The translations under genes and the position numbers were made by a program. From Ancylobacter sonchi (GTDB taxonomy: Bacteria; Pseudomonadota; Alphaproteobacteria; Rhizobiales; Xanthobacteraceae), in contig NZ_JAHBGF010000028.1 in the NCBI RefSeq assembly GCF_018390695.1, forward strand, positions 248,001 through 312,000: a stretch of 64,000 bases of DNA, read 5' to 3'. The notes beneath the pieces were generated by a model. That model saw only the letters and a list, made by a program, of their open reading frames with translations, did no database searches and was not told the DNA's origin. This document shows, one piece after another, positions 1-64,000 of the stretch. Position 1 is the stretch's first letter. Every line of letters starts with the position of its first letter.

Positions 1-30
1 GGCGCACAGGGAGCGATGGCCGCGCGTCGT

Positions 31-585
31 TCAGCCGGCGAAGCCGCCGGCGGCGAGGAAGGCGGCTTCTTCCGGCGTCGTCTCGCGGCCAAGCATGGGG
101 TTGCGGTGGGGGAAGCGGCCGAAGCGGCGGATGATGGCGCGGTGGTCCTCGGCATGGGCGATCCACGGGTCGCCGAGCGGCCGGGTGAGCGTCACGGAGA
201 GGTCCTGGTCGGCGAGATCCTCCGAATGCGCGAAGGGCAGCAGGAAGAACAGCCGGATGTCCGGCTCCACGCTTTGCATGTAGCCGGCGGCCTGCGCCTG
301 CCGCGCATAATGCCGCGCCAGCGGATCGGTGGCGTACATGTGGCCGGTGCCGCGAAAGGCGTTGCGCGGGAACTGGTCGGTCAGGATCAGCAGTGCCAGC
401 GCGCCCTCGGCGCTCGCCATCCAGTCATCATGGCGGCGGGCGGCGGCCTGCATGTGCAGCTCGAGGAAGCCGTCGCGGAACGCGGCGTCGAAGGCGACGT
501 CCTTCTCGAACCACAGATCGCGTGAGCCGGCCTGCCGCCAGAAGCCGCAGACGGACGCGATCTGTGCCGCGATGGCAGGCGTCAT
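31..585 (-). CDS. DUF924 family protein
   Basis: This 184-residue cytoplasmic protein is recognisable as DUF924, an all-helical family of unknown biochemical role. Family hallmarks are visible: a WFEKD stretch at residues 25-29, LTDQFPRNAFRGT at about 68-80, LPFAHSEDLADQ at about 116-127, and FPHRNPMLGRETTPEE near the C-terminus. Length is normal for the family. Its ATG overlaps the stop codon of the upstream antiporter gene by four bases (ATGA, 582-585), so the two are almost certainly translated from one mRNA. Nothing in the sequence suggests a direct mechanistic link to ion transport. No function is assigned. Confidence 0.9.
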   Translation of the reverse strand: MTPAIAAQIASVCGFWRQAGSRDLWFEKDVAFDAAFRDGFLELHMQAAARRHDDWMASAEGALALLILTDQFPRNAFRGTGHMYATDPLARHYARQAQAAGYMQSVEPDIRLFFLLPFAHSEDLADQDLSVTLTRPLGDPWIAHAEDHRAIIRRFGRFPHRNPMLGRETTPEEAAFLAAGGFAG

Positions 586-2423
586 CCCGCGGCCTCGCCC
601 GCGGCGGCCGTCGGCAGGTGGGGCGTCGCGTCGGCGATGGCCGGCTTCAAGGGCAGGTTGCCGAGGATGAGGCTGCGCGCGGAGGTGTCGTAGAGGCCGC
701 CGGTGAGCTCGATATCGAGCCGCTCGGCATCGCGGCGACGCACATCGGCGATGATCCGGCTGCGTTCGGTTTCCTCCACATCCATCATGGCGAGCGCCTG
801 CCCACCCATGACAAGGGCGGATTCGAAGGTTTCGCGGATCTGGAAGTCGGCGCCGACATGGATGAGCTCGGCCGCGTTCTCGCGGTCGATGGCGCGCGCG
901 AGCACCGGCACCAGGGGAAACTCGGCCTTGATGAGCTCGGTGATCTTCACCGCGGTCGGGCCATCGTTCACCGCCACGATGATCAGGCGGGCGTCGTGAG
1001 CGCCGGCCGCGTGCAGGATGTCGAGGCGCGTGCCGTCGCCGTAATAGACCTTGAAGCCGAAGTCCCGCGAGACGCGGATGAGCTCCGGGTCGGCCTCGAT
1101 GAGCGAGACCGAGCGGCCGGCCGCCAGCAATGGCTGGCTGACGATCTGGCCGAAGCGACCGAAGCCGATCATCAGCACCGTGGCGGAAAGATTCTCCGCG
1201 ATCTCGACGCCGTCCATGGAAGGCTGCGGCTTGGGCAGCAGTCGGTCATGGGCGATGATCATGAGCGGCGTCAGCGCCATGGAGACGATGATGGTGGCGG
1301 TGAGGATCGCGTTCTCCTCGGTGGTGAGGATGCCGACCGTGGTGGCCGCCGCATAGAGAACGAAGGCGAACTCGCCGCCCTGCGCCATCAGCACCGCGCG
1401 TTCGAACGCCTCCCGGTTGTCGGCGCCGAACAGGCGTGCCACCGCGTAGATGGCCAGCGTCTTCAGGATCATGTAGCCGACGACGCAGATCGCGATCAGC
1501 TGCCAGTTGGCGCCGATCACCGCGAGATCGAGCGCCATGCCCACCCCGAGGAAGAACAGGCCGAGCAGCACGCCGCGGAACGGCTCGATATCGGCCTCCA
1601 GCTGATGGCGGAACGAGCTCTCGGACAGCAGCACGCCGGCGAGGAAGGCGCCCATCGCCATGGACAGCCCGCCGAGCTGCATGGCGAGCGCGGCGCCGAG
1701 CACCACGAACAGCGCCGCCGCCGTCATCACCTCGCGCGCCTTGGCCTTGCCGAGGATGCGGAACATCGGGTCGAGCAGGTAGCGCCCGGCCAGCACGAGG
1801 GCGAGGATGGAGCCGAGGCCGATGGCGATGCCGGTGAACCGCTCGGCGAGCGTCACCTCGTTGCCGCCCGGAGCGAGGAAGGCCACCAGCGCCAGCAACG
1901 GCACGATGGCGAGGTCTTCCAGCAGCAGGATGGCGACGATGCGCCGCCCCTTGGGCAAGGCGAGCGACCGGCGTTCCTCCAGCACCTGCATGACGATGGC
2001 GGTGGAGGTGAGCACGAAGCCGGTGCCGGAGACGAAGCTCGGCACCAGCGGATAGCCGAGCGCGAGGCCGACGCAGGTCAGCAACGCGGCGCAGGCGCCG
2101 ACCTGGGCGAGGCCGAGGCCGAAGATCTCGCCGCGCATGGCCCACAGGCGCGAGGGCTGCATCTCCAGGCCGATGATGAACAGGAACATGACGACGCCGA
2201 GCTCGGCGACGTGCAGGATCGATTGCGGATCGGAGAATACGCCGAAGCCGAACGGGCCGATGACGAGGCCGGCCGCCAGGTAGCCCAGCACCGACCCGAG
2301 GCCCAGGCGCTTGAACAGGGGCACGGCCACCACTGCGGACGCCAGCAGCACAACGACCGGCAACAGGTCGAAGCCGTGGGCGGCGGCGTGGGAGGCAGTA
2401 TCGGCAGCGGCTTCGACAGCCAT
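582..2423 (-). CDS. CPA2 family monovalent cation:proton antiporter (KefB/C-like) with RCK domain
   Basis: This inner-membrane antiporter is expected to exchange K+ or Na+ for protons. Residues 1-390 form a hydrophobic Na+/H+ exchanger domain of about 12 helices. A cytoplasmic Rossmann-type RCK/TrkA-N domain follows, with the nucleotide motif GFGRFGQ, then about 90 residues without a clear TrkA-C domain. I chose the ATG at 2423 (613 aa): AAAGGA lies seven bases upstream, whereas the ATG ten codons earlier has a poor site. Kef-type proteins are glutathione- or nucleotide-gated, but no KefF/KefG ancillary gene is adjacent, so the exact subtype is open. It is translationally coupled to the downstream DUF924 gene. 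Confidence 0.93.
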   Translation of the reverse strand: MAVEAAADTASHAAAHGFDLLPVVVLLASAVVAVPLFKRLGLGSVLGYLAAGLVIGPFGFGVFSDPQSILHVAELGVVMFLFIIGLEMQPSRLWAMRGEIFGLGLAQVGACAALLTCVGLALGYPLVPSFVSGTGFVLTSTAIVMQVLEERRSLALPKGRRIVAILLLEDLAIVPLLALVAFLAPGGNEVTLAERFTGIAIGLGSILALVLAGRYLLDPMFRILGKAKAREVMTAAALFVVLGAALAMQLGGLSMAMGAFLAGVLLSESSFRHQLEADIEPFRGVLLGLFFLGVGMALDLAVIGANWQLIAICVVGYMILKTLAIYAVARLFGADNREAFERAVLMAQGGEFAFVLYAAATTVGILTTEENAILTATIIVSMALTPLMIIAHDRLLPKPQPSMDGVEIAENLSATVLMIGFGRFGQIVSQPLLAAGRSVSLIEADPELIRVSRDFGFKVYYGDGTRLDILHAAGAHDARLIIVAVNDGPTAVKITELIKAEFPLVPVLARAIDRENAAELIHVGADFQIRETFESALVMGGQALAMMDVEETERSRIIADVRRRDAERLDIELTGGLYDTSARSLILGNLPLKPAIADATPHLPTAAAGEAAG

Positions 2424-2784
2424 CCGGTGGTCCTTTCGCGCGGGCTCGGGCATCAGTGCCGGCCTTCGCCGGCAACCTAAAGGGGGGCGGGCAGGAGGGC
2501 AATTATCGCTCCGGAGGAGTTACTTCCCTTAGGTGACGCTAACGGTCGATTTCGTAACACGGGCGGGCCGCGACCGGCATGCGAGGCGGCAGCCGCGCGC
2601 GGGGATGTTCGATCTTGTCTAAAATGAATAATGAATGCAGAATTCATTTGTGACTCAAGGTCACACGCAGGTCCGCCGCACGCCGCGGGCCGTCACCGAG
2701 GGATGCTGCCAATGCGCCCGGCATGCTCACGCACAAGCCAATGGACCGGGACGGACGGCATTGCCTCATCCATGAGGAAACGCC
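2424..2784. other. Divergent intergenic region, antiporter / beta-propeller gene
   Basis: About 360 bases separate the divergent antiporter and secreted-propeller genes. No credible gene is present. The distal half (about 2605-2665) is clearly AT-richer than its surroundings and carries two abutting inverted repeats, listed separately. It must hold both promoters, but I could not assign -35/-10 elements with confidence. Confidence 0.6.
2630..2665. promoter_or_regulatory. Two abutting inverted repeats upstream of the secreted beta-propeller gene
   Basis: Two perfect inverted repeats lie back to back. AATGAAT-N5-ATTCATT occupies 2630-2648 and TGTGAC-N5-GTCACA occupies 2649-2665. They sit about 120-155 bases before the start at 2785. 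The second resembles a CRP/FNR-type dyad, but its spacing (TGTGA-N7-TCACA) is one base longer than the CRP consensus. A transcription-factor site is a reasonable inference; the factor is unknown. Confidence 0.45.
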
Positions 2785-4128
2785 ATGACCAGAACCTTCC
2801 TCGCAAGCGCTTCCGTGCTTGCGGCCCTCGCAGCCGGGACGACACAGGTGAGTGCCAAGGACTACATTCTCGCGACAGGGCGGTGGGACAACACCGCCAT
2901 CGTGATCGATGTCGAGAAAGCCATCGATCCGGCCAATGACGGGACGCCGAACGCGGTGATCAACCGTCTGCGGGTCACGCCCAACATCGACGGCAAGGGA
3001 ACCGGCACGCTCGACACGATCGCCAGCGGCCAGCCGATCATCATCGCGATCACGCCGGACCAGACGCGCGCCTATGTCGTCAACCATTCCGGCAAGTCGA
3101 AGCCGGAGGATGCGGCGGCCTTCCAGCACGGCCATCCCGGCTCCGTCACGGTGGTCGACCTGGTGAAGGCACTCGACCCGGCGAACAACGGCACGCTGGG
3201 GGCGGTCGACGCCTTCATCGATTCCGAAGGCTCCGGCGCCACCGGCTTCGCGGTGTCGGCGGACCAGAAATACGGCATCCTCGCCCATGCCGAAGGACCA
3301 GGAAACGAGGATGGCGGCCGGCATATCAACATCGTCGATCTCGCCACCAACAAGGTGATCCACAAGGTCGAGCAGGCCTATGGCAAGCCCGGCCACGACT
3401 GCCCGCCGGCGACGATTCCCCACCGGGCGCCGGATCCGGCTTTCGGCTGCTTCCCCGATACCAATGGCGTGACGATCAGCCCGATCGGCGGCGGCACCAT
3501 CTTCACTGCGAATGGCGGCACAGACGATGTGTCGGTGATCAGCCTGCCCAAGGCTCTCAAGGGCGATGCCGACGCGGAAGTGGCGCGGATTCCGGTTCAG
3601 GCCGGGGGATTCGGCATCACCACCAGCCCGGACGGCAAGCTGGTGGCGGTGGCTTCCCGCGAGAGCGCGCGCGACGGCAAGGAAGCCAACACCATCTCCA
3701 TCATCGATGTCGAGCAGGCCCTGCGCGAACCCGGCAAGGGCGAGGCGGCGCGCATCCTGGTCGGCACCAGCAATCCGGAAGTGCAGACCCGTCCCTTCGT
3801 CGCGGCCTTCACGCCGGACGGCAAGCGCATCGTGGTGACGAATTTCCGTACCAACAACCTCTCCATCCTCGATGTCGCCAAGGCCCTGTCGGGCCAGCCG
3901 GCGGAACTGGCCCGCATCACGCTGGAGACCCCCACCGGCGAACCGTCGCGGCCGCGCGGCGTGGCCTTCGCCGGCAACGGCAAATATGTCGCGATCAGTG
4001 GCGCGCCCAAGGGCAAGCCGGGCAGCGGCGTCGTCTGGCTGGTCGACCTCGACAGCTACAAGGTCGCCGGACGGGTGACGCAGATCGGCAACGAATCCTA
4101 CATGCTCGGCGGCTTCTCCGGCAAATAG
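2785..4128 (+). CDS. Secreted YncE/lactonase-like beta-propeller protein
   Basis: A 447-residue protein with a Sec signal peptide (positive N-terminus, hydrophobic core, cleavage after about VSA at residue 24), so it is probably periplasmic. The mature part repeats blades of the type 'I...ITPD....YVVN' and 'G..IT.SPDGKLVAVASR', typical of YncE / 40-residue YVTN beta-propellers. Motifs such as VIDVEKA, VVDLVKA, IIDVEQA and ILDVAKA mark successive blades. A cysteine pair at about residues 213 and 228 may form a disulfide. GAGG lies about eight bases before the ATG. The ligand or reaction is not evident; the fold serves as a binding platform or lactonase. It appears monocistronic. Confidence 0.85.
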   Translation: MTRTFLASASVLAALAAGTTQVSAKDYILATGRWDNTAIVIDVEKAIDPANDGTPNAVINRLRVTPNIDGKGTGTLDTIASGQPIIIAITPDQTRAYVVNHSGKSKPEDAAAFQHGHPGSVTVVDLVKALDPANNGTLGAVDAFIDSEGSGATGFAVSADQKYGILAHAEGPGNEDGGRHINIVDLATNKVIHKVEQAYGKPGHDCPPATIPHRAPDPAFGCFPDTNGVTISPIGGGTIFTANGGTDDVSVISLPKALKGDADAEVARIPVQAGGFGITTSPDGKLVAVASRESARDGKEANTISIIDVEQALREPGKGEAARILVGTSNPEVQTRPFVAAFTPDGKRIVVTNFRTNNLSILDVAKALSGQPAELARITLETPTGEPSRPRGVAFAGNGKYVAISGAPKGKPGSGVVWLVDLDSYKVAGRVTQIGNESYMLGGFSGK

Positions 4129-4677
4129 GCGAACGCCGAGACGGGACGATCCATCGGCTTCCCGAGGGCCGTCCGATTCATGCGGGCGGCCGACCGGAAC
4201 ATTGCCGGGGCGACGGGGCGTTGCGTGAGGGGCTTGTCGATGGGCCTTCAGCGCGCCTGCCCGACGCGTCACGCTGGCTCTTCACGCCGGCTCTATGGCG
4301 GGGCGGACAGAGTGGGGCATCCGGATCCGGCCGGGCGTCGCGGCAGGCGCGCCAGCGCCTTGTCGGGCTCGACGCGAAAGCGGTGGCTGGCGAGCAGGAC
4401 TTCCTCGGCCGCCCATGGCCAGCCGCCCCGCATCAAGCGGAACGCCAGCCAGTTGGCGGGACCGGCCCACCAGCGCGGCGTGACAACCAATCGAACGGTG
4501 ACGAGAGACATGCTCGCCTCGTGCCCATCGCAGAAGATAATACTGGCAAATCGATTCGAATTTGTCACTATTATCCATATTGCCTCGACGGTAGGGAAGC
4601 GAGGTTGATGCTGTGCCGTCCTGGCCGTTGCGCGTGGCGGACGGTTCGCACGTTCCCTGCCGTGTGCCTCATGTCGC
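4129..4677. other. Mostly non-coding interval with one possible small gene
   Basis: Between the beta-propeller stop and the MFS stop there is no strongly supported gene. Several overlapping open frames exist on both strands but look like GC-driven noise. The best candidate is a 72-codon minus-strand frame at 4293-4511, listed separately. An AT-rich patch at about 4530-4585 is compatible with a minus-strand promoter for it. Confidence 0.5.
4293..4511 (-). CDS. Small hypothetical protein (72 aa)
   Basis: Internal ATG at 4511 of a longer open frame. It is preceded on the minus strand by GAGG five bases upstream and by an AT-rich block containing TATTAT about 30 bases further up. The predicted product has a plausible composition for its first 50 residues (TVRLVVTPRWW, then a hydrophobic and Trp-rich stretch) and a low-complexity Pro/Arg tail. 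I do not recognise a named family. The frame could be spurious; support comes from the ribosome site and AT-rich upstream region only. Confidence 0.35.
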   Translation of the reverse strand: MSLVTVRLVVTPRWWAGPANWLAFRLMRGGWPWAAEEVLLASHRFRVEPDKALARLPRRPAGSGCPTLSAPP

Positions 4678-6015
4678 TTATGGAATGCGGCGGCCAAGCG
4701 CCATGCCGATCGCTCCGGCAAGTGCCATCATCGCCAGGACGCCGATGAAACCCGCCATCGTGAAGGCTATCGCGCCTGCCGCCACGCCGACGCTGCCGCC
4801 GAGAAACGTGCTGGCATTGACGATGCCGGCACCCTGGCCGGCCTGCGAGGGAGGAAGCGCCGACAGCGCCAGGCGCGGCGCCAGCGCGTAGGGCACGGCA
4901 AGGCCGGCGCCCATCATGAGGAAGCCGATCGCGAGCAGCGGAATCGCGGCCAGCACGACCGCAACGGCGGTGAGGGCGCAGGCTACGACCACCATCGCCA
5001 TGCCGGCGGTGATCGCGTTGCGCGGGCCCATCCGCGCCGAGACGGCGGAAGCCGACAGCGCGAGCGCCAGCAGCGCCGCTCCCAGCGGCAGCAACAGTGC
5101 TCCGGCCTCCAGCGCGGTGAGGCCGAGGCCATGCGGGCTCTGCGCATAGAGGTTGAAGTAGAGCAGCAGGCTCATGATGCACAGCATGGCCAGCGCCCCG
5201 ATGGTGATGCCGATCGAGAATCCACGTTCGGCGAAGAAGCCGAGATTCACCATCGGCGCGCTGGCGCGGGCTTCCACGACCAGCAGCAGGAGCAAGGCGG
5301 CGACCGCCAGGGCGAGCGGGCCGATGGCCGACAGCGGCGCCGTCGCGACATGCGGCAGCGCGTGAAGGCCGAACACTACCGAGACCATGAACAGGGCGAG
5401 CAGGACGAAACCCGCCCCGTCGGCCCGGCCGCCCGGTTGTTTCCCGGCCCGCGTGCCGGCCCCTCCGACGAGGACGAATCCCGCCAGCGCGACCAGGATC
5501 AGCGGGACATTGAACCAGAACACCATGCGCCAGCCGGCGAGATGGGTCAGGCTGCCGCCGAGCAACGGGCCGATGCTGAAGCCGAGCATCAGGAACCCTG
5601 TCCAGGCGCCTATGGCCGCTTCACGGCGCTCCGGCGCGGCGCTGCCATTGATCGCCGCGAGCGTGCCGGGCACGGCGAATGCCGCTGCGAGGCCCTGCAG
5701 GGCACGGCCGACCAGAAGGACCGCCTGCGTCTCGGCGGTGGCGATGATGCAGGAAGCGAGGCCGAACAGCGCCAGTCCGGCCATCGAGCTCCATCGCGCC
5801 GTGAAGCGGTCCGCCGCCCGGCCGCCGAGCACGACGCAGGCAGCGGACATGAGCAGATACGCATTCACCGCCCATTGCACGCCGGCCGGCGTCAGCGACA
5901 GCTCGCTCCGCATGAGCGGCAAGGCGGCCATGATCGCCGTGCTGTTGGCTCCCACCGCCAGCATGGCCAGGCAGGATGACCACAAGATCGGATCGAACCC
6001 GCCTGGCCGCCGCAT
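4678..6015 (-). CDS. MFS transporter, DHA2 (EmrB/QacA-like) drug-efflux type
   Basis: This 445-residue inner-membrane protein has about 14 hydrophobic segments, as in the DHA2 proton-driven multidrug exporters. MFS motif A appears as GGRAADRFTARW after the second helix, and antiporter motif C as GFSIGPLLGG in the fifth. Length is at the short end for DHA2 proteins. There is no adjacent membrane-fusion protein or TetR-type regulator to suggest a tripartite pump. It lies downstream of the peptide ABC operon on the same strand after an 88-base gap and could be read through from it, but functional linkage is not evident. Substrate unknown. Confidence 0.88.
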   Translation of the reverse strand: MRRPGGFDPILWSSCLAMLAVGANSTAIMAALPLMRSELSLTPAGVQWAVNAYLLMSAACVVLGGRAADRFTARWSSMAGLALFGLASCIIATAETQAVLLVGRALQGLAAAFAVPGTLAAINGSAAPERREAAIGAWTGFLMLGFSIGPLLGGSLTHLAGWRMVFWFNVPLILVALAGFVLVGGAGTRAGKQPGGRADGAGFVLLALFMVSVVFGLHALPHVATAPLSAIGPLALAVAALLLLLVVEARASAPMVNLGFFAERGFSIGITIGALAMLCIMSLLLYFNLYAQSPHGLGLTALEAGALLLPLGAALLALALSASAVSARMGPRNAITAGMAMVVVACALTAVAVVLAAIPLLAIGFLMMGAGLAVPYALAPRLALSALPPSQAGQGAGIVNASTFLGGSVGVAAGAIAFTMAGFIGVLAMMALAGAIGMALGRRIP

Positions 6016-6103
6016 CCCTGCACCCCGGTCGTCGATCTGGCACGAGCGTGCATGGTGAGCGGTTCGGGGCGACGAGTCGATCCGTCGCGTGCACGCCGTT
6101 CGC

Positions 6104-6964
6104 CTACCGCTTCGGGTTGAGGACGTCGTTTAGCGCGTCGCCGATGAGATTGAGGCTGAGCGTGGCGAGGAACAGCGCGAAGCCGGGGAAGGCCGCCATC
6201 CACCAGGCGCGGTTGAAGAACTCCTGCGCATTGTGAAGCATGGTGCCCCAGCTCATGATGTTGGGGTCGCCGAGGCCGAGGAAGGCGAGGCTGGTCTCCA
6301 AAAGGATGGCGCCGGAAATCTGCAGTGTGCCGTTGACGATGATCGGCGGCAGCGCGTTGGGCAGGATCTCGCGGATGATGATGTCGCGGTCCGACATGCC
6401 GAGGCTGCGCGCCGCCTCCACGAAATCGCGCCGCTTCAGGGTGAGGAACTCGGCGCGGATCAGGCGGGCGGTGACCGGCCAGGCCAGGATCCCGATGACC
6501 AGCACGATGTTCCAGATGCTGGAGCCGAACAGCGCCACGATGACGATGGCCAGGAAGAACTGCGGCAGAATCTGGAACAGCTCGGTCAGCCGCATCAGCG
6601 CATCGTCGACCCAGCCGCCGAAATAGCCGGCAATGCTCCCGAGCGTGATGCCGATGACCGAGGAGGTGGCCATGGCGAACACCCCGACGATCAGCGAGGT
6701 CCGCGCGCCGTAGATGATGTTGGACAGGACGTCGCTGCCGAGGCTGTCGGTGCCGAGCCAGTGCTCGGGCGAGGGCGGCACGAAGGAATCGCCGATGTCG
6801 AGCAGGCCATAGGGGGCGAGCCACGGCGCGAAGATCGCGGTGAACAGGAACACCGCCGTGACGCTCATGCCGAACACCGCCGCCTTCTGGCGGCGCAGCC
6901 GCCGCCAGGCGCGCCGCCCCGGCGTGAGGGGCGGGCTGGTCGTTACGGGGACGCTCATCGACAT
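6104..6964 (-). CDS. Peptide/opine-type ABC transporter permease (DppC-like)
   Basis: A 286-residue inner-membrane permease with an N-terminal OppC_N segment and about six helices. The cytoplasmic EAA loop is clear (EAARSLGMSDRDIIIREILP, residues about 180-200), which docks onto the ATPases encoded upstream. It pairs with the DppB-like permease seven bases upstream. The family imports dipeptides, oligopeptides, nickel, opines or glutathione, and the sequence does not decide the substrate. Last gene of the operon that starts with the VOC gene at 13817. Confidence 0.93.
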   Translation of the reverse strand: MSMSVPVTTSPPLTPGRRAWRRLRRQKAAVFGMSVTAVFLFTAIFAPWLAPYGLLDIGDSFVPPSPEHWLGTDSLGSDVLSNIIYGARTSLIVGVFAMATSSVIGITLGSIAGYFGGWVDDALMRLTELFQILPQFFLAIVIVALFGSSIWNIVLVIGILAWPVTARLIRAEFLTLKRRDFVEAARSLGMSDRDIIIREILPNALPPIIVNGTLQISGAILLETSLAFLGLGDPNIMSWGTMLHNAQEFFNRAWWMAAFPGFALFLATLSLNLIGDALNDVLNPKR

Positions 6965-6971
6965 GGCGCTC

Positions 6972-7943
6972 TCATTGATAGCGGATGCGGGGATCGAGCA
7001 GCCCGTAGATGATGTCGACGAGCAGATTGGCCACGATCACGAAGAAGGAGATGAAGATGAACATGCCCATCAGCAGCGGATAGTCCCGCGCGGAGATGGC
7101 ATCGAAGGTCAGCCGTCCCAGCCCCGGCCAGGCGAACACGGTTTCGGCGAGCACGGCGCCGGCGATGAGGCCGGGGATCTCCAGTCCCACCACCGTCACC
7201 ACCGGCAGCAGGGCGTTGCGCAGCGCATGGTGCAGCAGCACGGTGCGCTCCGAATGCCCCTTGGCATAGGCGACCTTCACGAAGTCCTGCCCGACCACCT
7301 GCAGCATGCTGGCGCGGGTGAGGCGCATGATGAGGCCGAGATTGAAGATGGTCAGCGTCACCACCGGCAGCACCATGTGGTAGGCGACGTCGAGCGCGTA
7401 GCGCCAGCCGGTGTAGCCCTCGCGCAGATTGCTCATGCCCTGGATCGGGAACCAGTCGAGGTGATAGCCGAAGGCCAGGATCATCATCTGGCCGAGCCAG
7501 AAGATCGGCAGCGAGAAGCTGGTCAGCGACAGGAGGGTGAGGGTGGTGTCGAGGGCGGAGTTCGGCCGCCGCGCCGCCAGCACGCCGAGCAGCACGCCGA
7601 TGACGGCGGACAGCGTGTACTGGCTCGCCATCAGCAGCAGGGTGGCGGGAAAGCGTTCGAGGATGAGGTCGAGCACCGGGGCGCTCGACACCAGCGAGTA
7701 GCCGAGATTGCCGCTCAGCACCTGCAGCACGTAACGCCAGAGCTGCACCAGCATCGGCTGGTCCAGTCCCATCTCGGCCCGTAGCCGCGCCACCAGCTCG
7801 CTGTCGGCGCCCGCCTCGCCGATGATGTAGTCGATCGGATTACCCGGCGCCGAATGCACGAGTATGAAGATCACCGTTACCGCGCAGACCAGCAGCGGCA
7901 CGGTATAGATCAGCCGTCGGATGACGAAGATCAGCAGGCTCAT
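6972..7943 (-). CDS. Peptide/opine-type ABC transporter permease (DppB-like)
   Basis: A 323-residue permease with the standard DppB architecture: a first helix at residues about 8-28, a periplasmic loop containing the characteristic HSAPGNPID motif, then five further helices. The EAA-type loop reads VKVAYAKGHSERTVLLHHAL. It forms the heterodimeric channel with the DppC-like protein encoded next. It follows the binding-protein gene after 34 bases. Length and motifs are normal, and no defects are seen. Confidence 0.94.
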   Translation of the reverse strand: MSLLIFVIRRLIYTVPLLVCAVTVIFILVHSAPGNPIDYIIGEAGADSELVARLRAEMGLDQPMLVQLWRYVLQVLSGNLGYSLVSSAPVLDLILERFPATLLLMASQYTLSAVIGVLLGVLAARRPNSALDTTLTLLSLTSFSLPIFWLGQMMILAFGYHLDWFPIQGMSNLREGYTGWRYALDVAYHMVLPVVTLTIFNLGLIMRLTRASMLQVVGQDFVKVAYAKGHSERTVLLHHALRNALLPVVTVVGLEIPGLIAGAVLAETVFAWPGLGRLTFDAISARDYPLLMGMFIFISFFVIVANLLVDIIYGLLDPRIRYQ

Positions 7944-7977
7944 ACTCTACTCCCGTCCGGCGCCGGAACCGTGACGC

Positions 7978-9558
7978 TCATTTCGCGGAAATCTGGTCGA
8001 GCGTGCCGTAGCCCGTCACGTCGTCGGTGATGCCGACCACATTGGCGTTGAAGGCGATGGGATAGTAGCGGTCCCACAGCCACCAGTGCGGCGCGTCCTC
8101 GGTGATGATGGCGGACGCCTGATGATAGAGCTGCACCCGCTTAGCCTCGTCGAGCTCCTGGGAAGCGGTGTTCAGCAGCTCGTCGACCTTGGGGTTGCAG
8201 TAGCCCGAGGCGTTGCGGCCGAACAGCGGCTCGATGCGCGAGCACAGGAAGAAGGTTTGGGCGCCGATCGCCGGATCCGGGCCGCTGGCGAACGAGCCCA
8301 TGGTGATGTCGAAATCCCATTTGACGAAGGCGCTGTCGCGCCAGGCGCCGGCATCCATGCCCTGGTCGATGAGATCGACGCCGACCGCGGCGAAGTTGGA
8401 GCGCATCAGCCGCGCCACGTCGTTCAGCGGGCCTTCCGCCAGCGAGTAGCTCACGCGCAGCGCGAACCTCTTGCCGTCGGCACCGCGCGGGAAGCCGGCC
8501 TCGTCCAGCATCTTGTTGGCGAGGGCGGGGTCGAAATCATATTGCCGCACATTCTCGGTATAGAAGATCGGCTGCTCCGAGGAGATCGGCCCGCCCTTCG
8601 CGACCTTGCCGAAGCCGAAGCCGGCCTTGTCCAGCATGGCGTTGCGGTCCATCGCGTAATAGAGCGCCTGGCGCACTTCCTTCTTGGCGAGCGGACCCTT
8701 GCGGGTGTTGAGGAACGCTTGGTACTGGCCGGCGATCACCCGCTTCTGGAAGGCGACGGTGACGTTCTTCGCCAGCTTCAGCCGGTCGACCTCGCCGAGC
8801 GGCATCGAGTTGTAGGTGATGAAGTCGATGTCGCCCTTCTCGATGGCGATGCCGCGCGAGGCCTCGTTGGGGATGATCTGGAACACCAGCCGGTCGATAT
8901 GCGGCTGTCCCTCGACGTGATAGGCCGGGTTCTTCTCCAGCGCGATGTAGCTGCCCTTCTTGTATTCCTTGAACAGGAAGGGGCCGGTGCCGACCGGCTT
9001 CAGGTTGGACGGGTTCTTCCTTGGGTCCTGGCCGTCGTCGAAGATGTGCTTGGAGACGATGGTCGACGAGTTGAAATAGGCGAGGCCGCGCAGCAGCGGC
9101 GGGTAGGGGTATTTCAGCTTGAACACCGCCGTCGTCTTGTCCGGCGCGGTGATCGACTCCACCGCCTCCAGCAGGCCCGCCGCCGGGCCGTTATACTTCT
9201 TGTTGACGTTCCACAGGCTCCAGGCGACGTCCTCGGCGGTGAAGGGCACGCCGTCGTGCCACTTGATGTCGTCATAGAAGTGGAAGGTATAGGTGAGGCC
9301 GTCGGGAGTGATCTCCCATGATTTCGCCAGCGAGGGGACGACGTTGCCGTCCTTGTCGAGGCGGACGACGGTGCTGTAGACCTGCCCGCCGACGATGCTC
9401 GACGAGATGTCGGTGGTGATGGTCGAGTTGATCACGGCGAGGTCGCCGGGAATGCCGACCACGAAGGTGCGGATCGGCTTGCCCTGGGCGAAGGCGGCGG
9501 TGGAGCCGAGGGCGCAGAGCGCGGCGGCCATCACGAGCGAACGGCGTTTCATCAGCAT
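7978..9558 (-). CDS. Peptide/opine ABC substrate-binding protein, tandem paralogue 1 (SBP_bac_5)
   Basis: Periplasmic solute-binding protein of the DppA/OppA family (526 aa from the chosen start). The start at 9558 is favoured over the ATG 17 codons earlier because GGAG sits seven bases before it and a textbook Sec signal begins there (MLMKRRSLVMAAALCALG, cleavage near AFAQ). The family signature LAKSWEITPDGLTYTFHF plus KWHDGVPFTAEDVAWS is present. It is strongly similar along its whole length to the product of the next gene upstream, including the shared run NKMLDEAGFPRGADGKRF. The pair is therefore a tandem duplication that has diverged, possibly to widen ligand range. Confidence 0.94.
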   Translation of the reverse strand: MLMKRRSLVMAAALCALGSTAAFAQGKPIRTFVVGIPGDLAVINSTITTDISSSIVGGQVYSTVVRLDKDGNVVPSLAKSWEITPDGLTYTFHFYDDIKWHDGVPFTAEDVAWSLWNVNKKYNGPAAGLLEAVESITAPDKTTAVFKLKYPYPPLLRGLAYFNSSTIVSKHIFDDGQDPRKNPSNLKPVGTGPFLFKEYKKGSYIALEKNPAYHVEGQPHIDRLVFQIIPNEASRGIAIEKGDIDFITYNSMPLGEVDRLKLAKNVTVAFQKRVIAGQYQAFLNTRKGPLAKKEVRQALYYAMDRNAMLDKAGFGFGKVAKGGPISSEQPIFYTENVRQYDFDPALANKMLDEAGFPRGADGKRFALRVSYSLAEGPLNDVARLMRSNFAAVGVDLIDQGMDAGAWRDSAFVKWDFDITMGSFASGPDPAIGAQTFFLCSRIEPLFGRNASGYCNPKVDELLNTASQELDEAKRVQLYHQASAIITEDAPHWWLWDRYYPIAFNANVVGITDDVTGYGTLDQISAK

Positions 9559-9595
9559 GGCGGTTCTCCGGGGAACGGACGGGCGGAGCGATGAA

Positions 9596-9620
9596 GCGGG
9601 CGCGAGCATTCCGCGCCCGC
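9596..9620 (-). other. Intercistronic hairpin between the two tandem binding-protein genes
   Basis: A perfect 9-bp stem (GCGGGCGCG / CGCGCCCGC) with a 7-base loop lies directly after the stop of the upstream binding-protein gene. There is no U-tract, so it is better read as an mRNA-stabilising or processing hairpin, as often follows highly expressed binding-protein cistrons, than as a full terminator. Confidence 0.55.
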
Positions 9621-9633
9621 CAGCGTCGGCTGT

Positions 9634-11247
9634 TCAGTTCTTCCAATAGACGACGTCGAAGGCGCCGTAGCCGGTCGGGTCCTCAAGCAGTCCGTCGATC
9701 TTCGAGCTGAAGGCGATGGGGTAGTAGCGGTCCCACAGCCACCAGTGCGGGGCGTCCTCGACCAGGATCTTCTGCGCCTGGCGATAGAGCTCGACGCGCT
9801 TGGCCTCGTCACCTTCCCGGCCGGCCTTGTCGAAGATCTCGTCCAGCGACGGGTTGCAGTAGCCCGAGGCGTTGCGGGCCATCAGCCGCTCGATGTTGCG
9901 GCAGACATAGATGCGCTCGACACCGACCGCCGGGTCCGGGCCGGTCGAGAAGCTGCCCATGGTGATGTCGAAGTTCCAGTCCTTGAAGGCCGTGTCGCGC
10001 CAGGCGCCGCTATCCATGCCCATGATCTCGAGATCGACGCCGACGGCGGCGAAGTTCAGGCGCATCAGCCGCGCCACGTCGTCCATCGGGCCTTCCTTGA
10101 CGTCGAAGCTGACGCGCAGCTTGAAGCGCTTGCCGTCGGCGCCGCGCGGAAAGCCGGCCTCGTCCAGCATCTTGTTGGCGAGGGCGGGGTCGTAGTCGTA
10201 TTGCCGCACGTCCTGGGTGTAGAAGATCGGCTGCTCGGAGGAGACCGGGCCGACCGCCACCTTGCCGTAGCCGAAGCCGGCCTTGTCGAGCATGGCCTTG
10301 CGGTTCATCGCGTAATACAGCGCCTGGCGTACCTCCTTCTTGGCAAGCGGGCCCTCGCGGGTATTGAGGAACGCCATGTACTCGCCGGCGATCATCCGCT
10401 TGGCGAAGGTCACGACCAGCTTGTCGTTCTTGCGCAGCCCCTCGGTCTGTCCGAGCGGCATGGCGTAATAGGGGATGAAGTCGATGTCGCCCTTCTCCAG
10501 TGCGATGGAGCGCGCGCCCTCGTTCGGGATGATCTGGAACACCACGCGGTCGAGATAGGGCAGGCCCGCGAGATGGTAGTTCGGGTTCTTCTCGAGAATG
10601 ATGTGGCTGCCCTTCTTGTATTCCTTGAACACGAAGGGGCCGGTGCCGATCGGCTTCAGGTTGGCGGGGTTGTTCCGCGGGTCCTGGCCGTTGTCGAAGA
10701 TGTGCTTGGGCACGATGGTCGACGAGTTGAAATAGGCGAGCCCGCGCAGCAGCGGCGGCGAGGGGTATTTCAGCTTGAACACGACCGTGCTGGGATCGGC
10801 GGCGACGATCTCTTCCACCGGCGCCAGCAGGCCGGAGGACGGGCCGTTATACTTCTTGTTGACGTTCCACAGGCTCCAGGCGACGTCCTCGGCGCTGAAC
10901 GGCGCGCCGTCATGCCACTTGATGCCGTCATAAAGATGGAAGGTATAGGTCAGCCCGTCCGGCGAGATGTCCCAGGACTTGGCGAGCGAGGGCAGCACCT
11001 TGCCGTTGGCGTCGAGGCGGACGAGCGTGCTGTAGACCTGTCCCGAGATGTTGCTCGACGAGATGTCCGTGGTGATCGCCGAATTGATGACCGGCGGATC
11101 ACCCGGCAGGGCGACCACCATGGTGCCGCCATCCTTGCCGCCGGGCGGCGCCGTCGAGCCCGGGCCGGCCGTCAAGACCAGCGAGACGAGAGCGATGCAG
11201 GCGCCGAGCGCGCCGCGTCGCAAGCTTTCCATCGTCATGGATGTCAT
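9634..11247 (-). CDS. Peptide/opine ABC substrate-binding protein, tandem paralogue 2 (SBP_bac_5)
   Basis: A 537-residue periplasmic binding protein of the same family as its neighbour. A signal peptide occupies about residues 1-32, ending near GSTA. Family motifs LAKSWDISPDGLTYTFHLYD and HDGAPFSAEDVAWSLW follow. Its ATG overlaps the stop of the preceding ATPase gene (ATGA, 11244-11247), so synthesis is coupled to the ATPase. Two binding proteins sharing one transporter core is the notable point here. Divergence between the copies is concentrated in the middle lobe and C-terminal third rather than in the hinge motifs. Confidence 0.94.
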   Translation of the reverse strand: MTSMTMESLRRGALGACIALVSLVLTAGPGSTAPPGGKDGGTMVVALPGDPPVINSAITTDISSSNISGQVYSTLVRLDANGKVLPSLAKSWDISPDGLTYTFHLYDGIKWHDGAPFSAEDVAWSLWNVNKKYNGPSSGLLAPVEEIVAADPSTVVFKLKYPSPPLLRGLAYFNSSTIVPKHIFDNGQDPRNNPANLKPIGTGPFVFKEYKKGSHIILEKNPNYHLAGLPYLDRVVFQIIPNEGARSIALEKGDIDFIPYYAMPLGQTEGLRKNDKLVVTFAKRMIAGEYMAFLNTREGPLAKKEVRQALYYAMNRKAMLDKAGFGYGKVAVGPVSSEQPIFYTQDVRQYDYDPALANKMLDEAGFPRGADGKRFKLRVSFDVKEGPMDDVARLMRLNFAAVGVDLEIMGMDSGAWRDTAFKDWNFDITMGSFSTGPDPAVGVERIYVCRNIERLMARNASGYCNPSLDEIFDKAGREGDEAKRVELYRQAQKILVEDAPHWWLWDRYYPIAFSSKIDGLLEDPTGYGAFDVVYWKN

Positions 11248-12374
11248 GGAACCGACCCTGTTCTCTGGAAGATGTTGTTGTCCTTGGAGGCATTGCTCCG
11301 GGCGGCGCCCTCTTGCGCGGCGTCCTCCCCGGAGGCGGGCACGTCGAGAAGCGGGTAGTGGCAGGCGGCCAGCCGGCCGGGCGCGTGCTCCCGCAAGTCG
11401 GGGGCCTCGATCGCGCAGCGGTCGCGCCGCTGCGGGCAGCGTGGATGGAAGGCGCAGCCGCTGGGCGGGTTCACCGGCGAGGGCATGTCGCCCTTGAGCA
11501 CGATGCGCTTGCCGCCGGTGCGCGGGCCGAGGCGCGGCAGCGCCGAGAGCAGCGCCTCCGAATAGGGATGCAGCGGGCGCCGGTAGAGCGAGGCGGTGTC
11601 GCTGAGTTCCACCAGGCGGCCGAGATACATCACCCCGACCCGGTCGCTGATGTGGCGGACCACCCGCAGATCGTGGGAGATGAACACATAGGTGAGCCCC
11701 AGGCGCTTCTGCAGCGTCACCATCAGGTTCAGCACCTGCGCCTGCACGGAGACGTCGAGGGCGGACACCGCCTCGTCGGCAACGATCAGCTTGGGATCGA
11801 GCGCGATGGCGCGGGCGATGCAGATGCGCTGGCGCTGGCCGCCGCTGAACTCGTGCGGGTAGCGGTGGATGTGCTCGGTGCGCAGCCCGACCATGTCGAG
11901 CAGGGCGCGCGCCTTGTCCATCCGCTCGGATGGCGTGTAGAGGCCGTGGATGCGGTAGGCTTCGGTCAGGATCGAGCCGACCGTCTTGCGCGGGTTGAGC
12001 GCGGAGTAGGGATCCTGGAAGACGATCTGCATCTCGCGGCGGCGCTGGCGCATCTCCTGGGCCGACAGCGTGGCGAGGTCCTGTCCGTCGAACAGCACCT
12101 GCCCGCCGGTCGGCGGCGCAAGGTGCAGGATGCAGCGTCCGAGCGTGCTCTTGCCGCAGCCGGACTCGCCGACCAGTCCCAGCGTCTCGCCGCGCCGGAC
12201 CGACAGCGACACGCCGTCCACCGCCTTCACCGCCGCCGCATCGGAGCGCAGGAAGGCGCGGCGGCCGGGGAAATACTTCCGGACGTCGACAAGGCGCAGC
12301 AGCGGCATGTCGTCCGCTTGCGCGAGGTCCGCCGCGTGCGGCGCGGTCGACAGGGGAGCAGGATCACGCGTCAT
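11244..12374 (-). CDS. Peptide/opine ABC transporter ATP-binding protein (DppF-like)
   Basis: A 376-residue ATPase. Walker A is GESGCGKST, the ABC signature is FSGGQRQRICIARA, and Walker B is LIVADEAVSALD. The C-terminal oligopeptide/dipeptide extension contains the four-cysteine-type pattern CAFHPRCPQRRDRC that is characteristic of Opp/Dpp ATPases. The N-terminal 22 residues precede the normal family start, and the ATG at 12374 overlaps the upstream ATPase gene by 11 bases. It partners with the DppD-like ATPase as a heterodimer on the cytoplasmic face. Confidence 0.94.
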   Translation of the reverse strand: MTRDPAPLSTAPHAADLAQADDMPLLRLVDVRKYFPGRRAFLRSDAAAVKAVDGVSLSVRRGETLGLVGESGCGKSTLGRCILHLAPPTGGQVLFDGQDLATLSAQEMRQRRREMQIVFQDPYSALNPRKTVGSILTEAYRIHGLYTPSERMDKARALLDMVGLRTEHIHRYPHEFSGGQRQRICIARAIALDPKLIVADEAVSALDVSVQAQVLNLMVTLQKRLGLTYVFISHDLRVVRHISDRVGVMYLGRLVELSDTASLYRRPLHPYSEALLSALPRLGPRTGGKRIVLKGDMPSPVNPPSGCAFHPRCPQRRDRCAIEAPDLREHAPGRLAACHYPLLDVPASGEDAAQEGAARSNASKDNNIFQRTGSVP

Positions 12375-13341
12375 AGAGCCAGCACCTGACCTTGTGAGCG
12401 GTACGGACTTCGCGCAGCGGCGGCTCCTCGGCCCGGCAGCGCGCCCGCACGTGCGGGCAGCGGGTCTGGAACGCGCATCCGGCAGGGAGCTCCGCGAGAT
12501 TGGGGACGCCGCCGCCGATCACCGGCAGCAGGCGATCCTCGGGCAGGTCCTCGTCGAGCTTCGGCACCGAGCGCATCAGGCCGAGCGTGTAGGGGTGCAG
12601 CGGTTCGTCGAACAGCGTGGCGACCTCGGCGACCTCGGCGATCTGGCCGGCATACATCACCGCGACGCGGTCGGCGGTTTCCGAGATGACGCCGAGATCA
12701 TGGGTGATCAGCAGCACCGAGCAGCCGAAATCGCGCTTGAGATCGATCAGCAGGTCGAGAATCTGCGCCTGGATGGTGACGTCGAGCGCGGTGGTGGGCT
12801 CGTCGGCGATGATGAGTTTCGGGCGGCAGGCGAGGGCGGTGGCGATCATCACCCGCTGGCGCTGGCCGCCGCTCAGCTCGTGGGGGAAATTGGCGAGGCG
12901 CGCCTTCGGATCGGGAATGCCGACGCGGCCGAGCAGGTCCTTCGCCTCGCTGAGGGCCTGGGCCTTCGACAGCCCCCGATGCAGGCGCAGCACGTCGGAG
13001 ACCTGGTCGCCGATGCGCAGCACCGGGTTCAGCGAGGTCATCGGCTCCTGGAAGATCATGGCGATGCGGTTGCCCCGCACCTTCTGCATCTGCCGCACCG
13101 AGGCCCGTGCGAGATCTTCGCCCTCGAACAGGATCTCGCCCTGCACGATGCTGCCGGAGGAGGGGATGAGGCGCATGATGGAATGCGCCGTCACGCTTTT
13201 TCCCGAGCCGGATTCGCCGACCAATCCGACAACCTCGCCGGGGCCGATGTCGAGGTCGACGCCGCGAACCGACTTCACCACGCCGTCTTCGGTGCGAAAG
13301 TGGGTGTGAAGGTTGCGGACACTTAGGACGTCTTCGGACAC
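12364..13341 (-). CDS. Peptide/opine ABC transporter ATP-binding protein (DppD-like)
   Basis: A 325-residue ATPase with Walker A GESGSGKSV, signature LSGGQRQRVMIATAL and Walker B LIIADEPTTALD. The C-terminal oligo-HPY region is present (PAGCAFQTRCPHVRARC). The start is GTG at 13341, preceded closely by GGGGGAG. It follows the VOC gene after 83 bases that contain a strong hairpin, and it overlaps the next ATPase gene. Together with the downstream genes it makes a complete importer: two ATPases, two permeases and two binding proteins. Confidence 0.94.
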   Translation of the reverse strand: MSEDVLSVRNLHTHFRTEDGVVKSVRGVDLDIGPGEVVGLVGESGSGKSVTAHSIMRLIPSSGSIVQGEILFEGEDLARASVRQMQKVRGNRIAMIFQEPMTSLNPVLRIGDQVSDVLRLHRGLSKAQALSEAKDLLGRVGIPDPKARLANFPHELSGGQRQRVMIATALACRPKLIIADEPTTALDVTIQAQILDLLIDLKRDFGCSVLLITHDLGVISETADRVAVMYAGQIAEVAEVATLFDEPLHPYTLGLMRSVPKLDEDLPEDRLLPVIGGGVPNLAELPAGCAFQTRCPHVRARCRAEEPPLREVRTAHKVRCWLYDA

Positions 13342-13375
13342 GACTCCCCCATTTCGGCAAGCGGCGGTTCAGGGG

Positions 13376-13399
13376 GCGGAGGGGCCTTGGCTCCTCCGC
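13376..13399 (-). other. Strong intercistronic hairpin between VOC gene and transporter genes
   Basis: GCGGAGGGGCC and GGCTCCTCCGC pair over 11 positions with a single G-T wobble and almost no loop. It lies between the VOC stop (13425) and the GTG start at 13341. No U-tract follows on the minus strand. It may attenuate or stabilise, so that the VOC protein and the transporter are made in different amounts from one transcript. Confidence 0.55.
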
Positions 13400-13424
13400 G
13401 TCGGCAGGTCGCCGTCGAAGGCGC

Positions 13425-13817
13425 TCAGATCGTCTCGTGCTGGGTGTGCTCGACCCGCTTCTCGTCGCTCAGCTGCAGGCGCCAGCCGTCGGGATCGCGC
13501 AGCAGCGCGTTCTTGCGCCCGGTGGACGGGGAGGGGTGCACGTCGCGGTAGAAGCTGATCCCCTTGTCCACCAGATCGGCGTGGGTGCCGTCGATGTCCC
13601 GCACCTTGAAGGAGATGTGGTTGATGCCGGGGTTTTCCTCGGTCAGCAATTGGTGAATCTCGAAGATCGGCTGGTTGTCGCCCGGCAGCTGGAGTTCGGC
13701 CGATCCGCCATGATGATCGGTCCAGTTCAGCAGCTTGAATCCAAGCTTCTGATAGAATTCGACGTATTCTTTCACATCGCGAACGATGATCTCGATGTGA
13801 TCGATGCCGACAATCAT
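13425..13817 (-). CDS. VOC (glyoxalase/dioxygenase superfamily) protein
   Basis: A 130-residue single-module-pair VOC protein: a first beta-alpha-beta-beta-beta unit beginning IVGIDHIEIIVRDVKEYVEFYQKLG and a second beginning GINHISFKVRDIDG. Candidate metal ligands are the His in each DHIEI/NHISF strand and Glu in FEIHQ. Members are glyoxalases, dioxygenases, epimerases or resistance proteins, and the reaction cannot be told here. As first gene of the peptide/opine transporter operon it probably acts on, or protects against, the imported compound. GGGAGA lies about seven bases before the ATG. Confidence 0.85.
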   Translation of the reverse strand: MIVGIDHIEIIVRDVKEYVEFYQKLGFKLLNWTDHHGGSAELQLPGDNQPIFEIHQLLTEENPGINHISFKVRDIDGTHADLVDKGISFYRDVHPSPSTGRKNALLRDPDGWRLQLSDEKRVEHTQHETI

Positions 13818-14133
13818 GGAAGTCTCCCTTTTTCACTGAAATGAGGCACATGGCCGGCCGCTTCGGGGCCGTGCCGTTATTGGTCGACTAGCCGGAACGA
13901 CGGCGTCGCTCCGGCGATCAAGCCTTCATCAAACATCCCCGTGCCGTGCGTGCCGGGCCGGGGTTGTTCGTATCGGGCTTAACCAATCGTTTGACCAATT
14001 AAGGACCTATTGTAAATTGGTTTGCAAGCGCCATTCTCCGTGAGGGGAATATTTTTTGCGCTTGACACATTCTGGGGCACTCGCCATCACCATTGATGTC
14101 GATTGGTCCGCACGCTTCGACATGAGGAGAGCG
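13818..14133. other. Divergent regulatory region, VOC/ABC operon versus GntR gene
   Basis: About 315 bases without a gene, AT-rich at 13975-14065. It contains the FCD-type operator at 13985-14000 and a TTGACA at 14062-14067 that could be the -35 box for the GntR gene. A second partial half-site, ATTGGTC, is present near 13876, but its spacing does not fit a full operator. Confidence 0.65.
13985..14000. promoter_or_regulatory. Candidate FadR/FCD-type GntR operator
   Basis: The sequence AATCGTTTGACCAATT contains TCGT-TTG-ACCA. This fits the TNGT-N3-ACNA consensus known for FadR-subfamily GntR regulators (compare LldR and PdhR sites, ATTGGT-N3-ACCAAT). It lies in the divergent region between the VOC/ABC operon and the GntR gene, so the adjacent regulator is the obvious binder. 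Confidence 0.65.
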
Positions 14134-14841
14134 ATGGATTTTGCGGACGTGGCAGGTGCTGCCGAAATTCAGTCCGGCAGGGAGCTCGCAGCCTATACGC
14201 AGTTGCAGGCTTTCCTTGCCCAATCGGAATTGGTTGCCAATCAGCGCCTGCCACCAGAGCGTGAGCTGTGCGACCTCCTGGGCGTGTCGCGCGGCGAACT
14301 GCGCAAGGCACTCGCCATCGCCGAGGCCGACGGCCAGGTCTGGCGCCATGTCGGCAAGGGCACCTTCATCGGCCCCCGACAAGCCGAGGGACCGGCGGAG
14401 GTCGTCAGTCTGGCGCACCTGACCAGTCCGGCGGAGGTGATGCGGGCGCGGATCCTGTTCGAGCCGATGATGGCCCGCGAGGCGGCGGCCAACGCCACCT
14501 CGGCGAATATCGCCGAGATGCGGCTGTGCCTGTCGCGCGGCCGAGAGGTCACCTCATGGCGCCGCGCCGAGCACTGGGACAATCGCCTGCACCGGGCCAT
14601 CGCCGAATCCGCCCGCAACCCGCTGCTGCTGGTGATGTTCGACACGCTGAACACCGTGCGACGGGCCGTGGCGTGGGGGCGTTTCCGCGCCGATCCGGAC
14701 GGGCCGCAGCCGGGGCGCACCGAGTTCCAGGAGCACGAGAACATCGTGACGGCGATTGCCGACCGCAATCCGGCCAATGCCGAGAGACTCATGCGCGTTC
14801 ATCTTGAGAATGTTGCGTACAAGCTGCTGGGCTCGCGCTAG
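14134..14841 (+). CDS. GntR family transcriptional regulator (FadR subfamily, FCD domain)
   Basis: A 235-residue regulator. The N-terminal winged helix-turn-helix (residues about 15-80) includes RLPPERELCDLLGVSRGELRKAL, and the all-helical FCD ligand domain follows. Expected metal-binding FCD histidines are visible in HWDNRLHRAIAES and MRVHLENV. I chose 14134 because AGGAG sits four bases upstream. The ATG 26 codons earlier would place the candidate promoter (TTGACA at 14062) inside the gene. Divergent orientation and the operator at 13985 suggest it represses the VOC/ABC operon until its ligand, probably the imported solute, is present. Confidence 0.9.
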   Translation: MDFADVAGAAEIQSGRELAAYTQLQAFLAQSELVANQRLPPERELCDLLGVSRGELRKALAIAEADGQVWRHVGKGTFIGPRQAEGPAEVVSLAHLTSPAEVMRARILFEPMMAREAAANATSANIAEMRLCLSRGREVTSWRRAEHWDNRLHRAIAESARNPLLLVMFDTLNTVRRAVAWGRFRADPDGPQPGRTEFQEHENIVTAIADRNPANAERLMRVHLENVAYKLLGSR

Positions 14842-15112
14842 CGCGGGTGGCGGGCTAGGCTTCCGAGTTTGCAAGGCGACCGTCCGTTTCGACCGTCGAG
14901 GGCGGCCGTTCGGAAGATGCGACGCCGATCCGTCGGAAGAACATCAAGGAAAAATTAGATCGTAGTTTCAGGTTTATTCTACGGGTGCATATTACCTGGC
15001 GTAAATCATTACCAATTGTTTAGGTAGATGTTCACGTGCCATTCATGACGGAAGTACCATTCTGCGCTTCATAACTGGCTACAGACGAATGCCAAATGAA
15101 GGAGTAGGCATC

Positions 15113-15490
15113 ATGAAGCGCGCCATTATCCTTGCCTCCATCCTGTCGATGCTAGGAACATCTGTGGCGCTCGCCCAGAATGCTCCGCCGCCGCGCCCGA
15201 ACGCCTCGCAGGGGCAGAAGCCCAATCAGGCAAAGCCTCAGCCCACCCGTCCGCACACGAGCAAGCCGCAGCCCCACCGGCCGCAGGTGGCCAAGCCCGC
15301 GCCGCATCATTCGCAGTGGTCCCGTGGCAGGCAGCTGCCGCCCAATTACCGGCACAACGTCGTGCGGGACTACGGGCGCTATCGCCTCGCCCCGCCGCCG
15401 CGCGGCTATAACTGGGTGCGGGTGAACAACGAATATCTGCTGATCGGCATCACGTCGGGGATCATCTCGTCCATCGTCCGGCCGTACTGA
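15113..15490 (+). CDS. RcnB family periplasmic protein
   Basis: A 125-residue exported protein. A Sec signal peptide ends near VALAQ, a Pro/Lys/Gln/His-rich linker follows, and a C-terminal RcnB module has the family pattern W-RGRQLPPNYR...VVRDYGRYRL-PPPRGYNWVRVNNEYLLI and a hydrophobic C-terminal turn. RcnB was described as a periplasmic nickel/cobalt homeostasis factor in Escherichia coli, but alphaproteobacterial members usually lack the efflux partner, as here, so a metal role is uncertain. The start at 15113 is favoured by AAGGAG eight bases upstream, rather than the ATG eight codons earlier. The 270 bases before it are AT-rich and hold no gene. Confidence 0.82.
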   Translation: MKRAIILASILSMLGTSVALAQNAPPPRPNASQGQKPNQAKPQPTRPHTSKPQPHRPQVAKPAPHHSQWSRGRQLPPNYRHNVVRDYGRYRLAPPPRGYNWVRVNNEYLLIGITSGIISSIVRPY

Positions 15491-15501
15491 GCCGGCAGCG
15501 C

Positions 15502-15537
15502 GCGGGAGGGGCGCGCGACGCCCCTTCCGCCTCCCGC
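15502..15537 (+). terminator. Candidate terminator after the RcnB gene
   Basis: Nested hairpins: an inner perfect stem GGGGCG/CGCCCC with a 5-base loop (15508-15524), inside an outer 8-bp pairing GCGGGAGG/CCTCCCGC (15502-15509 with 15530-15537). It begins about 12 bases after the stop. The T-tract is only two bases, so termination strength is uncertain. Confidence 0.5.
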
Positions 15538-15601
15538 CTGTGCGCCTTGCCGCGCGGGCTCCTTGCTGAGGTGTGCCGGCGCGCCACCGGATCGGCGGCC
15601 G

Positions 15602-15841
15602 TCACGGATTGAGCGGGCGCTCCCGATAGGCCGGCAGCACCCGCAGCGCGAACTCCACCAGATTGGCCTCGTCCTTCTCGCCACGGCCGAAGGCCTCGAT
15701 CAGCGCCGAGGCCAGCCGGTGACGAATATCCGGACTGACCGGGCCGGTCTCCATCGCCTGGGCGATCTGCTGTGCCTTCGTCATGCACCTGTCGAGCAGC
15801 TTGATGGTGGCGGGATCGAAGCGGACGGAACGCGACGGCAT
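15602..15841 (-). CDS. Hypothetical protein (79 aa)
   Basis: The reading frame extends further upstream, but the ATG at 15841 begins a coherent, mostly helical, charged protein (MPSRSVRFDPATIKLLDRC, then KAQQIAQAMETG, then a conserved-looking LASALIEAFGRGEKDEANL block). No signal peptide or membrane segment is seen. I do not recognise a named family. It lies between the RcnB terminator and the divergent LOG gene. Coding character is judged from amino-acid composition only, and the ribosome site (AGAGG, 12 bases away) is weak. Confidence 0.55.
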   Translation of the reverse strand: MPSRSVRFDPATIKLLDRCMTKAQQIAQAMETGPVSPDIRHRLASALIEAFGRGEKDEANLVEFALRVLPAYRERPLNP

Positions 15842-16136
15842 GTGTCTTGGTACCTCTGGCGGCCATTTGCGGCTCGCGCGCTGATGTAGGAGCCTCACGC
15901 GCTGCGGCAAGGTCGATGTGTGCCATGGCCGGGCGATCGCGATCACGAAGCCGGCAGGGCAGACCCTCCATCACATGAGGAGAAGGCGTCATCGCGGCAT
16001 CGGCCGGATGACGGGCGGTGCCGTTCCGGCCGCCGGCGCAGTCGGTGGCTGCAATCGCCGGCAAATCGTCCTACCAAGCACGGTGCGGACGCGGAGCGGA
16101 CCATGGCGCGGACGGCGCCGGAGGAGAAAAACCGAC

Positions 16137-16883
16137 GTGAGTGACGACCGGACACAACTGCCGAGCTATCGGCTTCCCGCCCTCGACCAGGACTTCCTGC
16201 TCGGCGATTCGATGCGCGGCGTGCGCTTCCTGCTCGAATACGCCAAGGCCGAGGAAGAGCTGCGGCGGTGGCGGATCCGCTCGACCGTGGTGGTGTTCGG
16301 CTCGGCGCGGGTGCGGGAGGACGGGCCGGGACGCCAGCCTGTCCTCTACGAACAGGCGCGGGCCTTCGGGCGGATCGCGTCGGAGCGTGGCGGCGCGCTC
16401 GGGCTCGGCGACCACGGCGTGCGCGACAACGTGATCGCCACCGGCGGCGGGCCGGGGCTGATGGAGGCGGCCAATCGCGGTGCCTTCGAGGCGGCGGCGC
16501 CGAGCATCGGGTTCAACATCAGCCTGCCGCACGAGCAGGCCCCCAATCCCTACACCACGCCGCAGCTCACCTTCCGCTTCCACTATTTCGCGATGCGCAA
16601 GATGCACCTCGCCATGCGGGCGAGCGCGCTGGTGGTGTTTCCCGGCGGCTTCGGCACGCTCGACGAATTGTTCGAGATCCTCAACCTGCGGGCGACGAAC
16701 AAGGCGCAGCCGGTCGGCATCGTGCTGTTCGACGAGGCCTATTGGCGCTCGGTGATCAATTTCCGCGCGCTGGTCGACAACGGCATGATCGACGAGGACG
16801 AGTGCGGCCTGTTCGAGTTCGCCGACACCGCCGAGGATGTCTGGGCGAAGCTTATTGCCGGAGGGTTGAAGGTGCCGGCCTGA
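16137..16883 (+). CDS. LOG family protein (TIGR00730-like, cytokinin riboside phosphoribohydrolase fold)
   Basis: A 248-residue cytoplasmic protein with both LOG signature elements: GGGPGLMEAANRGAFE and PGGFGTLDELFEIL. The family hydrolyses the N-glycosidic bond of nucleotide 5'-monophosphates, including cytokinin nucleotides. An extended N-terminal part with RSTVVVFGSARV matches the longer proteobacterial type. The start is a GTG at 16137 with GGAGGAG ten bases upstream; the open frame continues upstream without a better start. Its last 32 bases overlap the convergent hydrolase gene. Whether it makes cytokinin or only recycles nucleotides cannot be told. Confidence 0.9.
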   Translation: MSDDRTQLPSYRLPALDQDFLLGDSMRGVRFLLEYAKAEEELRRWRIRSTVVVFGSARVREDGPGRQPVLYEQARAFGRIASERGGALGLGDHGVRDNVIATGGGPGLMEAANRGAFEAAAPSIGFNISLPHEQAPNPYTTPQLTFRFHYFAMRKMHLAMRASALVVFPGGFGTLDELFEILNLRATNKAQPVGIVLFDEAYWRSVINFRALVDNGMIDEDECGLFEFADTAEDVWAKLIAGGLKVPA

Positions 16884-17970
16884 TCCGGCCGGCGCGGGCG
16901 TCGATCCAGTTGGCGATCTCCGGCCAGGTTTCCGCATGCGCCCGCCGCCCGGCGAGTATGGCGAGGTGCTGGAGGCCGACGCCGACCTCCGGCGGGTGCT
17001 CGACGATGCGGGTATCGTCGCTCGCGATGCGGGCGAGGAACGGCTCGACCGCCGTGCGCGGACCGATCTCATCCGCCGGATTGACGAGGGCGAGCACCGG
17101 CAGGCGCAATTGCTGCGGACCGAGCCTGCGGCCGCCGAGTTCGATCCGCCCGCGGCGGAACCGATCCTCCCGGTAGAGCCAGCGGACGATCTCGTGCACC
17201 AGCCGGCCGGGGAGGGGCACCTCGTCCAGCGCCCAGCGTTCGACGTGGACGTGGATGTCGAACGCCGCCGGGTCGGCAAGGCTCAGCGCGGCGTCGAGCC
17301 AGCGCGACCACACGAAGGTGCTCGGCGACAGCAGGGCGCAGCCCTGTGACAGCAGCGAGCCGGCCACCGGGCTGTCCTCAGGCGTCTCGGATTTCTGCGC
17401 CACCACGACGTCGCGGAACGGGCTGGAGCCGGCCTCGAAGCAAAGAGGGGCGCCGAGCAGCACCAGCCCGGCGAAGCGGGGAGGCTCGAGGGTACAGGCG
17501 AGGGCGGCGAGCGTGCCGCCAAGTGAATGTCCGGCGATCACCGGCACCGCGCCGGCGCGTTCGGCCGCGATGAGGCGGGCGGCGGAGAGCAGCGCCAGCA
17601 CATAGGCGGCGATGCCGGCCGGCGCGTCGCCGCTGCGTGGCGGCTCCCATTCGACGAGATGCACCGCAAAGCCGTGGTCGAGGCAGAAGCGCACCGGGCT
17701 CACCTGCGGCGTCAGGTCCCAGACATAGGGGCGCTTGATCGGTGCCGGCACGAAGAGCAGGGCAGGCCCGTCGGACCCGCCGGCATAGCGGCGGAGCCGC
17801 CAATGCGGGCCCGTCGCGATCACCTCATAGGGGGTCTCATGCGGCTGGTAGCCGAACATATCGAGCGCGCGCGCCTGGGCGTGGCGCAACTCGTCCATCG
17901 CCGCGAGCTGCACGGCGCGCAGCCCGGCGAACGCCTCGGGCATGGAGTGCTGCGAGACAGGTTGCTCCAT
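16852..17970 (-). CDS. PHA-synthase-like alpha/beta hydrolase
   Basis: A 372-residue soluble alpha/beta-hydrolase with the fold and spacing of PHA synthase (PhaC) relatives: PALLFVPAPIKRPYVWDL, GHSLGG (nucleophile Ser149), LVNPADEIGP (Asp) and VGLQHLAIL (His). True PHA synthases use cysteine in a GxCxG box, so the serine here points to a hydrolase rather than a polymerase. Start at 17970: GAGGAG lies nine bases upstream. Its 3' end overlaps the convergent LOG gene by 32 bases. No phasin or other PHA genes are nearby. Confidence 0.82.
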   Translation of the reverse strand: MEQPVSQHSMPEAFAGLRAVQLAAMDELRHAQARALDMFGYQPHETPYEVIATGPHWRLRRYAGGSDGPALLFVPAPIKRPYVWDLTPQVSPVRFCLDHGFAVHLVEWEPPRSGDAPAGIAAYVLALLSAARLIAAERAGAVPVIAGHSLGGTLAALACTLEPPRFAGLVLLGAPLCFEAGSSPFRDVVVAQKSETPEDSPVAGSLLSQGCALLSPSTFVWSRWLDAALSLADPAAFDIHVHVERWALDEVPLPGRLVHEIVRWLYREDRFRRGRIELGGRRLGPQQLRLPVLALVNPADEIGPRTAVEPFLARIASDDTRIVEHPPEVGVGLQHLAILAGRRAHAETWPEIANWIDARAGRIRPAPSTLRQ

Positions 17971-18093
17971 GACGTTCCGCTCCTCGAACGTCGTCGGACC
18001 ACCACCGCGATGCGGCCGGTGGCCGGACATCGACAGAGAGCGTAGCACGCGATTATGGCAGATCGGCAGACATCCGGCCTATCGGCAGGACGC

Positions 18094-18157
18094 CCGTTCT
18101 CAGCTGCAGCGGCCGAGGCTCCCCGCCGTTCTCAGCTGCAGCGGCCGAGGCTCCCCG
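18094..18157. repeat. Perfect 32-bp tandem duplication spanning a stop codon
   Basis: Positions 18094-18125 and 18126-18157 are identical over 32 bases. The right-hand copy contains the last codons and stop of the DUF2147 gene (minus strand), and the left-hand copy repeats them just downstream. The period is not a multiple of three. It looks like a recent replication-slippage event after the 3' end of the gene. Confidence 0.9.
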
Positions 18158-18593
18158 GCGCGCGGGTCCATTCCATCGTCTCGCCCAGCGCCTCGAGGCC
18201 GACGAAGCCGATCATCGCCAGCCGCCCGTTCTTCCGGAGCTCGGCGGACAGACGGTAGCGGCTGCCGGTCTCGGGATCGTAGATCCAGCCGCCCTCGTAA
18301 CGGTTGCCCTTGGCCTGCAGGTCGCCGAACACGCGCAGGCCGCAGATCGGCCGGTTGCGCGCCGAGGTGTCGGGATTGCGCGCGTCGCGCAGCGGCTGGC
18401 CGTCCATGGTCGGCGTCTTCAGCCAGACGATGCGGCCGCACACCGCCCCGCCGCACGGCGCGATCTCGACGGCGCCTTGTCCGTCATCGGTCACCCACAC
18501 GCCGCTGATGTCCTCGGGCGCGGCTTCGGCGGCCGGGGCGGCGACGAGAAGGGACAGTGCCGCGAGGGCGGACAGCATCAGAGGTCGGCGCAT
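18132..18593 (-). CDS. DUF2147 secreted protein
   Basis: A 153-residue protein with a clear Sec signal peptide (residues 1-24, ending AAEAA). The DUF2147 core follows: GVWVTDDGQGAVEI, CGGAVCGRIVWLK, ICGLRVFGDLQAKGNRYEGG and WIYDPETGSRYRL. Three conserved cysteines may bridge. The family is found in periplasm or outer envelope and has no established activity. GGGAG is seven bases before the ATG. The start lies 16 bases inside the end of the upstream SMR-like gene, so it is probably the last cistron of the eight-gene operon starting at 24732. Its stop lies in a 32-bp tandem duplication. Confidence 0.87.
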   Translation of the reverse strand: MRRPLMLSALAALSLLVAAPAAEAAPEDISGVWVTDDGQGAVEIAPCGGAVCGRIVWLKTPTMDGQPLRDARNPDTSARNRPICGLRVFGDLQAKGNRYEGGWIYDPETGSRYRLSAELRKNGRLAMIGFVGLEALGETMEWTRAPGSLGRCS

Positions 18594-19033
18594 GATTTCA
18601 CTCCCGTGGACGGTGTCGACGCGGCAGGTTTGGCCTGCTCAGCGGTTTTGGCCTCGTTCGGCTCGGCCTCGGGGCCGATCAGCCAGACCCCGGCGAGAAT
18701 GAGGGCGATTCCGAGCGCGGGCACAAGCCCCACACCCTCGCCGAAGATCAGCCAGCTGGCCAGCGGCACCGTGACATAGCTCAGCGTCGTCAGTGGGAAC
18801 GCCTTGCCGAGCGGGCAGTACTTCAGGATCAGGATCCAGGAGGCATAGGTGGCGAAATAGAGCAGCGCCGCCACCCAGCTCGCCGGCGACTGAGCCACCG
18901 CCTGCAGGAAGGCCGGGCTGATCGGCATGTCGCCGATGGCGCGCGAGGTCGCCTCGAAGGCGATCTGGGTGCCGGTGTCGACCAGGAGATAGATCCCGAC
19001 CAGCACGGGAAAACGCAGCGAGGCGGCGATCAT
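18578..19033 (-). CDS. SMR/EamA-like four-helix membrane protein (B)
   Basis: A 151-residue small inner-membrane protein with four hydrophobic segments and a charged C-terminal tail. Shape and motifs (IAFEATS, ILKYCPLGKAFPLTTLSYVTVPLASWLIFGE) match half-size drug/metabolite transporters of the EmrE/ArnE-ArnF type, which work as dimers. Its start overlaps the GNAT gene stop (ATGA, 19030-19033). A second four-helix protein of the same kind is encoded upstream in the operon (21317-21685), suggesting a heterodimeric exporter or flippase. Substrate unknown. Confidence 0.8.
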   Translation of the reverse strand: MIAASLRFPVLVGIYLLVDTGTQIAFEATSRAIGDMPISPAFLQAVAQSPASWVAALLYFATYASWILILKYCPLGKAFPLTTLSYVTVPLASWLIFGEGVGLVPALGIALILAGVWLIGPEAEPNEAKTAEQAKPAASTPSTGVKSCADL

Positions 19034-20337
19034 GACACCTGCTCCCGCTTGTGGTGCGCCACGAGGTCGGGGTCCCAGCGCGGAAAGCCCAGCCACGGCA
19101 CGGCGAGGCGCACCAGCGCGTGCAGGGCGGGGTTGAGGTGCTTCACCATGATGGTGGAGGGTCGCAGCCCGCTGCCGTAGCGCAGCTTCGAGGCGAAGGC
19201 GGTCTGCCCCGTCTGCAGGAAGCGCTTGCCGAGACGCTGGCACAGTTTCACGTTTTCCGCCCAACTCACCGCGTAGAGATCGTGGTCGCGGGCCAGCGGA
19301 TAGGCCATGCCGAGGAATTTGTCGATCACCCGATCCGGTTCGAGCAGCAGCAGGTTGAACGCCGCCAATTGGTCGCCGATCCGGTAGAAGGCGAACAGCG
19401 TGCGCTCGGGCTGCGCGGCGGCGACGCGCTCGAAATAGCCGTCCGGCAGGTCCTCGAAGTCGCCATAGCGCACATGGCTCTGCGCCCGCGTCGCGTCATA
19501 GAGGGCGCGCACCTCCTCCTCCAGCCCGGCGATGGAATGGCGCCATTCGACGCTGACGCGGTCGGCGCGCTTCAGCTTGCGGCGCAGGTCCTTGCGGGTG
19601 GCGGAGGACAGCCGCGCCAGCCAGTCATCGACAGTGGAGGTGCCGGCGAGGTCGAGCACCGCATGCGGCAGGCTTTCCAGCACCACATAGCCGGCGGCCC
19701 GCAGGGCAGGGCCGACGCGCTCCATCTCCGCCGGGTCGAGGTCCTTGACGGCGATCAGCCCGGCCTTCTGCCGCCGGGCCTCGGCCTCGACGCCGCGCAG
19801 CAGTTCGGCGAGCACGGCGTCGCGCTCCGCTGGGGTGAGCATTGGATCAAGCGCCACCGGGCAATTCTCGGTGAAGGGCGAGCCGATGGCGAGCAGCCGC
19901 CATTCCTGGCCGCGCAGCAAGGCGCGCGCGCCCGAGCGTGCCAGCCGGCCGAGCTGATCACCGAGCGAGCCGCCCGCCTGTGCCGCGCTTTCCTCCTGGA
20001 ACGGGGTGTCCAGCCGGTAGCCGACGGTGAACAGCGGCAGGCCGCCGCGAAATCCTTTGCCATCCGTGAGGCTGGCCGCCGCCAGGCGAAAGCTGGGTGG
20101 CGTGCCGGTCTCGCAGGCGACCAGATAGTCCCACCCCTCGGCGTCGTCCGGGCGGCACGCGATCCAGTCCTGCCGGGCGATGTCGGTCACGCCGGCATGG
20201 ATGCGCACCTGCCGTCCGGCAGGCGTGCCGGCTCCGGTCGATGAGGTTGTCATGCCGGAGTCCCGGGATGCCGCCGTCTGCCAGGATGAACGCCCTTCGC
20301 CGGCCGGCAGGCCGAGCGACAGGGGCTCATGAGCCAT
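19030..20337 (-). CDS. GNAT / FemAB-like acyl- or aminoacyltransferase
   Basis: A roughly 435-residue soluble protein. The N-terminal half resembles the peptidogalycan/GNAT proteins of proteobacteria (ACETGTPPSFRLA, TVGYRLDTPF), and the C-terminal half has an acetyltransferase-like segment (ERTLFAFYRIGDQLAAFNLLLLEPDRVIDKFLGM), as in FemAB/CelD-type double-GNAT enzymes. The donor and acceptor are not evident. Two starts are possible: ATG 20337 (11-base overlap with the hydrolase stop) and ATG 20253; I list the longer. Position between an esterase-like hydrolase and a small transporter suggests it acylates a product made by the operon. Confidence 0.72.
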   Translation of the reverse strand: MAHEPLSLGLPAGEGRSSWQTAASRDSGMTTSSTGAGTPAGRQVRIHAGVTDIARQDWIACRPDDAEGWDYLVACETGTPPSFRLAAASLTDGKGFRGGLPLFTVGYRLDTPFQEESAAQAGGSLGDQLGRLARSGARALLRGQEWRLLAIGSPFTENCPVALDPMLTPAERDAVLAELLRGVEAEARRQKAGLIAVKDLDPAEMERVGPALRAAGYVVLESLPHAVLDLAGTSTVDDWLARLSSATRKDLRRKLKRADRVSVEWRHSIAGLEEEVRALYDATRAQSHVRYGDFEDLPDGYFERVAAAQPERTLFAFYRIGDQLAAFNLLLLEPDRVIDKFLGMAYPLARDHDLYAVSWAENVKLCQRLGKRFLQTGQTAFASKLRYGSGLRPSTIMVKHLNPALHALVRLAVPWLGFPRWDPDLVAHHKREQVS

Positions 20338-21307
20338 GGCCCGCCCCGACGGAGGCCAGCGCGGCCGATCCGAGGCCGGGAACGAGGTCGGCGGCTTCGC
20401 GCCCACCCGGCGCCGCGACTGCCTCCGCCGTGACATTGGCATTGGCGGCGGCACTCGGCCGCGCCCAGCCGGTCGGCTCGGCCTGCTCGGCCTCGACATC
20501 GCGGGCGATGCGGTTGACGAACTCCACCACCCGGTCGCCGACGAGGTGCCGCTGCCGGTCCACGGTGACGAGATGGTAGCTGTCCTCCAGCACCATGGTG
20601 TCGACGACGCCGCCGAGGCGGCGCTGCAAGGTGATGGCGTTGTCGAGGCTGGCGATGTCGTCGTGTCGGGCGTGCACGACCAGGGTGCGCTGGCGGATCA
20701 GCGGAAGCATCGGCTTGATCTTGGCGGTGAGCCGCCACAGCTCGCGCAGCGCCATGGCCGGGGTGGCGAGCAGGCCGGCTTCGGCGCTGCTGCCGTGGCG
20801 CATGGAATAGGCGACCATCGCCCGGGTGCGCTCGTCCTTCAGCCCGTAGGGCTCGCGCTCCTCGAAGCGGTAGCGCCGGCCGAACGGCGTGTTGATGAAC
20901 AGCCGCAGCAGGAAGCTGTATTTCGGGATCGACCAGCCGTCATAGGTCAGGGTCGGCGCCAGCATGACGAGCCCGCGCACGCGCTGCGACTGGCGTGCCG
21001 CTACCAGCGCCGCCAGCACCGCGCCCATGGAGAGGCCGCCGACCAGAATGGTCGAGCAGCGCTTTTCCAATTCGTGCAGGGCGTCGACGGCGCTGTCGTA
21101 CCAGTCCTCGAAGCCGGTGGCGGTCAGGTCGTCCTCGGTGCCGCAATGGCCGGCCAGCTGGCAGCACATGGCGGTGTAGCCGGCCGCCGCGAGCCGGCGC
21201 GCAATGTCGCGCATCTCGACCGGGGTGCCGCCGAGGCCGTGGATGAGCAGCACGCCGACCGGACCGCGTTCATAGAGAATGGAATGATCGGCCACGGCCT
21301 TCACCAC
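20327..21307 (-). CDS. Alpha/beta-hydrolase (carboxylesterase Est30-like)
   Basis: A 326-residue cytoplasmic hydrolase. The oxyanion strand is VLLIHGLGGTP, the nucleophile elbow is GLSMG (Ser93), the acid lies in VHARHDDIAS and the histidine in DSYHLVTVD. This order matches carboxylesterases and monoacylglycerol-lipase relatives of the Est30 group. The last 60 residues are an Ala/Gly-rich extension beyond the catalytic core. It follows the SMR-like gene after nine bases and overlaps the GNAT gene by 11. In this setting it may hydrolyse or transfer an acyl group, but that is inference. Confidence 0.83.
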   Translation of the reverse strand: MVKAVADHSILYERGPVGVLLIHGLGGTPVEMRDIARRLAAAGYTAMCCQLAGHCGTEDDLTATGFEDWYDSAVDALHELEKRCSTILVGGLSMGAVLAALVAARQSQRVRGLVMLAPTLTYDGWSIPKYSFLLRLFINTPFGRRYRFEEREPYGLKDERTRAMVAYSMRHGSSAEAGLLATPAMALRELWRLTAKIKPMLPLIRQRTLVVHARHDDIASLDNAITLQRRLGGVVDTMVLEDSYHLVTVDRQRHLVGDRVVEFVNRIARDVEAEQAEPTGWARPSAAANANVTAEAVAAPGGREAADLVPGLGSAALASVGAGHGS

Positions 21308-21316
21308 GTGCCTTCC

Positions 21317-21685
21317 TCACAGTTCACTGGCGACGAGAACAATGCCCGCCATGATCAGCAGTGCCCCCGCCCAATGGTTCCGGCCCAGCCGCTCACCGAG
21401 AAACAGGTGGCTGGCCGCCAGAACACCGAGAATGTTCAGGCTGGCGAGCGGAAAGGCGATGGAGAGCGGCACCAGGGCCAGAATGCGGATCCATATAATG
21501 AATTCCGCCACATATATACCGATTCCGGCCAGCAGCCAGGGCGTCGCCACCAGCGAGCGGACGAAGGCCCCCCAGCGGCCCTTTTCAGGTGTCGGGGTAT
21601 TGTCCGCCCCCAGCTTGAAGGCGATCTGGCCGAGAATGTCGCAGGTGACGGAAAGCGCAAACAGCGCGACGAGTTCGAGCGTCAT
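21317..21685 (-). CDS. SMR/EamA-like four-helix membrane protein (A)
   Basis: A 122-residue membrane protein with four predicted helices. It belongs to the small multidrug resistance-like / half-EamA group (GQIAFKLGADNTP after helix 1, IWIRILALVPLSIAFPLASL, then LFLGERLG). Its ATG overlaps the stop of the arginase-like gene (21682-21685). Classical SMR proteins carry a Glu in helix 1 that exchanges protons for cations; here helix 1 lacks it. That makes a lipid-flippase-like role (as in ArnE/ArnF) at least as likely as cation export. Confidence 0.8.
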   Translation of the reverse strand: MTLELVALFALSVTCDILGQIAFKLGADNTPTPEKGRWGAFVRSLVATPWLLAGIGIYVAEFIIWIRILALVPLSIAFPLASLNILGVLAASHLFLGERLGRNHWAGALLIMAGIVLVASEL

Positions 21686-22614
21686 TGCAGCAGCGCCTCC
21701 ATCGCCGAGACGATGCGCAGATTGGTCGCCTCGTTGACGGCGATGCCGGCATCGGGCGGCACCGGGCGCTGGTCGCGGTCGAGCCGGGCGAGCAGCGAGC
21801 GCACCAGCCCGAGCGGGCCTTCCGGCGAGTAGTCGCCGCAGACGTCCATGCCGATCAGCGGCCGCCGGGCGGCGATGATGTCGATCGCCTCCAGCACCGC
21901 GTCAAGGCTGAGGCGGCCCTGGTCCCAATTGGTCACCGCCTCGGCGGAGGTCAGTGCGTCCTTGTCGAGGCTGACCCAGACCGGCGCGTCGGGCAGCCGC
22001 TCGGCGATGCCGGCGATGCGCCCGGCCCAGTCGTCCTGCGCGAGGCCATGCCAGCGCAGGCCGTCGCGGGCGAGGCCGCCCTTGCCGTGCGCCCCGGCAT
22101 TCTCGAAGGAGGGGCCGGCATAGAACGTTGCGCCGTCGAACCAGGGATGCAGTTCCAGCCGGCCGGAGCGCAGCGCGCCGACCGCGCCGCCCCGCAGCTG
22201 CGGCGCCTCGATGTCGGCGCTCGCCGGGCCGAGCGTGACGACGCGCAGCACCTGCGGCAGTTCCAGCGCCCGCGCCACCCAGGAGCCGCAATTGATGCTG
22301 GAGGGAAAGCGGATCCAGTCCGGATGGTTGTCGAAATGGATGATGCTCACCGGCTGCTTCAGCCGCTTCACCAGCAGCAGCGACAGATGGTGGAAATCGC
22401 CGGAGCCGATGAAATGAATGTCGCCCGGCGCCGGCGGGCCGAGCCGCGCGTCGAGGGCGTCGAGCGCCTCCTCCGAGGCCAGCAGCCGCAGGCGCGGGGC
22501 AAGGTCGCGGGCGGCGACGACATCGCCGCCCGAGCGTGCGCATGACGCGACCAGACCGGGCTGGGCCGCAAGCGAGCCATCCGTGTCCAGCAGGCGTATG
22601 CGCATCGGCGTCAC
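21682..22614 (-). CDS. Arginase/ureohydrolase-like protein
   Basis: A 310-residue enzyme of the ureohydrolase fold. Metal motifs are recognisable but changed: GSGDFHH (residues 70-76) for GGDHS, DNHPD (95-99) for DAHTD, and SLDKD (215-219) for SFDID. All the Asp/His ligand positions look kept, so a dinuclear metal site is likely. Canonical arginases, agmatinases and formimidoylglutamases differ in the flanking residues, so the substrate is unassigned. The start is GTG at 22614 (GTGA overlap with the aminotransferase stop) or ATG at 22605. It ends in ATGA overlap with the small transporter. Confidence 0.75.
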   Translation of the reverse strand: MTPMRIRLLDTDGSLAAQPGLVASCARSGGDVVAARDLAPRLRLLASEEALDALDARLGPPAPGDIHFIGSGDFHHLSLLLVKRLKQPVSIIHFDNHPDWIRFPSSINCGSWVARALELPQVLRVVTLGPASADIEAPQLRGGAVGALRSGRLELHPWFDGATFYAGPSFENAGAHGKGGLARDGLRWHGLAQDDWAGRIAGIAERLPDAPVWVSLDKDALTSAEAVTNWDQGRLSLDAVLEAIDIIAARRPLIGMDVCGDYSPEGPLGLVRSLLARLDRDQRPVPPDAGIAVNEATNLRIVSAMEALLQ

Positions 22615-24026
22615 CGGGGCGTGACCCGCTCGAACAGCTGGTCGAGCAGGGCGAGGGCAAGATCGATCTCCTCATAGGAAATCGTCAGCGCCGGCGCCAC
22701 GGTGATCACGTTCTTATGGTAACCGCCGATGTCGAGCACCAGGCCGTAGCGCTCGCCGCCATGGACGAGGTCGCCCTTCAGCGCTTCGTCGACCATCAGG
22801 TCGACCAGCTTCTTCGACGGCGTGTAGCTGTCATGCGGCTCGCAGATCTCGATGCGCAGGGCGAGGCCGAGGCCGTCGACGTCGCCGACGATCTTGTGCT
22901 TCTCCTTGAGCGCCTTCAGGCCGTCGAGGAAATAGGCGCCCTTGGCCGGCACGGTGGTCTCGTAGTCATCCTCGCGCATCATGCGCATGGCTTCGAGCGC
23001 CACGGCGGTGCCGAGCGGGTTGGCGTTGAAGGTGGAGTGCGTCGAGCCGGCCGGGAACACGGTCGGGTTGATCAACTCTTCGCGCGCCCAGATGCCGGAC
23101 AGCGGGTTGAGGCCGTTGGTCAGCGCCTTGCCGAACACCAGCACGTCCGGCGTGACGCCGAAGTGCTCGATCGACCACAGCTTGCCGGTGCGGTAGAAGC
23201 CCATCTGGATTTCGTCGACGACGAGCAGGATGCCGTGCTTGTCGAGCACGCGCTTCAGCTCGGGGAAGAAGTTCGGCGGCGGGATGACGTAGCCGCCGGT
23301 GCCCTGGATCGGCTCGACATAGAAGGCGGCATATTCCGCCTGGCCGACCTTGGGGTCCCACACGCCGTTATATTCGCTCTCGAACAGGCGCTCGAACTTC
23401 TTCACGCACAGCTCGCCATATTCCTCCTTCGACATGCCGCGCGGGCCGCGGAAGTGATAGGGGAACTCAATGAACTGCGCGCGCTCGCCGAAATGGCCGT
23501 AGCGGCGGCGGTAGCGGTAGGAGGAGGTGATCGCCGAGGCGCCCAGCGTACGGCCGTGATAGCCGCCCTCGAAGGCGAACATCAGGCTCTTCCCGTTCGA
23601 GGCGTTGCGCACGATCTTCAGCGAGTCTTCCACCGCCTGCGCGCCGCCGACGTTGAAGTGCACGCGGCCCTTCTGGCCGAAGCGCTCCTGCGCGCCGATG
23701 GCGATCTCGGCGGCGAGCTCGATCTTCTCCTTGTGGAGATACTGGCTGGCGACCTGCGGCAGGCGATCGATCTGGCGCTTCAGCGCCTCGTTCAGGCGCG
23801 GATTGGCATAGCCGAAATTGACCGCCGAGTACCACATCTGCAGGTCGAGGAACTGTTGGCCCTCGTCGTCATAGATGAAGGAACCTTCGCAGCGCTCGAA
23901 GATCTTCGGCACTTCCGTGTAGTGTACCGTATCTCCGTAGGAGCAGTATTCGGCTTCCAGAGCATAGAGACGTTCGCGGTCGTTCTCACTCGCCAGCGGA
24001 TTGGAGGTCGGATTACGGTCAAGCAT
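22611..24026 (-). CDS. Class III PLP-dependent aminotransferase
   Basis: A 471-residue fold-type I aminotransferase of the ornithine/GABA/diaminobutyrate subgroup. Features are the phosphate cup at GGAQAVED, FEGGYHGRTLGAS, the PLP-ring aspartate in VVDEIQMGFYRTG (Asp271) and the Schiff-base lysine in FGKALTNG (Lys300). Sequence does not decide the amino donor. It is coupled to the phosphatase gene (eight-base overlap) and to the arginase-like gene (four-base overlap), which argues for one pathway producing an amino compound from a phosphorylated or keto precursor. Confidence 0.88.
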   Translation of the reverse strand: MLDRNPTSNPLASENDRERLYALEAEYCSYGDTVHYTEVPKIFERCEGSFIYDDEGQQFLDLQMWYSAVNFGYANPRLNEALKRQIDRLPQVASQYLHKEKIELAAEIAIGAQERFGQKGRVHFNVGGAQAVEDSLKIVRNASNGKSLMFAFEGGYHGRTLGASAITSSYRYRRRYGHFGERAQFIEFPYHFRGPRGMSKEEYGELCVKKFERLFESEYNGVWDPKVGQAEYAAFYVEPIQGTGGYVIPPPNFFPELKRVLDKHGILLVVDEIQMGFYRTGKLWSIEHFGVTPDVLVFGKALTNGLNPLSGIWAREELINPTVFPAGSTHSTFNANPLGTAVALEAMRMMREDDYETTVPAKGAYFLDGLKALKEKHKIVGDVDGLGLALRIEICEPHDSYTPSKKLVDLMVDEALKGDLVHGGERYGLVLDIGGYHKNVITVAPALTISYEEIDLALALLDQLFERVTPR

Positions 24027-24732
24027 TGAGGTCCTCGAACGAAGTTCCGGCGGAAGCCGGCAGGGTTGGGCTCATCTCCGAGACGAGCGCGGGCAGGAAG
24101 GCAAGCACGTCGGCAAAGCTGGACACTGCCAGATGCGGCAGGGCTTCATCGGCGCAATAGGCGGCGAGGCTTCCCTTCGCGAAGACGAAATCAGCGCGCC
24201 GAGCAAGGCAAAAATCGGACCGCCCGTCGCCGACCAGCACCAGGTGCTGCTTGCCGTCGGTGGCGGCGCATTTGCAGGTGCCGCTGCCGCAGCCTTCATT
24301 GCCGTTGCTGAAGCTGGCGGCCCAGCGATCGCCACCGACCGGCACCATGCGGTTGCAGGTGACGGGAAGGTCGAGGCCGGCGGCGGCCAGCAGCGGCAGG
24401 ATGGACACGTCGAACCCGTCGGACACCACCGAGACGTCGGCGCCGTACTGCCGCGCGGCTGCCACGAAGCGCGGCACGTCCGGATCGAGCGTGATCGCGG
24501 AGAGGGCGCGGCGCACATCCTGCTCGCTGGCACGGATCAGCGCGACCTGCGCGGCGAGGCACTCGCGTGACGAAATTTCCCCGGCCTGCCAGCGATCTTC
24601 GATGTCGCGCCATTCCGGCTCGGCGAAGCTCTCCAGCAGGAAGTCGGTGGTATCGATGGGGCAGATGGTTCCGTCGAAATCCAGTGCGAAGTGAAGCCGC
24701 GAAATCACGTGCATGAGGTTACCGATGGTCAT
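24019..24732 (-). CDS. MtnX-like HAD-IB phosphatase
   Basis: A 237-residue HAD phosphatase. Motif I is DFDGT (Asp18/Asp20), motif II is VVSDGFD, and motif III/IV is LVLVGDGRSD. The cysteine-rich insert GCGSGTCKC (about residues 147-155) is typical of the MtnX-like group. MtnX acts on a methylthiopentenyl phosphate in methionine salvage, but no other salvage gene is here, so a different phosphomonoester is likely. First gene of the eight-gene operon. Start ATG at 24732 or 24714; neither has a clear ribosome site. An AT-rich promoter-like block lies just upstream. Confidence 0.82.
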   Translation of the reverse strand: MTIGNLMHVISRLHFALDFDGTICPIDTTDFLLESFAEPEWRDIEDRWQAGEISSRECLAAQVALIRASEQDVRRALSAITLDPDVPRFVAAARQYGADVSVVSDGFDVSILPLLAAAGLDLPVTCNRMVPVGGDRWAASFSNGNEGCGSGTCKCAATDGKQHLVLVGDGRSDFCLARRADFVFAKGSLAAYCADEALPHLAVSSFADVLAFLPALVSEMSPTLPASAGTSFEDLNA

Positions 24733-25174
24733 GTATATGTTCTGACGAGTCTATGCCCGCTTCTCGAACGACTTTCTTTCACATAGCTAGCAAAATTTCT
24801 TTTCAATTTCGCCTGCTTCTAAGGTCGGGGGCATGAGGTGCCCACCCGACTGTCACCAATCTGCCACGGTGGTGCTGATCCCCTTGAAATCGTTGCGTCA
24901 ACTTGCGCGGGTATGCGGACGATGCATGGCCGGTCTGTCCTCATCTAGGGTTGAGCTGAGGGCTCCGCCAGATGGGGTTTCGATACTTCGCCGCCCCGGC
25001 GCGAAAGCAATGCCGTGGCGGTACGCGGCACATGACGTCAGGTGCCGGGACGATGCCCGGCTTCGCGTGGCCGGCCGATTTCGTCGGGCGGGCGGACCGG
25101 GTCGGGTGTTCGACGGCGGGACTCAAGGTCATGTAAGCTGATGCCAAGCTGCTTGTGACGGCGGGGATCCGGCC
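24733..25174. other. Divergent intergenic region, phosphatase operon / response regulator
   Basis: About 440 bases with no credible gene. The part next to the phosphatase gene (24740-24830) is AT-rich and probably contains the minus-strand operon promoter. The rest is GC-rich, with no clear box, repeat or RNA structure that I can support. Confidence 0.55.
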
Positions 25175-25849
25175 ATGCGTCTGTTGCTCGTCGAAGATGA
25201 TTGCGAAGTTGCCAGGATGCTTGAAGCCGCCCTTGAGCCGGCGGGCTTCGCGGTCGATCACGTCGCGAGTATTGCCAGTGCCGAGGCGGCCCTTGCGGCC
25301 GGGCATCATGACATCGCCGTGCTCGACCTGCGCTTGCCGGACGGCAATGGCCTCGATCTGCTGAAGCGGTGCCGGGCGAACGGCGTCGCCATTCCGATCC
25401 TCATCCTCAGCGGGCGCGACAGTCCGGCGGAGCGGGTGCGCGGGCTGGAGGAGGGCGGCGACGACTACATGGGAAAGCCGTTCCATCTCGATGAGCTGGT
25501 GGCCCGGCTGCGGGTGCTGCTGCGCCGGCCGAACCAGGCGCTGGGCATTCATCTCATCATCGGCAATGTCGACTTCGATACCGTCGCCCTCAAGGTGACG
25601 GTGGCGAACCTGCCGCTGTCGCTGTCGCGGCGAGAGCTCCGTTTGCTTGAGCTGTTCATGCGCCGGGCCGGGCGTGTGCTGACCAAGGACGTCATCGAGC
25701 ACGCGCTGTACAGCTTCGACGACGAGATCGAGTCGAACGCCGTGGAGGTGCTCATGCATCGCCTCCGCCGCAAGCTGGCCGACGCCGGCGCCAACTCGGG
25801 CATCCAGACGCTGCGCGGCATCGGTTACGTGATGGACGACGCAAGGTGA
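25175..25849 (+). CDS. OmpR/PhoB family response regulator
   Basis: A 224-residue two-component regulator. The receiver has acidic residues Glu7-Asp9, phosphoacceptor Asp51 (VLDLRLPDG), Ser79 and Lys101 (GKPF). The C-terminal winged helix has the expected LSRRELRLLELFMRRAGRVLTKD and VEVLMHRLRRKL recognition region. No histidine kinase gene is adjacent, so it is an orphan in this window. It lies upstream of the polysaccharide genes on the same strand, and the intervening region has an 11-bp tandem repeat of the form used by this family. Confidence 0.92.
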   Translation: MRLLLVEDDCEVARMLEAALEPAGFAVDHVASIASAEAALAAGHHDIAVLDLRLPDGNGLDLLKRCRANGVAIPILILSGRDSPAERVRGLEEGGDDYMGKPFHLDELVARLRVLLRRPNQALGIHLIIGNVDFDTVALKVTVANLPLSLSRRELRLLELFMRRAGRVLTKDVIEHALYSFDDEIESNAVEVLMHRLRRKLADAGANSGIQTLRGIGYVMDDAR

Positions 25850-26322
25850 GCTTGCCGCCCCCCGCGCCGCCGGCCGGCATGTCGGTGTGCCAGCTCGGCC
25901 GCCGGTGCGAGCGCAAATAGGGAGGCGTCCCGCCATCGTTCTTTTGCCGGCGGGCGTGGATACCGTCCAACACGTCGCCTGTAGGGCGACGACATATAAT
26001 ATGCCAACTGACTTGATATTTTCACGATAAAAAATTTTCAATTTCGTACTAAAGCGGACCAATTGTAAGCTTGCCGTAAGGTTGCCTGCTCAGATTGCTG
26101 AGGGAACGGATGTTGAGGGGCTACTCAACCCGATCGTGGAGTATCAGTTCCGCCAGGATGCGATCTGTCGTCACGCTTTTCTAGGCTAGAGGCATAGCCC
26201 GGCATTCCCTGGTCCGATGGGACGGGGCCGTCGTTGGTTGATGCGGCCAGATAGCTGATATCGCTCATCTTATCCCGCAATTCGACATTCATCATCACTG
26301 CGAGATCGAAGGTTCTGCACCC
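25850..26322. other. AT-rich regulatory region upstream of the polysaccharide genes
   Basis: About 470 bases without a gene. In order: a small hairpin CGTCGCC/GGCGACG (25973-25991), a consensus -10-like TATAAT (25995-26000) without a clear -35, a strongly AT-rich block (26015-26060), the 11-bp tandem repeat (26065-26086), and a hairpin GTTGAG/CTCAAC (26112-26129). The long leader before the start at 26323 suggests regulated transcription. Confidence 0.6.
26065..26086 (+). promoter_or_regulatory. Tandem 11-bp direct repeat, candidate response-regulator box
   Basis: GTAAGCTTGCC is followed directly by GTAAGGTTGCC (10 of 11 identical). OmpR/PhoB regulators bind head-to-tail on direct repeats with 11-bp period, as in the pho box. 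The site lies between an orphan regulator of that family and the gene cluster it may control. Confidence 0.55.
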
Positions 26323-27348
26323 ATGCAAAGAGCGATGGCGCATGCCCGTATCACCCGCGATGCCACCCTGCGCCGGAACCGTCGGATTCTGGTCACCGGC
26401 GGGGCGGGCTTTGTTGGCTCCCATTTGTGCGACCGGCTTGTCGAGCGCGGAGCCCATGTTGTTTGCCTCGACGATCTATCGACCGGAAGGCGGCAAAATA
26501 TCGAGCACCTGATTGGCAATCCGCGTTTTTCGTTGCTGGTGCACGATGTGGTGGAGCCGCTGCCGATCCGTCTCGAGGTGGACGAGATCTACAACCTCGC
26601 ATGCCCGGCCTCGCCGCCGGCCTATTCCGCCGTGCCCATCCACACCACGCTGACCAGCGTGCTCGGAGCACACCATCTCCTCGAGCTGGCGACGGAGCAG
26701 AATGCCCGGATCCTGCAGGCTTCGACATCCGAGGTCTATGGCGATCCCGAGGTAAGCCCGCAGTCGGAAACCTATTGGGGGCACGTCGACCCGATCGGTC
26801 CACGCGCCTGCTACGACGAAGGCAAGCGCTGCGCGGAAAGCCTGTTCTTCGATCATGCGCGCCTTCTGGGAACGCGGATCAAGATCGCCCGGATCTTCAA
26901 TACCTACGGTCCGCGCATGAGCACGGATGACGGGCGCGTCACCTCGAACCTGATCGTGCAGGCGCTGTCCGGCGCCGACATGACCGTGTATGGCGACGGC
27001 TCGCAGACCCGGTCCTTCTGCTATGTCGACGAGACGGTCGAGGCGCTGATCCGCCTGATGGCGACGCCAGACTCCGTGGTCGGGCCGGTCAATATCGGCA
27101 ACCCGGACGAGCGAACCATCAATGATTTCGCCGCCATCGTGCGGCGGATGACCGGGTCGCGGTCGCAGATCATCTACCGTCCGCTGCCGGTCGACGATCC
27201 GCGCCGCCGCTGCCCCGACATCGGCCAGGCGGTGCGCCTGCTCGACTGGCTGCCGAACATCGCGCTCGAGGAAGGTCTGGCCCGCACCATCGCCTATTTC
27301 CGCAACGAGCTGGTGCGCCAGCCCGCGCGGCGGGAGGTCGTGGCATGA
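26323..27348 (+). CDS. UDP-glucuronate decarboxylase / UDP-xylose synthase (SDR)
   Basis: A 341-residue NAD-dependent short-chain dehydrogenase of the extended type. The NAD motif GGAGFVG is at 26-32, and the active site has Ser136 in STSEVYGDP and YxxxK at Tyr164-Lys168. The context motifs [11 protein letters not shown] and [19 protein letters not shown] are the hallmark of UDP-xylose synthases, which convert UDP-glucuronate to UDP-xylose. It therefore supplies a sugar donor to the glycosyltransferase encoded next. Start ATG 26323 lacks a good ribosome site; ATG 26335 is an alternative. Confidence 0.87.
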
Positions 27349-27391
27349 GCGTGACCGGGGCAAGGTCGGGATCGGGAACAACGGTCCATGG

Positions 27392-27417
27392 GAGCGCCGG
27401 CAGCCATGCCGGCGCTC
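27392..27417 (+). other. Intercistronic hairpin between sugar-nucleotide and glycosyltransferase genes
   Basis: A perfect 11-bp stem (GAGCGCCGGCA / TGCCGGCGCTC) with a 4-base loop GCCA. It sits 43 bases after the stop and 40 bases before the next start. No T-tract follows. Likely effects are partial termination or mRNA protection. Confidence 0.6.
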
Positions 27418-27457
27418 GCCTCCTGCGGCCTGACGGCGTCAGAGCAAGGAGGCGCCC

Positions 27458-29485
27458 ATGACCGGAGATCCGCGGAACCGCGAAGCGCTGAACCCTGACG
27501 CGCTGCACCACGATCCACGTCTTCTCGCCGCGGCGGCCGAGGACATTCCCGGCGAGTTCGTCGACCGCCGCGTCTATAATCGTCCGCGTGCCGCGCTGAT
27601 GCCGCTGCTCGATCGCTGGCAGCGGATCGAACTGTTCTTCGCCATGACGGCCTGGATGGCCGCCTTCCTGTTCTTCTGGGTCTGGTGGCTCGATCCGGCG
27701 CATGTGGACGGTCTCGGGCGGTTCGTCTTTGCCAGCCTGCCCTTCGTCTGGCTCACCCTGATGCCGGTCTATTTCTTCAGCGTCTTCGCCGGCAGCCGCA
27801 AGCCGGCCGGCATCGCGCTGCTGCCGGCGGGAAGCCGGGTGGCGATGGTGGTGACCAAGGCGCCGTCCGAACCCTTCGAGGTGGTGGCGCAGACGCTGGA
27901 GGCCATGCTGGCCCAGCCCTATCCGCACGACACCTGGCTCGCCGACGAGGACCCCTCGGAGGCGACGCGCGGCTGGTGCGCGGAGCGCGGCATCCGCGTC
28001 TCCACCCGCAAGGGCGTCGCGGCGTATCAGCGACAGGACTGGCCGCGCCGGGTACGCTGCAAGGAGGGAAACCTCGCTTACTTCTACGACCATTACGGTT
28101 ATGAGCTGTACGACTTCGTCGTGCAGATGGACGCCGATCACGTGCCGACCCCGCACTATCTGGAGCGGATGCTGGCGCCGTTCAGCGACCCGCGCATCGG
28201 CTATGTGTCCGCGCCCAGCATCTGCGACCGCAATGCCGCGCACAGCTGGGCGGCGCGGGCCCGCCTCTATGCCGAGGCCTCGATGCATGGCGCACTCCAG
28301 GCCGGCTATACCGGAGGCTGGGCGCCGCTGTGCATCGGCTCGCACTATGCGGTGCGCACAGAGGCGCTGAAGGAGATCGGCGGCCTCGGCCCGGAACTCG
28401 CCGAGGACCACTCGACCACGCTGATGATGAATGCGCATGGCTGGCGCGGCGTCCATGCCATCGATGCCATCGCCCATGGCGACGGCCCCCGCACCTTCGC
28501 CGACCTCGCGACCCAGGAATTCCAGTGGGCGCGGAGCCTCGTCACCATCCTCTTGCGCTATTCGCCCGATCTGGTGCCGCGGCTGCCGGGGCGGCTGCGC
28601 TTCCAGTTCCTGTTCTGCCAGTTCTGGTACCCGCTCTATTCCAGCATCTGGGCTCTGCTGTTCCTGATGCCGGCGGTGGCGCTCGCCTCCGGCCAGCATT
28701 TCGCCAACGTCACCTATCTCGACTTCGCCGTGCACTACGTGCCGATGTCGGTGGTGCTGCTGGTCATGATCTATCGCTGGCGCGCCAGCGGCTGGCTGCG
28801 CCCGGTGGATTCCCGGCTGCTGAGCTGGGAGGAGATCCTGTTCGTGCTGGCGAAGTGGCCGTGGTCGCTGCTCGGCACGCTCTATGCGCTGCGCGACTGG
28901 GTGACCGGCTCCTTCGTCGATTTCCGCGTCACGCCGAAGGGCAAGGGCGGGGTGGATCCGGTGCCGCTGCGGGTGCTCGCCCCCTATGCGGCGATCTCCG
29001 CAGGCTCGGCCGCCGCGCCGCTGGTGGTCGGCAATGCCGGCTCGGCGAGCGGCTTCTACATCTTCGCCATCGTCAATTCGCTGCTCTACGCGGTGCTGGT
29101 GGTCGTCATCCTCGTGCGGCACGGCGTCGAGAACCCGGACCGCCGGCGGATGCGCCTGCGCGGCGTCGCCTGCGCGGGGCTGGTCATCGGGCTGTTCGCC
29201 CTGCCGCTCGCCGCAGCCCGCCAGCGTGGGCCGGAAGGGCTGGGGGCGCTGGCATGGGGCGCCCTGCCGACCGCCTATACCCGCGTGGTGTTCTCCGCCA
29301 CCGGGGCCGGCATGGGACGCGGCGCCTTCCGGCTGGTCTTCATCCCGCCCTGGATCGCGAAGAACCAGCAGCCGCCATCCACCGGGCAGCCGTTCACCGA
29401 ATTCCCGTCGCCGGCGCGCGTGGCGCCGACGAGTGGCGCGCCGTCACCCGCGGCGCCTCCGATCCGGCCACGGGCAAGGAACTGA
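27458..29485 (+). CDS. Processive GT2 family glycosyltransferase (cellulose-synthase-like)
   Basis: A 675-residue inner-membrane synthase. Two helices occupy about residues 58-110, a cytoplasmic GT2 domain about 125-360, and about five further helices lie between 375 and 600, with a Pro-rich tail. Catalytic motifs are an acidic cluster ADEDP (162-166), DAD (225-227), AED (315-317) and QEFQW (353-357). The last replaces the usual Q-x-x-R-W of processive synthases, with Gln where Arg is expected. AAGGAGG precedes the ATG by five bases. It would polymerise and export a polysaccharide, perhaps using UDP-xylose or UDP-glucuronate; the product is unknown. Confidence 0.85.
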   Translation: MTGDPRNREALNPDALHHDPRLLAAAAEDIPGEFVDRRVYNRPRAALMPLLDRWQRIELFFAMTAWMAAFLFFWVWWLDPAHVDGLGRFVFASLPFVWLTLMPVYFFSVFAGSRKPAGIALLPAGSRVAMVVTKAPSEPFEVVAQTLEAMLAQPYPHDTWLADEDPSEATRGWCAERGIRVSTRKGVAAYQRQDWPRRVRCKEGNLAYFYDHYGYELYDFVVQMDADHVPTPHYLERMLAPFSDPRIGYVSAPSICDRNAAHSWAARARLYAEASMHGALQAGYTGGWAPLCIGSHYAVRTEALKEIGGLGPELAEDHSTTLMMNAHGWRGVHAIDAIAHGDGPRTFADLATQEFQWARSLVTILLRYSPDLVPRLPGRLRFQFLFCQFWYPLYSSIWALLFLMPAVALASGQHFANVTYLDFAVHYVPMSVVLLVMIYRWRASGWLRPVDSRLLSWEEILFVLAKWPWSLLGTLYALRDWVTGSFVDFRVTPKGKGGVDPVPLRVLAPYAAISAGSAAAPLVVGNAGSASGFYIFAIVNSLLYAVLVVVILVRHGVENPDRRRMRLRGVACAGLVIGLFALPLAAARQRGPEGLGALAWGALPTAYTRVVFSATGAGMGRGAFRLVFIPPWIAKNQQPPSTGQPFTEFPSPARVAPTSGAPSPAAPPIRPRARN

Positions 29486-29507
29486 GAGCGGGCTGCAACC
29501 CGCTCTC
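29484..29507 (+). other. Hairpin overlapping the glycosyltransferase stop codon
   Basis: A perfect 9-bp stem GAGAGCGGG/CCCGCTCTC with a 6-base loop starts within the TGA stop and ends 26 bases before the next start. No T-tract follows. It may tune expression of the hydrolase relative to the synthase. Confidence 0.55.
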
Positions 29508-29533
29508 GGTCAATGAGCAGAGGAGGCAGGAAG

Positions 29534-30457
29534 ATGAGGAGATGGTCCAAGCACATGTGGCTTGCCGCATTGTCCGGCAGCGCCGTGCTCGCGCTGACGC
29601 TCGCCCTGGTGATACCGGGCGAAACGCAGTCGACGACGCTCGGATCGCCGGCCGGCAAGGTGAAGTTCGGCATCTATGACCCCGACGGCGTGTTCGCCGG
29701 GGACAAAAACGTGCGTATCGAGCACATCTACATCCCCTGGCGGGATGCCGATCTCGGCTCGCTCGCCAAGGCCGACGGCTATGCTCGCGAGCGCCACCGG
29801 GAGTTGCTGATCTCCGTCGAGCCGTGGTCCTGGGCGCCGGGGGCTAACGCTCCGGCCGACCAGTTGCTCGGCGGTATCCTGGCCGGCGCCTATGACGGGT
29901 CGGCGCAGGGGGTCTGCGCCGCCGCCGGCGCGCTCGAAAGCCCGGTGACGATCCGCTGGGCGCACGAGATGGACCTGCACAATGGTCGCTTCCCGTGGTC
30001 GAGCTGGTCGGGGTCGGACTATGTCGCCGCCTACCGGCATTTCGTCACCGAGTGCCGGAAATACGCGCCCAACGCCCGGTTCATGTGGTCGCCGCGCGGC
30101 GAGGTCGGTCTCGCGGCCTATTATCCGGGCGACCTCTATGTCGATGAGATCGGCCTGACCGTGCTCGATCTCCAGCGATACGACATGGATCACTACGGCC
30201 ATGCGCGCAGCTTCGAGGAGGCGCTCCGGCCCGCCTATCAGCGCGTGGCTCGCTTCGGCAAGCCCATCGTGGTGGCCGAGCTCGGCTTCAACGGCGACGA
30301 GGAGTTCTCGGCGCAGTGGAGCCGCGACATGCGCACCATCGGCGACAGGTTCATCGGACTTACCGCCGTCGTCTACTTCAACGAGGTCGATCCGTTCGCT
30401 TGGCCGGCACCCTATGGCCGACCCGACTGGCGGCTGCAACGCGGTCTCGTGAACTGA
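29534..30457 (+). CDS. GH26-like secreted glycoside hydrolase
   Basis: A 307-residue protein with an N-terminal signal or anchor (residues about 8-30) and a TIM-barrel hydrolase of the GH26 beta-mannanase/endoglucanase type. The acid/base is Glu145 in RWAHEMD and the nucleophile is Glu249 in VVAELGF, the usual strand 4 and strand 7 positions. Start at 29534 is preceded by AGGAGG at seven bases; an ATG seven codons earlier has none. Periplasmic hydrolases paired with a GT2 synthase usually trim or release the polymer during export, as the cellulase does in bcs operons. Confidence 0.78.
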   Translation: MRRWSKHMWLAALSGSAVLALTLALVIPGETQSTTLGSPAGKVKFGIYDPDGVFAGDKNVRIEHIYIPWRDADLGSLAKADGYARERHRELLISVEPWSWAPGANAPADQLLGGILAGAYDGSAQGVCAAAGALESPVTIRWAHEMDLHNGRFPWSSWSGSDYVAAYRHFVTECRKYAPNARFMWSPRGEVGLAAYYPGDLYVDEIGLTVLDLQRYDMDHYGHARSFEEALRPAYQRVARFGKPIVVAELGFNGDEEFSAQWSRDMRTIGDRFIGLTAVVYFNEVDPFAWPAPYGRPDWRLQRGLVN

Positions 30458-30511
30458 AACCGCTGCGGCATCGACTGCGGCCGGTGCCTTTTACCGTTCA
30501 GGAGGTTCCTT

Positions 30512-31072
30512 ATGATGAAATCCATCGCAGCCGTCACGGTCGCCGCGATGCTGGCAGGCGTGACCTTCGCGGGCACGGCGCCGGCAGCCTACGCTCAGGC
30601 AGCGGCACCCCAGGCAGCGGCTCAAGCTGCCATGAAGCCGAACCCGACCGGCATGCCGAGCGTGACCAGCATCGATGCCCTCTATTCCGGCAAGAGCTGG
30701 ATCTGGTCGGACGGGGCGGCGTATTTCTCGCCCAACCGCAAATTCGTGGCCTGGGCGGGGTCCGGCAAGGACGTGTCCTACGTGCAGGGGACCTGGTGGG
30801 TGTCGCCCATCGGCTGGGTCTGCTTCCAGGGGATGTGGCACGCCAACGGCCCGTCGGGCCGCAACTCGACCTGCTTCTCCCATCGCATGGGTCCCGAGCA
30901 GGTCATGTACCAGCGCAAGGAACCGGGTGGCGACTGGTATGTGTTCAAGCACGCCCAGATGATGACCGGCGACGAATACGCCAAGTTCAAGAATGGCGAT
31001 CTCGCCAGCGCCGGCATGATGAAGGCGAAGCAGGAGCTCAAGGCGATCCGGGCCGTGAGCGCGCGCAACTGA
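30512..31072 (+). CDS. DUF995 secreted protein
   Basis: A 186-residue exported protein (signal peptide to about AYAQA, then an Ala/Gln-rich linker) with a DUF995 domain: LYSGKSWIWSDGAAYFSPNRKFVAW, GTWWVSPIGWVCFQGMWH and a pair of cysteines. DUF995 proteins occur in Rhizobiales, often near exopolysaccharide genes, with no proven activity. AGGAGG lies six bases before the ATG at 30512. It closes the presumed polysaccharide operon and may assist polymer handling in the periplasm. Confidence 0.8.
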   Translation: MMKSIAAVTVAAMLAGVTFAGTAPAAYAQAAAPQAAAQAAMKPNPTGMPSVTSIDALYSGKSWIWSDGAAYFSPNRKFVAWAGSGKDVSYVQGTWWVSPIGWVCFQGMWHANGPSGRNSTCFSHRMGPEQVMYQRKEPGGDWYVFKHAQMMTGDEYAKFKNGDLASAGMMKAKQELKAIRAVSARN

Positions 31073-31119
31073 GCGGGTGCGGGAAATCGCAACCGCCGCC
31101 CTTGATGCGGTGAAGCGGG

Positions 31120-31146
31120 GAGGGGGCGGCAGGTGCCGCACCCCTC
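31120..31146. terminator. Candidate bidirectional terminator between convergent genes
   Basis: An 11-bp stem with one bulged A: GAGGGG-CGGC on the left and GCCG-C(A)CCCCTC on the right. It lies between the DUF995 gene and a convergent small gene. No long T-tract is present on either side. Confidence 0.4.
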
Positions 31147-31204
31147 GAGACGTGCCTGAAGATGTACCTGGAGACTTTTCTTACGTCACGTCCTACCCGG
31201 CGGC

Positions 31205-31504
31205 TCACTCGGCGCGGCCGGGGCGTCCCTCTTCGCGCGTGCGTCCGACGCCGGCGGCGATCGCGGCATAGTCGAGCGCCGATCCGTCGCGCTCCATCGC
31301 GCGCCGCAGGAAGCGTATCGGGAAGCGGATCGCCTCCCGATTGGCCTCGCTCATGCTCGGCGCACGCGACGAGATCCCGGCTTCGGCGCAGGACAGCGCC
31401 GTGACGATCTCGTCGCCGCTCAGCACACCCTTCTTCTTGAGCGCCTCGCACAGCGCGGCCAAGGCGAGCAGCGTACCTTCCATTTGCAGATTGGCAGTGT
31501 TCAT
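31205..31504 (-). CDS. Conserved-looking hypothetical protein (99 aa)
   Basis: A 99-residue soluble, helical protein (MNTANLQMEGTLLALAALCE, KKKGVLSGDEIVTALSCAEA, NREAIRFPIRFLRRA). Composition and layout resemble a small alphaproteobacterial hypothetical family, but I cannot name it. The start at 31504 is set by GGGAGG about eight bases upstream; the frame extends further up without a better site. There is no signal peptide. Operon status is unclear. Confidence 0.65.
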   Translation of the reverse strand: MNTANLQMEGTLLALAALCEALKKKGVLSGDEIVTALSCAEAGISSRAPSMSEANREAIRFPIRFLRRAMERDGSALDYAAIAAGVGRTREEGRPGRAE

Positions 31505-31658
31505 GCGGGCTCCCTCCCGGTCTTCTGGGGCGCCGCACCACCGGACGATCGCCGCGAGGGTCGCGCCATCGATCTCTAAGCTAGGACGATGGGCGGGGAG
31601 AGCCAATGCTTTCCGATGCGAAATGTCCGGCGACAAGCGGGACGTCGCCGTCCCCCGG

Positions 31659-32003
31659 TCAATCCGGCGTCTGTGTGCCGGCAAGACCGTTGGGCGCCTT
31701 CTTGACACCCGCCGCCGGGGCGCGCTTGGGGCGGGGCTTGAGCGACACATCGGAAACGGGGGAGGCGATCGCGCCGGCGGGTTCGTTTTCACCGCCGGTC
31801 GGGGCGAGAACGGGGGCGGTGTCGGCGTCGAGCGGTGCCGGCGCCTGTTCCGGCACAACCGGGGAGGCGGGAGCGGGCTCGTCCTCGTATGGGATGAGTT
31901 TTTCGGCCTGCAGCCAGTGATGAACGGCGCGGTCATGCGGATGCCCCTCGGCCTCCCAGAGCCGGTAGGCCTGTTCGCGGACAAGCTGGTCGCGGTCGTT
32001 CAT
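31659..32003 (-). CDS. DUF2934 domain protein
   Basis: A 114-residue protein whose first 36 residues carry the DUF2934 pattern (VREQAYRLWEAEGHPHDRAVHHWLQAE). It continues into a Pro/Ala-rich disordered tail ending in basic residues. The family is common in Rhizobiales and has no assigned role. GGAGG is six bases before the ATG. The reading frame upstream of 32003 also lacks stops but shows no coding character. Confidence 0.75.
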   Translation of the reverse strand: MNDRDQLVREQAYRLWEAEGHPHDRAVHHWLQAEKLIPYEDEPAPASPVVPEQAPAPLDADTAPVLAPTGGENEPAGAIASPVSDVSLKPRPKRAPAAGVKKAPNGLAGTQTPD

Positions 32004-32124
32004 CGTCTTCCTCCCATGGTTTACGCCACAACGTGGAGCGCGGAGAACTCGTTCCCTGCTCGCCACGACGACATGATGACGCTCCAGCACCGCCACCATC
32101 CGCCGGTCGCGCGGCCGGTCGGTC

Positions 32125-33027
32125 TCATGCCGCCGCTCCGGTAGCGGCGAGCTGGTCCAGCGTGCGGCGCAGGGTGGCGATGGCGGGATTGGCATTGGCC
32201 GGCCGCCACACCGCGTGCAGTTCGACGGTCGACGGCATGTCGAGCGCCAGCGGCCGCAGCACGACGCCGTCGAAGCGCAGGGTGCGGGCGGCACGCGGCA
32301 CGAGCGCGAGGCCGATGCCGGCCTTCACCAGCCCGAGGATCGAATGCACCTGGCTGATGTGCTGGGCATAATGCGGGGTGATCGCCGCCGAGGCGAACAG
32401 CGTGGCGACGAGGTCGTAGAAATAGCGCGCCTCATACGGCGAATAGGTCACCATCGCCTGCCGTTCGAGATCGGCCAGCCGGACCTCCGGCGCCGTGGCG
32501 AGCGGGTGCTCTTCCGGCGCCGCCAGCCGCAGCGGCTCGCGCACCACGCACAGCGAGTTGAGCTCCCGCCGGTTGAAGGTGGGGCGGACCAGCCCGACAT
32601 CGATGCGCCCGGCGGTCAGCGATTCGAACTGGTCGGTGGAGACCATTTCCTTCAGCACCAGGTCGATGTCGGGCGCCTCGGCGCGGAACGTCTTGATCAG
32701 GCGCGGCAGGAACTCGTAGCCGGAGGCGGCGGTGAAGCCGAGGGTGAGGGCGCCGGCCTCGCCGCTGGCGGTGCGCCGCGCCGCCAGTGCCGCGCCCTCG
32801 GCGAGGCGCAGCAGCCGGCGCGCCTCGGGCAGGAAGTTGTGCCCCGCCCGCGTCAGCGCCACCGACCGGCTGGTGCGGTCGATGAGCCGCACGTCGAGCG
32901 TGTGCTCCAGCAGCTGGATCTGCCGGCTGAGCGGCGGCTGGGTGAGGTTGAGGCGCGCGGCGGCGCGGCCGAAATGCAGTTCCTCGGCGACGGCGACGAA
33001 GCAGCGTAGGTGGCTGAGCTCGAACAT
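32125..33027 (-). CDS. LysR family transcriptional regulator
   Basis: A 300-residue LysR protein. The N-terminal helix-turn-helix (FVAVAEELHFGRAAARLNLTQPPLSRQIQ is split here by the usual turn) spans residues 1-60, and a LysR-substrate domain covers about 90-295. It resembles regulators of aromatic or dicarboxylic acid genes. It is divergent to the tripartite tricarboxylate transporter and aldolase genes, which it probably controls in response to the acid or a catabolite. The start at 33027 begins the normal family N-terminus; the frame extends 32 codons upstream without similarity. Confidence 0.9.
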   Translation of the reverse strand: MFELSHLRCFVAVAEELHFGRAAARLNLTQPPLSRQIQLLEHTLDVRLIDRTSRSVALTRAGHNFLPEARRLLRLAEGAALAARRTASGEAGALTLGFTAASGYEFLPRLIKTFRAEAPDIDLVLKEMVSTDQFESLTAGRIDVGLVRPTFNRRELNSLCVVREPLRLAAPEEHPLATAPEVRLADLERQAMVTYSPYEARYFYDLVATLFASAAITPHYAQHISQVHSILGLVKAGIGLALVPRAARTLRFDGVVLRPLALDMPSTVELHAVWRPANANPAIATLRRTLDQLAATGAAA

Positions 33028-33039
33028 CGATCCAAAAAT

Positions 33040-33055
33040 GGCATCAATCGATGCC
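33040..33055. promoter_or_regulatory. Inverted repeat next to the LysR start, candidate regulator site
   Basis: GGCATC-N4-GATGCC, a perfect dyad, lies 13 bases upstream of the LysR start in the 205-base divergent region. LysR proteins usually bind such a dyad near their own promoter for autoregulation. The rest of the region has imperfect CGTTCGTCCC-type repeats at about 33165-33212. Confidence 0.4.
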
Positions 33056-33232
33056 GAGAACAATTCATTACAGCATCGAACGTGACCTAGATTGTCACAT
33101 GGAGGTCCATGCTGGCTTCCCAACGATCAAAGAGGCGCCAAGACGTCCTCGTTCCATGACGCCCTCGTCCCGTAACGTTCGTCCCATGACGCCGTTCGTC
33201 ACGCCGTTCGTCCCTTTTTGGAGGAAACGCCA

Positions 33233-34219
33233 ATGAACCTTCGCCTGTTCAGGGCCGCCGCGGCCGCTCTCGCGATCGCCGCCCCGCTTGCCGCTCTCGT
33301 GCCGTCGCTCGCGTCGACCCAGCAGTTCGACCGTCCGGTCCGCATCGTCGTGCCCTTCGCGCCCGGCGGCACGTCGGACATCCTCGCCCGCCTCATCGCG
33401 CCGAAGCTCTCGGAGGCTGTCGGCCAGCCGGTCGTCGTCGAGAACAAGCCCGGCGCCGCCGGCAATATCGGCGCGGATGCGGTGGCCAAGGCGAAGCCGG
33501 ACGGCCACACGCTGCTGCTGATGGATATCGGTTCCCTCGCCGTCGCCCCGAGCCTGTTTCCCGACCTCACCTACAATGTCGAGAACGATCTCGCTCCGGT
33601 CGGCATGGTGATGTTCGGCCCCTATGTGCTGGCGGCGAACCCCTCGGTGCCGGCCAAGAACGTCGCCGAGCTGGTCGCCTACGCCAAGGCCAACCCCGGC
33701 AAGCTGGCGGTCGCCAATTCCGGCGTCGGCGCGCTCAACCACATCACCGCCGTGGCGCTGGCCCGCGATCTCGGCATCGAATGGAAGAACGTGCCCTATA
33801 AGGGCGGTGCGGCGGCGTCCCGCGCGGTGGTGTCTGACGAGAGCAACGTCATCATCAACGGCGCCACCGCAACGCTGCCCTTCGTCACCAACAAGCAGCT
33901 CGTCGGCATCGCCGTGACCGGCGAGGAGCGCCTCGCCACGCTGCCCGACGTCGAGACCTTCAAGCAGGCCAAGCTGCCGCTGAGCGACGCCGGCACCTGG
34001 CAGGGCCTGCTCACCACCGGCAAGACCCCGCCGGAGGTGGTCGCGCGCCTCAATGCCGAGCTCAACAAGATCCTCGCTCTGCCGGAGATCAAGGAAAAGG
34101 TCGCCGAGCAAGGCGGCGCGGTGCGTCCCGGCACGCCGGAGGCGGTGAAGACCTGGCTCACCACCAACATCAAGAACTGGGGCGACATCGTGCGCGCCGC
34201 CGACATCAAGACCAACTGA
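33233..34219 (+). CDS. Tripartite tricarboxylate transporter substrate-binding protein (TctC/Bug)
   Basis: A 328-residue periplasmic receptor. A signal peptide spans residues 1-28, then come the Bug-family strands PVRIVVPFAPGGTSDILAR and VVVENKPGAAGNIGADAVAK, which form the ligand loop, and GHTLLLMDIGS. The start is at 33233, with GGAGG eight bases upstream. It captures a carboxylate and hands it to TctB/TctA encoded next. Neighbouring aldolase and reductase genes suggest an aldarate- or hydroxy-acid-type ligand. Confidence 0.92.
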   Translation: MNLRLFRAAAAALAIAAPLAALVPSLASTQQFDRPVRIVVPFAPGGTSDILARLIAPKLSEAVGQPVVVENKPGAAGNIGADAVAKAKPDGHTLLLMDIGSLAVAPSLFPDLTYNVENDLAPVGMVMFGPYVLAANPSVPAKNVAELVAYAKANPGKLAVANSGVGALNHITAVALARDLGIEWKNVPYKGGAAASRAVVSDESNVIINGATATLPFVTNKQLVGIAVTGEERLATLPDVETFKQAKLPLSDAGTWQGLLTTGKTPPEVVARLNAELNKILALPEIKEKVAEQGGAVRPGTPEAVKTWLTTNIKNWGDIVRAADIKTN

Positions 34220-34225
34220 TCGCCG

Positions 34226-34684
34226 GTGCGCATCGTGACCCGCCGTCGGTTCGACTGGCCGGACCTGTTGTTCGGCTTCTTCCTCATCGCGGTGGCGGCG
34301 GGCACCTTCGCCGCCACCTGGCGGCTCTCCGGCGGCACGGCGGCGGATATGGGGCCGGGCTACATGCCGCGCGCCATCGCGCTGGTGCTGCTCGCCTTCG
34401 GCGCCTTCTTCGCCGCGCGGGGCTTCAGGCGCGCCTATGCCGGCATCGAGCGGGTGCAGCTGCGCCCGATCCTCGGTGTCGGCGTCTCGGTCGGCGTGTT
34501 CGCTCTGCTGATAGAGAGCGCCAGCCTCGCGGCCGCCTCCTTCGCCTCGATCGTCATCGCGGCCGTCGCCAGCCGCGAGAGCCGCTTCTTCGAAGTCATC
34601 CTGTTCGGCCTGTTCATCACCGCCGGCGCGGTCCTTCTGTTCGTGAAGGCGCTCGCTTTGCCGGTGGCGATCTGGCCCTGGTGA
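34226..34684 (+). CDS. Tripartite tricarboxylate transporter small membrane subunit (TctB)
   Basis: A 152-residue protein with four hydrophobic helices, the normal TctB size and topology (DLLFGFFLIAVAAGTF in helix 1, GPGYMPR before helix 2). The start is a GTG six bases after the TctC stop. It completes the TctA/TctB membrane complex. Sequence similarity in this family is low, so the call rests on size, topology and position. Confidence 0.87.
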   Translation: MRIVTRRRFDWPDLLFGFFLIAVAAGTFAATWRLSGGTAADMGPGYMPRAIALVLLAFGAFFAARGFRRAYAGIERVQLRPILGVGVSVGVFALLIESASLAAASFASIVIAAVASRESRFFEVILFGLFITAGAVLLFVKALALPVAIWPW

Positions 34685-34700
34685 ACCGCGCAGGCACGCC

Positions 34701-36200
34701 ATGGAACTGTTCGACAATCTGCTGCTCGGCCTCTCCACCGCCCTGCAGCTGAACAACCTGATCTACTGCCTGATCGGCGTCGTCATCGGCACCGCCATCG
34801 GCGTGCTGCCGGGCATCGGGCCGATTCCCACCGTGGCGCTGCTCTTGCCCTTCACCTTCGGGCTGGAGCCGGCCTCGGCGCTGATCATGCTCGCCGGCAT
34901 CTTCTACGGCGCGCAATATGGCGGCTCGACCACGGCGATCCTGGTCAACGTGCCCGGCGAGACCTCCTCGGTCGTCACCTGCCTCGACGGCCACGAGATG
35001 GCGAAGCAGGGCAGGGCCGGCCCGGCCCTCGCCATCGCGGCCATCTCCTCCTTCTTCGCCGGCACGGTGGCCACGGTCGTCATCGCGGTGCTGAGCCTGC
35101 CGCTGGCGGCGCTGGCGCTGAAATTCGCCGCCGTCGAATATTTCAGCCTGCTGGTGCTCGGCCTGTTCGCCGCGGTGATCCTGGCGCATGGCTCGGTGGC
35201 GAAGTCGCTGGCCATGGTGTTCCTCGGCCTGCTGATCGGCACGGTCGGCATCGACGTCAATTCCGGCATCGCCCGCATGACCTTCGGCGTTCCCGCGCTG
35301 GCCGACGGGCTCGACTTCGTGCCGGTGGCGATGGGCATGTTCGGCCTCGCCGAGATCATCGCCAATCTGGAGCGCCCCGAGGTGCGGCAGGTGGTGAGCC
35401 AGAAGCTGCGCGACCTCATCCCCTCGCGCGCCGACCTCAAGGCGGCATTCCCCGCCATGGTGCGCGGCACCTTCATCGGCTCGGCGCTCGGCGTGCTGCC
35501 GGGCGGCGGCGCGGCGCTGCCGCCCTTCACCGCCTATGCGCTGGAAAAGAAGATGGCGAAGGACCCCTCGCGCTTCGGCAAGGGCGCCATCGAGGGCGTC
35601 GCCGGCCCGGAAGCGGCCAATAATGCCGGCGCGCAGACCTCGTTCATCCCGCTGCTCACCCTCGGCATCCCCGCCAACGCGCTGATGGCGCTGATGATCG
35701 GCGCCCTGATGATGCAGGGCATCCAGCCCGGCCCGCAGGTGATGACCGAGCAGCCGGCGCTGGTCTGGGGCGTCATCGCCTCGATGTGGACCGGCAACCT
35801 GATGCTCTTGATCATCAACCTGCCGCTGGTCGGGCTGTGGGTGTCGATGCTGAAGATCCCCTACCGGCTGCTGTTCCCCGCCATCGTGCTGTTCTGCTGC
35901 ATCGGCACCTACGGCATCTCCAACAGCGCCTTCAATGTCTGGCTGATGCTGGGCTGCGCGGTGGTCGGCTACTTCTTCATCAAGGTCGGCGTCGAGCCGG
36001 CGCCGCTGCTGCTCGGCCTCGTGCTCGGGCCGCAGCTGGAGGAGAATTTCCGCCGTGCCATGCAGCTCTCCGATGGCGACCCGTCGGTGTTCCTCACCCG
36101 GCCGATCAGCGCCGTGCTGCTCGGCGTGGTCGCGGTGATGCTGCTCGCCATGCTCTCCCCCGCGGTGCTGAAGACCCGCAAGGAAGCGCTCGCCGAATAG
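34701..36200 (+). CDS. Tripartite tricarboxylate transporter large permease (TctA)
   Basis: A 499-residue permease with about twelve helices and both inverted TctA repeats visible as GVLPGIGP (N-terminal half) and GVLPGGGA (C-terminal half). YGGSTTAILVNVPGE and GIPANALMALMIGAL are family signatures. It is the ion-coupled channel that works with the TctC-like receptor and TctB encoded upstream. Spacing to TctB is 16 bases. No defects are seen. Confidence 0.95.
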   Translation: MELFDNLLLGLSTALQLNNLIYCLIGVVIGTAIGVLPGIGPIPTVALLLPFTFGLEPASALIMLAGIFYGAQYGGSTTAILVNVPGETSSVVTCLDGHEMAKQGRAGPALAIAAISSFFAGTVATVVIAVLSLPLAALALKFAAVEYFSLLVLGLFAAVILAHGSVAKSLAMVFLGLLIGTVGIDVNSGIARMTFGVPALADGLDFVPVAMGMFGLAEIIANLERPEVRQVVSQKLRDLIPSRADLKAAFPAMVRGTFIGSALGVLPGGGAALPPFTAYALEKKMAKDPSRFGKGAIEGVAGPEAANNAGAQTSFIPLLTLGIPANALMALMIGALMMQGIQPGPQVMTEQPALVWGVIASMWTGNLMLLIINLPLVGLWVSMLKIPYRLLFPAIVLFCCIGTYGISNSAFNVWLMLGCAVVGYFFIKVGVEPAPLLLGLVLGPQLEENFRRAMQLSDGDPSVFLTRPISAVLLGVVAVMLLAMLSPAVLKTRKEALAE

Positions 36201-36250
36201 CCGGCGCGCCGACCTCACCCCCTTCTGCCGACTACCCGAAAGGACGTTCC

Positions 36251-37015
36251 GTGGACCTGCCCGTCAATACCTTCAAGCGCGCCATCCTGGCCGGCCAGCA
36301 GCAGATCGGCTTCTGGAATTCCATGGCGAGCCCGACCGCCACCGAGATCCTCGCCGGCTCCGGCTTCGACTGGCTGCTGCTCGACGCCGAGCACGCGCCC
36401 AATGACGTGCCGAGCGTCATGGCGCAGCTGCAGGCGATGGCGGGCGACACCACGCATCCGATCGTGCGCATCCCGGTCAACGACCCCATCGTCATCAAGC
36501 GCTATCTCGACATCGGCACCCTCAGCTTCCTCGTGCCGATGGTCGAGACGGTGGAGCAGGCGCAGGCGGTGGTGGCGGCGACCCGCTTCGCGCCGGACGG
36601 GGTGCGCGGCTTCGCCGGTGCCTCGCGGGCGACGCGCTTCGGCCGGGTGAAGAACTATCACCATCGCGCGCATGAGGAGCTGTGCCTCCTGGTGCAGATC
36701 GAGACGCAGCAGGGCCTCGACAATCTGGAGGCCATCGCGGCGGTGCCGGGCATCGACGGGCTGTTCATCGGGCCGGGCGACCTGTCGGCCGATCTCGGCT
36801 ATCTCGGCGACCAGGGCAACCCGATCATCGTCGAGCTGATCGAGAAGACCATCCGCCGCATCGTCGCCGCCGGCAAGCCGGCCGGAATCCTCACCGGCGA
36901 CGAGGCGCTGGCGCGCCGCTACATGGCGGCCGGCTGCACCTTCACGGCGGTGGGCATCGACACCGGCCTGCTCGCGCGCTCCACCGAAGCGATTGCCAAG
37001 AAGTTCAAGGCATAA
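36251..37015 (+). CDS. HpcH/HpaI family class II aldolase (GarL/HpaI-like)
   Basis: A 254-residue metal-dependent aldolase. Active-site residues align with HpaI: His48 (LLDAEHAPND), Arg73, metal ligands Glu151 (QIETQQG) and Asp177 (GPGDLSADLG). The family splits 2-keto-3-deoxy-glucarate or 4-hydroxy-2-oxo acids to pyruvate plus an aldehyde. With the next gene, a tartronate semialdehyde reductase, the aldehyde is probably tartronate semialdehyde, that is, a GarL-type reaction. Start GTG 36251 has AAAGGA six bases upstream; the open frame before it runs inside tctA. Confidence 0.9.
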   Translation: MDLPVNTFKRAILAGQQQIGFWNSMASPTATEILAGSGFDWLLLDAEHAPNDVPSVMAQLQAMAGDTTHPIVRIPVNDPIVIKRYLDIGTLSFLVPMVETVEQAQAVVAATRFAPDGVRGFAGASRATRFGRVKNYHHRAHEELCLLVQIETQQGLDNLEAIAAVPGIDGLFIGPGDLSADLGYLGDQGNPIIVELIEKTIRRIVAAGKPAGILTGDEALARRYMAAGCTFTAVGIDTGLLARSTEAIAKKFKA

Positions 37016-37045
37016 GCGCTACTTCTTTCAGTACGAGATGAGGAA

Positions 37046-37942
37046 ATGACGATGGCCAAGGTGGGATTTGTCGGTCTTGGGATCATGGGCGCGCCGATGG
37101 CGGGGCACCTGATCGACGCCGGTCACACGCTGTATCTCTACGACATCAAGCCGGTGCCGGCGGAACTCACCGGCAAGGGCGGCGTCGCCTGCGCCAACGC
37201 CACCGAGGTGGCGAAGAACGCCGACATCGTCATCACCATGGTGCCCGATACCCCGCATGTCGGTGCGGCGCTGTTCGGCGAGGGCGGCGTCGCCGCCGGC
37301 CTGACCCCGGGCAAGATCGTCGTCGACATGTCCTCCATCGCCCCGGTGGAGACCAAGGAATACGCCAAGAAGATCAACGAGCTCGGCTGCGATTATCTCG
37401 ATGCGCCGGTCTCAGGCGGCGAGGTCGGCGCCAAGGCCGCCTCGCTCACCATCATGGTCGGTGGCCCCGAGAAGGCCTTCGAAACGGTGAAGCCGCTGTT
37501 CGAGAAGATGGGCAAGAACATCACCCTGGTCGGTGGCAATGGCGACGGCCAGACCACCAAGGTGGCGAACCAGATCATCGTCGCGCTCAACATCCTGGCG
37601 GTCGGCGAGGCGCTGCTGTTCGCCTCCAAGGCCGGCGCTGATCCGGCCAAGGTGCGGCAGGCGCTGATGGGCGGCTTCGCCAATTCGCGCATCCTGGAAG
37701 TGCATGGCGAGCGCATGGTGAAGCGGACCTTCAACCCCGGCTTCCGCATCGAGCTGCACCAGAAGGACCTGAACCTGGCGCTGAACGGCGCGCGGCAGAT
37801 GCAGATGTCGCTGCCGTCGACGGCGCTGGCGCAGCAGCTGTTCTCCTCGGTCGCGGCGCATGGCGGGGCAGCGCTCGATCACTCGGCGCTGGTCAAGGCG
37901 CTCGAGCTGCTCGCCGGCCATACCGTCGCGCCGGATGCGTGA
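37046..37942 (+). CDS. garR: 2-hydroxy-3-oxopropionate (tartronate semialdehyde) reductase
   Basis: A 298-residue beta-hydroxyacid dehydrogenase with N-terminal NAD(P) motif GLGIMGAPMAG, substrate loop DAPVSGGEVGA (119-129) and catalytic Lys172 in GQTTKVANQIIV. Sequence features fit the GarR/GlxR branch, which reduces tartronate semialdehyde to glycerate. It follows the aldolase by 30 bases. The ATG at 37052 is an alternative start (better spacing to GAGG). It ends just before a strong terminator. Confidence 0.9.
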   Translation: MTMAKVGFVGLGIMGAPMAGHLIDAGHTLYLYDIKPVPAELTGKGGVACANATEVAKNADIVITMVPDTPHVGAALFGEGGVAAGLTPGKIVVDMSSIAPVETKEYAKKINELGCDYLDAPVSGGEVGAKAASLTIMVGGPEKAFETVKPLFEKMGKNITLVGGNGDGQTTKVANQIIVALNILAVGEALLFASKAGADPAKVRQALMGGFANSRILEVHGERMVKRTFNPGFRIELHQKDLNLALNGARQMQMSLPSTALAQQLFSSVAAHGGAALDHSALVKALELLAGHTVAPDA

Positions 37943-37950
37943 GGCGCGTC

Positions 37951-37982
37951 ATTGCCGGCGGCGGGGAGCCTCCGCCGGCAAT
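37951..37982. terminator. Bidirectional terminator between garR and fghA
   Basis: A perfect 11-bp stem, ATTGCCGGCGG / CCGCCGGCAAT, with a 10-base loop, nine bases after the reductase stop and before the convergent esterase stop. CTTGTCGG follows on the plus strand, so the T-tract is poor, but the stem is strong and its position between convergent genes fits a terminator for both. Confidence 0.6.
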
Positions 37983-37993
37983 CTTGTCGGTTC

Positions 37994-38029
37994 CTACAGA
38001 CCGAGCCGTTTCTAGAGACCCAGTCGCTT
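37994..38029 (-). repeat. 18-bp imperfect tandem duplication of the fghA 3' end
   Basis: 38012-38029 encodes the last residues KRLGL plus stop. 37994-38011 repeats it directly downstream, again reading KRLGL plus stop in the same frame (14 of 18 bases identical). It looks like an old in-frame tandem duplication in which the new upstream stop is now used. Confidence 0.75.
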
Positions 38030-38859
38030 GGCGTGCCAGGCGATATGGTCGGCCATGAAGGTCGAGATGAAGTAGTAGGAGTGGTCGTAGCCCTCGCGCA
38101 GGTTCAGCGCGAGCGGGATGCCGGCCGCCTTGCAGGCATCGGCAAGGATCTCCGGACGCAGGCCGGTCTTGAGGAACGGGTCGGCGGCGCCCTGGTCGAC
38201 CAGCAGCTCCGGGAAGCGCTTGCCGTCCTCGATCAGCGCCACCGCGTCATAGCTGCGCCAGGCCAGCTCGTCCTTGCCGAGATATTTCTCCAGCGCCGGC
38301 CGCGACCAGTCCGCCGTCGAGGGTTGCACGATCGGCGCGAAGGCCGAGCAGCTCTTGAAGCGATCCGGGTGCTTGAGCGCGATGGTCAGCGCGCCATGCC
38401 CGCCCATGGAATGGCCGAAAATGCCCTGACGGGCCATGTCGGCAGGGAACTCGGCGGCGATCAGCGCGGTGAGTTCCTCGACGATGTAGGAATACATCTT
38501 GTAGTTCGCGGCATAGGGCTCCTGCGTCGCGTCGACATAGAAGCCGGCGCCAGAGCCGAACTGCCAGTTGTCCGGCTCGTCCGGCACGGTCTCGCCGCGC
38601 GGGCTGGTGTCGGGCGCGACGATGATGACGCCGTGCCGGGCGGCGGCGGCGCGGTACTCGCCCTTCTCCATGACATTGGCATGGGTGCAGGTGAGGCCGG
38701 ACAGATACCACAGCACCGGCACCGGGCCGTTGGCGGCCTGCGGCGGCACGAACACCGCGAAGGTCATCGGCGTGCCGGTGACCTTCGACGCGTGCCGGTA
38801 GACGCCCTGTACGCCGCCATGCGACTTCGCCTTGGAGACGGTCTCCATCGCCCCGGCCA

Positions 38860-38860
<1 letters not shown>
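38012..38860 (-). CDS. fghA: S-formylglutathione hydrolase
   Basis: A 282-residue cytosolic serine esterase of the esterase D family. Nucleophile Ser151 lies in GHSMGG, the acid is in DQGAADPFL and the histidine in GYDHSYYF. LSGLTCTHANVMEKG and SPRGE are hallmark segments. It hydrolyses S-formylglutathione to formate and glutathione, the step after FrmA. Its ATG overlaps the frmA stop by one base (TGATG), so the two are coupled. The last five codons and stop are duplicated downstream. Confidence 0.95.
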
Positions 38861-39987
<1,127 letters not shown>

Positions 39988-40374
39988 GGAGCGGTTTCTT
40001 TCTCTTTGCGATGGCAGGGCGACATAGGTCGGTCGACGTCCTTGATAGGGGATGTCGGCGCCATCATCCATCCCCGACGCGACGCCCGCCCACATGCCGA
40101 AGGTGCGCCAAGTCCGCGCGGTCACGCCCGCGCGGCCGGCGCGCGCGGCCACACGCGCGGATGCCGCCCCAAACGCCATGCGAGGTCGTCCGCAGACCTC
40201 CGGTTGCCGGCCGACAAGCCTTCCGCACCGGCGGCCGGACTTCCGAGGGCGAAGCATAGATCCGAACAATTATAAAATAGCGCCGGCAGGCACTTTTTAT
40301 AGCCGTTACAACGTTTGTCCAGCGATCTTACTTCGGGTTTCCTCCCATGTTAGAGGTCGACCCCATACGTATTC
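39988..40374. other. Divergent intergenic region, frmA / fecI
   Basis: About 390 bases with no supported gene. The half next to frmA is GC-rich. The half next to the sigma factor (40262-40320) is AT-rich and holds spaced TATAAAA/TTTTATA arms (40271-40277 and 40295-40301), possible metal-regulator or promoter elements, but no consensus Fur or Irr box that I can defend. Confidence 0.5.
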
Positions 40375-40896
40375 GTGATGCGGATGGCGGGTGCCGATTT
40401 CATGCAGCCAGACCTGTCGCTCGTCTTCTCTGCGCATGGGACCGAGCTGAGGCGCTACCTCAATCGCCGGCTGGGTGATCAGCACATGGCGAGTGACCTC
40501 GTGCAGGACACTTTCGTCCGTGTCATCGAGCGGCCGGAGACCCGCGTTCAGGATTTCCGCGCCTATCTCTACACCGTCGCCCGCAATTTGCTGCTCAACC
40601 ATCTGAAGCAGGAAGCCCGCCGGCGCACCGACGTCGTCGCGCCGGAGGCGTTCGGCGAGATCGCCGCCGACCAGCCGACCCCCGAGGACGCCGTCGATTC
40701 CCGCCTGCAGCTCGAGCGCATCCATCTGCTGGTGCAGGAGATGCCGCGCCGCACGCAGCAGATCTTCGTGCTGAACCGCATCGACGGTCTCACCCATGCC
40801 GAGGTCGCCCAGCGCCTCGGCCTCTCGGAAAGCGCGGTGCAGAAGCATCTCGCCATGGCCATCGCCCATATGACGCGGCGCCTGCGAGCCCGCTGA
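40375..40896 (+). CDS. ECF RNA polymerase sigma factor, FecI-like
   Basis: A 173-residue extracytoplasmic-function sigma factor. Region 2 reads RRYLNRRLGDQHMASDLVQDTFVRV and FRAYLYTVARNLLLNHLK, and region 4 reads RTQQIFVLNRIDGLTHAEVAQRLGLSESAVQKHL. Followed by a FecR-type gene and a TonB-dependent receptor with an N-terminal signalling domain, it fits iron-siderophore surface signalling. Start is GTG 40375 or ATG 40378, 40384 or 40402; none has a clear ribosome site. Confidence 0.9.
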   Translation: MMRMAGADFMQPDLSLVFSAHGTELRRYLNRRLGDQHMASDLVQDTFVRVIERPETRVQDFRAYLYTVARNLLLNHLKQEARRRTDVVAPEAFGEIAADQPTPEDAVDSRLQLERIHLLVQEMPRRTQQIFVLNRIDGLTHAEVAQRLGLSESAVQKHLAMAIAHMTRRLRAR

Positions 40897-40954
40897 GGCG
40901 ATTTTTACGGTCGCGCCCCGGTTCGGTTGTCGTATAGGGCGAGTGCGACATGTC

Positions 40955-41959
40955 ATGGAACGAGCCGTGAGCGATAGCGGGCAATATGCGGAGGATGTCG
41001 AGCAGCGGGCCGCCGAATGGGTGGCGCGGCTCGACGGCTCGCCGCTGAGCGATATGGAGAAGGGCGCCCTGCGCGCCTGGCTCGGGGCGGATCCCGAGCA
41101 TCGCGCCGCCTTCGAGGAGGCGAGCGCCACCTGGCGCGAGCTCGGCGCCCTGCGGCACGATCCCGGGCCGCTGCGGACGGTGCTGACGCCGCCCCGGCAG
41201 GCTTCCGCCGCGCGCAAGGCGGTGCGGATCGGCGCGCTCGTCGGGCTGCTGGTGCTTGCCGCCGGCGTGGCCCGCTTCCAGTTCGGCGATCCCTGGCTGA
41301 TGCTCGCCGCCGACTACCGCACCGCGCCCGGTGAATTGCGCACCATTTCGCTGCCGGACGGCAGCACGGTCGAACTCGGTCCCTCCAGCGCCATCGCGCT
41401 CGCCTATGGCGAGGACGAGCGCCGGGTGCGGCTGCTGGTCGGCGAGGCGTTCTTCACCGTCGCGCCGCGGGCCGGCGCCGAATCCCGTCCCTTCGTCGCC
41501 GAGGCCGCCGGCGGCACCACCACCGCACTCGGCACCAGGTTCGTCATCGAGGAGAGCGGCGACGCCGCCGACGTGCTGGCCGTCGAGCATCAGGTGGAGG
41601 TCGCCTCCGGCGCGGCGGCCGGCACCGCGACGCGCAACGGCGTCGTGCTGTCGCCCGGGCAGGAGGTGCGTTACCGCAGCGACGGGCGCATCGGCCGCAT
41701 TCGCACCCGCGACATCGAGACCGCGACGGCGTGGCGGCGCGGCATGCTGGTCTTCAACGGCGCCCGGCTGAACCACGTGGTGGAGACGCTTAACCGCTAC
41801 CGGCGCGGCCGCATCGTCATTCTCGACGGCGAGCTGGCGAAGCGGCGGGTCAGCGGCGTGTTCCCGACCAGCGACCTCGACGACGCCATCGACACCATCA
41901 CCTCGGAGCTCGGTATTGGGTCGCGCTCGATTTATCCATTGATCACAGTGCTTTACTGA
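40955..41959 (+). CDS. FecR-like anti-sigma / signal transducer
   Basis: A 334-residue single-pass inner-membrane protein. The cytoplasmic DUF4880 anti-sigma segment is at residues about 10-60 (EDVEQRAAEWVARLDG, WLGADPEHRAAFEE), one helix lies at about 90-108, then a periplasmic FecR domain (RTISLPDGSTVELGPSSAIALAY, RRVRLLVGEAFFTV) and a C-terminal STN-like segment. It passes the receptor signal to the sigma factor. Start 40955 is chosen as the first well-placed ATG of the family N-terminus. Its stop codon is part of a terminator hairpin. Confidence 0.88.
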   Translation: MERAVSDSGQYAEDVEQRAAEWVARLDGSPLSDMEKGALRAWLGADPEHRAAFEEASATWRELGALRHDPGPLRTVLTPPRQASAARKAVRIGALVGLLVLAAGVARFQFGDPWLMLAADYRTAPGELRTISLPDGSTVELGPSSAIALAYGEDERRVRLLVGEAFFTVAPRAGAESRPFVAEAAGGTTTALGTRFVIEESGDAADVLAVEHQVEVASGAAAGTATRNGVVLSPGQEVRYRSDGRIGRIRTRDIETATAWRRGMLVFNGARLNHVVETLNRYRRGRIVILDGELAKRRVSGVFPTSDLDDAIDTITSELGIGSRSIYPLITVLY

Positions 41960-41987
41960 AAAAGTTCAGGAATTGTGAACTTTTTTT
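41959..41987 (+). terminator. Rho-independent terminator at the end of fecR-like gene
   Basis: AAAAAGTTCA / TGAACTTTTT form a 10-bp stem with a 7-base loop, followed by a run of seven T. The A of the fecR stop begins the stem. It separates the sigma/anti-sigma pair from the receptor operon and is the clearest intrinsic terminator in the window. Confidence 0.8.
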
Positions 41988-41991
41988 ACGG

Positions 41992-42005
41992 TCACGGGTC
42001 CGTGA
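41992..42005. promoter_or_regulatory. Palindrome TCACGGGTCCGTGA upstream of the receptor gene
   Basis: A near-perfect dyad (TCACGG-GT-CCGTGA) sits directly after the terminator and 78 bases before the receptor start. It is in the right place for an operator or activator site of the receptor operon. I do not match it to a known iron-responsive box. Confidence 0.4.
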
Positions 42006-42083
42006 GTTGTCTTCCTTCCTGCAAGTCCGTGTGAGCGGGCCGCCGTGCCATGGGCGCGATCTGGGATGAAGGAAGGACGATCC

Positions 42084-44555
42084 ATGAGGTTTGGGGCAGG
42101 GCTTGGGGCTGGTTTTGGGGTGACGAGCGGCGCGCGGCGTCTGCGGCGTCATTATCTCGGTGGCGCGGCGTGTCAGGCCCTGGCTCTCGGCCTCATGGCG
42201 ACGGCGCTCGGGGCATCGATGTCGCCGGCCCTCGCCCAGGCGCAGACCACGGCGACCGTCGCGCCGGGCCGCATCGCCTTCGACATTCCCGCGCAGGACC
42301 TCAACGGCGCCGTCCTCGCCTTCGCGCAGAAGGCTAGCGTGCGGGTGTTCTTCGACACCGCGAAGTTCGGCGGCCGACGCTCCTCGGCGGTCTCGGGCAC
42401 CATGAGCCCGCCGCAGGCGCTGGAGGTGCTGCTGCGCGGCACCGGCCTGACTTATCGCTTCACCGCGCCGAACCGCGTCACCATCGTCGACCCGGCCGCC
42501 TCGACGGCGACCTCCGGCGAGACGGTCGGCATCGAACTCGACACCATCGCCGTGCAGGGCACCGGCGACGGCACGGTCGGCTATGTCGCCACCCGCAGCA
42601 CCGCCGGCACCAAGACCGACACGCCGCTCCTTGAGACGCCGCAATCGGTCTCGGTCGTCACACGGCAGGAACTCGACGACCGCAACGTGCAGTCGCTGAC
42701 CCAGGCGGTGGCCTACACCCCCGGCGTGCGCACCGGCCAGAGCGGCTACGACCCGCGCTTCGACGTGTTCACCATTCGCGGCTTCGACACCACCTATAAC
42801 GGCATCTACCGCGACGGCCTGCGCTGGCCGGGCGCCAACATGTCGGTGTTCAAGATCGAGCCCTATGGCGTCGAGAACATCACCGTGCTGCGCGGCCCGT
42901 CTTCGGCGCTCTATGGCCTCGGTTCGCCCGGCGGCCTCGTCGACGTCACCTCCAAGCGCCCGACCGAGGAAGCCTTCGGCGAAGTCGAGGTGCAGGGCGG
43001 CAATTACGACTGGTGGCAGGGCCAGTTCGACATTGGCGGCCCGCTCGACAAGGATGGCGAGTTCCTCTACCGCCTGACCGGCCTGCTGCGCGATGCCGGC
43101 TCGCCGAACACGCTCGGCGGCGGCGTCAACGACATGACCTATATCGCCCCGGCACTGACCTGGAAGCCGAACGACCAGACCAAGATCACCTTCCTCGGCG
43201 AGTACCAGAAATCAGAAACCCCGGCCTCGCTGCCGTTCTATGCCTGGGACGGCACCGGCGCGGAGACCTTCAGCCGCGCGCCCGGCGACTATAACAGCCA
43301 GCCGCAGGAGCAGTGGCGCGTCGGCTATTCGGCCGAGCACGAGTTCAACGACGTCTTCACCTTCCGCCAGAACCTGCGCTACGGCAACGCCGATACCACG
43401 GTGCGCTACACCAGCCTGTACGGCATCGACCCGGACACCAATATCGGCACACGCGGCACCGGCTATGTGCATGATATCCTCGACAGCTTCGCCGTCGACA
43501 ATCAGGTGCAGGCCGACTTCGTGACCGGCGCCGTCACGCACAAGGTGCTGTTCGGCCTCGACTACACCTATCTGTCGCTGGATGGCGGCATCGGCTTCGG
43601 CACGGCGTCCGATTTCGACTTCAACACCGGGCAGCCGCTCGGCCCGACCTACGATCCCGACTTCAACTACTCCCGCTACAAGCAGACGCAGAACCAGACC
43701 GGCGTCTATATTCAGGAGCAGGCGAAGTTCGACCGCTGGATCCTGACCCTGACCGGCCGGCAGGACTGGGTCGACAGCAAGGATGACGACCTGCTGAACG
43801 ACACGTCGGAAGACAATGACGACAGCGAGTTCACCGGACGCGTCGGCCTGACCTATGTGTTCGACAACGGCATCGCGCCCTACGTCACCTATTCGACGTC
43901 CTTCGCCCCGAATCTGGGCGTCGACATCAATGGCGACGCCTTCTCGCCGACCACCTCCAAGCAGATCGAGGCGGGCGTGAAATACGCGCCCATCGGCTTC
44001 GACGGCTACTTCACCGCGGCGATCTTCCAGATCAACCAGGAGAACGGGCTGGTCACCGACGACACCAACCCGCTCTTCCAGGTGCAGACCGGCGAGGTGC
44101 GTGCGCGCGGCTTCGAACTCGAGGCGGTCGCCAATCTCGGCGCCGGCCTCAGGCTGCGCGGCGCCTATACCTATCTCGACCTGACCAACGTCGCCGGCGA
44201 CCCGACGACGATCGGGCTGACCCCCTCCGGCCAGCCGCAGAACGCCTTCTCGCTGTGGGCCGACTACCAGTTCCAGCCCGGCTCGAAGCTCGCCGGTCTC
44301 GGGATCGGTGCCGGCGTGCGCTACAACGGCGCGACCTGGGGCGACTCGCTCAACACCTTCGAGAACGACGCCTACACCCTCGTCGACGCCAAGCTGAGCT
44401 ACGACTTCGAGTTCCTCAACCCGAAGCTCAAGGGCTGGAGCTTCCAGGTCAACGCCCAGAACCTGCTGGACGAGGAATACGTCACCTGCGACGCCGGCTA
44501 CTGCTATCTCGGTGCCCCGCGCACCGTGCTCGCCGGTCTGAAGTATCGCTGGTGA
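42084..44555 (+). CDS. TonB-dependent siderophore receptor with STN signalling domain
   Basis: An 823-residue outer-membrane receptor. A long signal peptide ends at about ALAQA, an STN signalling domain follows (IAFDIPAQDLNGAVLAFAQKA, then LEVLLRGTGLTYRF), then the plug (TPLLETPQSVSVVTRQEL, FTIRGFDTTYNGIYRDGL, VLRGPSSALYGLGSPGGLVD) and a 22-strand barrel ending in W. Plug features are those of FhuA/FoxA-type ferric hydroxamate receptors. Start at 42084 with GGAAGGA six bases upstream. The STN domain should contact the FecR-like protein. Confidence 0.93.
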   Translation: MRFGAGLGAGFGVTSGARRLRRHYLGGAACQALALGLMATALGASMSPALAQAQTTATVAPGRIAFDIPAQDLNGAVLAFAQKASVRVFFDTAKFGGRRSSAVSGTMSPPQALEVLLRGTGLTYRFTAPNRVTIVDPAASTATSGETVGIELDTIAVQGTGDGTVGYVATRSTAGTKTDTPLLETPQSVSVVTRQELDDRNVQSLTQAVAYTPGVRTGQSGYDPRFDVFTIRGFDTTYNGIYRDGLRWPGANMSVFKIEPYGVENITVLRGPSSALYGLGSPGGLVDVTSKRPTEEAFGEVEVQGGNYDWWQGQFDIGGPLDKDGEFLYRLTGLLRDAGSPNTLGGGVNDMTYIAPALTWKPNDQTKITFLGEYQKSETPASLPFYAWDGTGAETFSRAPGDYNSQPQEQWRVGYSAEHEFNDVFTFRQNLRYGNADTTVRYTSLYGIDPDTNIGTRGTGYVHDILDSFAVDNQVQADFVTGAVTHKVLFGLDYTYLSLDGGIGFGTASDFDFNTGQPLGPTYDPDFNYSRYKQTQNQTGVYIQEQAKFDRWILTLTGRQDWVDSKDDDLLNDTSEDNDDSEFTGRVGLTYVFDNGIAPYVTYSTSFAPNLGVDINGDAFSPTTSKQIEAGVKYAPIGFDGYFTAAIFQINQENGLVTDDTNPLFQVQTGEVRARGFELEAVANLGAGLRLRGAYTYLDLTNVAGDPTTIGLTPSGQPQNAFSLWADYQFQPGSKLAGLGIGAGVRYNGATWGDSLNTFENDAYTLVDAKLSYDFEFLNPKLKGWSFQVNAQNLLDEEYVTCDAGYCYLGAPRTVLAGLKYRW

Positions 44556-45478
44556 CCGTGCCTGCGCTTGTCTCCCGCCGGGCCGTGCTGCGCGGCGGGT
44601 TCTGTCTCGGTGCGCTCGCCCACCCGCTGCTGCCGGGTGCCGGGCGCGCCGAAACGCCGGCTCGACCGCCGCACAGGATCGTTTCGCTGGATTTCGGCCT
44701 CGCCGAGACCCTGATCGAAATGGGACTGCCGCCCATTGCTTTACCCAACCCCGGTACGTGGGCGGACTGGGTGGTCGAGCCGGCGTTGCCGGCCGGCATC
44801 GTCAATCTCGGCACCGATCGCGAGCCGAATCTGGAACTGCTCGCCGCCCTGCGGCCGGACCTCATCGTCACCACGCCCTATCTCGCCGGCATCCGCCGGC
44901 TGCTCGAAGGGGTGGCGCCGACCCGCGAGTTTTCCGTCTACGCCCCGCCGGTCGGCCATCCCTATGACCGCAGCGTCACCGCCACCCGCGAGCTCGCCAC
45001 CGTCCTCGGGCGGGAGCGGGAAGGGGAGGCGCTGATCGCCCGCGCCGAGGCGACCATGACGGCGACCCGTCAGCTCCTTGCCGCGCGCGGCGTCGCCGCC
45101 CAGCCGACCATGGTGGTGAGCTTCCTCGACACCCGCCATGTCCGCGTCTACGGCGCCGGCGGCCTGTTCGGCGACGTGATGGAGCGCTGCGGCCTGACCA
45201 ATGGCTGGACGCGGCCGGCCAATTACTGGGGCTTCAGCACCGTCGGCATCGAGGCGCTGGCGGAAAGCCCCGCCAGCCGGCTCGTCTATCTCGAGCCGAT
45301 CTCCCCCGACACGCTGGACACGCTGGCGGCGAGCCCGCTGTGGAACAGCCTGCCCTTCGTGCGCGCCGGGCGGGTCCATCGCCTGCCGGCGGTGCTGATG
45401 TTCGGCATGCTGCCCTCCGCCATGCGCTTCGCCGACCAGATGGCCCGCCTGCTCGCCGGAGAAGCGGCCAATGGCTGA
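44552..45478 (+). CDS. FhuD-like periplasmic ferric-siderophore binding protein
   Basis: A 308-residue binding protein of the FhuD/BtuF class. The N-terminus carries a twin-arginine-type signal (SRRAVLRGG, then a hydrophobic stretch), as in Escherichia coli FhuD, and the two lobes have RIVSLDFGLAETLIEMG and ALRPDLIVTTPYLAG motifs. The GTG start overlaps the receptor stop (GTGA, 44552-44555). It delivers the siderophore complex to FhuB encoded next. Ligand type (hydroxamate) is inferred from resemblance only. Confidence 0.85.
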   Translation: MTVPALVSRRAVLRGGFCLGALAHPLLPGAGRAETPARPPHRIVSLDFGLAETLIEMGLPPIALPNPGTWADWVVEPALPAGIVNLGTDREPNLELLAALRPDLIVTTPYLAGIRRLLEGVAPTREFSVYAPPVGHPYDRSVTATRELATVLGREREGEALIARAEATMTATRQLLAARGVAAQPTMVVSFLDTRHVRVYGAGGLFGDVMERCGLTNGWTRPANYWGFSTVGIEALAESPASRLVYLEPISPDTLDTLAASPLWNSLPFVRAGRVHRLPAVLMFGMLPSAMRFADQMARLLAGEAANG

Positions 45479-47516
45479 CATCGCGCTGCATCGGTCCCCC
45501 GTCGTCGGCGGCCTGCGTCGTCTCGGCCCGGCTGGCCTCATCGTCCTCCTCATCGGCCTCGCCGTCGGCGCGACGTTCGGCAACCTCACCGCCCAGCTGC
45601 CGGTTGCGACATGGTGGACGGCGCTGGTGGCACCGGACATCGATTCCCCCGCGCAGCTGGTGGTCGCCTACAGCTTCGCGCCCCGCCTGACAGTGAGCCT
45701 GCTTGCCGGAGCCGCGCTGGGGCTCGCCGGCGCGCTGCTGCAACAGGTGCTGCGCAATCCCATCGCCTCGCCCACCACGCTCGGCATCGAGGCCGGCGCC
45801 AATCTCGCTCTAGCGGCGGGCCTCGTCTGGGCCCCGGCGCTGATCGGCTTCGGCCGCGAATGGGTGGCCCTCGGTGGCGGTCTCCTCGCCATCGGGCTGG
45901 TGCTGCTGCTCTCCCGGCGCAGCCATTTCGCGCCGCTGGTGGTGATCCTCGCCGGCATGGTGACCAGCCTCTACAGCGGCGCGCTTGCTGCCCTTATCTC
46001 CTTGTTCAACAGTCATTATCTTGCCGGCCTGTTCCTGTGGGGAGCCGGCTCGCTGAGCCAGCAGGACTGGTCGGAGCCGGTCTTCCTGGCCCCGCGCCTT
46101 GCCCTCGCCGGCCTCGCCGCCGCCCTGCTGGTGCGGCCGCTGACGCTGCTCGGTCTCGACGATGCCAGCGCCCGCAGCCTCGGCCTGTCGCTCGCCGCTG
46201 CCCGGCTCGGCGCGCTGGTCGTGGCAGTGGCGCTCACCGCCTGTGTGGTCGCGGCGGTCGGCTGCATCGGTTTCGTCGGGCTCGCCGCGCCGGCGCTGGC
46301 CCGCATCAGCGGCGCGCGCCGGGCGGGAGGGCAGATGCTGGCCTCGACGCTGCTCGGCGCCGCGCTACTCTGGGCGACCGACCAGGCGGTGCAACTCGCC
46401 GGCGACGTCTCCGACGAGATGCTGCCGACCGGCGCGGTTACCGCGCTGCTGGGCGCCCCGCTCCTGCTCTGGCTGGTGCCGCGCCTGCGCCTGCCGCCGC
46501 ATGCGGGCGCCGGACTGCTGCCGGCAAGCGCCGATCCTGGCCGTGCCCGTCCGCACCGGCGACTGGCGGTCCTCGGTGTTCTTTTGGTTCTGGCGATCCT
46601 CCTCTCGAGCGCGGTCGGGCCCGGCCTCGACGGCTGGTCGGTGACGTGGCCCGGCGATCCGGCATCGGTTGGGGACGCATCGGTCTGGGATATGCGTCTG
46701 GCCCGGGCTCTCGCCGCGCTGGCGGGCGGATCGCTGCTGGCCGTGGCCGGTTGCGTGCTTCAGCGCATGACCGGCAATCCGATGGCGAGCCCCGAAGTGC
46801 TGGGGGTGAGCGCCGGTGCCGCCTGCGGGCTCACCGTGGCGCTGTTCCTGCTGGCGGATTTCGGGCGGGTCGAGCAGACGGTGGCGGCCTCGCTCGGCGC
46901 CTTTCTCGCGCTGCTCGTGCTGCTGGCGCTCGGCCGCGCCTCGCGGGGCGCGCCGGAACGGGTGATCCTGGTCGGCATCGCCGTCGGCGCATTGCTCGAT
47001 GCGCTGGTAAGCGTGCTGATGGCGAGCGGCGATCCCCGCGCGGTGCTGTTGTTCAACTGGATGACCGGCTCGACCTACGGCATGACGGCGGCGTCCGCCA
47101 TGGCAAGCCTCGTGGCGGCCGCTCTGGTGCTGGCCCTGCTGCCCTTGCTGGCCCGCTGGCTTGACATGCTGCCACTCGGCGAGGCGGCAGTCCGCGCCCT
47201 CGGCGTGCCACCGGCGCTCAGCCGGACGCTGCTGCTCGTGCTCGCGGCGGCGGCGACAGCGATGGCGACACTGCTGATCGGCCCGCTCTCCTTCGTCGGG
47301 CTGATGGCGCCGCATATGGCGCGCCTCCTCGGCCTGCGCCGGCCCCTCGCGGAGCTTTACGGCGCCGCGCTGATCGGCGCGCTGATCATGGTGCTGGCCG
47401 ACTTCACCGGCCGCGTGGTCGCCTTTCCCTGGCAGATGCCGGCGGGCCTGATCGCCTCGCTGATCGGCGCGCCCGTCTTCCTCTGGCTCCTGTCCCGCAA
47501 GCAGAGTGCGTCATGA
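45471..47516 (+). CDS. fhuB: Fused FecCD-type iron-siderophore permease (FhuB-like)
   Basis: A 681-residue inner-membrane protein made of two fused FecCD permease halves (about residues 1-335 and 345-681), each with about ten helices. Each half has the conserved LLQQVLRNPIASPTTLGIEAGA and VLQRMTGNPMASPEVLGVSAGA segment and a coupling helix (GFVGLAAPALAR, FVGLMAPHMARLLG). This fusion is diagnostic of FhuB. It overlaps the FhuD-like gene by eight bases. The partner ATPase (FhuC) is not encoded in the operon. Confidence 0.92.
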   Translation: MADIALHRSPVVGGLRRLGPAGLIVLLIGLAVGATFGNLTAQLPVATWWTALVAPDIDSPAQLVVAYSFAPRLTVSLLAGAALGLAGALLQQVLRNPIASPTTLGIEAGANLALAAGLVWAPALIGFGREWVALGGGLLAIGLVLLLSRRSHFAPLVVILAGMVTSLYSGALAALISLFNSHYLAGLFLWGAGSLSQQDWSEPVFLAPRLALAGLAAALLVRPLTLLGLDDASARSLGLSLAAARLGALVVAVALTACVVAAVGCIGFVGLAAPALARISGARRAGGQMLASTLLGAALLWATDQAVQLAGDVSDEMLPTGAVTALLGAPLLLWLVPRLRLPPHAGAGLLPASADPGRARPHRRLAVLGVLLVLAILLSSAVGPGLDGWSVTWPGDPASVGDASVWDMRLARALAALAGGSLLAVAGCVLQRMTGNPMASPEVLGVSAGAACGLTVALFLLADFGRVEQTVAASLGAFLALLVLLALGRASRGAPERVILVGIAVGALLDALVSVLMASGDPRAVLLFNWMTGSTYGMTAASAMASLVAAALVLALLPLLARWLDMLPLGEAAVRALGVPPALSRTLLLVLAAAATAMATLLIGPLSFVGLMAPHMARLLGLRRPLAELYGAALIGALIMVLADFTGRVVAFPWQMPAGLIASLIGAPVFLWLLSRKQSAS

Positions 47517-48367
47517 CCCACGCTTCCATCCCCGATACCGTCACCTTCGACATCGCTCCGGCAGCGGGTGGCGAGCCTTGGCGCATCTTCCTCTATCGCC
47601 CGCCCGGCGAGGCACCGGAGGGCGGCTGGCCGGTGATGTACTATCTCGATGCCAATGCAGTGGCCGGAACGGCGGCGGACATCATGCGGGTGCAGGCGGC
47701 CTGGCCGCTGGCCACCGGCATCGGCTGGGGGGTGATGGTCGGCATCGGCTATCCGGTGGACGGCGCCTATGACGGCGTGCGGCGCTCCTGGGACCTGGCG
47801 CCGCCGCCGGGCCAAGCCTATCCGCCGTTCACGCCGGATGGGCCGGAGGTGCGCACCGGCGGCGCCGATCACTTCCTCGCCTTCATCGAGGACGAGCTGA
47901 AGCCGGAGATCGCCTGCCGCGTCCCGGTCGATCCGGCCCGGCAGGCGATCCTCGGCCATTCCTTCGGCGGGCTTTTCGTGCTGCACACGCTGTTCCGCAA
48001 GCCGGAAGCGTTCTCCCGCTGGATCGCGGCGAGCCCCGCCGTGTGGTGGGAGGGCGGCGGCGTCGTGAAGGCAGCCGAAGAGTTCATCGCGGCGGGACGC
48101 GCGGCGAACGGACGGGCGCTGCTGATCGTTGGCGAGTACGAACAGGCGCTCGCGCCGTTCCAGGTCGGCGCGGAGGATGAAGCGAAGCGTGTCGCCGCCT
48201 TCGAGGACAGCCGCATCGTCGACAACACCCGGATCATGGCCGAGCGGCTGGCAACGGTGAAGGAGTTCGGCGCCGACTATGTGCTGCTGCCGGGCGAGAC
48301 GCACATGTCCGTGCTGCCAGCCAGCCTCAACCTCGCCATACGCTTTGCCTTCAGCCTGAAGCCGTAG
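47513..48367 (+). CDS. Fes/IroE-like siderophore esterase
   Basis: A 284-residue soluble alpha/beta-hydrolase. Nucleophile in ILGHSFGGLF, acid and histidine in the C-terminal part (LLPGETHMSVLPASL). The order WPVMYYLDANAV, GIGYPVDGAYDGVRRSWDL and HFLAFIEDELKPEI is typical of the IroE/Fes/BesA group, which opens ester-containing siderophores to release iron in the cytoplasm or periplasm. ATGA overlap with FhuB. It suggests the imported siderophore has ester bonds, unlike ferrichrome. Confidence 0.85.
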   Translation: MTHASIPDTVTFDIAPAAGGEPWRIFLYRPPGEAPEGGWPVMYYLDANAVAGTAADIMRVQAAWPLATGIGWGVMVGIGYPVDGAYDGVRRSWDLAPPPGQAYPPFTPDGPEVRTGGADHFLAFIEDELKPEIACRVPVDPARQAILGHSFGGLFVLHTLFRKPEAFSRWIAASPAVWWEGGGVVKAAEEFIAAGRAANGRALLIVGEYEQALAPFQVGAEDEAKRVAAFEDSRIVDNTRIMAERLATVKEFGADYVLLPGETHMSVLPASLNLAIRFAFSLKP

Positions 48368-48404
48368 TTCCCGCCACGGCGCGCCCCGGTGGGTGGCGCG
48401 CCGT

Positions 48405-49592
48405 TCAGTGGCTGGAACTGCGGATGCGGCGCTCGATACGGAGGCTGAGCAGCGACATCGCATAGCAGCAGATGAAGAAGACCAGTGCTGCGAAGGCGTA
48501 GCCCTCCCGGCCGAGGCCGAGCCAGTTGGGGTCCTTGATCGACTGGCCGACCACGCCGAGCAGATCGAACAGGCCGATGATCGACACCAGCGTGGTGTCC
48601 TTGAACAGGTCGATCACGGTGTTGACGATGCCGGGCACCACCAGCCGGAACGCCTGCGGCAGCACGATCAGCCGGTGCGCGCCCCAGAAGCCGAGACCGA
48701 TCGCCGCCGCCGCCTCGTACTGGCCCTTGGGGATGCCCTGTAGGCCGGCGCGGATGATCTCGGCGAAATAGGCGGCGACGAACAGCGACAGGCCGATGAT
48801 CGCCCGCACCAGCCGGTCGAAGGTGACGCCCTCCGGCAGGAACATCGGCAGCATTACCATCGCCATGAACAGCACGGTGAGCAGCGGCACGCCGCGCAGC
48901 ACCTCGATGAAGGCGGTGCAGCTCCAGCGGATCACCGACAGCTGCGAGCGCCGGCCCATGGCGAGCACGACGCCGAGCGGCAAGGCCAGCACCACCGTGG
49001 CGAAGGTGAGGATGATGTTGAGCGACAGTCCGCCCCATTGGTCGGTCGGCACGAAAGGCAGGCCGAACACGCCGCCGATCAGCAGCACGGCGGCGACGGC
49101 CGGGCACAGCGTGACGAGCAGCAGCACCGACAGCGCCCGGTGCGGATTGCGCGACCACAGCGATAGTGCCGCGAAGCCGGCAAGGAGCGCCAGAGCGACG
49201 TCGACCCGCCAGCGCTCCGCCGGCGTGTAGCGGCCATAGACGAACTGTTCCAGCCGGTCGGCGATGAAGGCCCAGCAGGCCCCGGCGCCACAGACGCTGC
49301 GATTTGAGCCGTCGAAGACGGCGTCGAGAAACGCCCAGCGGAACAGGGGCGGCAGGGCGAGGCCGAGCAGCAGCAAGGTGAGAACGCTGAGCGCCCCCAT
49401 CAGCGGCGAGCTGAACAGATTGGCGCGCAGCCAGCGGCGCGCCCTCGCGGTGGTCGTCGCGCGGCGCTTCGCTACCGCGCCCGCCTCCCGGTTCGCGGCC
49501 GCATTGGAAGAGGCCGCGCCATTCAGGGGCGCATCGACGAGGGGGGAGCCTCCCGTCGTGCCGGTGCCGGCGAGAGCGATCTTCTCGGTCAT
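48405..49592 (-). CDS. aapM: General L-amino-acid ABC permease (AapM-like)
   Basis: A 395-residue polar amino-acid permease of the AapM/HisM type, longer than the minimal HisM because of an N-terminal extension and extra loop between helices 1 and 2 (SNRSVCGAGACWAFI region), a known AapM feature. The EAA motif is YEAAAAIGLGFWGAHRLIVL. It pairs with AapQ, three bases upstream. The Aap system of rhizobia imports many L-amino acids. No ATPase (AapP) gene follows; the next gene is convergent. Confidence 0.92.
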   Translation of the reverse strand: MTEKIALAGTGTTGGSPLVDAPLNGAASSNAAANREAGAVAKRRATTTARARRWLRANLFSSPLMGALSVLTLLLLGLALPPLFRWAFLDAVFDGSNRSVCGAGACWAFIADRLEQFVYGRYTPAERWRVDVALALLAGFAALSLWSRNPHRALSVLLLVTLCPAVAAVLLIGGVFGLPFVPTDQWGGLSLNIILTFATVVLALPLGVVLAMGRRSQLSVIRWSCTAFIEVLRGVPLLTVLFMAMVMLPMFLPEGVTFDRLVRAIIGLSLFVAAYFAEIIRAGLQGIPKGQYEAAAAIGLGFWGAHRLIVLPQAFRLVVPGIVNTVIDLFKDTTLVSIIGLFDLLGVVGQSIKDPNWLGLGREGYAFAALVFFICCYAMSLLSLRIERRIRSSSH

Positions 49593-49595
49593 GGC

Positions 49596-50744
49596 TCAGC
49601 GCTCCTTCAGCGCGACGCGCTCGTTCAGCTGCGCGAGGGCGGCGGAGGCGGCGAGGTTGATGATCAGGAACACGCCCATCACGATCACCATCACCTCGAT
49701 GGCGCGACCGGACTGGTTGAGCACCGTGCCGGCGAAGATCTGCACGATTTCGGGATAGGCGATGGCGGCGCCGAGCGAGGAGCTCTTGATCAGGTTGAGA
49801 TACTGGTTGGTCAGCTGCGGGATCATCAGCCGCAGCGCCTGCGGCAGCACCACCAGGCGCAGCGTCAGCCAGGAACTCAGCCCGAGGCTGTTCGCCGCCT
49901 CGACCTGTCCCTTGCCGATCGCTTCCACCGAGGCCCGCACGATCTCGGCGACAAAGGCGGCTGTGTAGAGCGACAGGCCCGCCCACAAGGCCACCAGCTC
50001 CGGCGGCAGCACCATGCCGCCGGCGAAGTTGAAGCCCTTCAGCGCCGGCAGGCTCCAGCCCTTCAGGCTGAAGGCGAGCGCGATGAGCAGCAGCGGCGGG
50101 ACCAGCCAGAGCAGGCTGCTCCGGCGCGGATGCAGCGGAAGGTAGCGGCGGGCCAGAGGTGCCAGCGCGAGGCTGAGGAAGAAGGCGATGAGAAGCACGC
50201 TGCTCCACGGGCCGCCGATCGGCGCCGGCAGGAACAGGCCGCGTATGTTTAGGAAGGCGACGTCGCCGAAGGACAGGCTCTGGCGGGCTTGCGGCAGCAC
50301 TTGCAGCACGCCGACATACCAGAACACGATCTGCAGCAGCTGCGGCGTGTTGCGCACCAGTTCGACGATGGCGCCGGAAACGGTCGACAGCAGCCAGTTG
50401 TGCGACAACCGCATCACCCCGAGCCCGAGCCCGACGACGGTGGCGGTGATGACGCCCATGGCCGAGACCAGCAGCGTGTTGGCGAAGGCGGTCACCAGCG
50501 CCATGAAATAGGTGTCGGTCGGGCCGAAGGACAGGATCTGGAACGGCATGCTGAAGCCGGCCGGGCTTCCGAGGAAGCCGAAGTCGAGCTGCATGCTGCG
50601 GCGGGCGAGATTGCTGGCGGCGTTCTGCGCGAACCAGGCGATGACGAGCCCCCCGATAAGGAGAGCCACGCCCTGCATCAGCAGGGCGTGGGAGGCTTTC
50701 ATCGGCCAGAGCGAAGAGCCGCCCTTACGCGACTTTCCGGCCAT
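49596..50744 (-). CDS. aapQ: General L-amino-acid ABC permease (AapQ-like)
   Basis: A 382-residue permease with AapQ layout: helix 1 at residues about 15-35, a long periplasmic insert, and five helices with the EAA-type loop VEAANSLGLSSWLTLRLVVL. SKGQxxAA variants of the amino-acid family are visible. It forms a heterodimer with AapM. Nine bases separate it from the binding-protein gene. No anomaly is seen. Confidence 0.92.
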   Translation of the reverse strand: MAGKSRKGGSSLWPMKASHALLMQGVALLIGGLVIAWFAQNAASNLARRSMQLDFGFLGSPAGFSMPFQILSFGPTDTYFMALVTAFANTLLVSAMGVITATVVGLGLGVMRLSHNWLLSTVSGAIVELVRNTPQLLQIVFWYVGVLQVLPQARQSLSFGDVAFLNIRGLFLPAPIGGPWSSVLLIAFFLSLALAPLARRYLPLHPRRSSLLWLVPPLLLIALAFSLKGWSLPALKGFNFAGGMVLPPELVALWAGLSLYTAAFVAEIVRASVEAIGKGQVEAANSLGLSSWLTLRLVVLPQALRLMIPQLTNQYLNLIKSSSLGAAIAYPEIVQIFAGTVLNQSGRAIEVMVIVMGVFLIINLAASAALAQLNERVALKER

Positions 50745-50753
50745 GCGCGGATC

Positions 50754-51800
50754 TCAACGGAACGGCAGCGGGTAGTGCAGGCCGCCCTGGTTCCAGAGAT
50801 TGTTGATGCCGCGCGGCAGGCCTAGCGCCTTGGGGCCGAAATAGGCGTCGTAGATCTGGCCGTAATTGCCGACGGACTTGATCGCCCGATAGAACGCCTC
50901 GTTGTCGAGGCCGAGCTTCTTGCCGAAATCGCCTTCAAGGCCGAGCAGGCGGCGCACGAAGGGATCGCTCGAGCTCTTCTTCTCGTCGACATTCTCCTTG
51001 GTGATGCCGAATTCCTCGGCGGTCTTCAGGCCGGCATCGACCCAGAATACGATGTCCGACCAGCGGTAGTCGCCGTCGCGGGTGTGGAGGCCCAGCGGCT
51101 CCTTGGAGATCACGTCCGGCAGGATGACCCAGTCGTCCGGGACCTTCATGGTCGAGCGGGCGGCGGCGAGCGAGCCGGTATCGTCGGAATAGCCGTCGCA
51201 GCGGCCGCTTTCCGCCGCGGCGAAGGCTTCCTCGGACTTCTCGAACAGCAGCGAGTTGATCGTGGTGCCCTTGGAGCGGGCGAAGTCGGCGATGTTGAGC
51301 TCCAGCGTCGCGCCGGTGAGCATGCACATGGTGGCGCCGTTGAGCTCGGCCGCCGAGTTCACGCCGAGGCTCTTGCGCACCATGAAGCCCTGGCCGGCGT
51401 AGAAGTTCACCGCCACCTCGGTGAGGCCGAGATCGATGTCGCGGGCGAAGGTGAGCGTGGAATCGCGCACCAGCACGTCGATTTCGCCGGATTGCAGCAC
51501 GGTGAAGCGCACCTTGGCGGTGGTGCCGACATATTTCACCTTGGCCGGATCACCCAGCACCGCGGCCGCCAGCGCCTTGCAATAGTCGACGTCGAAGCCC
51601 TTCCAGGCGCCGCTGGCGTCCTGGAAGGCGAAGCCGGGAATGCCGGCGTCGACGCCGCAATTCAGCTCGCCGCGCTTCTTGATCGCCTCGACGGTCGGGC
51701 CGGGGGCCGGGATGCTCTGGGCCATCGCGGAGGCGCTGACCAGAACGCTACCGGCAAATAATGCCAGGGTCTTGAGAAGAGTACGGCGGGCTTTCGTCAC
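50754..51800 (-). CDS. aapJ: General L-amino-acid binding protein (AapJ-like)
   Basis: A 348-residue periplasmic receptor. Signal peptide to about AMAQ, then RGELNCGVDAGIPGFAFQDASGAWKGFDVDYCKALAAAV, the AapJ/BztA signature, followed by DVLVRDSTLTFARD. The C-terminus PRGINNLWNQGGLHYPLPFR matches AapJ. Start GTG 51800 with AGAGGA eight bases upstream; the frame continues upstream into non-coding sequence. It is transcribed 98 bases downstream of the class IV transaminase, so that gene leads the operon. Confidence 0.92.
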   Translation of the reverse strand: MTKARRTLLKTLALFAGSVLVSASAMAQSIPAPGPTVEAIKKRGELNCGVDAGIPGFAFQDASGAWKGFDVDYCKALAAAVLGDPAKVKYVGTTAKVRFTVLQSGEIDVLVRDSTLTFARDIDLGLTEVAVNFYAGQGFMVRKSLGVNSAAELNGATMCMLTGATLELNIADFARSKGTTINSLLFEKSEEAFAAAESGRCDGYSDDTGSLAAARSTMKVPDDWVILPDVISKEPLGLHTRDGDYRWSDIVFWVDAGLKTAEEFGITKENVDEKKSSSDPFVRRLLGLEGDFGKKLGLDNEAFYRAIKSVGNYGQIYDAYFGPKALGLPRGINNLWNQGGLHYPLPFR

Positions 51801-51898
51801 GGCGACAATCCTCTGGAAGGTTGGAAAGGTCTTGTTTCTTGGAAGGCTTCCTTGAAAGGCGTTCTCGTGGGCGTGGCTCGGGGCGCGGTGCCCGGAGA

Positions 51899-52840
51899 TC
51901 AGACCGTGGTGTAGTCGACCAGCTCGCCGTGCCAGCCGGCCTTGCGCTTCTCCCAATAGGTCTCGCGCAGCTTCTGGGTGAACGGGCCGGGACGGTCGTT
52001 GTTGAGGATGCGCCCGTCGAGCCGGCTGACGCCGATCGGACCACCGGCGGTGGAGGACACCAGGATCTCGTCGGCGTCGCGCAGTTCCTCGAGGCTGACG
52101 TCGCGCACCTCGCAGGGGAGGCCGAGTTCGGCGCAGAGCTCGATCACCGACATCCGGGTGATGCCGCCGAGCACATTGCGGTCGGGTGTGGCGACCACGC
52201 CGTTGGTGATGCAGAAAACGTTGTAGCCCGGCCCCTCGGTGACGTTGCCGGCGGCGTCGAGCAGGATCGGGTTGTCGGCGCCCTGGGCGTCGGCCTCGAA
52301 CAGCGCCGCGGTCATGTCGGCCCAGTGGAAGTTCTTCGCACGGGCGTTGACCGAAGCCTCGGGGATACGTGGCGTCGAGGCGATGACCATATGGGCGCCA
52401 CGCTCGATGATCTCCGGTTTCATCAGCCAGATGAATGGGATGGCGTAGGCTATGAGGTAGGGGCGGGCGTTCTTCGGGTGATACTGCGTGCCCGGCGCCG
52501 GGCGCCCGCGCACGCAGTCCATCGCCACATAGGCCTCGCGCAGGCCGGCGAGGGCCACCAGCTTGTGCAGGATGGCACGGATCTCGTCGTCGCTTTCCGC
52601 CGGGATGAGGTGCGAGAACTCCATCGAGGCGCGGAAGCGCTTGAGATGGTCGTCGAGGCGGAAGAACGTCCCGTCCCAGACGCTCACCACGTCATAGACC
52701 ACGTCCGAACGGCGATAGCCCCAGTCGGTGACCGGGATGCGCGCCTCGCTCAGCGGCATGAACGCGCCATCCATATAGGCGGCGCCAGCGGCGAAAGCGG
52801 AGGTATCGGAGACCGTCGGGGACTGGATCGGGAGGTTCAT
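51899..52840 (-). CDS. Class IV PLP transaminase, similar to (R)-selective amine transaminases
   Basis: A 313-residue fold-type IV aminotransferase. The Schiff-base lysine is Lys169 (NARAKNFHW), and the phosphate-binding and Glu residues appear in LTEGPGYNVF and STAGGPIGVSRLDG. The segment GYRRSDVVYDVVSVWDGTFFRLDDH closely resembles the (R)-amine transaminases of Arthrobacter and Aspergillus (…[21 protein letters not shown], recalled, not searched) rather than IlvE or D-alanine aminotransferase. It leads the aapJQM operon behind a strong promoter with a TGTGATCACA site. True substrate and stereopreference are inference. Confidence 0.82.
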   Translation of the reverse strand: MNLPIQSPTVSDTSAFAAGAAYMDGAFMPLSEARIPVTDWGYRRSDVVYDVVSVWDGTFFRLDDHLKRFRASMEFSHLIPAESDDEIRAILHKLVALAGLREAYVAMDCVRGRPAPGTQYHPKNARPYLIAYAIPFIWLMKPEIIERGAHMVIASTPRIPEASVNARAKNFHWADMTAALFEADAQGADNPILLDAAGNVTEGPGYNVFCITNGVVATPDRNVLGGITRMSVIELCAELGLPCEVRDVSLEELRDADEILVSSTAGGPIGVSRLDGRILNNDRPGPFTQKLRETYWEKRKAGWHGELVDYTTV

Positions 52841-52955
52841 GTCGCGGTCCGTTTCGCACGAGGGTTGACGTCGCCACCCGGACGCCACGCGACATCGCGG
52901 GCGCCGTTGCCTGGCGGCAGCAGCGGAAAATGAAGGAGTTTGGGCGCGATCTCTA

Positions 52956-52965
52956 TGTGATCACA
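52956..52965. promoter_or_regulatory. TGTGATCACA operator copy 1 (transaminase/aap promoter)
   Basis: Perfect 10-bp palindrome, 14 bases downstream of the -10 element of the minus-strand promoter at 52980-53007. It is therefore close to the transcription start, a position expected for repression. Candidate site of the GntR regulator encoded at 53211. Confidence 0.7.
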
Positions 52966-52979
52966 GGGAAGCGAGATGG

Positions 52980-53007
52980 ACTATAGGGCTGCTCAAAACG
53001 GTGTCAA
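52980..53007 (-). promoter_or_regulatory. Sigma70-type promoter of the class IV transaminase/aap operon
   Basis: Reading the minus strand: TTGACA (53002-53007), 16 bases, then TATAGT (52980-52985). Both boxes are near consensus. The predicted start is near 52973, with a 5' leader of about 130 bases to the ATG at 52840. Confidence 0.75.
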
Positions 53008-53101
53008 TTACTGCGTATGACCATAAAATATGCGATTAAGGATGCAAAGCTGAGCATGCATCTCGCTGGTTGTGTGCGGAGAAGGGCGGTGAGCTGCCGG
53101 G

Positions 53102-53111
53102 TGTGATCACA
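53102..53111. promoter_or_regulatory. TGTGATCACA operator copy 2 (upstream of the GntR gene)
   Basis: Second perfect palindrome, 100 bases before the regulator start at 53211. The ATG at 53070 would place it inside the coding region, a further reason to prefer 53211 as start. Suggests autoregulation. Confidence 0.65.
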
Positions 53112-53210
53112 TTCGACCCGCGACGTCGGACTGGCCATTCCGGCTGCAAAATCCGTGATATAGCCGCAGTGGCCGATGATGCGGATGCCGAGATGGTCGG
53201 GGAGTGGGCG

Positions 53211-53921
53211 ATGGTGGATCTGGAGGCGAACAGGGCGGGGCACACTCTCTCCGGACAGATCGCCGACGCTTTGCGTCATCGTTTACTGATGGGCGAGTTT
53301 CTGCCAGGCGCGAAGCTGTCGCTGCGTTCGCTGGCGGCCAGTTATGGCACCAGCATGCAGCCCGTGCGCGACGCGGTCTCGTCCCTCGTGGCCGAGGATG
53401 CGCTGGAGATCACGCCAACGCGGGTGATCCAGGTTCCCGAGCTCAGTCGCCAGAACTGTGACGACATCTTCCGCATGCGTGCGCTCATCGAGGGAGACGC
53501 CGCCGCGCTGTTCGTGCGGCGCGCGAGCGAGCAGGAATTCGTCGAACTGCAGGCACTGTCGGAGGCCGTACGCCCGGCGCAGCTCGGCATGGCCTTTACC
53601 GACCATATGCGCGCGCACATAAGGGGCTTCAACGACTGGTCGTTCTTTGTCGGCGACCGTTGTGGCTCGCCGCTGATGATGACGCTGATCCATCGCCTAC
53701 GCGTGCGGATGGCGCCGGCGGTGGCGCTCGCGCTGTGCCGCGACGCCGACGAGGACTACTCCTTCCTCGAATTCTCCACTCACATCATGATGGAAATGGC
53801 CTGGGCGGCCCGCTCGCGCGATGGCGAGCGCATGCGCGACCTGCGCCGGTCCGACATTCTCACCTATCAGCGCTATCTCTACCGGCGCCTCGGCTGGTCG
53901 CTCGAAGGGGCGTCTTTCTAG
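53211..53921 (+). CDS. GntR family transcriptional regulator (FCD type)
   Basis: A 236-residue regulator. The winged helix occupies residues about 10-75 (IADALRHRLLMGEFLPGAKLSLRSLAASYG, where the last part is the recognition region), and the FCD effector domain follows (DDIFRMRALIEGDAAALFVRRA, HMRAHIRGF). Start 53211 is favoured by GGGGAG at six bases. It sits between two divergent units, each with TGTGATCACA at its promoter, and upstream of one copy itself, so it is the natural regulator of the class IV transaminase/aap operon and of the class III transaminase/EamA operon. Confidence 0.9.
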   Translation: MVDLEANRAGHTLSGQIADALRHRLLMGEFLPGAKLSLRSLAASYGTSMQPVRDAVSSLVAEDALEITPTRVIQVPELSRQNCDDIFRMRALIEGDAAALFVRRASEQEFVELQALSEAVRPAQLGMAFTDHMRAHIRGFNDWSFFVGDRCGSPLMMTLIHRLRVRMAPAVALALCRDADEDYSFLEFSTHIMMEMAWAARSRDGERMRDLRRSDILTYQRYLYRRLGWSLEGASF

Positions 53922-53933
53922 CCGGGCTCCGCT

Positions 53934-53943
53934 CGTGATCACA
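53934..53943. promoter_or_regulatory. Near-copy of the operator (CGTGATCACA)
   Basis: Nine of ten bases match TGTGATCACA. It lies 13 bases after the regulator stop and about 90 bases upstream of the -35 box of the class III transaminase promoter, so it could act as an auxiliary site for DNA looping with copy 4. Confidence 0.5.
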
Positions 53944-54029
53944 GCGCAGCGTCAGGCGCCGCGGTGTGGCGCATGAGCGGCATCACGGCGCCTTTTTATT
54001 CTGACGAATACTGACGACGACATTCTCGC

Positions 54030-54059
54030 TTGACCGCCGTCGCGCTGCGCCCTTAGCCT
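54030..54059 (+). promoter_or_regulatory. Candidate sigma70 promoter of the class III transaminase/EamA operon
   Basis: TTGACC (54030-54035), 18 bases, TAGCCT (54054-54059), or TTAGCC one base earlier with a 17-base spacer. The operator TGTGATCACA begins nine bases after the -10, overlapping the expected transcription start. Confidence 0.55.
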
Positions 54060-54068
54060 TGCCCCATC

Positions 54069-54078
54069 TGTGATCACA
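54069..54078. promoter_or_regulatory. TGTGATCACA operator copy 4 (class III transaminase promoter)
   Basis: Perfect palindrome located between the candidate -10 (ending 54059) and the ATG at 54098. Its position over the start site mirrors copy 1 at the opposite operon and implies repression by the same protein. Confidence 0.7.
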
Positions 54079-54097
54079 CAAGACGAGAGGCGCGACG

Positions 54098-55477
54098 ATG
54101 AACGTCCTGGCGCGGGGCACCAATCTTCCCGGCAATTCGGCTCTGCTGCCGTTCTCCAACCTGCAGAAGCTGCGGGAGGAGCGTCCGCTGATGTTCGTGC
54201 GGGGGCAAGGCATCTACACCTTCGACGAGCAGGGCAAGGACTACATCGAAGCGGTCTCGACCTTCTATTGCGTCAATCTCGGCTTCAGCGACGAGGAGCT
54301 GATCGAGGCGGCGGTGGAGCAGCTGCGCGCCCTGCCGATGTATCCGTCGGGCATTCACCGGACGGTGCCGGTGGTGCTGGAGCTGGCCGAGCGGCTGGCG
54401 GCGGTCGCCCCCGTGCGCGGCGGCCATGTGATGTTCGCCACCACAGGCTCGGAAGCGAACGACCAGCTCGTCAAATTCACCTGGTACGCCAACCGCGTCG
54501 CCGGCGAGCCGAAGCGCCGCAAGATCATCTCGCGCCGCGCCAGCTATCACGGCGGCACCATCGCCACCACGGCTCTGGGCGGCAGCGCCGGATTGCAGGA
54601 CGCGTTCGGAATCCCGACCGGCGACAGCCTGTTCGTCTCGCATCCGACCTGGCCGATCGGTGCGCTGCCGGGCGAGACCGAGGTCGCCTACACCGACCGC
54701 CTGGTCGCGGAACTGCGGCAGACCATCGAGGATGCCGGACCGGAGACCGTCGCCGCTTTCATCGCCGAGCCGGTCTCGGTGTCGTCGGGCATGTTTCCGC
54801 CGCCGGTCGGCTACTTCGCCAAGACCAAGGCGCTGCTGGACGGCTACGGCATCCGCCTCTATGCCGACGAGGTGGTGACCGGCTTCGGCCGCACCGGCAA
54901 GATGTGGGGCAGCGAGACGCTTGGCATCGAGCCCGATTGCATCAGCTGCGCCAAGGGTTTGTCCGGCGCCTACCAGCCGATCTCGGCGGTGGTGATGTCG
55001 GACGATTTCTACAGCCATCTCGAGGAAGGCGCCAACGCCGCCGGCATCTTCAACCATGGCGGCACCTATGGTGGCCATCCGGTGTCCGCCGCCGTCGCCC
55101 TCAAGGTGCTCGACATCTATGAGCGGCGCAACATTCTCGGCCATGTGCAATCGGTGATGCCGGCCTGGCAGAAGGCGCTGGCGAGCCTGGAAGATCACCC
55201 GCTGGTCACCGCCACCCGCTGCTTCGGCATGGCCGGCGCCGTGCAGATCGCCCCGCCGGGCGAGGGCGCCCCGGCTGCCGCTTCGCCCTCGCTGGCGCCC
55301 GGCGGGCTCAGCCAGCAGCTCTACATGGCCGGGCTGGCGGCCGGCGTGGTGGTGCGTCCGCTGCAGGGATGCGTGGTGCTGTCGCCGCCGCTGATCATCA
55401 CCGAAGCCGAGATCGGCGAGCTGGCTCGCCGGCTGCGCCTCGCCCTCGACGCGACCCTCGCCGCGCTTCCGCGCTGA
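54098..55477 (+). CDS. Class III omega-transaminase
   Basis: A 459-residue fold-type I aminotransferase of the omega-amino acid/amine:pyruvate group. Features are FATTGSEANDQ, SYHGGTIATTALGG (Tyr150), PLP-ring aspartate Asp257 (YADEVVTGFGRTG) and lysine Lys286 (SCAKGLSGAYQPISAV). The ACAKGLSSGYxPI-type lysine motif is that of (S)-selective omega-transaminases. It is controlled by the same operator as the divergent class IV transaminase. AGAGG is seven bases before the ATG. The C-terminal half has a Pro/Ala insertion (GEGAPAAASPSL). Confidence 0.88.
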   Translation: MNVLARGTNLPGNSALLPFSNLQKLREERPLMFVRGQGIYTFDEQGKDYIEAVSTFYCVNLGFSDEELIEAAVEQLRALPMYPSGIHRTVPVVLELAERLAAVAPVRGGHVMFATTGSEANDQLVKFTWYANRVAGEPKRRKIISRRASYHGGTIATTALGGSAGLQDAFGIPTGDSLFVSHPTWPIGALPGETEVAYTDRLVAELRQTIEDAGPETVAAFIAEPVSVSSGMFPPPVGYFAKTKALLDGYGIRLYADEVVTGFGRTGKMWGSETLGIEPDCISCAKGLSGAYQPISAVVMSDDFYSHLEEGANAAGIFNHGGTYGGHPVSAAVALKVLDIYERRNILGHVQSVMPAWQKALASLEDHPLVTATRCFGMAGAVQIAPPGEGAPAAASPSLAPGGLSQQLYMAGLAAGVVVRPLQGCVVLSPPLIITEAEIGELARRLRLALDATLAALPR

Positions 55478-55533
55478 TCCGGCGCCTGCCGTGACGGGTC
55501 GGCTCCGGCTGGCCCGTCGGCCGAGTTCCCGAC

Positions 55534-56391
55534 ATGTCCCTCACCGACAAGCTCCTGGCGGCGGCCGTGGTCGCCTGCTGGTCCGCCAATCTCGTGCTGG
55601 TGAAGCTCGGCGTGGCGGAAATTCCGCCGCTGCTGATGAGCCTCTTGCGCTTCATGCTGGTGGCGGCGCTGCTGGTGCCGCTGAAGCGGGTCTCGCGCCG
55701 GCAGCTGCCATGGATCCTGCTGGTGTCCGTCACCTTCGGCGCCATGCATTTCGGCTTCCTGTTCATCGCCCTCGGCGTCACGGAGGCTGGCACCAGCGCG
55801 GTGCTGGTGCAGCTTGGCGCGCCGATCGCCAGCCTGCTGGCCTGCCTGGTCTTTCGCGAGCCGCTCGGCGTCGTGCGCGCCGCAGGGCTCGTCATGACGG
55901 TGGTCGGCGTGGTGGTGCTGGCGCTCGGCCCTACCTTTCCCGGTCCGCTGGTGCTCGGCTTGCTGGTCGCCAGCGCCACCGGCTGGGCAATCACCAATCT
56001 GGTGGTGAAGCTGATGCCGCCCATCGACGCCATGGCGCTGACAGGCTGGTCGGCGTTGTTCGCCATCCCGCAAATGGCCCTCGCCACGGCCCTGTTCGAG
56101 GACCACGCGTGGGCCAGTCTCGCCGGTGCCGGCTGGCATGGCTGGGCGGCGGTGGTCTACAGCGCGCTTGTCTCCTCGGTACTGGCCTACGGCATCTGGT
56201 ACCGGCTGCTGGCGCGCAATGCGGTGAACGCCGTCGTGCCTTATTCCATGCTGAACCCGGTATTCGCCATCGGGCTTGGCGCTCTTGTCTTCGGCGAGAC
56301 CGTGCCGGCGCTCAAGCTGGTCGGCACGGCGCTCATTCTCGCCGGCGTGGTGCTCGTGCTGCTGCCGCGCCGGACGCCGGCGGTCGGCTAG
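55534..56391 (+). CDS. EamA/DMT family exporter
   Basis: A 285-residue inner-membrane protein with ten helices in two EamA repeats (first about residues 5-135, second about 145-280, the latter with MLNPVFAIGLGALVFGETVPALKL). Members export amino acids and other metabolites. It follows the class III transaminase after 56 bases and is probably co-transcribed, so it may export a product or an excess amino acid of that system. The ribosome site is weak. Confidence 0.88.
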   Translation: MSLTDKLLAAAVVACWSANLVLVKLGVAEIPPLLMSLLRFMLVAALLVPLKRVSRRQLPWILLVSVTFGAMHFGFLFIALGVTEAGTSAVLVQLGAPIASLLACLVFREPLGVVRAAGLVMTVVGVVVLALGPTFPGPLVLGLLVASATGWAITNLVVKLMPPIDAMALTGWSALFAIPQMALATALFEDHAWASLAGAGWHGWAAVVYSALVSSVLAYGIWYRLLARNAVNAVVPYSMLNPVFAIGLGALVFGETVPALKLVGTALILAGVVLVLLPRRTPAVG

Positions 56392-56403
56392 CGAAGGAAG
56401 GCG

Positions 56404-57357
56404 TCAGCCGCGCCGGGCATAGTCCAGCGGCGACGTCCCCACGGCGGCGCGGAAAGCACGGCTGAAATAAGCCGGCTCCGAGAAACCGACGGCATAGGCG
56501 ATGGCGGAGATCGAGGCGCGCGAGAGGTTGCGCGTCTGGAGCAGGCGACGCGCCTCGGTCAGGCGGCGGCTGCGGATCGCCCCAGACGGCGTCTCGCCAT
56601 GTTCCGCGAAGATCTTCTGCAGGTAGCGCTCGGAGAGTTTCAGCGCGATGCCGATGTCGCTGGCGCTGAAATCGGGATCGCGGAAGCGGATTTCGATCAC
56701 CTGCAGCGCCCGCTGGCGATGGGCAAGGCGCACCGCCGTCTCATCGCAATGCTGGTCGGCGCCCGAGATCACCAGCGCGAGCAGATCGAGCAGATGGGCC
56801 GTGATCCGGTGGCCGATGGCTGGGTCGATGGTTATCCCATGGCTGCAGAAGGAATTGGCGAAATCGAGGAAGAGGCGGACCATGACGTGGTCGCCGAAAT
56901 CATGCGCCGTCCAATCGTCGACATGGGGCGTGCGCTCGCGCACGGCGGGGCCGGAAAAGCGCAGGCTGTGGAAGGTCGCCCGCTTCGGCTGGTCGTAGTC
57001 ATAGGCGTCCAGCGAACTGACGAAGGCGAAACGGCCGCGCGCGAGATCAGCCTGCCTGCCGCGTTGGCGGAAGGCCAGTCCCTCGTCCAGCAGCACCGGC
57101 AGGAAGTAGAAGTCCTCCGGCTTGCGGGCGATCAACGGCGCCGTCCGACGCACCGCCACCGGGTCGGAATGGTAGCGGGCGAGCCGGACGCCGGCGATGT
57201 CGACGCTCTGGACCCAGCCCCTCGCGAAATCCGGGGCGGCGCTGAGGTCGACGGCGTAGAAATAATCATGCTGGGCCTCGGCCCATGCCTGCCGCCGCCG
57301 CGACGGGTGCAGGGTGGCGACATCGAACCGGCTCAGGACGGGTGCGGCCTCGTTCAC
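56404..57357 (-). CDS. AraC family transcriptional regulator
   Basis: A 317-residue regulator. The N-terminal AraC-binding-2-type domain covers residues about 40-180 and the C-terminal double helix-turn-helix about 215-315 (FSASDIGIALKLSERYLQKIFAEHG and ISAIAYAVGFSEPAYFSRAFR). It resembles the FeaR/AraC_binding_2 group, whose members activate amine or aromatic catabolism. The start is GTG at 57357. It is divergent to the hyuA/hyuB genes and is the likely activator of them; a palindrome lies between. Confidence 0.87.
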   Translation of the reverse strand: MNEAAPVLSRFDVATLHPSRRRQAWAEAQHDYFYAVDLSAAPDFARGWVQSVDIAGVRLARYHSDPVAVRRTAPLIARKPEDFYFLPVLLDEGLAFRQRGRQADLARGRFAFVSSLDAYDYDQPKRATFHSLRFSGPAVRERTPHVDDWTAHDFGDHVMVRLFLDFANSFCSHGITIDPAIGHRITAHLLDLLALVISGADQHCDETAVRLAHRQRALQVIEIRFRDPDFSASDIGIALKLSERYLQKIFAEHGETPSGAIRSRRLTEARRLLQTRNLSRASISAIAYAVGFSEPAYFSRAFRAAVGTSPLDYARRG

Positions 57358-57666
57358 GGGCGGTCATCCTTGTGAAGCGACATGTGCAAGCCGGATGCGG
57401 ACTTTAGGTTCGGCGGGCGGGCCGGCACAGGCCAAACTTCGCGCAAGGACAAGCCGCTCCATGGGCAGGGCGGCGTATCGGTCGTCTAAATCGCACAACA
57501 AATATGCAAAAATTTAGCCTGCCCCATATGGGGCGGATTTGTCCAACTCTTTGTTCGCTCGATGACAAACGCTCCGCAGCCCGGCGGCTAAACTTTCCTC
57601 GCTTCGGTTTGTGACGGGTCGAGACGCCTCGATCCGCGCCTATCGGATCGTGTCGAGGAGCGTCAG
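57358..57666. other. Divergent region, AraC regulator / hydantoinase operon
   Basis: About 310 bases with no gene. The AraC-proximal part is GC-rich, then an AT-rich block (57486-57520) runs into the palindrome listed below. The hyuA leader (57540-57666) holds no RNA structure I can support. Confidence 0.55.
57521..57534. promoter_or_regulatory. Palindrome GCCCCATATGGGGC between araC-type and hyuA genes
   Basis: A perfect 14-bp palindrome, about 130 bases before hyuA and 160 before the regulator start. Such a site could bind a dimeric regulator. AraC proteins more often bind direct repeats, so a second regulator cannot be excluded. Confidence 0.45.
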
Positions 57667-59739
57667 ATGGCCTATCGCATATCCGTCGATACCGGGGGCA
57701 CCTTCACCGACGTCATCGTCAGCGACGGAGCCGGCGGCTTCGTGATCGGCAAGGCGCTGACCACCCGCAGCCGCATTTTCCTGGGCATGCGCGACGCCAT
57801 CGAAGCCGCCGCGATGCAGCTCGACATCCCGCTCGGGAAGCTGCTCGCCGAGGCTGATCTGCTGATCTACGGCACCACCCGCGCCACCAACGCCATCGTC
57901 ACCAAGACCGTGGCGAAGACGGCCTTCGTCACCACCGCCGGCTTCCCCGACACGCTGCTGCTGAAGGAGGGGGGCAAGTTCAACCCGCACGACTTCAGCC
58001 AGGATTATCCCGATCCCTATATCGCCCGTCGTCACACATTCGAGCTGACGGAGCGCATGGGAGCGGACGGCGTCGCCTCCATTCCGTTCGACGACGCGCA
58101 GGCTCGTGAAGTGATCAGTCGGATCAGAACGCGCGGTTTCGAGGCGGTCGCGGTCTGCCTTCTGTGGTCCATCGCCAACCCGGCGCATGAGGAGCGTTTC
58201 GCTGGCCTACTCGACGAACTGCTCCCCGGCATTCCCTACACGCTGTCGCACCGGCTGGTGCCGGTGGTGCGCGAATATCGCCGCGCCTCGGCGACCGCCA
58301 TCGATGCCTCGCTGAAGCCGCTGATGCAGGATCACCTGCGTGGCCTCGAGAGCGACCTCAAGGCGGCGGGTTTCGCCGGGCAGATACTGGTGAGCACCAC
58401 CGAAGGCGGCTGCAACCATATCGACGCGCTGGTGGAGAAGCCGATCTATACCGTCGGTTCCGGACCGGCCATGGCGCCGATCGCCGGCTTGACGTTCTCC
58501 GGTCTCGAAGCGCTCGGCGACGACGTGATCATCTGCGACACCGGCGGTACCACCTTCGATGTCGGTCTGGTGCGGGACGGGCGGCTGACCTTCACTCGCG
58601 ATACCTGGCTGGGGCCGACCTATACCGGCGACCTGCTCGGCATTTCCGCCGTCGACATGCGCTCCATCGGTGCGGGTGGCGGCTCGATCGCCTGGATCGA
58701 CGATGGCGGGCTGATGCGCGTGGGGCCGCAATCGGCCGGCGCCGAACCCGGCCCGGCCTGCTACGGGCGCGGCGGCACGTTGCCCACCGTCTCCGACGCC
58801 GCCGTGGTGCTCGGTTATTTCGATCCCGACTATTTCCTCGGCGGGCGGATGAAGCTCGACGTCGAGGCGGCGCGGCGCGCGGTGATGTCGGTCGCCGAGC
58901 GGATCGGCCTTTCCATCGAGGAGACGGCGTTCCGCATCCTCAGCCTCGCCAGCGACCTGATGATGCGCGCCATCGCAGACATCACCGTCAATGAGGGCGT
59001 GAATCCGCGCGAGAGCACCATCGTGGCCGGCGGCGGCGCGGCCGGCATCAACATCATGACCATCGCCAAGGAACTCGGCTGCGAGCGGGTGATCCTGCCC
59101 AAGGTGGCCTCGGCGCTCTCCGCCTCCGGCATGCAGTTCGCCGACATCGTCGCCGAGGAGACGGCGAGCCTCGTCACGCTGACCAATCGCTTCGACGCCG
59201 CGGCCGTCAACGAGGTGCTGGCGGGGCTGGAGGCGCGGCTGGAGACGTTCCGCGCCGTGTTGCCCGGCGAGAAGGACGCCTATCGCATCGATCTCGTGGC
59301 CGAGGCCCGCTATCTCGGCCAGGTGTGGGAACTCGACACGCAGCTGCCCGTGCGCCGCTTCACGGGCGATGCCGATCGCCTCGCGCTGGTCGAGGCCTTC
59401 CACCAGGTGCATGAGCGCGTCTTCGCCGTGCGCGATCCCGGCAGCCCGGTCGAGGTGGTCAACTGGAAGGCCCGACTCGTCGTGCACCTCGCCAAGCCGC
59501 CGGAACCGGCGGTGGTCGCGACACGCGTCGAGGCCGGAGCGCCGACCGCCCGGCGCGACTGCTTCTTCGGCGACCGCACGCCGCTGCCCACCGCCATCTA
59601 CAAGGCCGCCGACATCGCGCCCGGCCTCGTCATCGCCGGACCGGCCATCGTCGAGGAGCCGACCACGACGCTCGTCGTCTACCCCGGCATGTCCGCCGAG
59701 GTGAGCGCTTCCGGCAACTACCTGCTGCGCACCGCGTGA
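57667..59739 (+). CDS. hyuA: Hydantoinase A / oxoprolinase (HyuA-type, acetone-carboxylase beta-like)
   Basis: A 690-residue ATP-dependent subunit. The N-terminal actin-like phosphate loop DTGGTFTDVIV (8-18) and YGTTRATNAIV are diagnostic; the second ATPase half has CDTGGTTFDVGLV and GAGGGSIAW. Family members include N-methylhydantoinase, 5-oxoprolinase and the beta subunits of acetone and acetophenone carboxylases. GAGGAG lies six bases before the ATG. It acts with the HyuB protein encoded next; the substrate is undetermined. Confidence 0.92.
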   Translation: MAYRISVDTGGTFTDVIVSDGAGGFVIGKALTTRSRIFLGMRDAIEAAAMQLDIPLGKLLAEADLLIYGTTRATNAIVTKTVAKTAFVTTAGFPDTLLLKEGGKFNPHDFSQDYPDPYIARRHTFELTERMGADGVASIPFDDAQAREVISRIRTRGFEAVAVCLLWSIANPAHEERFAGLLDELLPGIPYTLSHRLVPVVREYRRASATAIDASLKPLMQDHLRGLESDLKAAGFAGQILVSTTEGGCNHIDALVEKPIYTVGSGPAMAPIAGLTFSGLEALGDDVIICDTGGTTFDVGLVRDGRLTFTRDTWLGPTYTGDLLGISAVDMRSIGAGGGSIAWIDDGGLMRVGPQSAGAEPGPACYGRGGTLPTVSDAAVVLGYFDPDYFLGGRMKLDVEAARRAVMSVAERIGLSIEETAFRILSLASDLMMRAIADITVNEGVNPRESTIVAGGGAAGINIMTIAKELGCERVILPKVASALSASGMQFADIVAEETASLVTLTNRFDAAAVNEVLAGLEARLETFRAVLPGEKDAYRIDLVAEARYLGQVWELDTQLPVRRFTGDADRLALVEAFHQVHERVFAVRDPGSPVEVVNWKARLVVHLAKPPEPAVVATRVEAGAPTARRDCFFGDRTPLPTAIYKAADIAPGLVIAGPAIVEEPTTTLVVYPGMSAEVSASGNYLLRTA

Positions 59740-59750
59740 GGGAGACCATC

Positions 59751-61541
59751 ATGAGCACCGGGACGCCCGCCGAGTTCGACCCCTATCTCACCGCGATCAT
59801 CGCCAACCGCGTCGACGGCATCGTCCGCGAGATGACGCATACGCTGCTGCGCGCCGCCCGCTCGGCGGTGATCAACAGCGCCCGCGACTTCAGCTGCTCG
59901 ATCTGCACCGGCGACAACGAATTGCTCGCCTCCGCCGAAGGGCTGCCGATCCACATTTTCGGCAGCCACATGCAGACGCGGGCGATGGCCGATTTCCACG
60001 GCGCCGACATCCGCGAGGGCGACTGCTACCTGCACAACGACCCCTATTCCGGCAACACCCACGCCGCCGACCATACGTTCCTCGTACCGGTGTTCTTCGA
60101 GGGCGAGCACCTGTTCACCACGGTCGCCAAGGCGCACCAGGCCGATATCGGCAACGCGCTGCCCACCACCTATTCGGCGACCGCGCGCGACCAGTACGAA
60201 GAGGGAGCGCTGATCTTCCCGGCGGTACGGGTGCAGCGCGACTACGTCACCGACGAGAACGTCGTGCGCATGTGCCGCTCGCGCATCCGCGTGCCCTCAC
60301 AATGGTATGGCGACTTCCTCGCCGGCATCGGCTGCGCCCGCGTCGGCGAGCGCCGGCTGAAGGAGCTCTGCGCCAAATACGGCAAGGAGCGCGTCAAGAC
60401 CTTCATCCGCGACTGGATGGACTATTCCGAGCAGCGGATGGTGCAGGCGATCCGCAAGCTGCCGGCGGCGACGCTGACCAATAGCGGGGCGCACGACCCG
60501 TTCGGGACGCTGCTGCCGGAGGGCATCCCGCTCAAGGTCACGGTGAAGATCCAGCCCGAGGCGGGCATGATCGATCTCGACCTCACCGACAATGTCGACA
60601 ATGTCGATTGCGGCTTCAACGAGAGCGAGGCCTGCGCCACCTCCTCGACGGTGGCGGGGGTGTTCAACTCGATCGACTCCACCGTGCCGCGCAATTCGGG
60701 CTCGTTCCGACGCATCAAGGTGCATCTGCGCGACGGGGCGGTCGCCGGTCGGCCGAAATTCCCGCACAGCTGCTCGGTCGCCACCACCAACATCGCCGAC
60801 CGGCTGATCAACATCGTGCAGTCCTCCTTCGCCCAGATCGGCGACGGCTGGGGGCTGGCGGAGGGCGGCGTCGGCATGGGCGCCGGCTTCGCGGTGATCT
60901 CCGGCAAGGACGACCGCAGCGACGACGGCGCCTTCGTCAACCAGCTGATCATCACCGGCGCCGGCGGCCCCGGTGCGCCGGCCGCCGATGGCTGGCCGAC
61001 CTATGCGCTGCCGGTGGTCGGCGGGCTGATGTATCGCGACAGCGTCGAGATCGACGAGCTCAAGCACCCGATGCGCTTCCACTTCCTGCGCATCCTGCCC
61101 GGCACCGGCGGGGCAGGGCGCTTTCGCGGCGCGCCAGCGATGGAACTCGCCTACGGCCCGACCAAGTTCGCCATGGACGTGCTCTGGCCCTGCGACGGCA
61201 CCCACTTCGCCCCCAAGGGCGTGCGCGGCGGGCAGGACGGCACCTGTGCCCGGCATTTCCGGGTGGAGGTCGATGGCAGCGAGACCGAGCTGCCCAACAT
61301 CGTCAACATCCGGCTGGAGAAGGGCGCCTATGTGCGCGGCAACCACACCTCGGGCGGCGGGTATGGCGATCCGCGCCAGCGCGATCCGCGCCGGGTGCTG
61401 AAGGACGTCCTCGAAGGCTACGAGACCGAGACCCGCGCCCGCGACCTCTACGGCGTCGTGTTCACCGGGCTGGTTGAGGACGAGACGCTCGACATCGACC
61501 CCGCCGCCACGACCGCCGCCCGCCGGGCGCTGACGAGCTGA
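59751..61541 (+). CDS. hyuB: Hydantoinase B / oxoprolinase (HyuB-type, acetone-carboxylase alpha-like)
   Basis: A 596-residue catalytic partner of HyuA. Conserved blocks are EMTHTLLRAARSAVINSARDFSC, LHNDPYSGNTHAADHTFLVPVF, and, near the C-terminus, RGGQDG and NHTSGGGYGDP. HyuB/AcxA subunits bind the substrate and a metal. The chosen ATG at 59751 has GGGAGA five bases upstream; a GTG at 59736 overlaps the hyuA stop and is the alternative. The next gene encodes a small cysteine protein that probably joins the complex. Confidence 0.92.
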   Translation: MSTGTPAEFDPYLTAIIANRVDGIVREMTHTLLRAARSAVINSARDFSCSICTGDNELLASAEGLPIHIFGSHMQTRAMADFHGADIREGDCYLHNDPYSGNTHAADHTFLVPVFFEGEHLFTTVAKAHQADIGNALPTTYSATARDQYEEGALIFPAVRVQRDYVTDENVVRMCRSRIRVPSQWYGDFLAGIGCARVGERRLKELCAKYGKERVKTFIRDWMDYSEQRMVQAIRKLPAATLTNSGAHDPFGTLLPEGIPLKVTVKIQPEAGMIDLDLTDNVDNVDCGFNESEACATSSTVAGVFNSIDSTVPRNSGSFRRIKVHLRDGAVAGRPKFPHSCSVATTNIADRLINIVQSSFAQIGDGWGLAEGGVGMGAGFAVISGKDDRSDDGAFVNQLIITGAGGPGAPAADGWPTYALPVVGGLMYRDSVEIDELKHPMRFHFLRILPGTGGAGRFRGAPAMELAYGPTKFAMDVLWPCDGTHFAPKGVRGGQDGTCARHFRVEVDGSETELPNIVNIRLEKGAYVRGNHTSGGGYGDPRQRDPRRVLKDVLEGYETETRARDLYGVVFTGLVEDETLDIDPAATTAARRALTS

Positions 61542-61577
61542 CGGCGCGACACGATCCCCGGACATCAGGAGGACACC

Positions 61578-61769
61578 ATGCGTTTCTCGGCCAACCGCCT
61601 CTACATCGAATCCTATGAGAAGTGCCCGAACTGCGGCGTGCTGCTCTACGACACGCCGAGCGCCCGCGCCTCCTGGGTGGTCCAGAGCGGCAAGACCTAT
61701 TGCTCGCAATGGTGTGTGACCTGGGAGGCCGACCGCGCCGCCCGGCGGGCCTCGGCGCCGGCGAGCTGA
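61578..61769 (+). CDS. Small zinc-ribbon-like protein (63 aa), possible third hydantoinase/carboxylase subunit
   Basis: A 63-residue protein with Cys16-x2-Cys19 (KCPNCG) and Cys42-x3-Cys46 (YCSQWC), a spacing that suits one zinc ion. AGGAGG five bases upstream makes the call secure despite its size. Acetone carboxylase gamma and the acetophenone carboxylase small subunit are zinc proteins of similar genomic position, but are larger, so homology is not claimed. It lies 36 bases after HyuB. Confidence 0.75.
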   Translation: MRFSANRLYIESYEKCPNCGVLLYDTPSARASWVVQSGKTYCSQWCVTWEADRAARRASAPAS

Positions 61770-61870
61770 GCGGCCGCCTTGTCCCGCGGGCGCCCGCGGT
61801 GACCTGACCTTCCCCCGAAACCGACCCGCCGCGCCGGACGCGGCACCTCTTTCCCCATGGAGCAGACCGG

Positions 61871-63064
61871 ATGAGAAAGTTGCTTTATGCGCTGCTCGGC
61901 AGCGTCGTCACCCTGCTGCCCCTGCAGCCGGCCCGCGCCGCCGACGAGATCACCCTCGGCATGGCCGTCGCCTTCTCCGGCTGGATGGAGGCCTATGACG
62001 GCGAGGCCACCAAGATGGCCCAGCTGTGGATCGAGGAGCAGAACGCCAAGGGCGGCGTCCTCGGCAAGAAGATCAAGGTGATCACCGCCGACACCAAGAC
62101 CGATCGCGTCGAAGGTGCCAAGGCCGGCAAGCAGCTGGTCGACGAGGGCGCCGACATGCTGCTGGTCTCGGCCGACTACGACTATGGCGCACCCGCCGCG
62201 CTGCAGGCGCAGAAGGCCGGCATCATCTCGGTGTTCATCGGTGCTTCCGATCCCAAGGCCGGCGTGCTCGGCGTCGGCCCGCTCTCCTTCACCGCCAACA
62301 ATGCCGCCCAGCTCGAAGGCGCGGTCATGGCCGAGTGGGGCTATGAGAAGAAGGGCCTGCGCAAGGGCTACATGCTGGTCGACGAGACGCTCGAATACAA
62401 CAAGTCCGCCTGTGCCGGCTATGAATGGATGCTGCCGCTGAAGAAGGGCGAGCTGGTCGGGCAGGATTCCTTCAAGAGCCAGGACGCCACTATCTCCTCG
62501 CAGGTCACCCGCCTGGCGGAGGCGATCCGCAACAAGGGCGTCGACCACGTCATGCTGTGCTCGGCCAACCCGGCGGCGGCGAGCGCGCTGCGCCAGCTGC
62601 GGGCGGCGGGCGTCAGCATCCCCGTGCTGTCGGCGACGGCGATGGACGGCACCTACTGGGTGAACTCGGTGCCCGGGCTCAAGGACTTCTACCTGCCGGT
62701 GCAGGCGCTGGTGAAGGACGATCCGCGGCCGGACGTCAGCGCGCTGACGGCGGCCTTCGAGAAGAAGTACGGCAAGCCGCCGACCACCCAGTACGCCTAT
62801 CCGATCTACGCCTTCCTGCAGATGTGGGCGGCGGCGGCGACCAAGGCCGGCACCACCGACAGCAAGGCCGTGGTGGCGGTGCTGAACGAGATGAGCGACT
62901 TCCCGACGGTGATCGGCCCGCGCTCCTTCGCGCCCAAGCTGCACGTCCAGACCCGGAACCCGATGTTCGTCGTCTCCTATGACGGCGACAAGGAGACCTC
63001 GGTCGGGGAGTGGACGATCACCCAGCCCATTCCCGACCCGGTGCTCTACCGCCTGAAGAAGTAG
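61871..63064 (+). CDS. Branched-chain amino-acid type ABC substrate-binding protein (LivK-like)
   Basis: A 397-residue periplasmic type I receptor. A Sec signal ends near ARAAD, then DEITLGMAVAFSGWME, the usual first strand, and a two-lobe Leu/Ile/Val-binding fold (LWIEEQNAKGGVLGKKIKVI). The typical metal or amide ligand sites cannot be read safely. GGAG is eight bases before the ATG. Its position after the hydantoinase genes suggests that the ligand is the hydantoinase substrate (a cyclic amide, ketone or amino acid). Confidence 0.92.
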   Translation: MRKLLYALLGSVVTLLPLQPARAADEITLGMAVAFSGWMEAYDGEATKMAQLWIEEQNAKGGVLGKKIKVITADTKTDRVEGAKAGKQLVDEGADMLLVSADYDYGAPAALQAQKAGIISVFIGASDPKAGVLGVGPLSFTANNAAQLEGAVMAEWGYEKKGLRKGYMLVDETLEYNKSACAGYEWMLPLKKGELVGQDSFKSQDATISSQVTRLAEAIRNKGVDHVMLCSANPAAASALRQLRAAGVSIPVLSATAMDGTYWVNSVPGLKDFYLPVQALVKDDPRPDVSALTAAFEKKYGKPPTTQYAYPIYAFLQMWAAAATKAGTTDSKAVVAVLNEMSDFPTVIGPRSFAPKLHVQTRNPMFVVSYDGDKETSVGEWTITQPIPDPVLYRLKK

Positions 63065-63075
63065 CGCGCCGCTTC

Positions 63076-63100
63076 CGGCCGGCGGGTGCTCCGCCGGCCG
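63076..63100 (+). other. Intercistronic hairpin after the binding-protein gene
   Basis: A perfect 10-bp stem CGGCCGGCGG / CCGCCGGCCG with a 5-base loop, 11 bases after the stop, and no T-tract. Such stems after a binding-protein cistron commonly protect its mRNA so that it is made in excess over the rest of the transporter. Confidence 0.6.
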
Positions 63101-63123
63101 TCCCGCAACCGCTGGAGGTCCGG

Positions 63124-63906
63124 ATGAACGACATCCCCGTCTTCGTCGAGCCGCCCTCGCTCGGCGTCGACCGCACGCTGACCAATGCGGCGAAGCTCGC
63201 CGCCGAGGGGTTGTCGGTGCGCTTCAGCGGCCTCTTGGCGATCTCGGACGTCACGCTGCGGCTGGCGCGCCACGAGATCCTCGGGCTGATCGGGCCGAAC
63301 GGCGCCGGCAAGACCACACTGGTGAATTGCCTCACCGGCTTCCAGGCGCCGACCGACGGGCGGGTGGTGTTCGGCGAGGAGGACACCACCGGGTGGTCGG
63401 CGGCGCGCTTCCGCGCCCATGGCATTGCCCGCACCTTCCAGGCCGGCCGGCTGTTCAAGGACATGACGGTGGCCGAGAATGTCGAGGTGACCGGCGTCGG
63501 GCTCGGCCTCGGACTCAAGGCGGCGCGCGAGCACGCCATGGCGTTGCTCGGCTGGATCGGCCTCGCCGACAAGGCGCAGGCCAAGGCCGGCACGCTTGCC
63601 TATACCGACCAGCGCCGGCTGGGCATCGCCCGCGCGCTGGTGCTGTCGCCGGCCTTCATCCTGCTCGACGAACCTGCGGCCGGCATGTCGGACGCCGAGT
63701 GCGAGGAACTGATGGCCCTCGTCTCGGCCATCCCGAAGAGCTTCACCTCCGGCGTGCTGCTGATCGAACACAATATGCGGGTGGTGATGGGCATCAGCCA
63801 CCGGGTCCACGTCCTCGATGGCGGCAAGACCCTCGCCGAGGGATCGCCGGCGGAAATCCAGAAGCATGAGGCGGTGATGGCCGCCTATCTCGGCATGGAG
63901 GCCTGA
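63124..63906 (+). CDS. Branched-chain amino-acid type ABC ATPase (LivG-like)
   Basis: A 260-residue ATPase. Walker A GPNGAGKTT (57-65) and Walker B ILLDEPAAGM are intact. The signature is LAYTDQRRLGIARAL where LivG proteins usually read LSYGQQRRLEIARAL, so its central glycine is replaced by Thr. An N-terminal extension of about 25 residues precedes the family start. GGAGG lies five bases before the ATG at 63124. The permease genes are not seen between the receptor and this ATPase and may lie beyond the window. Confidence 0.92.
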   Translation: MNDIPVFVEPPSLGVDRTLTNAAKLAAEGLSVRFSGLLAISDVTLRLARHEILGLIGPNGAGKTTLVNCLTGFQAPTDGRVVFGEEDTTGWSAARFRAHGIARTFQAGRLFKDMTVAENVEVTGVGLGLGLKAAREHAMALLGWIGLADKAQAKAGTLAYTDQRRLGIARALVLSPAFILLDEPAAGMSDAECEELMALVSAIPKSFTSGVLLIEHNMRVVMGISHRVHVLDGGKTLAEGSPAEIQKHEAVMAAYLGMEA

Positions 63907-64000
63907 TGGGCGCGCTCCTCACCGTCGACGACGTGCATGTGCGCTATGGCGACCTCGTCGCCCTGCGCGAGGTGTCGCTCAGCGTGGCGCAGGGCGAGGT
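63906..64000 (+). CDS. Branched-chain amino-acid type ABC ATPase (LivF-like), partial
   Basis: Only the first 31 codons are inside the window (MGALLTVDDVHVRYGDLVAL, then REVSLSVAQGE). The pattern is the N-terminal strand of LivF-type ATPases before Walker A. Its ATG overlaps the LivG stop by one base (TGATG). The gene continues past 64000. Confidence 0.8.
   Translation, partial: MGALLTVDDVHVRYGDLVALREVSLSVAQGE

Follow-up and report, generated by a model that had tools for sequence, protein, structure and literature searches.

A predicted operator shared by an FCD-type GntR regulator and two transaminases of different folds in Ancylobacter sonchi

The window described here, a 64-kb stretch of the genome of the soil bacterium Ancylobacter sonchi, harbors genes for a GntR regulator of the FCD type, for two transaminases of different folds and for parts of an Aap-type importer, and the promoters of these units carry copies of a ten-letter palindrome, TGTGATCACA. 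Comparison with relatives makes it very probable that this palindrome is an operator read by the local FCD regulator and that the units behind it form its regulon, although the operator is common to paralogous FCD regulators and to a genus-wide polyamine-type site, so that 'one regulator, one regulon' oversimplifies the matter.

The operator and the units behind it

The palindrome is perfect at 52956, 53102 and 54069 and is found with nine of ten letters at 53934; a scan of the 64-kb window recovered exactly these four sites, as originally predicted, and no further copy within one mismatch. The four matches compare with an expectation of 0.90 (sd 0.95), and as many were reached in 1 of 100 shuffles. 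Across the organism's own genome (5.8 Mb) there are 7 perfect and 24 one-mismatch sites. All seven perfect sites lie outside genes, in or at promoter regions (start codons having been chosen by hand where the longest reading frame crosses a perfect site, at 53102 and at positions 8380 and 10327 of locus L006), and a transaminase gene lies in the operon downstream of five of them; by comparison, 13 of the 23 one-mismatch sites examined (all but C30:413454) fall inside predicted genes (Fisher p 0.010). The shuffles, this genome-wide placement and the conservation of the sites with the cluster genes rule out a chance motif. A CRP/FNR-type site, whose consensus is TGTGA-N6-TCACA, is ruled out by geometry, as the half-sites of TGTGATCACA abut with no spacer. 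The concern that the motif might prove to be a frequent or global-regulator signal was borne out only mildly: it is rare and promoter-bound, yet common to several paralogous regulators.

Between 52700 and 54200, a scan found only two sigma70-like promoters, which form a divergent pair at the class IV and gntR ends: TTGACA-16-TATAGT (52980..53007, minus strand, 11/12) for the class IV/aap unit, and GTGTCA-17-TAAAAT (53001..53029, plus strand, 9/12) for gntR. The claim that two such promoters are followed closely by the palindrome was thus upheld, with predicted operator O1 (52956..52965, 115 bp before the class IV ATG) coming directly after the former and predicted operator O2 (53102..53111, 99 bp before the gntR ATG) downstream of the latter; the distance from O1 to O2 is 146 bp, and both operators and promoters are largely conserved in an alignment with relatives. 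A probable class III promoter (TTGACC-17-TTAGCC, 54030..54058, plus strand), read from the sequence and the alignment, failed the sigma70 scan of the same interval; its TTGAC is kept in all six relatives of the printed alignment. It is followed by predicted operator O4 (54069..54078, 19 bp before the class III ATG), and a predicted auxiliary operator, O3 (CGTGATCACA, 9/10, 53934..53943), lies 135 bp upstream of O4. None of the four operators is assigned to a strand.

On the minus strand, the class IV (fold type IV) transaminase gene (51899..52840; similarity searches with its protein used 51899-52843, one codon longer) is followed by genes for an AapJ-type solute-binding protein (50754..51840, start uncertain) and for AapQ-type (49596..50744) and AapM-type (48405..49592) permeases. 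The general importer is defined as aapJQMP; the locus holds only J, Q and M, with no aapP ATPase gene next in line, and elsewhere in the same genome (C27) an ATPase gene does follow aapQM. On the plus strand, the regulator gene (53211..53921) likely begins at the ATG at 53211 according to an alignment of orthologues, rather than at the TTG at 53070 that opens the longest reading frame, and is followed by genes for a class III omega-transaminase (54098..55477) and an EamA transporter (55534..56391), the latter an accessory of the Ancylobacter group. Beside the cluster, and without the operator, lie an AraC-family regulator gene (56404..57357, minus strand), which is probably a separate module, and hyuA-hyuB of the hydantoinase/oxoprolinase family (57667..61541, plus strand). 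As hyuA-hyuB was present in the window and in related locus L016 and was not found in L015, it was rejected as a fixed part of the system. In two further loci (L246, L247), genes for class IV, HyuA, HyuB and class III proteins are contiguous and the motif is absent.

Conservation, pairing and recognition of the operator

Among 22 loci (L015-L036) with a class IV protein of at least 66% identity, perfect sites were present in 8/8 that hold FCD and class III genes and in 0/14 that do not (Fisher 3e-6, for loci that are related by descent and not independent, some of the 14 having little flanking DNA, L022, L027 and L030 above all). The synteny check proposed in the original prediction came out in its favor, as did the proposal of one operator shared by the uptake, class IV and class III units and the FCD regulator: gene order has changed several times across Ancylobacter, Bosea and a Rhodospirillales MAG, yet the sites still accompany these genes and stand at class III/IV promoters in the rearranged loci (L018, L019, L023, L025, L026, L261, L262). 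O1 is kept in L015, L016 and L017; O2 is perfect in the first two and has one mismatch in the third; and O3 has the identical one-mismatch form in these three and in L019, and is perfect in L018, L261 and L262. L026 holds a third site, at 12033, which tells against the model set out below. Some genomes of the locus and genus sets are identical (L015/G417, L016/G400, L017/G414, L020/G402), and the two kinds of count overlap. The L020 genome has a class IV locus without the site, and its FCD cluster lies elsewhere (L261).

Upstream of class III, the paired operators are 135-138 bp apart in all eight loci, independently of the length of the gap (176-349 bp; r about 0), and when the window is compared with L018, L261 and L262, the DNA between them shows only 51-60% identity. 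A spacing that is fixed while the intervening DNA has diverged suggests cooperative binding or looping. Operator spacings are helically phased at a period of 10.5 bp (p 0.002 for 12 groups, 0.04 for 7 collapsed groups), with one out of phase (161 bp, L023/L025); with a period of 10.6, phase 0 is no longer significantly favored (p 0.12 and 0.22). We put the chances of repression by looping at these pairs as roughly even.

The regulator's domains (PF00392, 5.9e-14; PF07729, 9.3e-8; both above the curated cut-off) place it in the FadR/FCD subfamily, and its nearest solved relative by sequence is McbR/YncC of Escherichia coli (2.7e-20). Its recognition helix, TSMQPVRDA, lacks the conserved arginine (Arg45 of Atu1419), which in its group is replaced by M, I, V, A or P; within its own genome, 28 of the 35 FCD helices that could be located among 43 FCD proteins keep Arg there, and the residue is M in the window (Met49) and the second cluster, A in the C8 regulator and V in that of C19. 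The usual FadR/FCD operator, as given in the passages of PMC4494728, has GT and AC separated by 2-3 nt, with named exceptions; in TGTGATCACA, four nucleotides separate them.

Several sites lie beyond the cluster. A second, paralogous cluster, found in two families, repeats the same wiring around an FCD paralogue of 40% identity, with the FCD gene last in its operon, the site at the operon head, and a Pot-type (polyamine-type) importer where the window has Aap. In seven other genomes (Bosea and allied), where 18 of 19 sites were examined, ten were in the cluster, and of the eight outside it seven lie where FCD-like genes begin and one just after such a gene; these genes, recognized by similarity and helix rather than by Pfam scan, share the helix S[MP]MPVREA, in which the usual Arg is again replaced. 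The site is present in all 30 genomes of the genus, including 24 that lack the window's regulator; the six with it (E<=1e-30) average 6.3 sites and the other 24 average 1.9 (p 2e-4). Wherever a genus genome has a single site, it is at a divergon of class III transaminase and glutamine synthetase (14/14), so that in genomes without the window's regulator something else must read it there.

A rival reading is that some other FCD regulator with a global role, such as the genus-wide one (C8) beside a puuD-like gene, reads these operators in place of the local FCD. That regulator, like the site, is found in 30/30 genus genomes and has a non-Arg helix; yet the sites at class III/IV promoters occur together with the local FCD, a site precedes the FCD gene itself in the window, L015-L019, L261 and L262, and the C8 FCD-puuD pair has a neighboring site of at most one mismatch in only 5/30 genomes, a count that also led to rejection of any fixed pairing of the two. 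Control by a global regulator is thus improbable, and reading of the operator by the local FCD remains preferred. Against this, the 700 bp preceding the FCD gene are free of sites in L023, L025, L026 and the second cluster. The original claim of a single regulator consequently stands as to an operator shared with the FCD gene and fails as to exclusivity, given the motif's presence at the paralogous cluster, the polyamine-type site and FCD-like genes. A rule that polyamine-type class III transaminases carry the site was likewise rejected: in an order-wide survey of 150 genomes (a match in 77), the 30 loci among the matches listed had only five perfect sites (two being those of this genome and its genus) and one one-mismatch site upstream, and eight control palindromes were never below two mismatches at those loci.

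Two transaminases and their probable role in catabolism

The closest solved structures to the class IV protein are (R)-amine transaminases (E down to 6e-69), presumably those of organisms such as Arthrobacter KNK168 and Aspergillus terreus, and the enzyme belongs to that group; (R)-activity is predicted. The R-TA motif 1 is HxxxxYD[VT]x[STAHP] in the passages of PMC8401098; the corresponding RSDVVYDVVS opens with Arg for His and fits in the remainder, a departure that qualifies any stereochemistry predicted from family. In motif 2, YVA fits [FY]V[EQAWNS], and the second part ([RKFGP]x[STANER]) can be placed only roughly, in the loop RGRPAPGTQYHP. The class III protein is, by its Aminotran_3 family and nearest solved relatives, an omega-transaminase, with 9j4y (class III, 1e-104) as best match followed by 6tb1 (3e-99) and 6g4b (2e-97), both of which we take to be the Pseudomonas jessenii enzyme. 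Of the proposal of two folds with opposite stereochemistry, the different folds are borne out, and stereo- or regiochemistry is plausibly complementary, judged from the families.

The model that best explains these observations, and that we regard as rather probable when taken whole, is one of regulated uptake and deamination. In it, a GntR repressor of the FCD type, from a subclade that reads DNA in an unusual way, would bind TGTGATCACA operators at or just after three promoters (those of class IV-aapJQM, of gntR itself and of class III-eamA); paired operators (spaced by 146 and 135 bp, close to an integral number of helical turns) would be bound cooperatively, probably with looping, as for the FCD tetramer Atu1419; and a ligand derived from the imported compound would release the repressor. 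AapJQM would take up an amino compound, probably borrowing the ATPase of a different aap operon; the fold-IV enzyme would deaminate a D- or (R)-configured, carboxylate-bearing amine, and the class III enzyme an (S)- or terminal amine. The operator-regulator link, conservation, pairing and enzyme families are drawn here from sequence comparison, and we infer the repression, looping, ligand, sharing of an ATPase, substrate and stereochemistry. Counting against the model, relatives of AapJ typically carry L-amino acids. That two complementary deaminations serve catabolism is about an even bet.

The original prediction had suggested that the two transaminases might interconvert or deracemise an amine or amino acid, acting on opposite enantiomers as a racemase. 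The placement of one in the (R)-TA group and of the other near omega-TAs would suit that role, and deracemisation with an enantiocomplementary pair has already been engineered (to judge from a title cited in PMC10761954). The importer in the same regulon, however, speaks for degradation, as do the catabolic genes with which the operator is associated (those of polyamine type, of HyuAB type and for aldehyde dehydrogenase), and none of the neighbor genes clustered in at least three loci is biosynthetic; deracemisation found no support and is improbable.

Export through EamA fared no better as a general part of the system. A pathway of synthesis by the transaminases, with the amine or D-amino acid product leaving through EamA, would fit the five Ancylobacter-group loci (the window, L015, L016, L261, L262) that alone, among the loci examined, have EamA adjoining class III, but no EamA match lies beside class III in L017, L018, L019, L023, L025 or L026, and importer genes were matched in all eleven loci (only AapJ-like in L026). 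Production and export is accordingly the least probable of the readings considered.

A somewhat stronger candidate, although still unlikely, is that a diamine or diamino acid is deaminated at both ends, with the terminal amino group removed by class III and the alpha (D) one by class IV. Pot-type (polyamine-type) importers replace Aap in L261, L262 and the paralogous cluster, polyamine-type genes carry the same operator, and the O-pocket of the class IV enzyme has an Arg that suits an alpha-carboxylate; against this, seven regions in which a class IV relative adjoins Pot-type genes (L244, L253, L254, L256-L259) have no class III match, and no diamine-specific enzyme is conserved among the clustered neighbors.

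Meaning and comparison with known systems

While (R)-selective transaminases are widely used in chiral-amine synthesis (according to passages of PMC7228992), narrow full-text literature searches found no described natural regulon for them, and no paper of the literature text searched contained GntR together with TGTGATCACA. The locus is a tangible starting point, probably inducible, for seeking the inducer and natural substrate of these enzymes' relatives, and hence a testable natural setting for a poorly understood, industrially used family; were the model true, they would gain a physiological role. If the link between non-Arg helix and TGTGATCACA is true, operators of a whole FCD subclade could be predicted from sequence. 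More tentatively, the cluster may represent a natural enantio- or regio-complementary two-fold transaminase pair under one looped FCD repressor, together with an FCD subclade whose own protein-DNA code connects the catabolism of amines and polyamines with that of the lactam type. The original prediction did not include the conserved pairing of operators, the absence of an ATPase gene or the second cluster.

CsiR, the regulator likened below to that of a lactam cluster, is of the FCD type. The closest regulatory parallel is Atu1419 of Agrobacterium fabrum, an FCD/VanR-type GntR protein described in the passages of PMC7797058 as binding 10-bp palindromes at its own and neighboring promoters, with DNA looping between paired sites; it is a case worked out in detail for the FCD family, and the conserved 135-bp pair makes looping repression directly testable here. 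Both systems have an FCD regulator, 10-bp palindromes, a degenerate second palindrome and paired sites; they differ in that the Atu1419 operator is ATGTATACAT and Arg45 is present, its guanine being essential, in place of TGTGATCACA and Met, Ile or Val. McbR/YncC differs in that it is described as binding AT-rich DNA at numerous sites, with ATATAT as their motif, and as responding to dihydrofolate (passages of PMC13343897). Relative to the (R)-amine transaminases, the class IV protein keeps YDVxS and YVA of the motifs and differs by its motif-1 Arg, as does the D-amino-acid transaminase Halhy, in which, according to simulations reported in passages of PMC8401098, that Arg binds the carboxylate. 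The caprolactam cluster of Pseudomonas jessenii, as described in passages of PMC6061476, resembles the present system in its class III omega-transaminase, ATP-dependent lactamase of the oxoprolinase/hydantoinase family and CsiR-like regulator, with putrescine- and amino-acid-type binding proteins induced; it is nearest to the paralogous cluster, and differs in its regulator and in that those passages include no fold-IV transaminase, whereas HyuAB in the window lies without the operator.

A shared operator at the transaminase promoters

The four copies of the palindrome TGTGATCACA that the original prediction had placed in the window (perfect at 52956, 53102 and 54069, one mismatch in ten at 53934) were recovered, and no further match within one mismatch was found across the window. 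The gene calls concurred, with the class IV transaminase (51899..52840, reverse strand), AapJ, AapQ and AapM reading leftwards and the FCD-subclass GntR regulator (53211..53921), class III transaminase (54098..55477) and EamA (55534..56391) reading rightwards; a promoter scan of 52700-54200 returned just two sigma70-like promoters, a divergent pair with the operators at 52956 and 53102 downstream of them, as had been proposed. No ATPase gene was present in the window's aap operon, and its importer likely shares an ATPase from elsewhere in the genome, because an aap-like set on contig C27 has an ATPase gene after aapQM. At 56404-61541, an AraC regulator gene lies divergent from hyuA-hyuB without the operator; this arrangement may represent a module of the lactam or hydantoin type, and differs among close relatives.

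Relatives of the class IV enzyme were compared at 36 loci, 22 of them (L015-L036) at 66% identity or more. FCD and class III genes were found beside class IV in eight of these 22, all eight with perfect sites, and perfect sites were found in none of the other 14, some of which are truncated at contig ends (chiefly L022, L027 and L030); in the genome of one site-less locus, L020, an FCD cluster occupies another place (L261). The gene orders observed were: (i) divergent units (window, L015-L017); (ii) FCD divergent from a single class III-class IV-aap operon (L018, L019); (iii) class III divergent from class IV (L023, L025, L026); and (iv) FCD-class III-EamA adjoining class IV, a Pot importer and a further class III gene (L261, L262). 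Structural promoters keep sites in every one of these orders. Sites that accompany FCD and class III genes, and are held through rearrangement, make the predicted regulon well supported by comparison, and one operator would be shared across it.

Paired operators at the class III gene

The copy at 53934 is judged real because it is kept in relatives, in the same one-mismatch form in L015, L016, L017 and L019 and perfect in L018, L261 and L262. This auxiliary site lies 135 bp from the class III operator in the window, 135, 136 and 138 bp in L015-L017, 135 bp in both L018 and L019, 135 bp in L261 and 137 bp in L262; the spacing stays near-constant while gap length varies between 176 and 349 bp (r about 0), and the intervening DNA of the window shares 51-60% identity with that of L018, L261 and L262 (z 1.1-3.5). 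PMC4494728 takes an unvarying distance between sites as its criterion of cooperativity. Further pairs are spaced by 146-147 (135 in L017), 103/104, 94, 161 and 166 bp, and spacings fall mostly near whole turns at 10.5 bp (p 0.002 with 12 groups, 0.04 with seven collapsed groups); the 161-bp spacing departs from this phasing, and with a period of 10.6 the phase-0 test fails. These pairs are suggestive of cooperative binding, probably through looping; in a second, paralogous cluster (C21:637-655 kb) no close pair of this kind was found.

Sites across the genome and the genus

Seven perfect sites were found in the genome of origin (5.8 Mb, 47 contigs): three in the window, two in the second cluster, one ~30 bp ahead of a class III gene divergent from a glutamine synthetase gene, and one in front of an MFS gene. 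Five of them stand before transaminase-holding operons and the other two before gntR and the MFS gene; the longest ORF spans three sites (53102, and 8380 and 10327 in the second-cluster locus L006), where a later start codon was assumed. One-mismatch sites outside the window look like background, 13 of the 23 examined falling within predicted genes.

The second cluster holds the regulator's nearest paralogue (40%), along with a class III enzyme, a Pot-type importer, HyuA, two HyuB, a Cpn60-like chaperonin and a class IV enzyme. One of its sites heads the pot operon, in which the class III and FCD genes come last, and the other falls between the chaperonin gene and hyuA. A genome of another family (L245) has the cluster too, and there the two positions carry a perfect site and a one-mismatch site. 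The Cpn60/GroEL-like gene (L006 8663-10270, C21 ~645.7-647.3 kb; Pfam 9e-35) stands between the pot and hyu operons, and its L245 counterpart, in the same place, is 47% identical. The genome of origin encodes a third member of this class IV group, ~50% identical to the second-cluster enzyme, near Pot-type importer genes and without an operator (L244 8701-9594, C21 ~112.7 kb).

The site is present in all 30 genus genomes: the six with the regulator (E<=1e-30) hold 3-9 sites (mean 6.3) and the remaining 24 hold 1-5 (mean 1.9). In single-site genomes it lies at the class III/glutamine synthetase divergon in 14 of 14, a count that takes locus L085 as genome G422 from list order. Perfect copies at this divergon (L007 7800 and among L060-L086) are common in the genus, also without the window regulator, and a protein other than that regulator must read this site; an FCD gene lies beside a puuD-like gene in all 30 genomes. 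The genus-wide site, found also in genomes lacking the regulator, counts against a simple one-regulator reading. In another genus member, a perfect pair 166 bp apart (L263 10910 and 11076) separates an Asp/Glu/hydantoin racemase gene from a mandelate-racemase-family gene. At L266 6395 and L267 6354, perfect sites stand ~55 bp ahead of the longest ORF of a gene for an aldehyde dehydrogenase resembling succinate-semialdehyde dehydrogenase.

Enzymes and regulator compared with known systems

Among solved structures, (R)-amine transaminases come closest to the class IV protein and omega-transaminases to the class III protein, which has only 32% identity to its second-cluster counterpart. Motif 1 of the window's class IV enzyme is RxxxxYDVxS, a form shared by 22 of 22 close relatives; the paralogue has RxxxxYDVxG. 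In all of them the first position is Arg, whereas the (R)-amine transaminase motif tabulated in PMC8401098 has His. Simulations described there have the corresponding Arg of Halhy, a D-amino-acid transaminase, binding the carboxylate of the substrate; for the window enzyme the substrate would be carboxylate-bearing and of D/(R) configuration. The regulon is best read as serving catabolic uptake followed by two complementary deaminations; deracemisation of a substrate by the transaminase pair, as originally suggested, is a less likely alternative for which no independent support emerged. Relatives of the second-cluster class IV enzyme have Pot-type importer genes nearby in eight of 17 regions (L244, L245, L253, L254, L256-L259). 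In two other families (L246, L247), class IV, hyuA, hyuB and class III genes are contiguous in one direction without the motif, resembling the Pseudomonas jessenii caprolactam cluster as described in PMC6061476.

Seven genomes (G428, G429, G431-G435) together hold 19 perfect sites, and G436 has none. The survey covered 18 of the 19, with G433:C1:4301564 and the five sites of G437-G439 outside it: ten lie in the transaminase cluster (including L026 12033), seven are located before, or overlapping with, the earliest possible start of an FCD-like gene, and one directly follows an FCD-like gene, before a second glutamine synthetase-like gene. Site-adjacent FCDs share the helix S[MIVP][QM]PVR[ED]A with the window regulator and its second-cluster paralogue, a pairing of helix and operator that may amount to a protein-DNA code. 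All of these lack the Arg that, according to PMC7797058, reads an essential guanine in Atu1419, an FCD regulator of Agrobacterium fabrum. Among 43 FCDs in the genome of origin, the helix was located in 35, and this position is Arg in 28, Lys, Gln and Thr in one each, Met in the window and second-cluster regulators, Ala in a C8 regulator and Val in a C19 regulator, beside which no site was found. In the operator, four bases separate GT and AC, whereas the FadR-subfamily rule gives two or three (PMC4494728).
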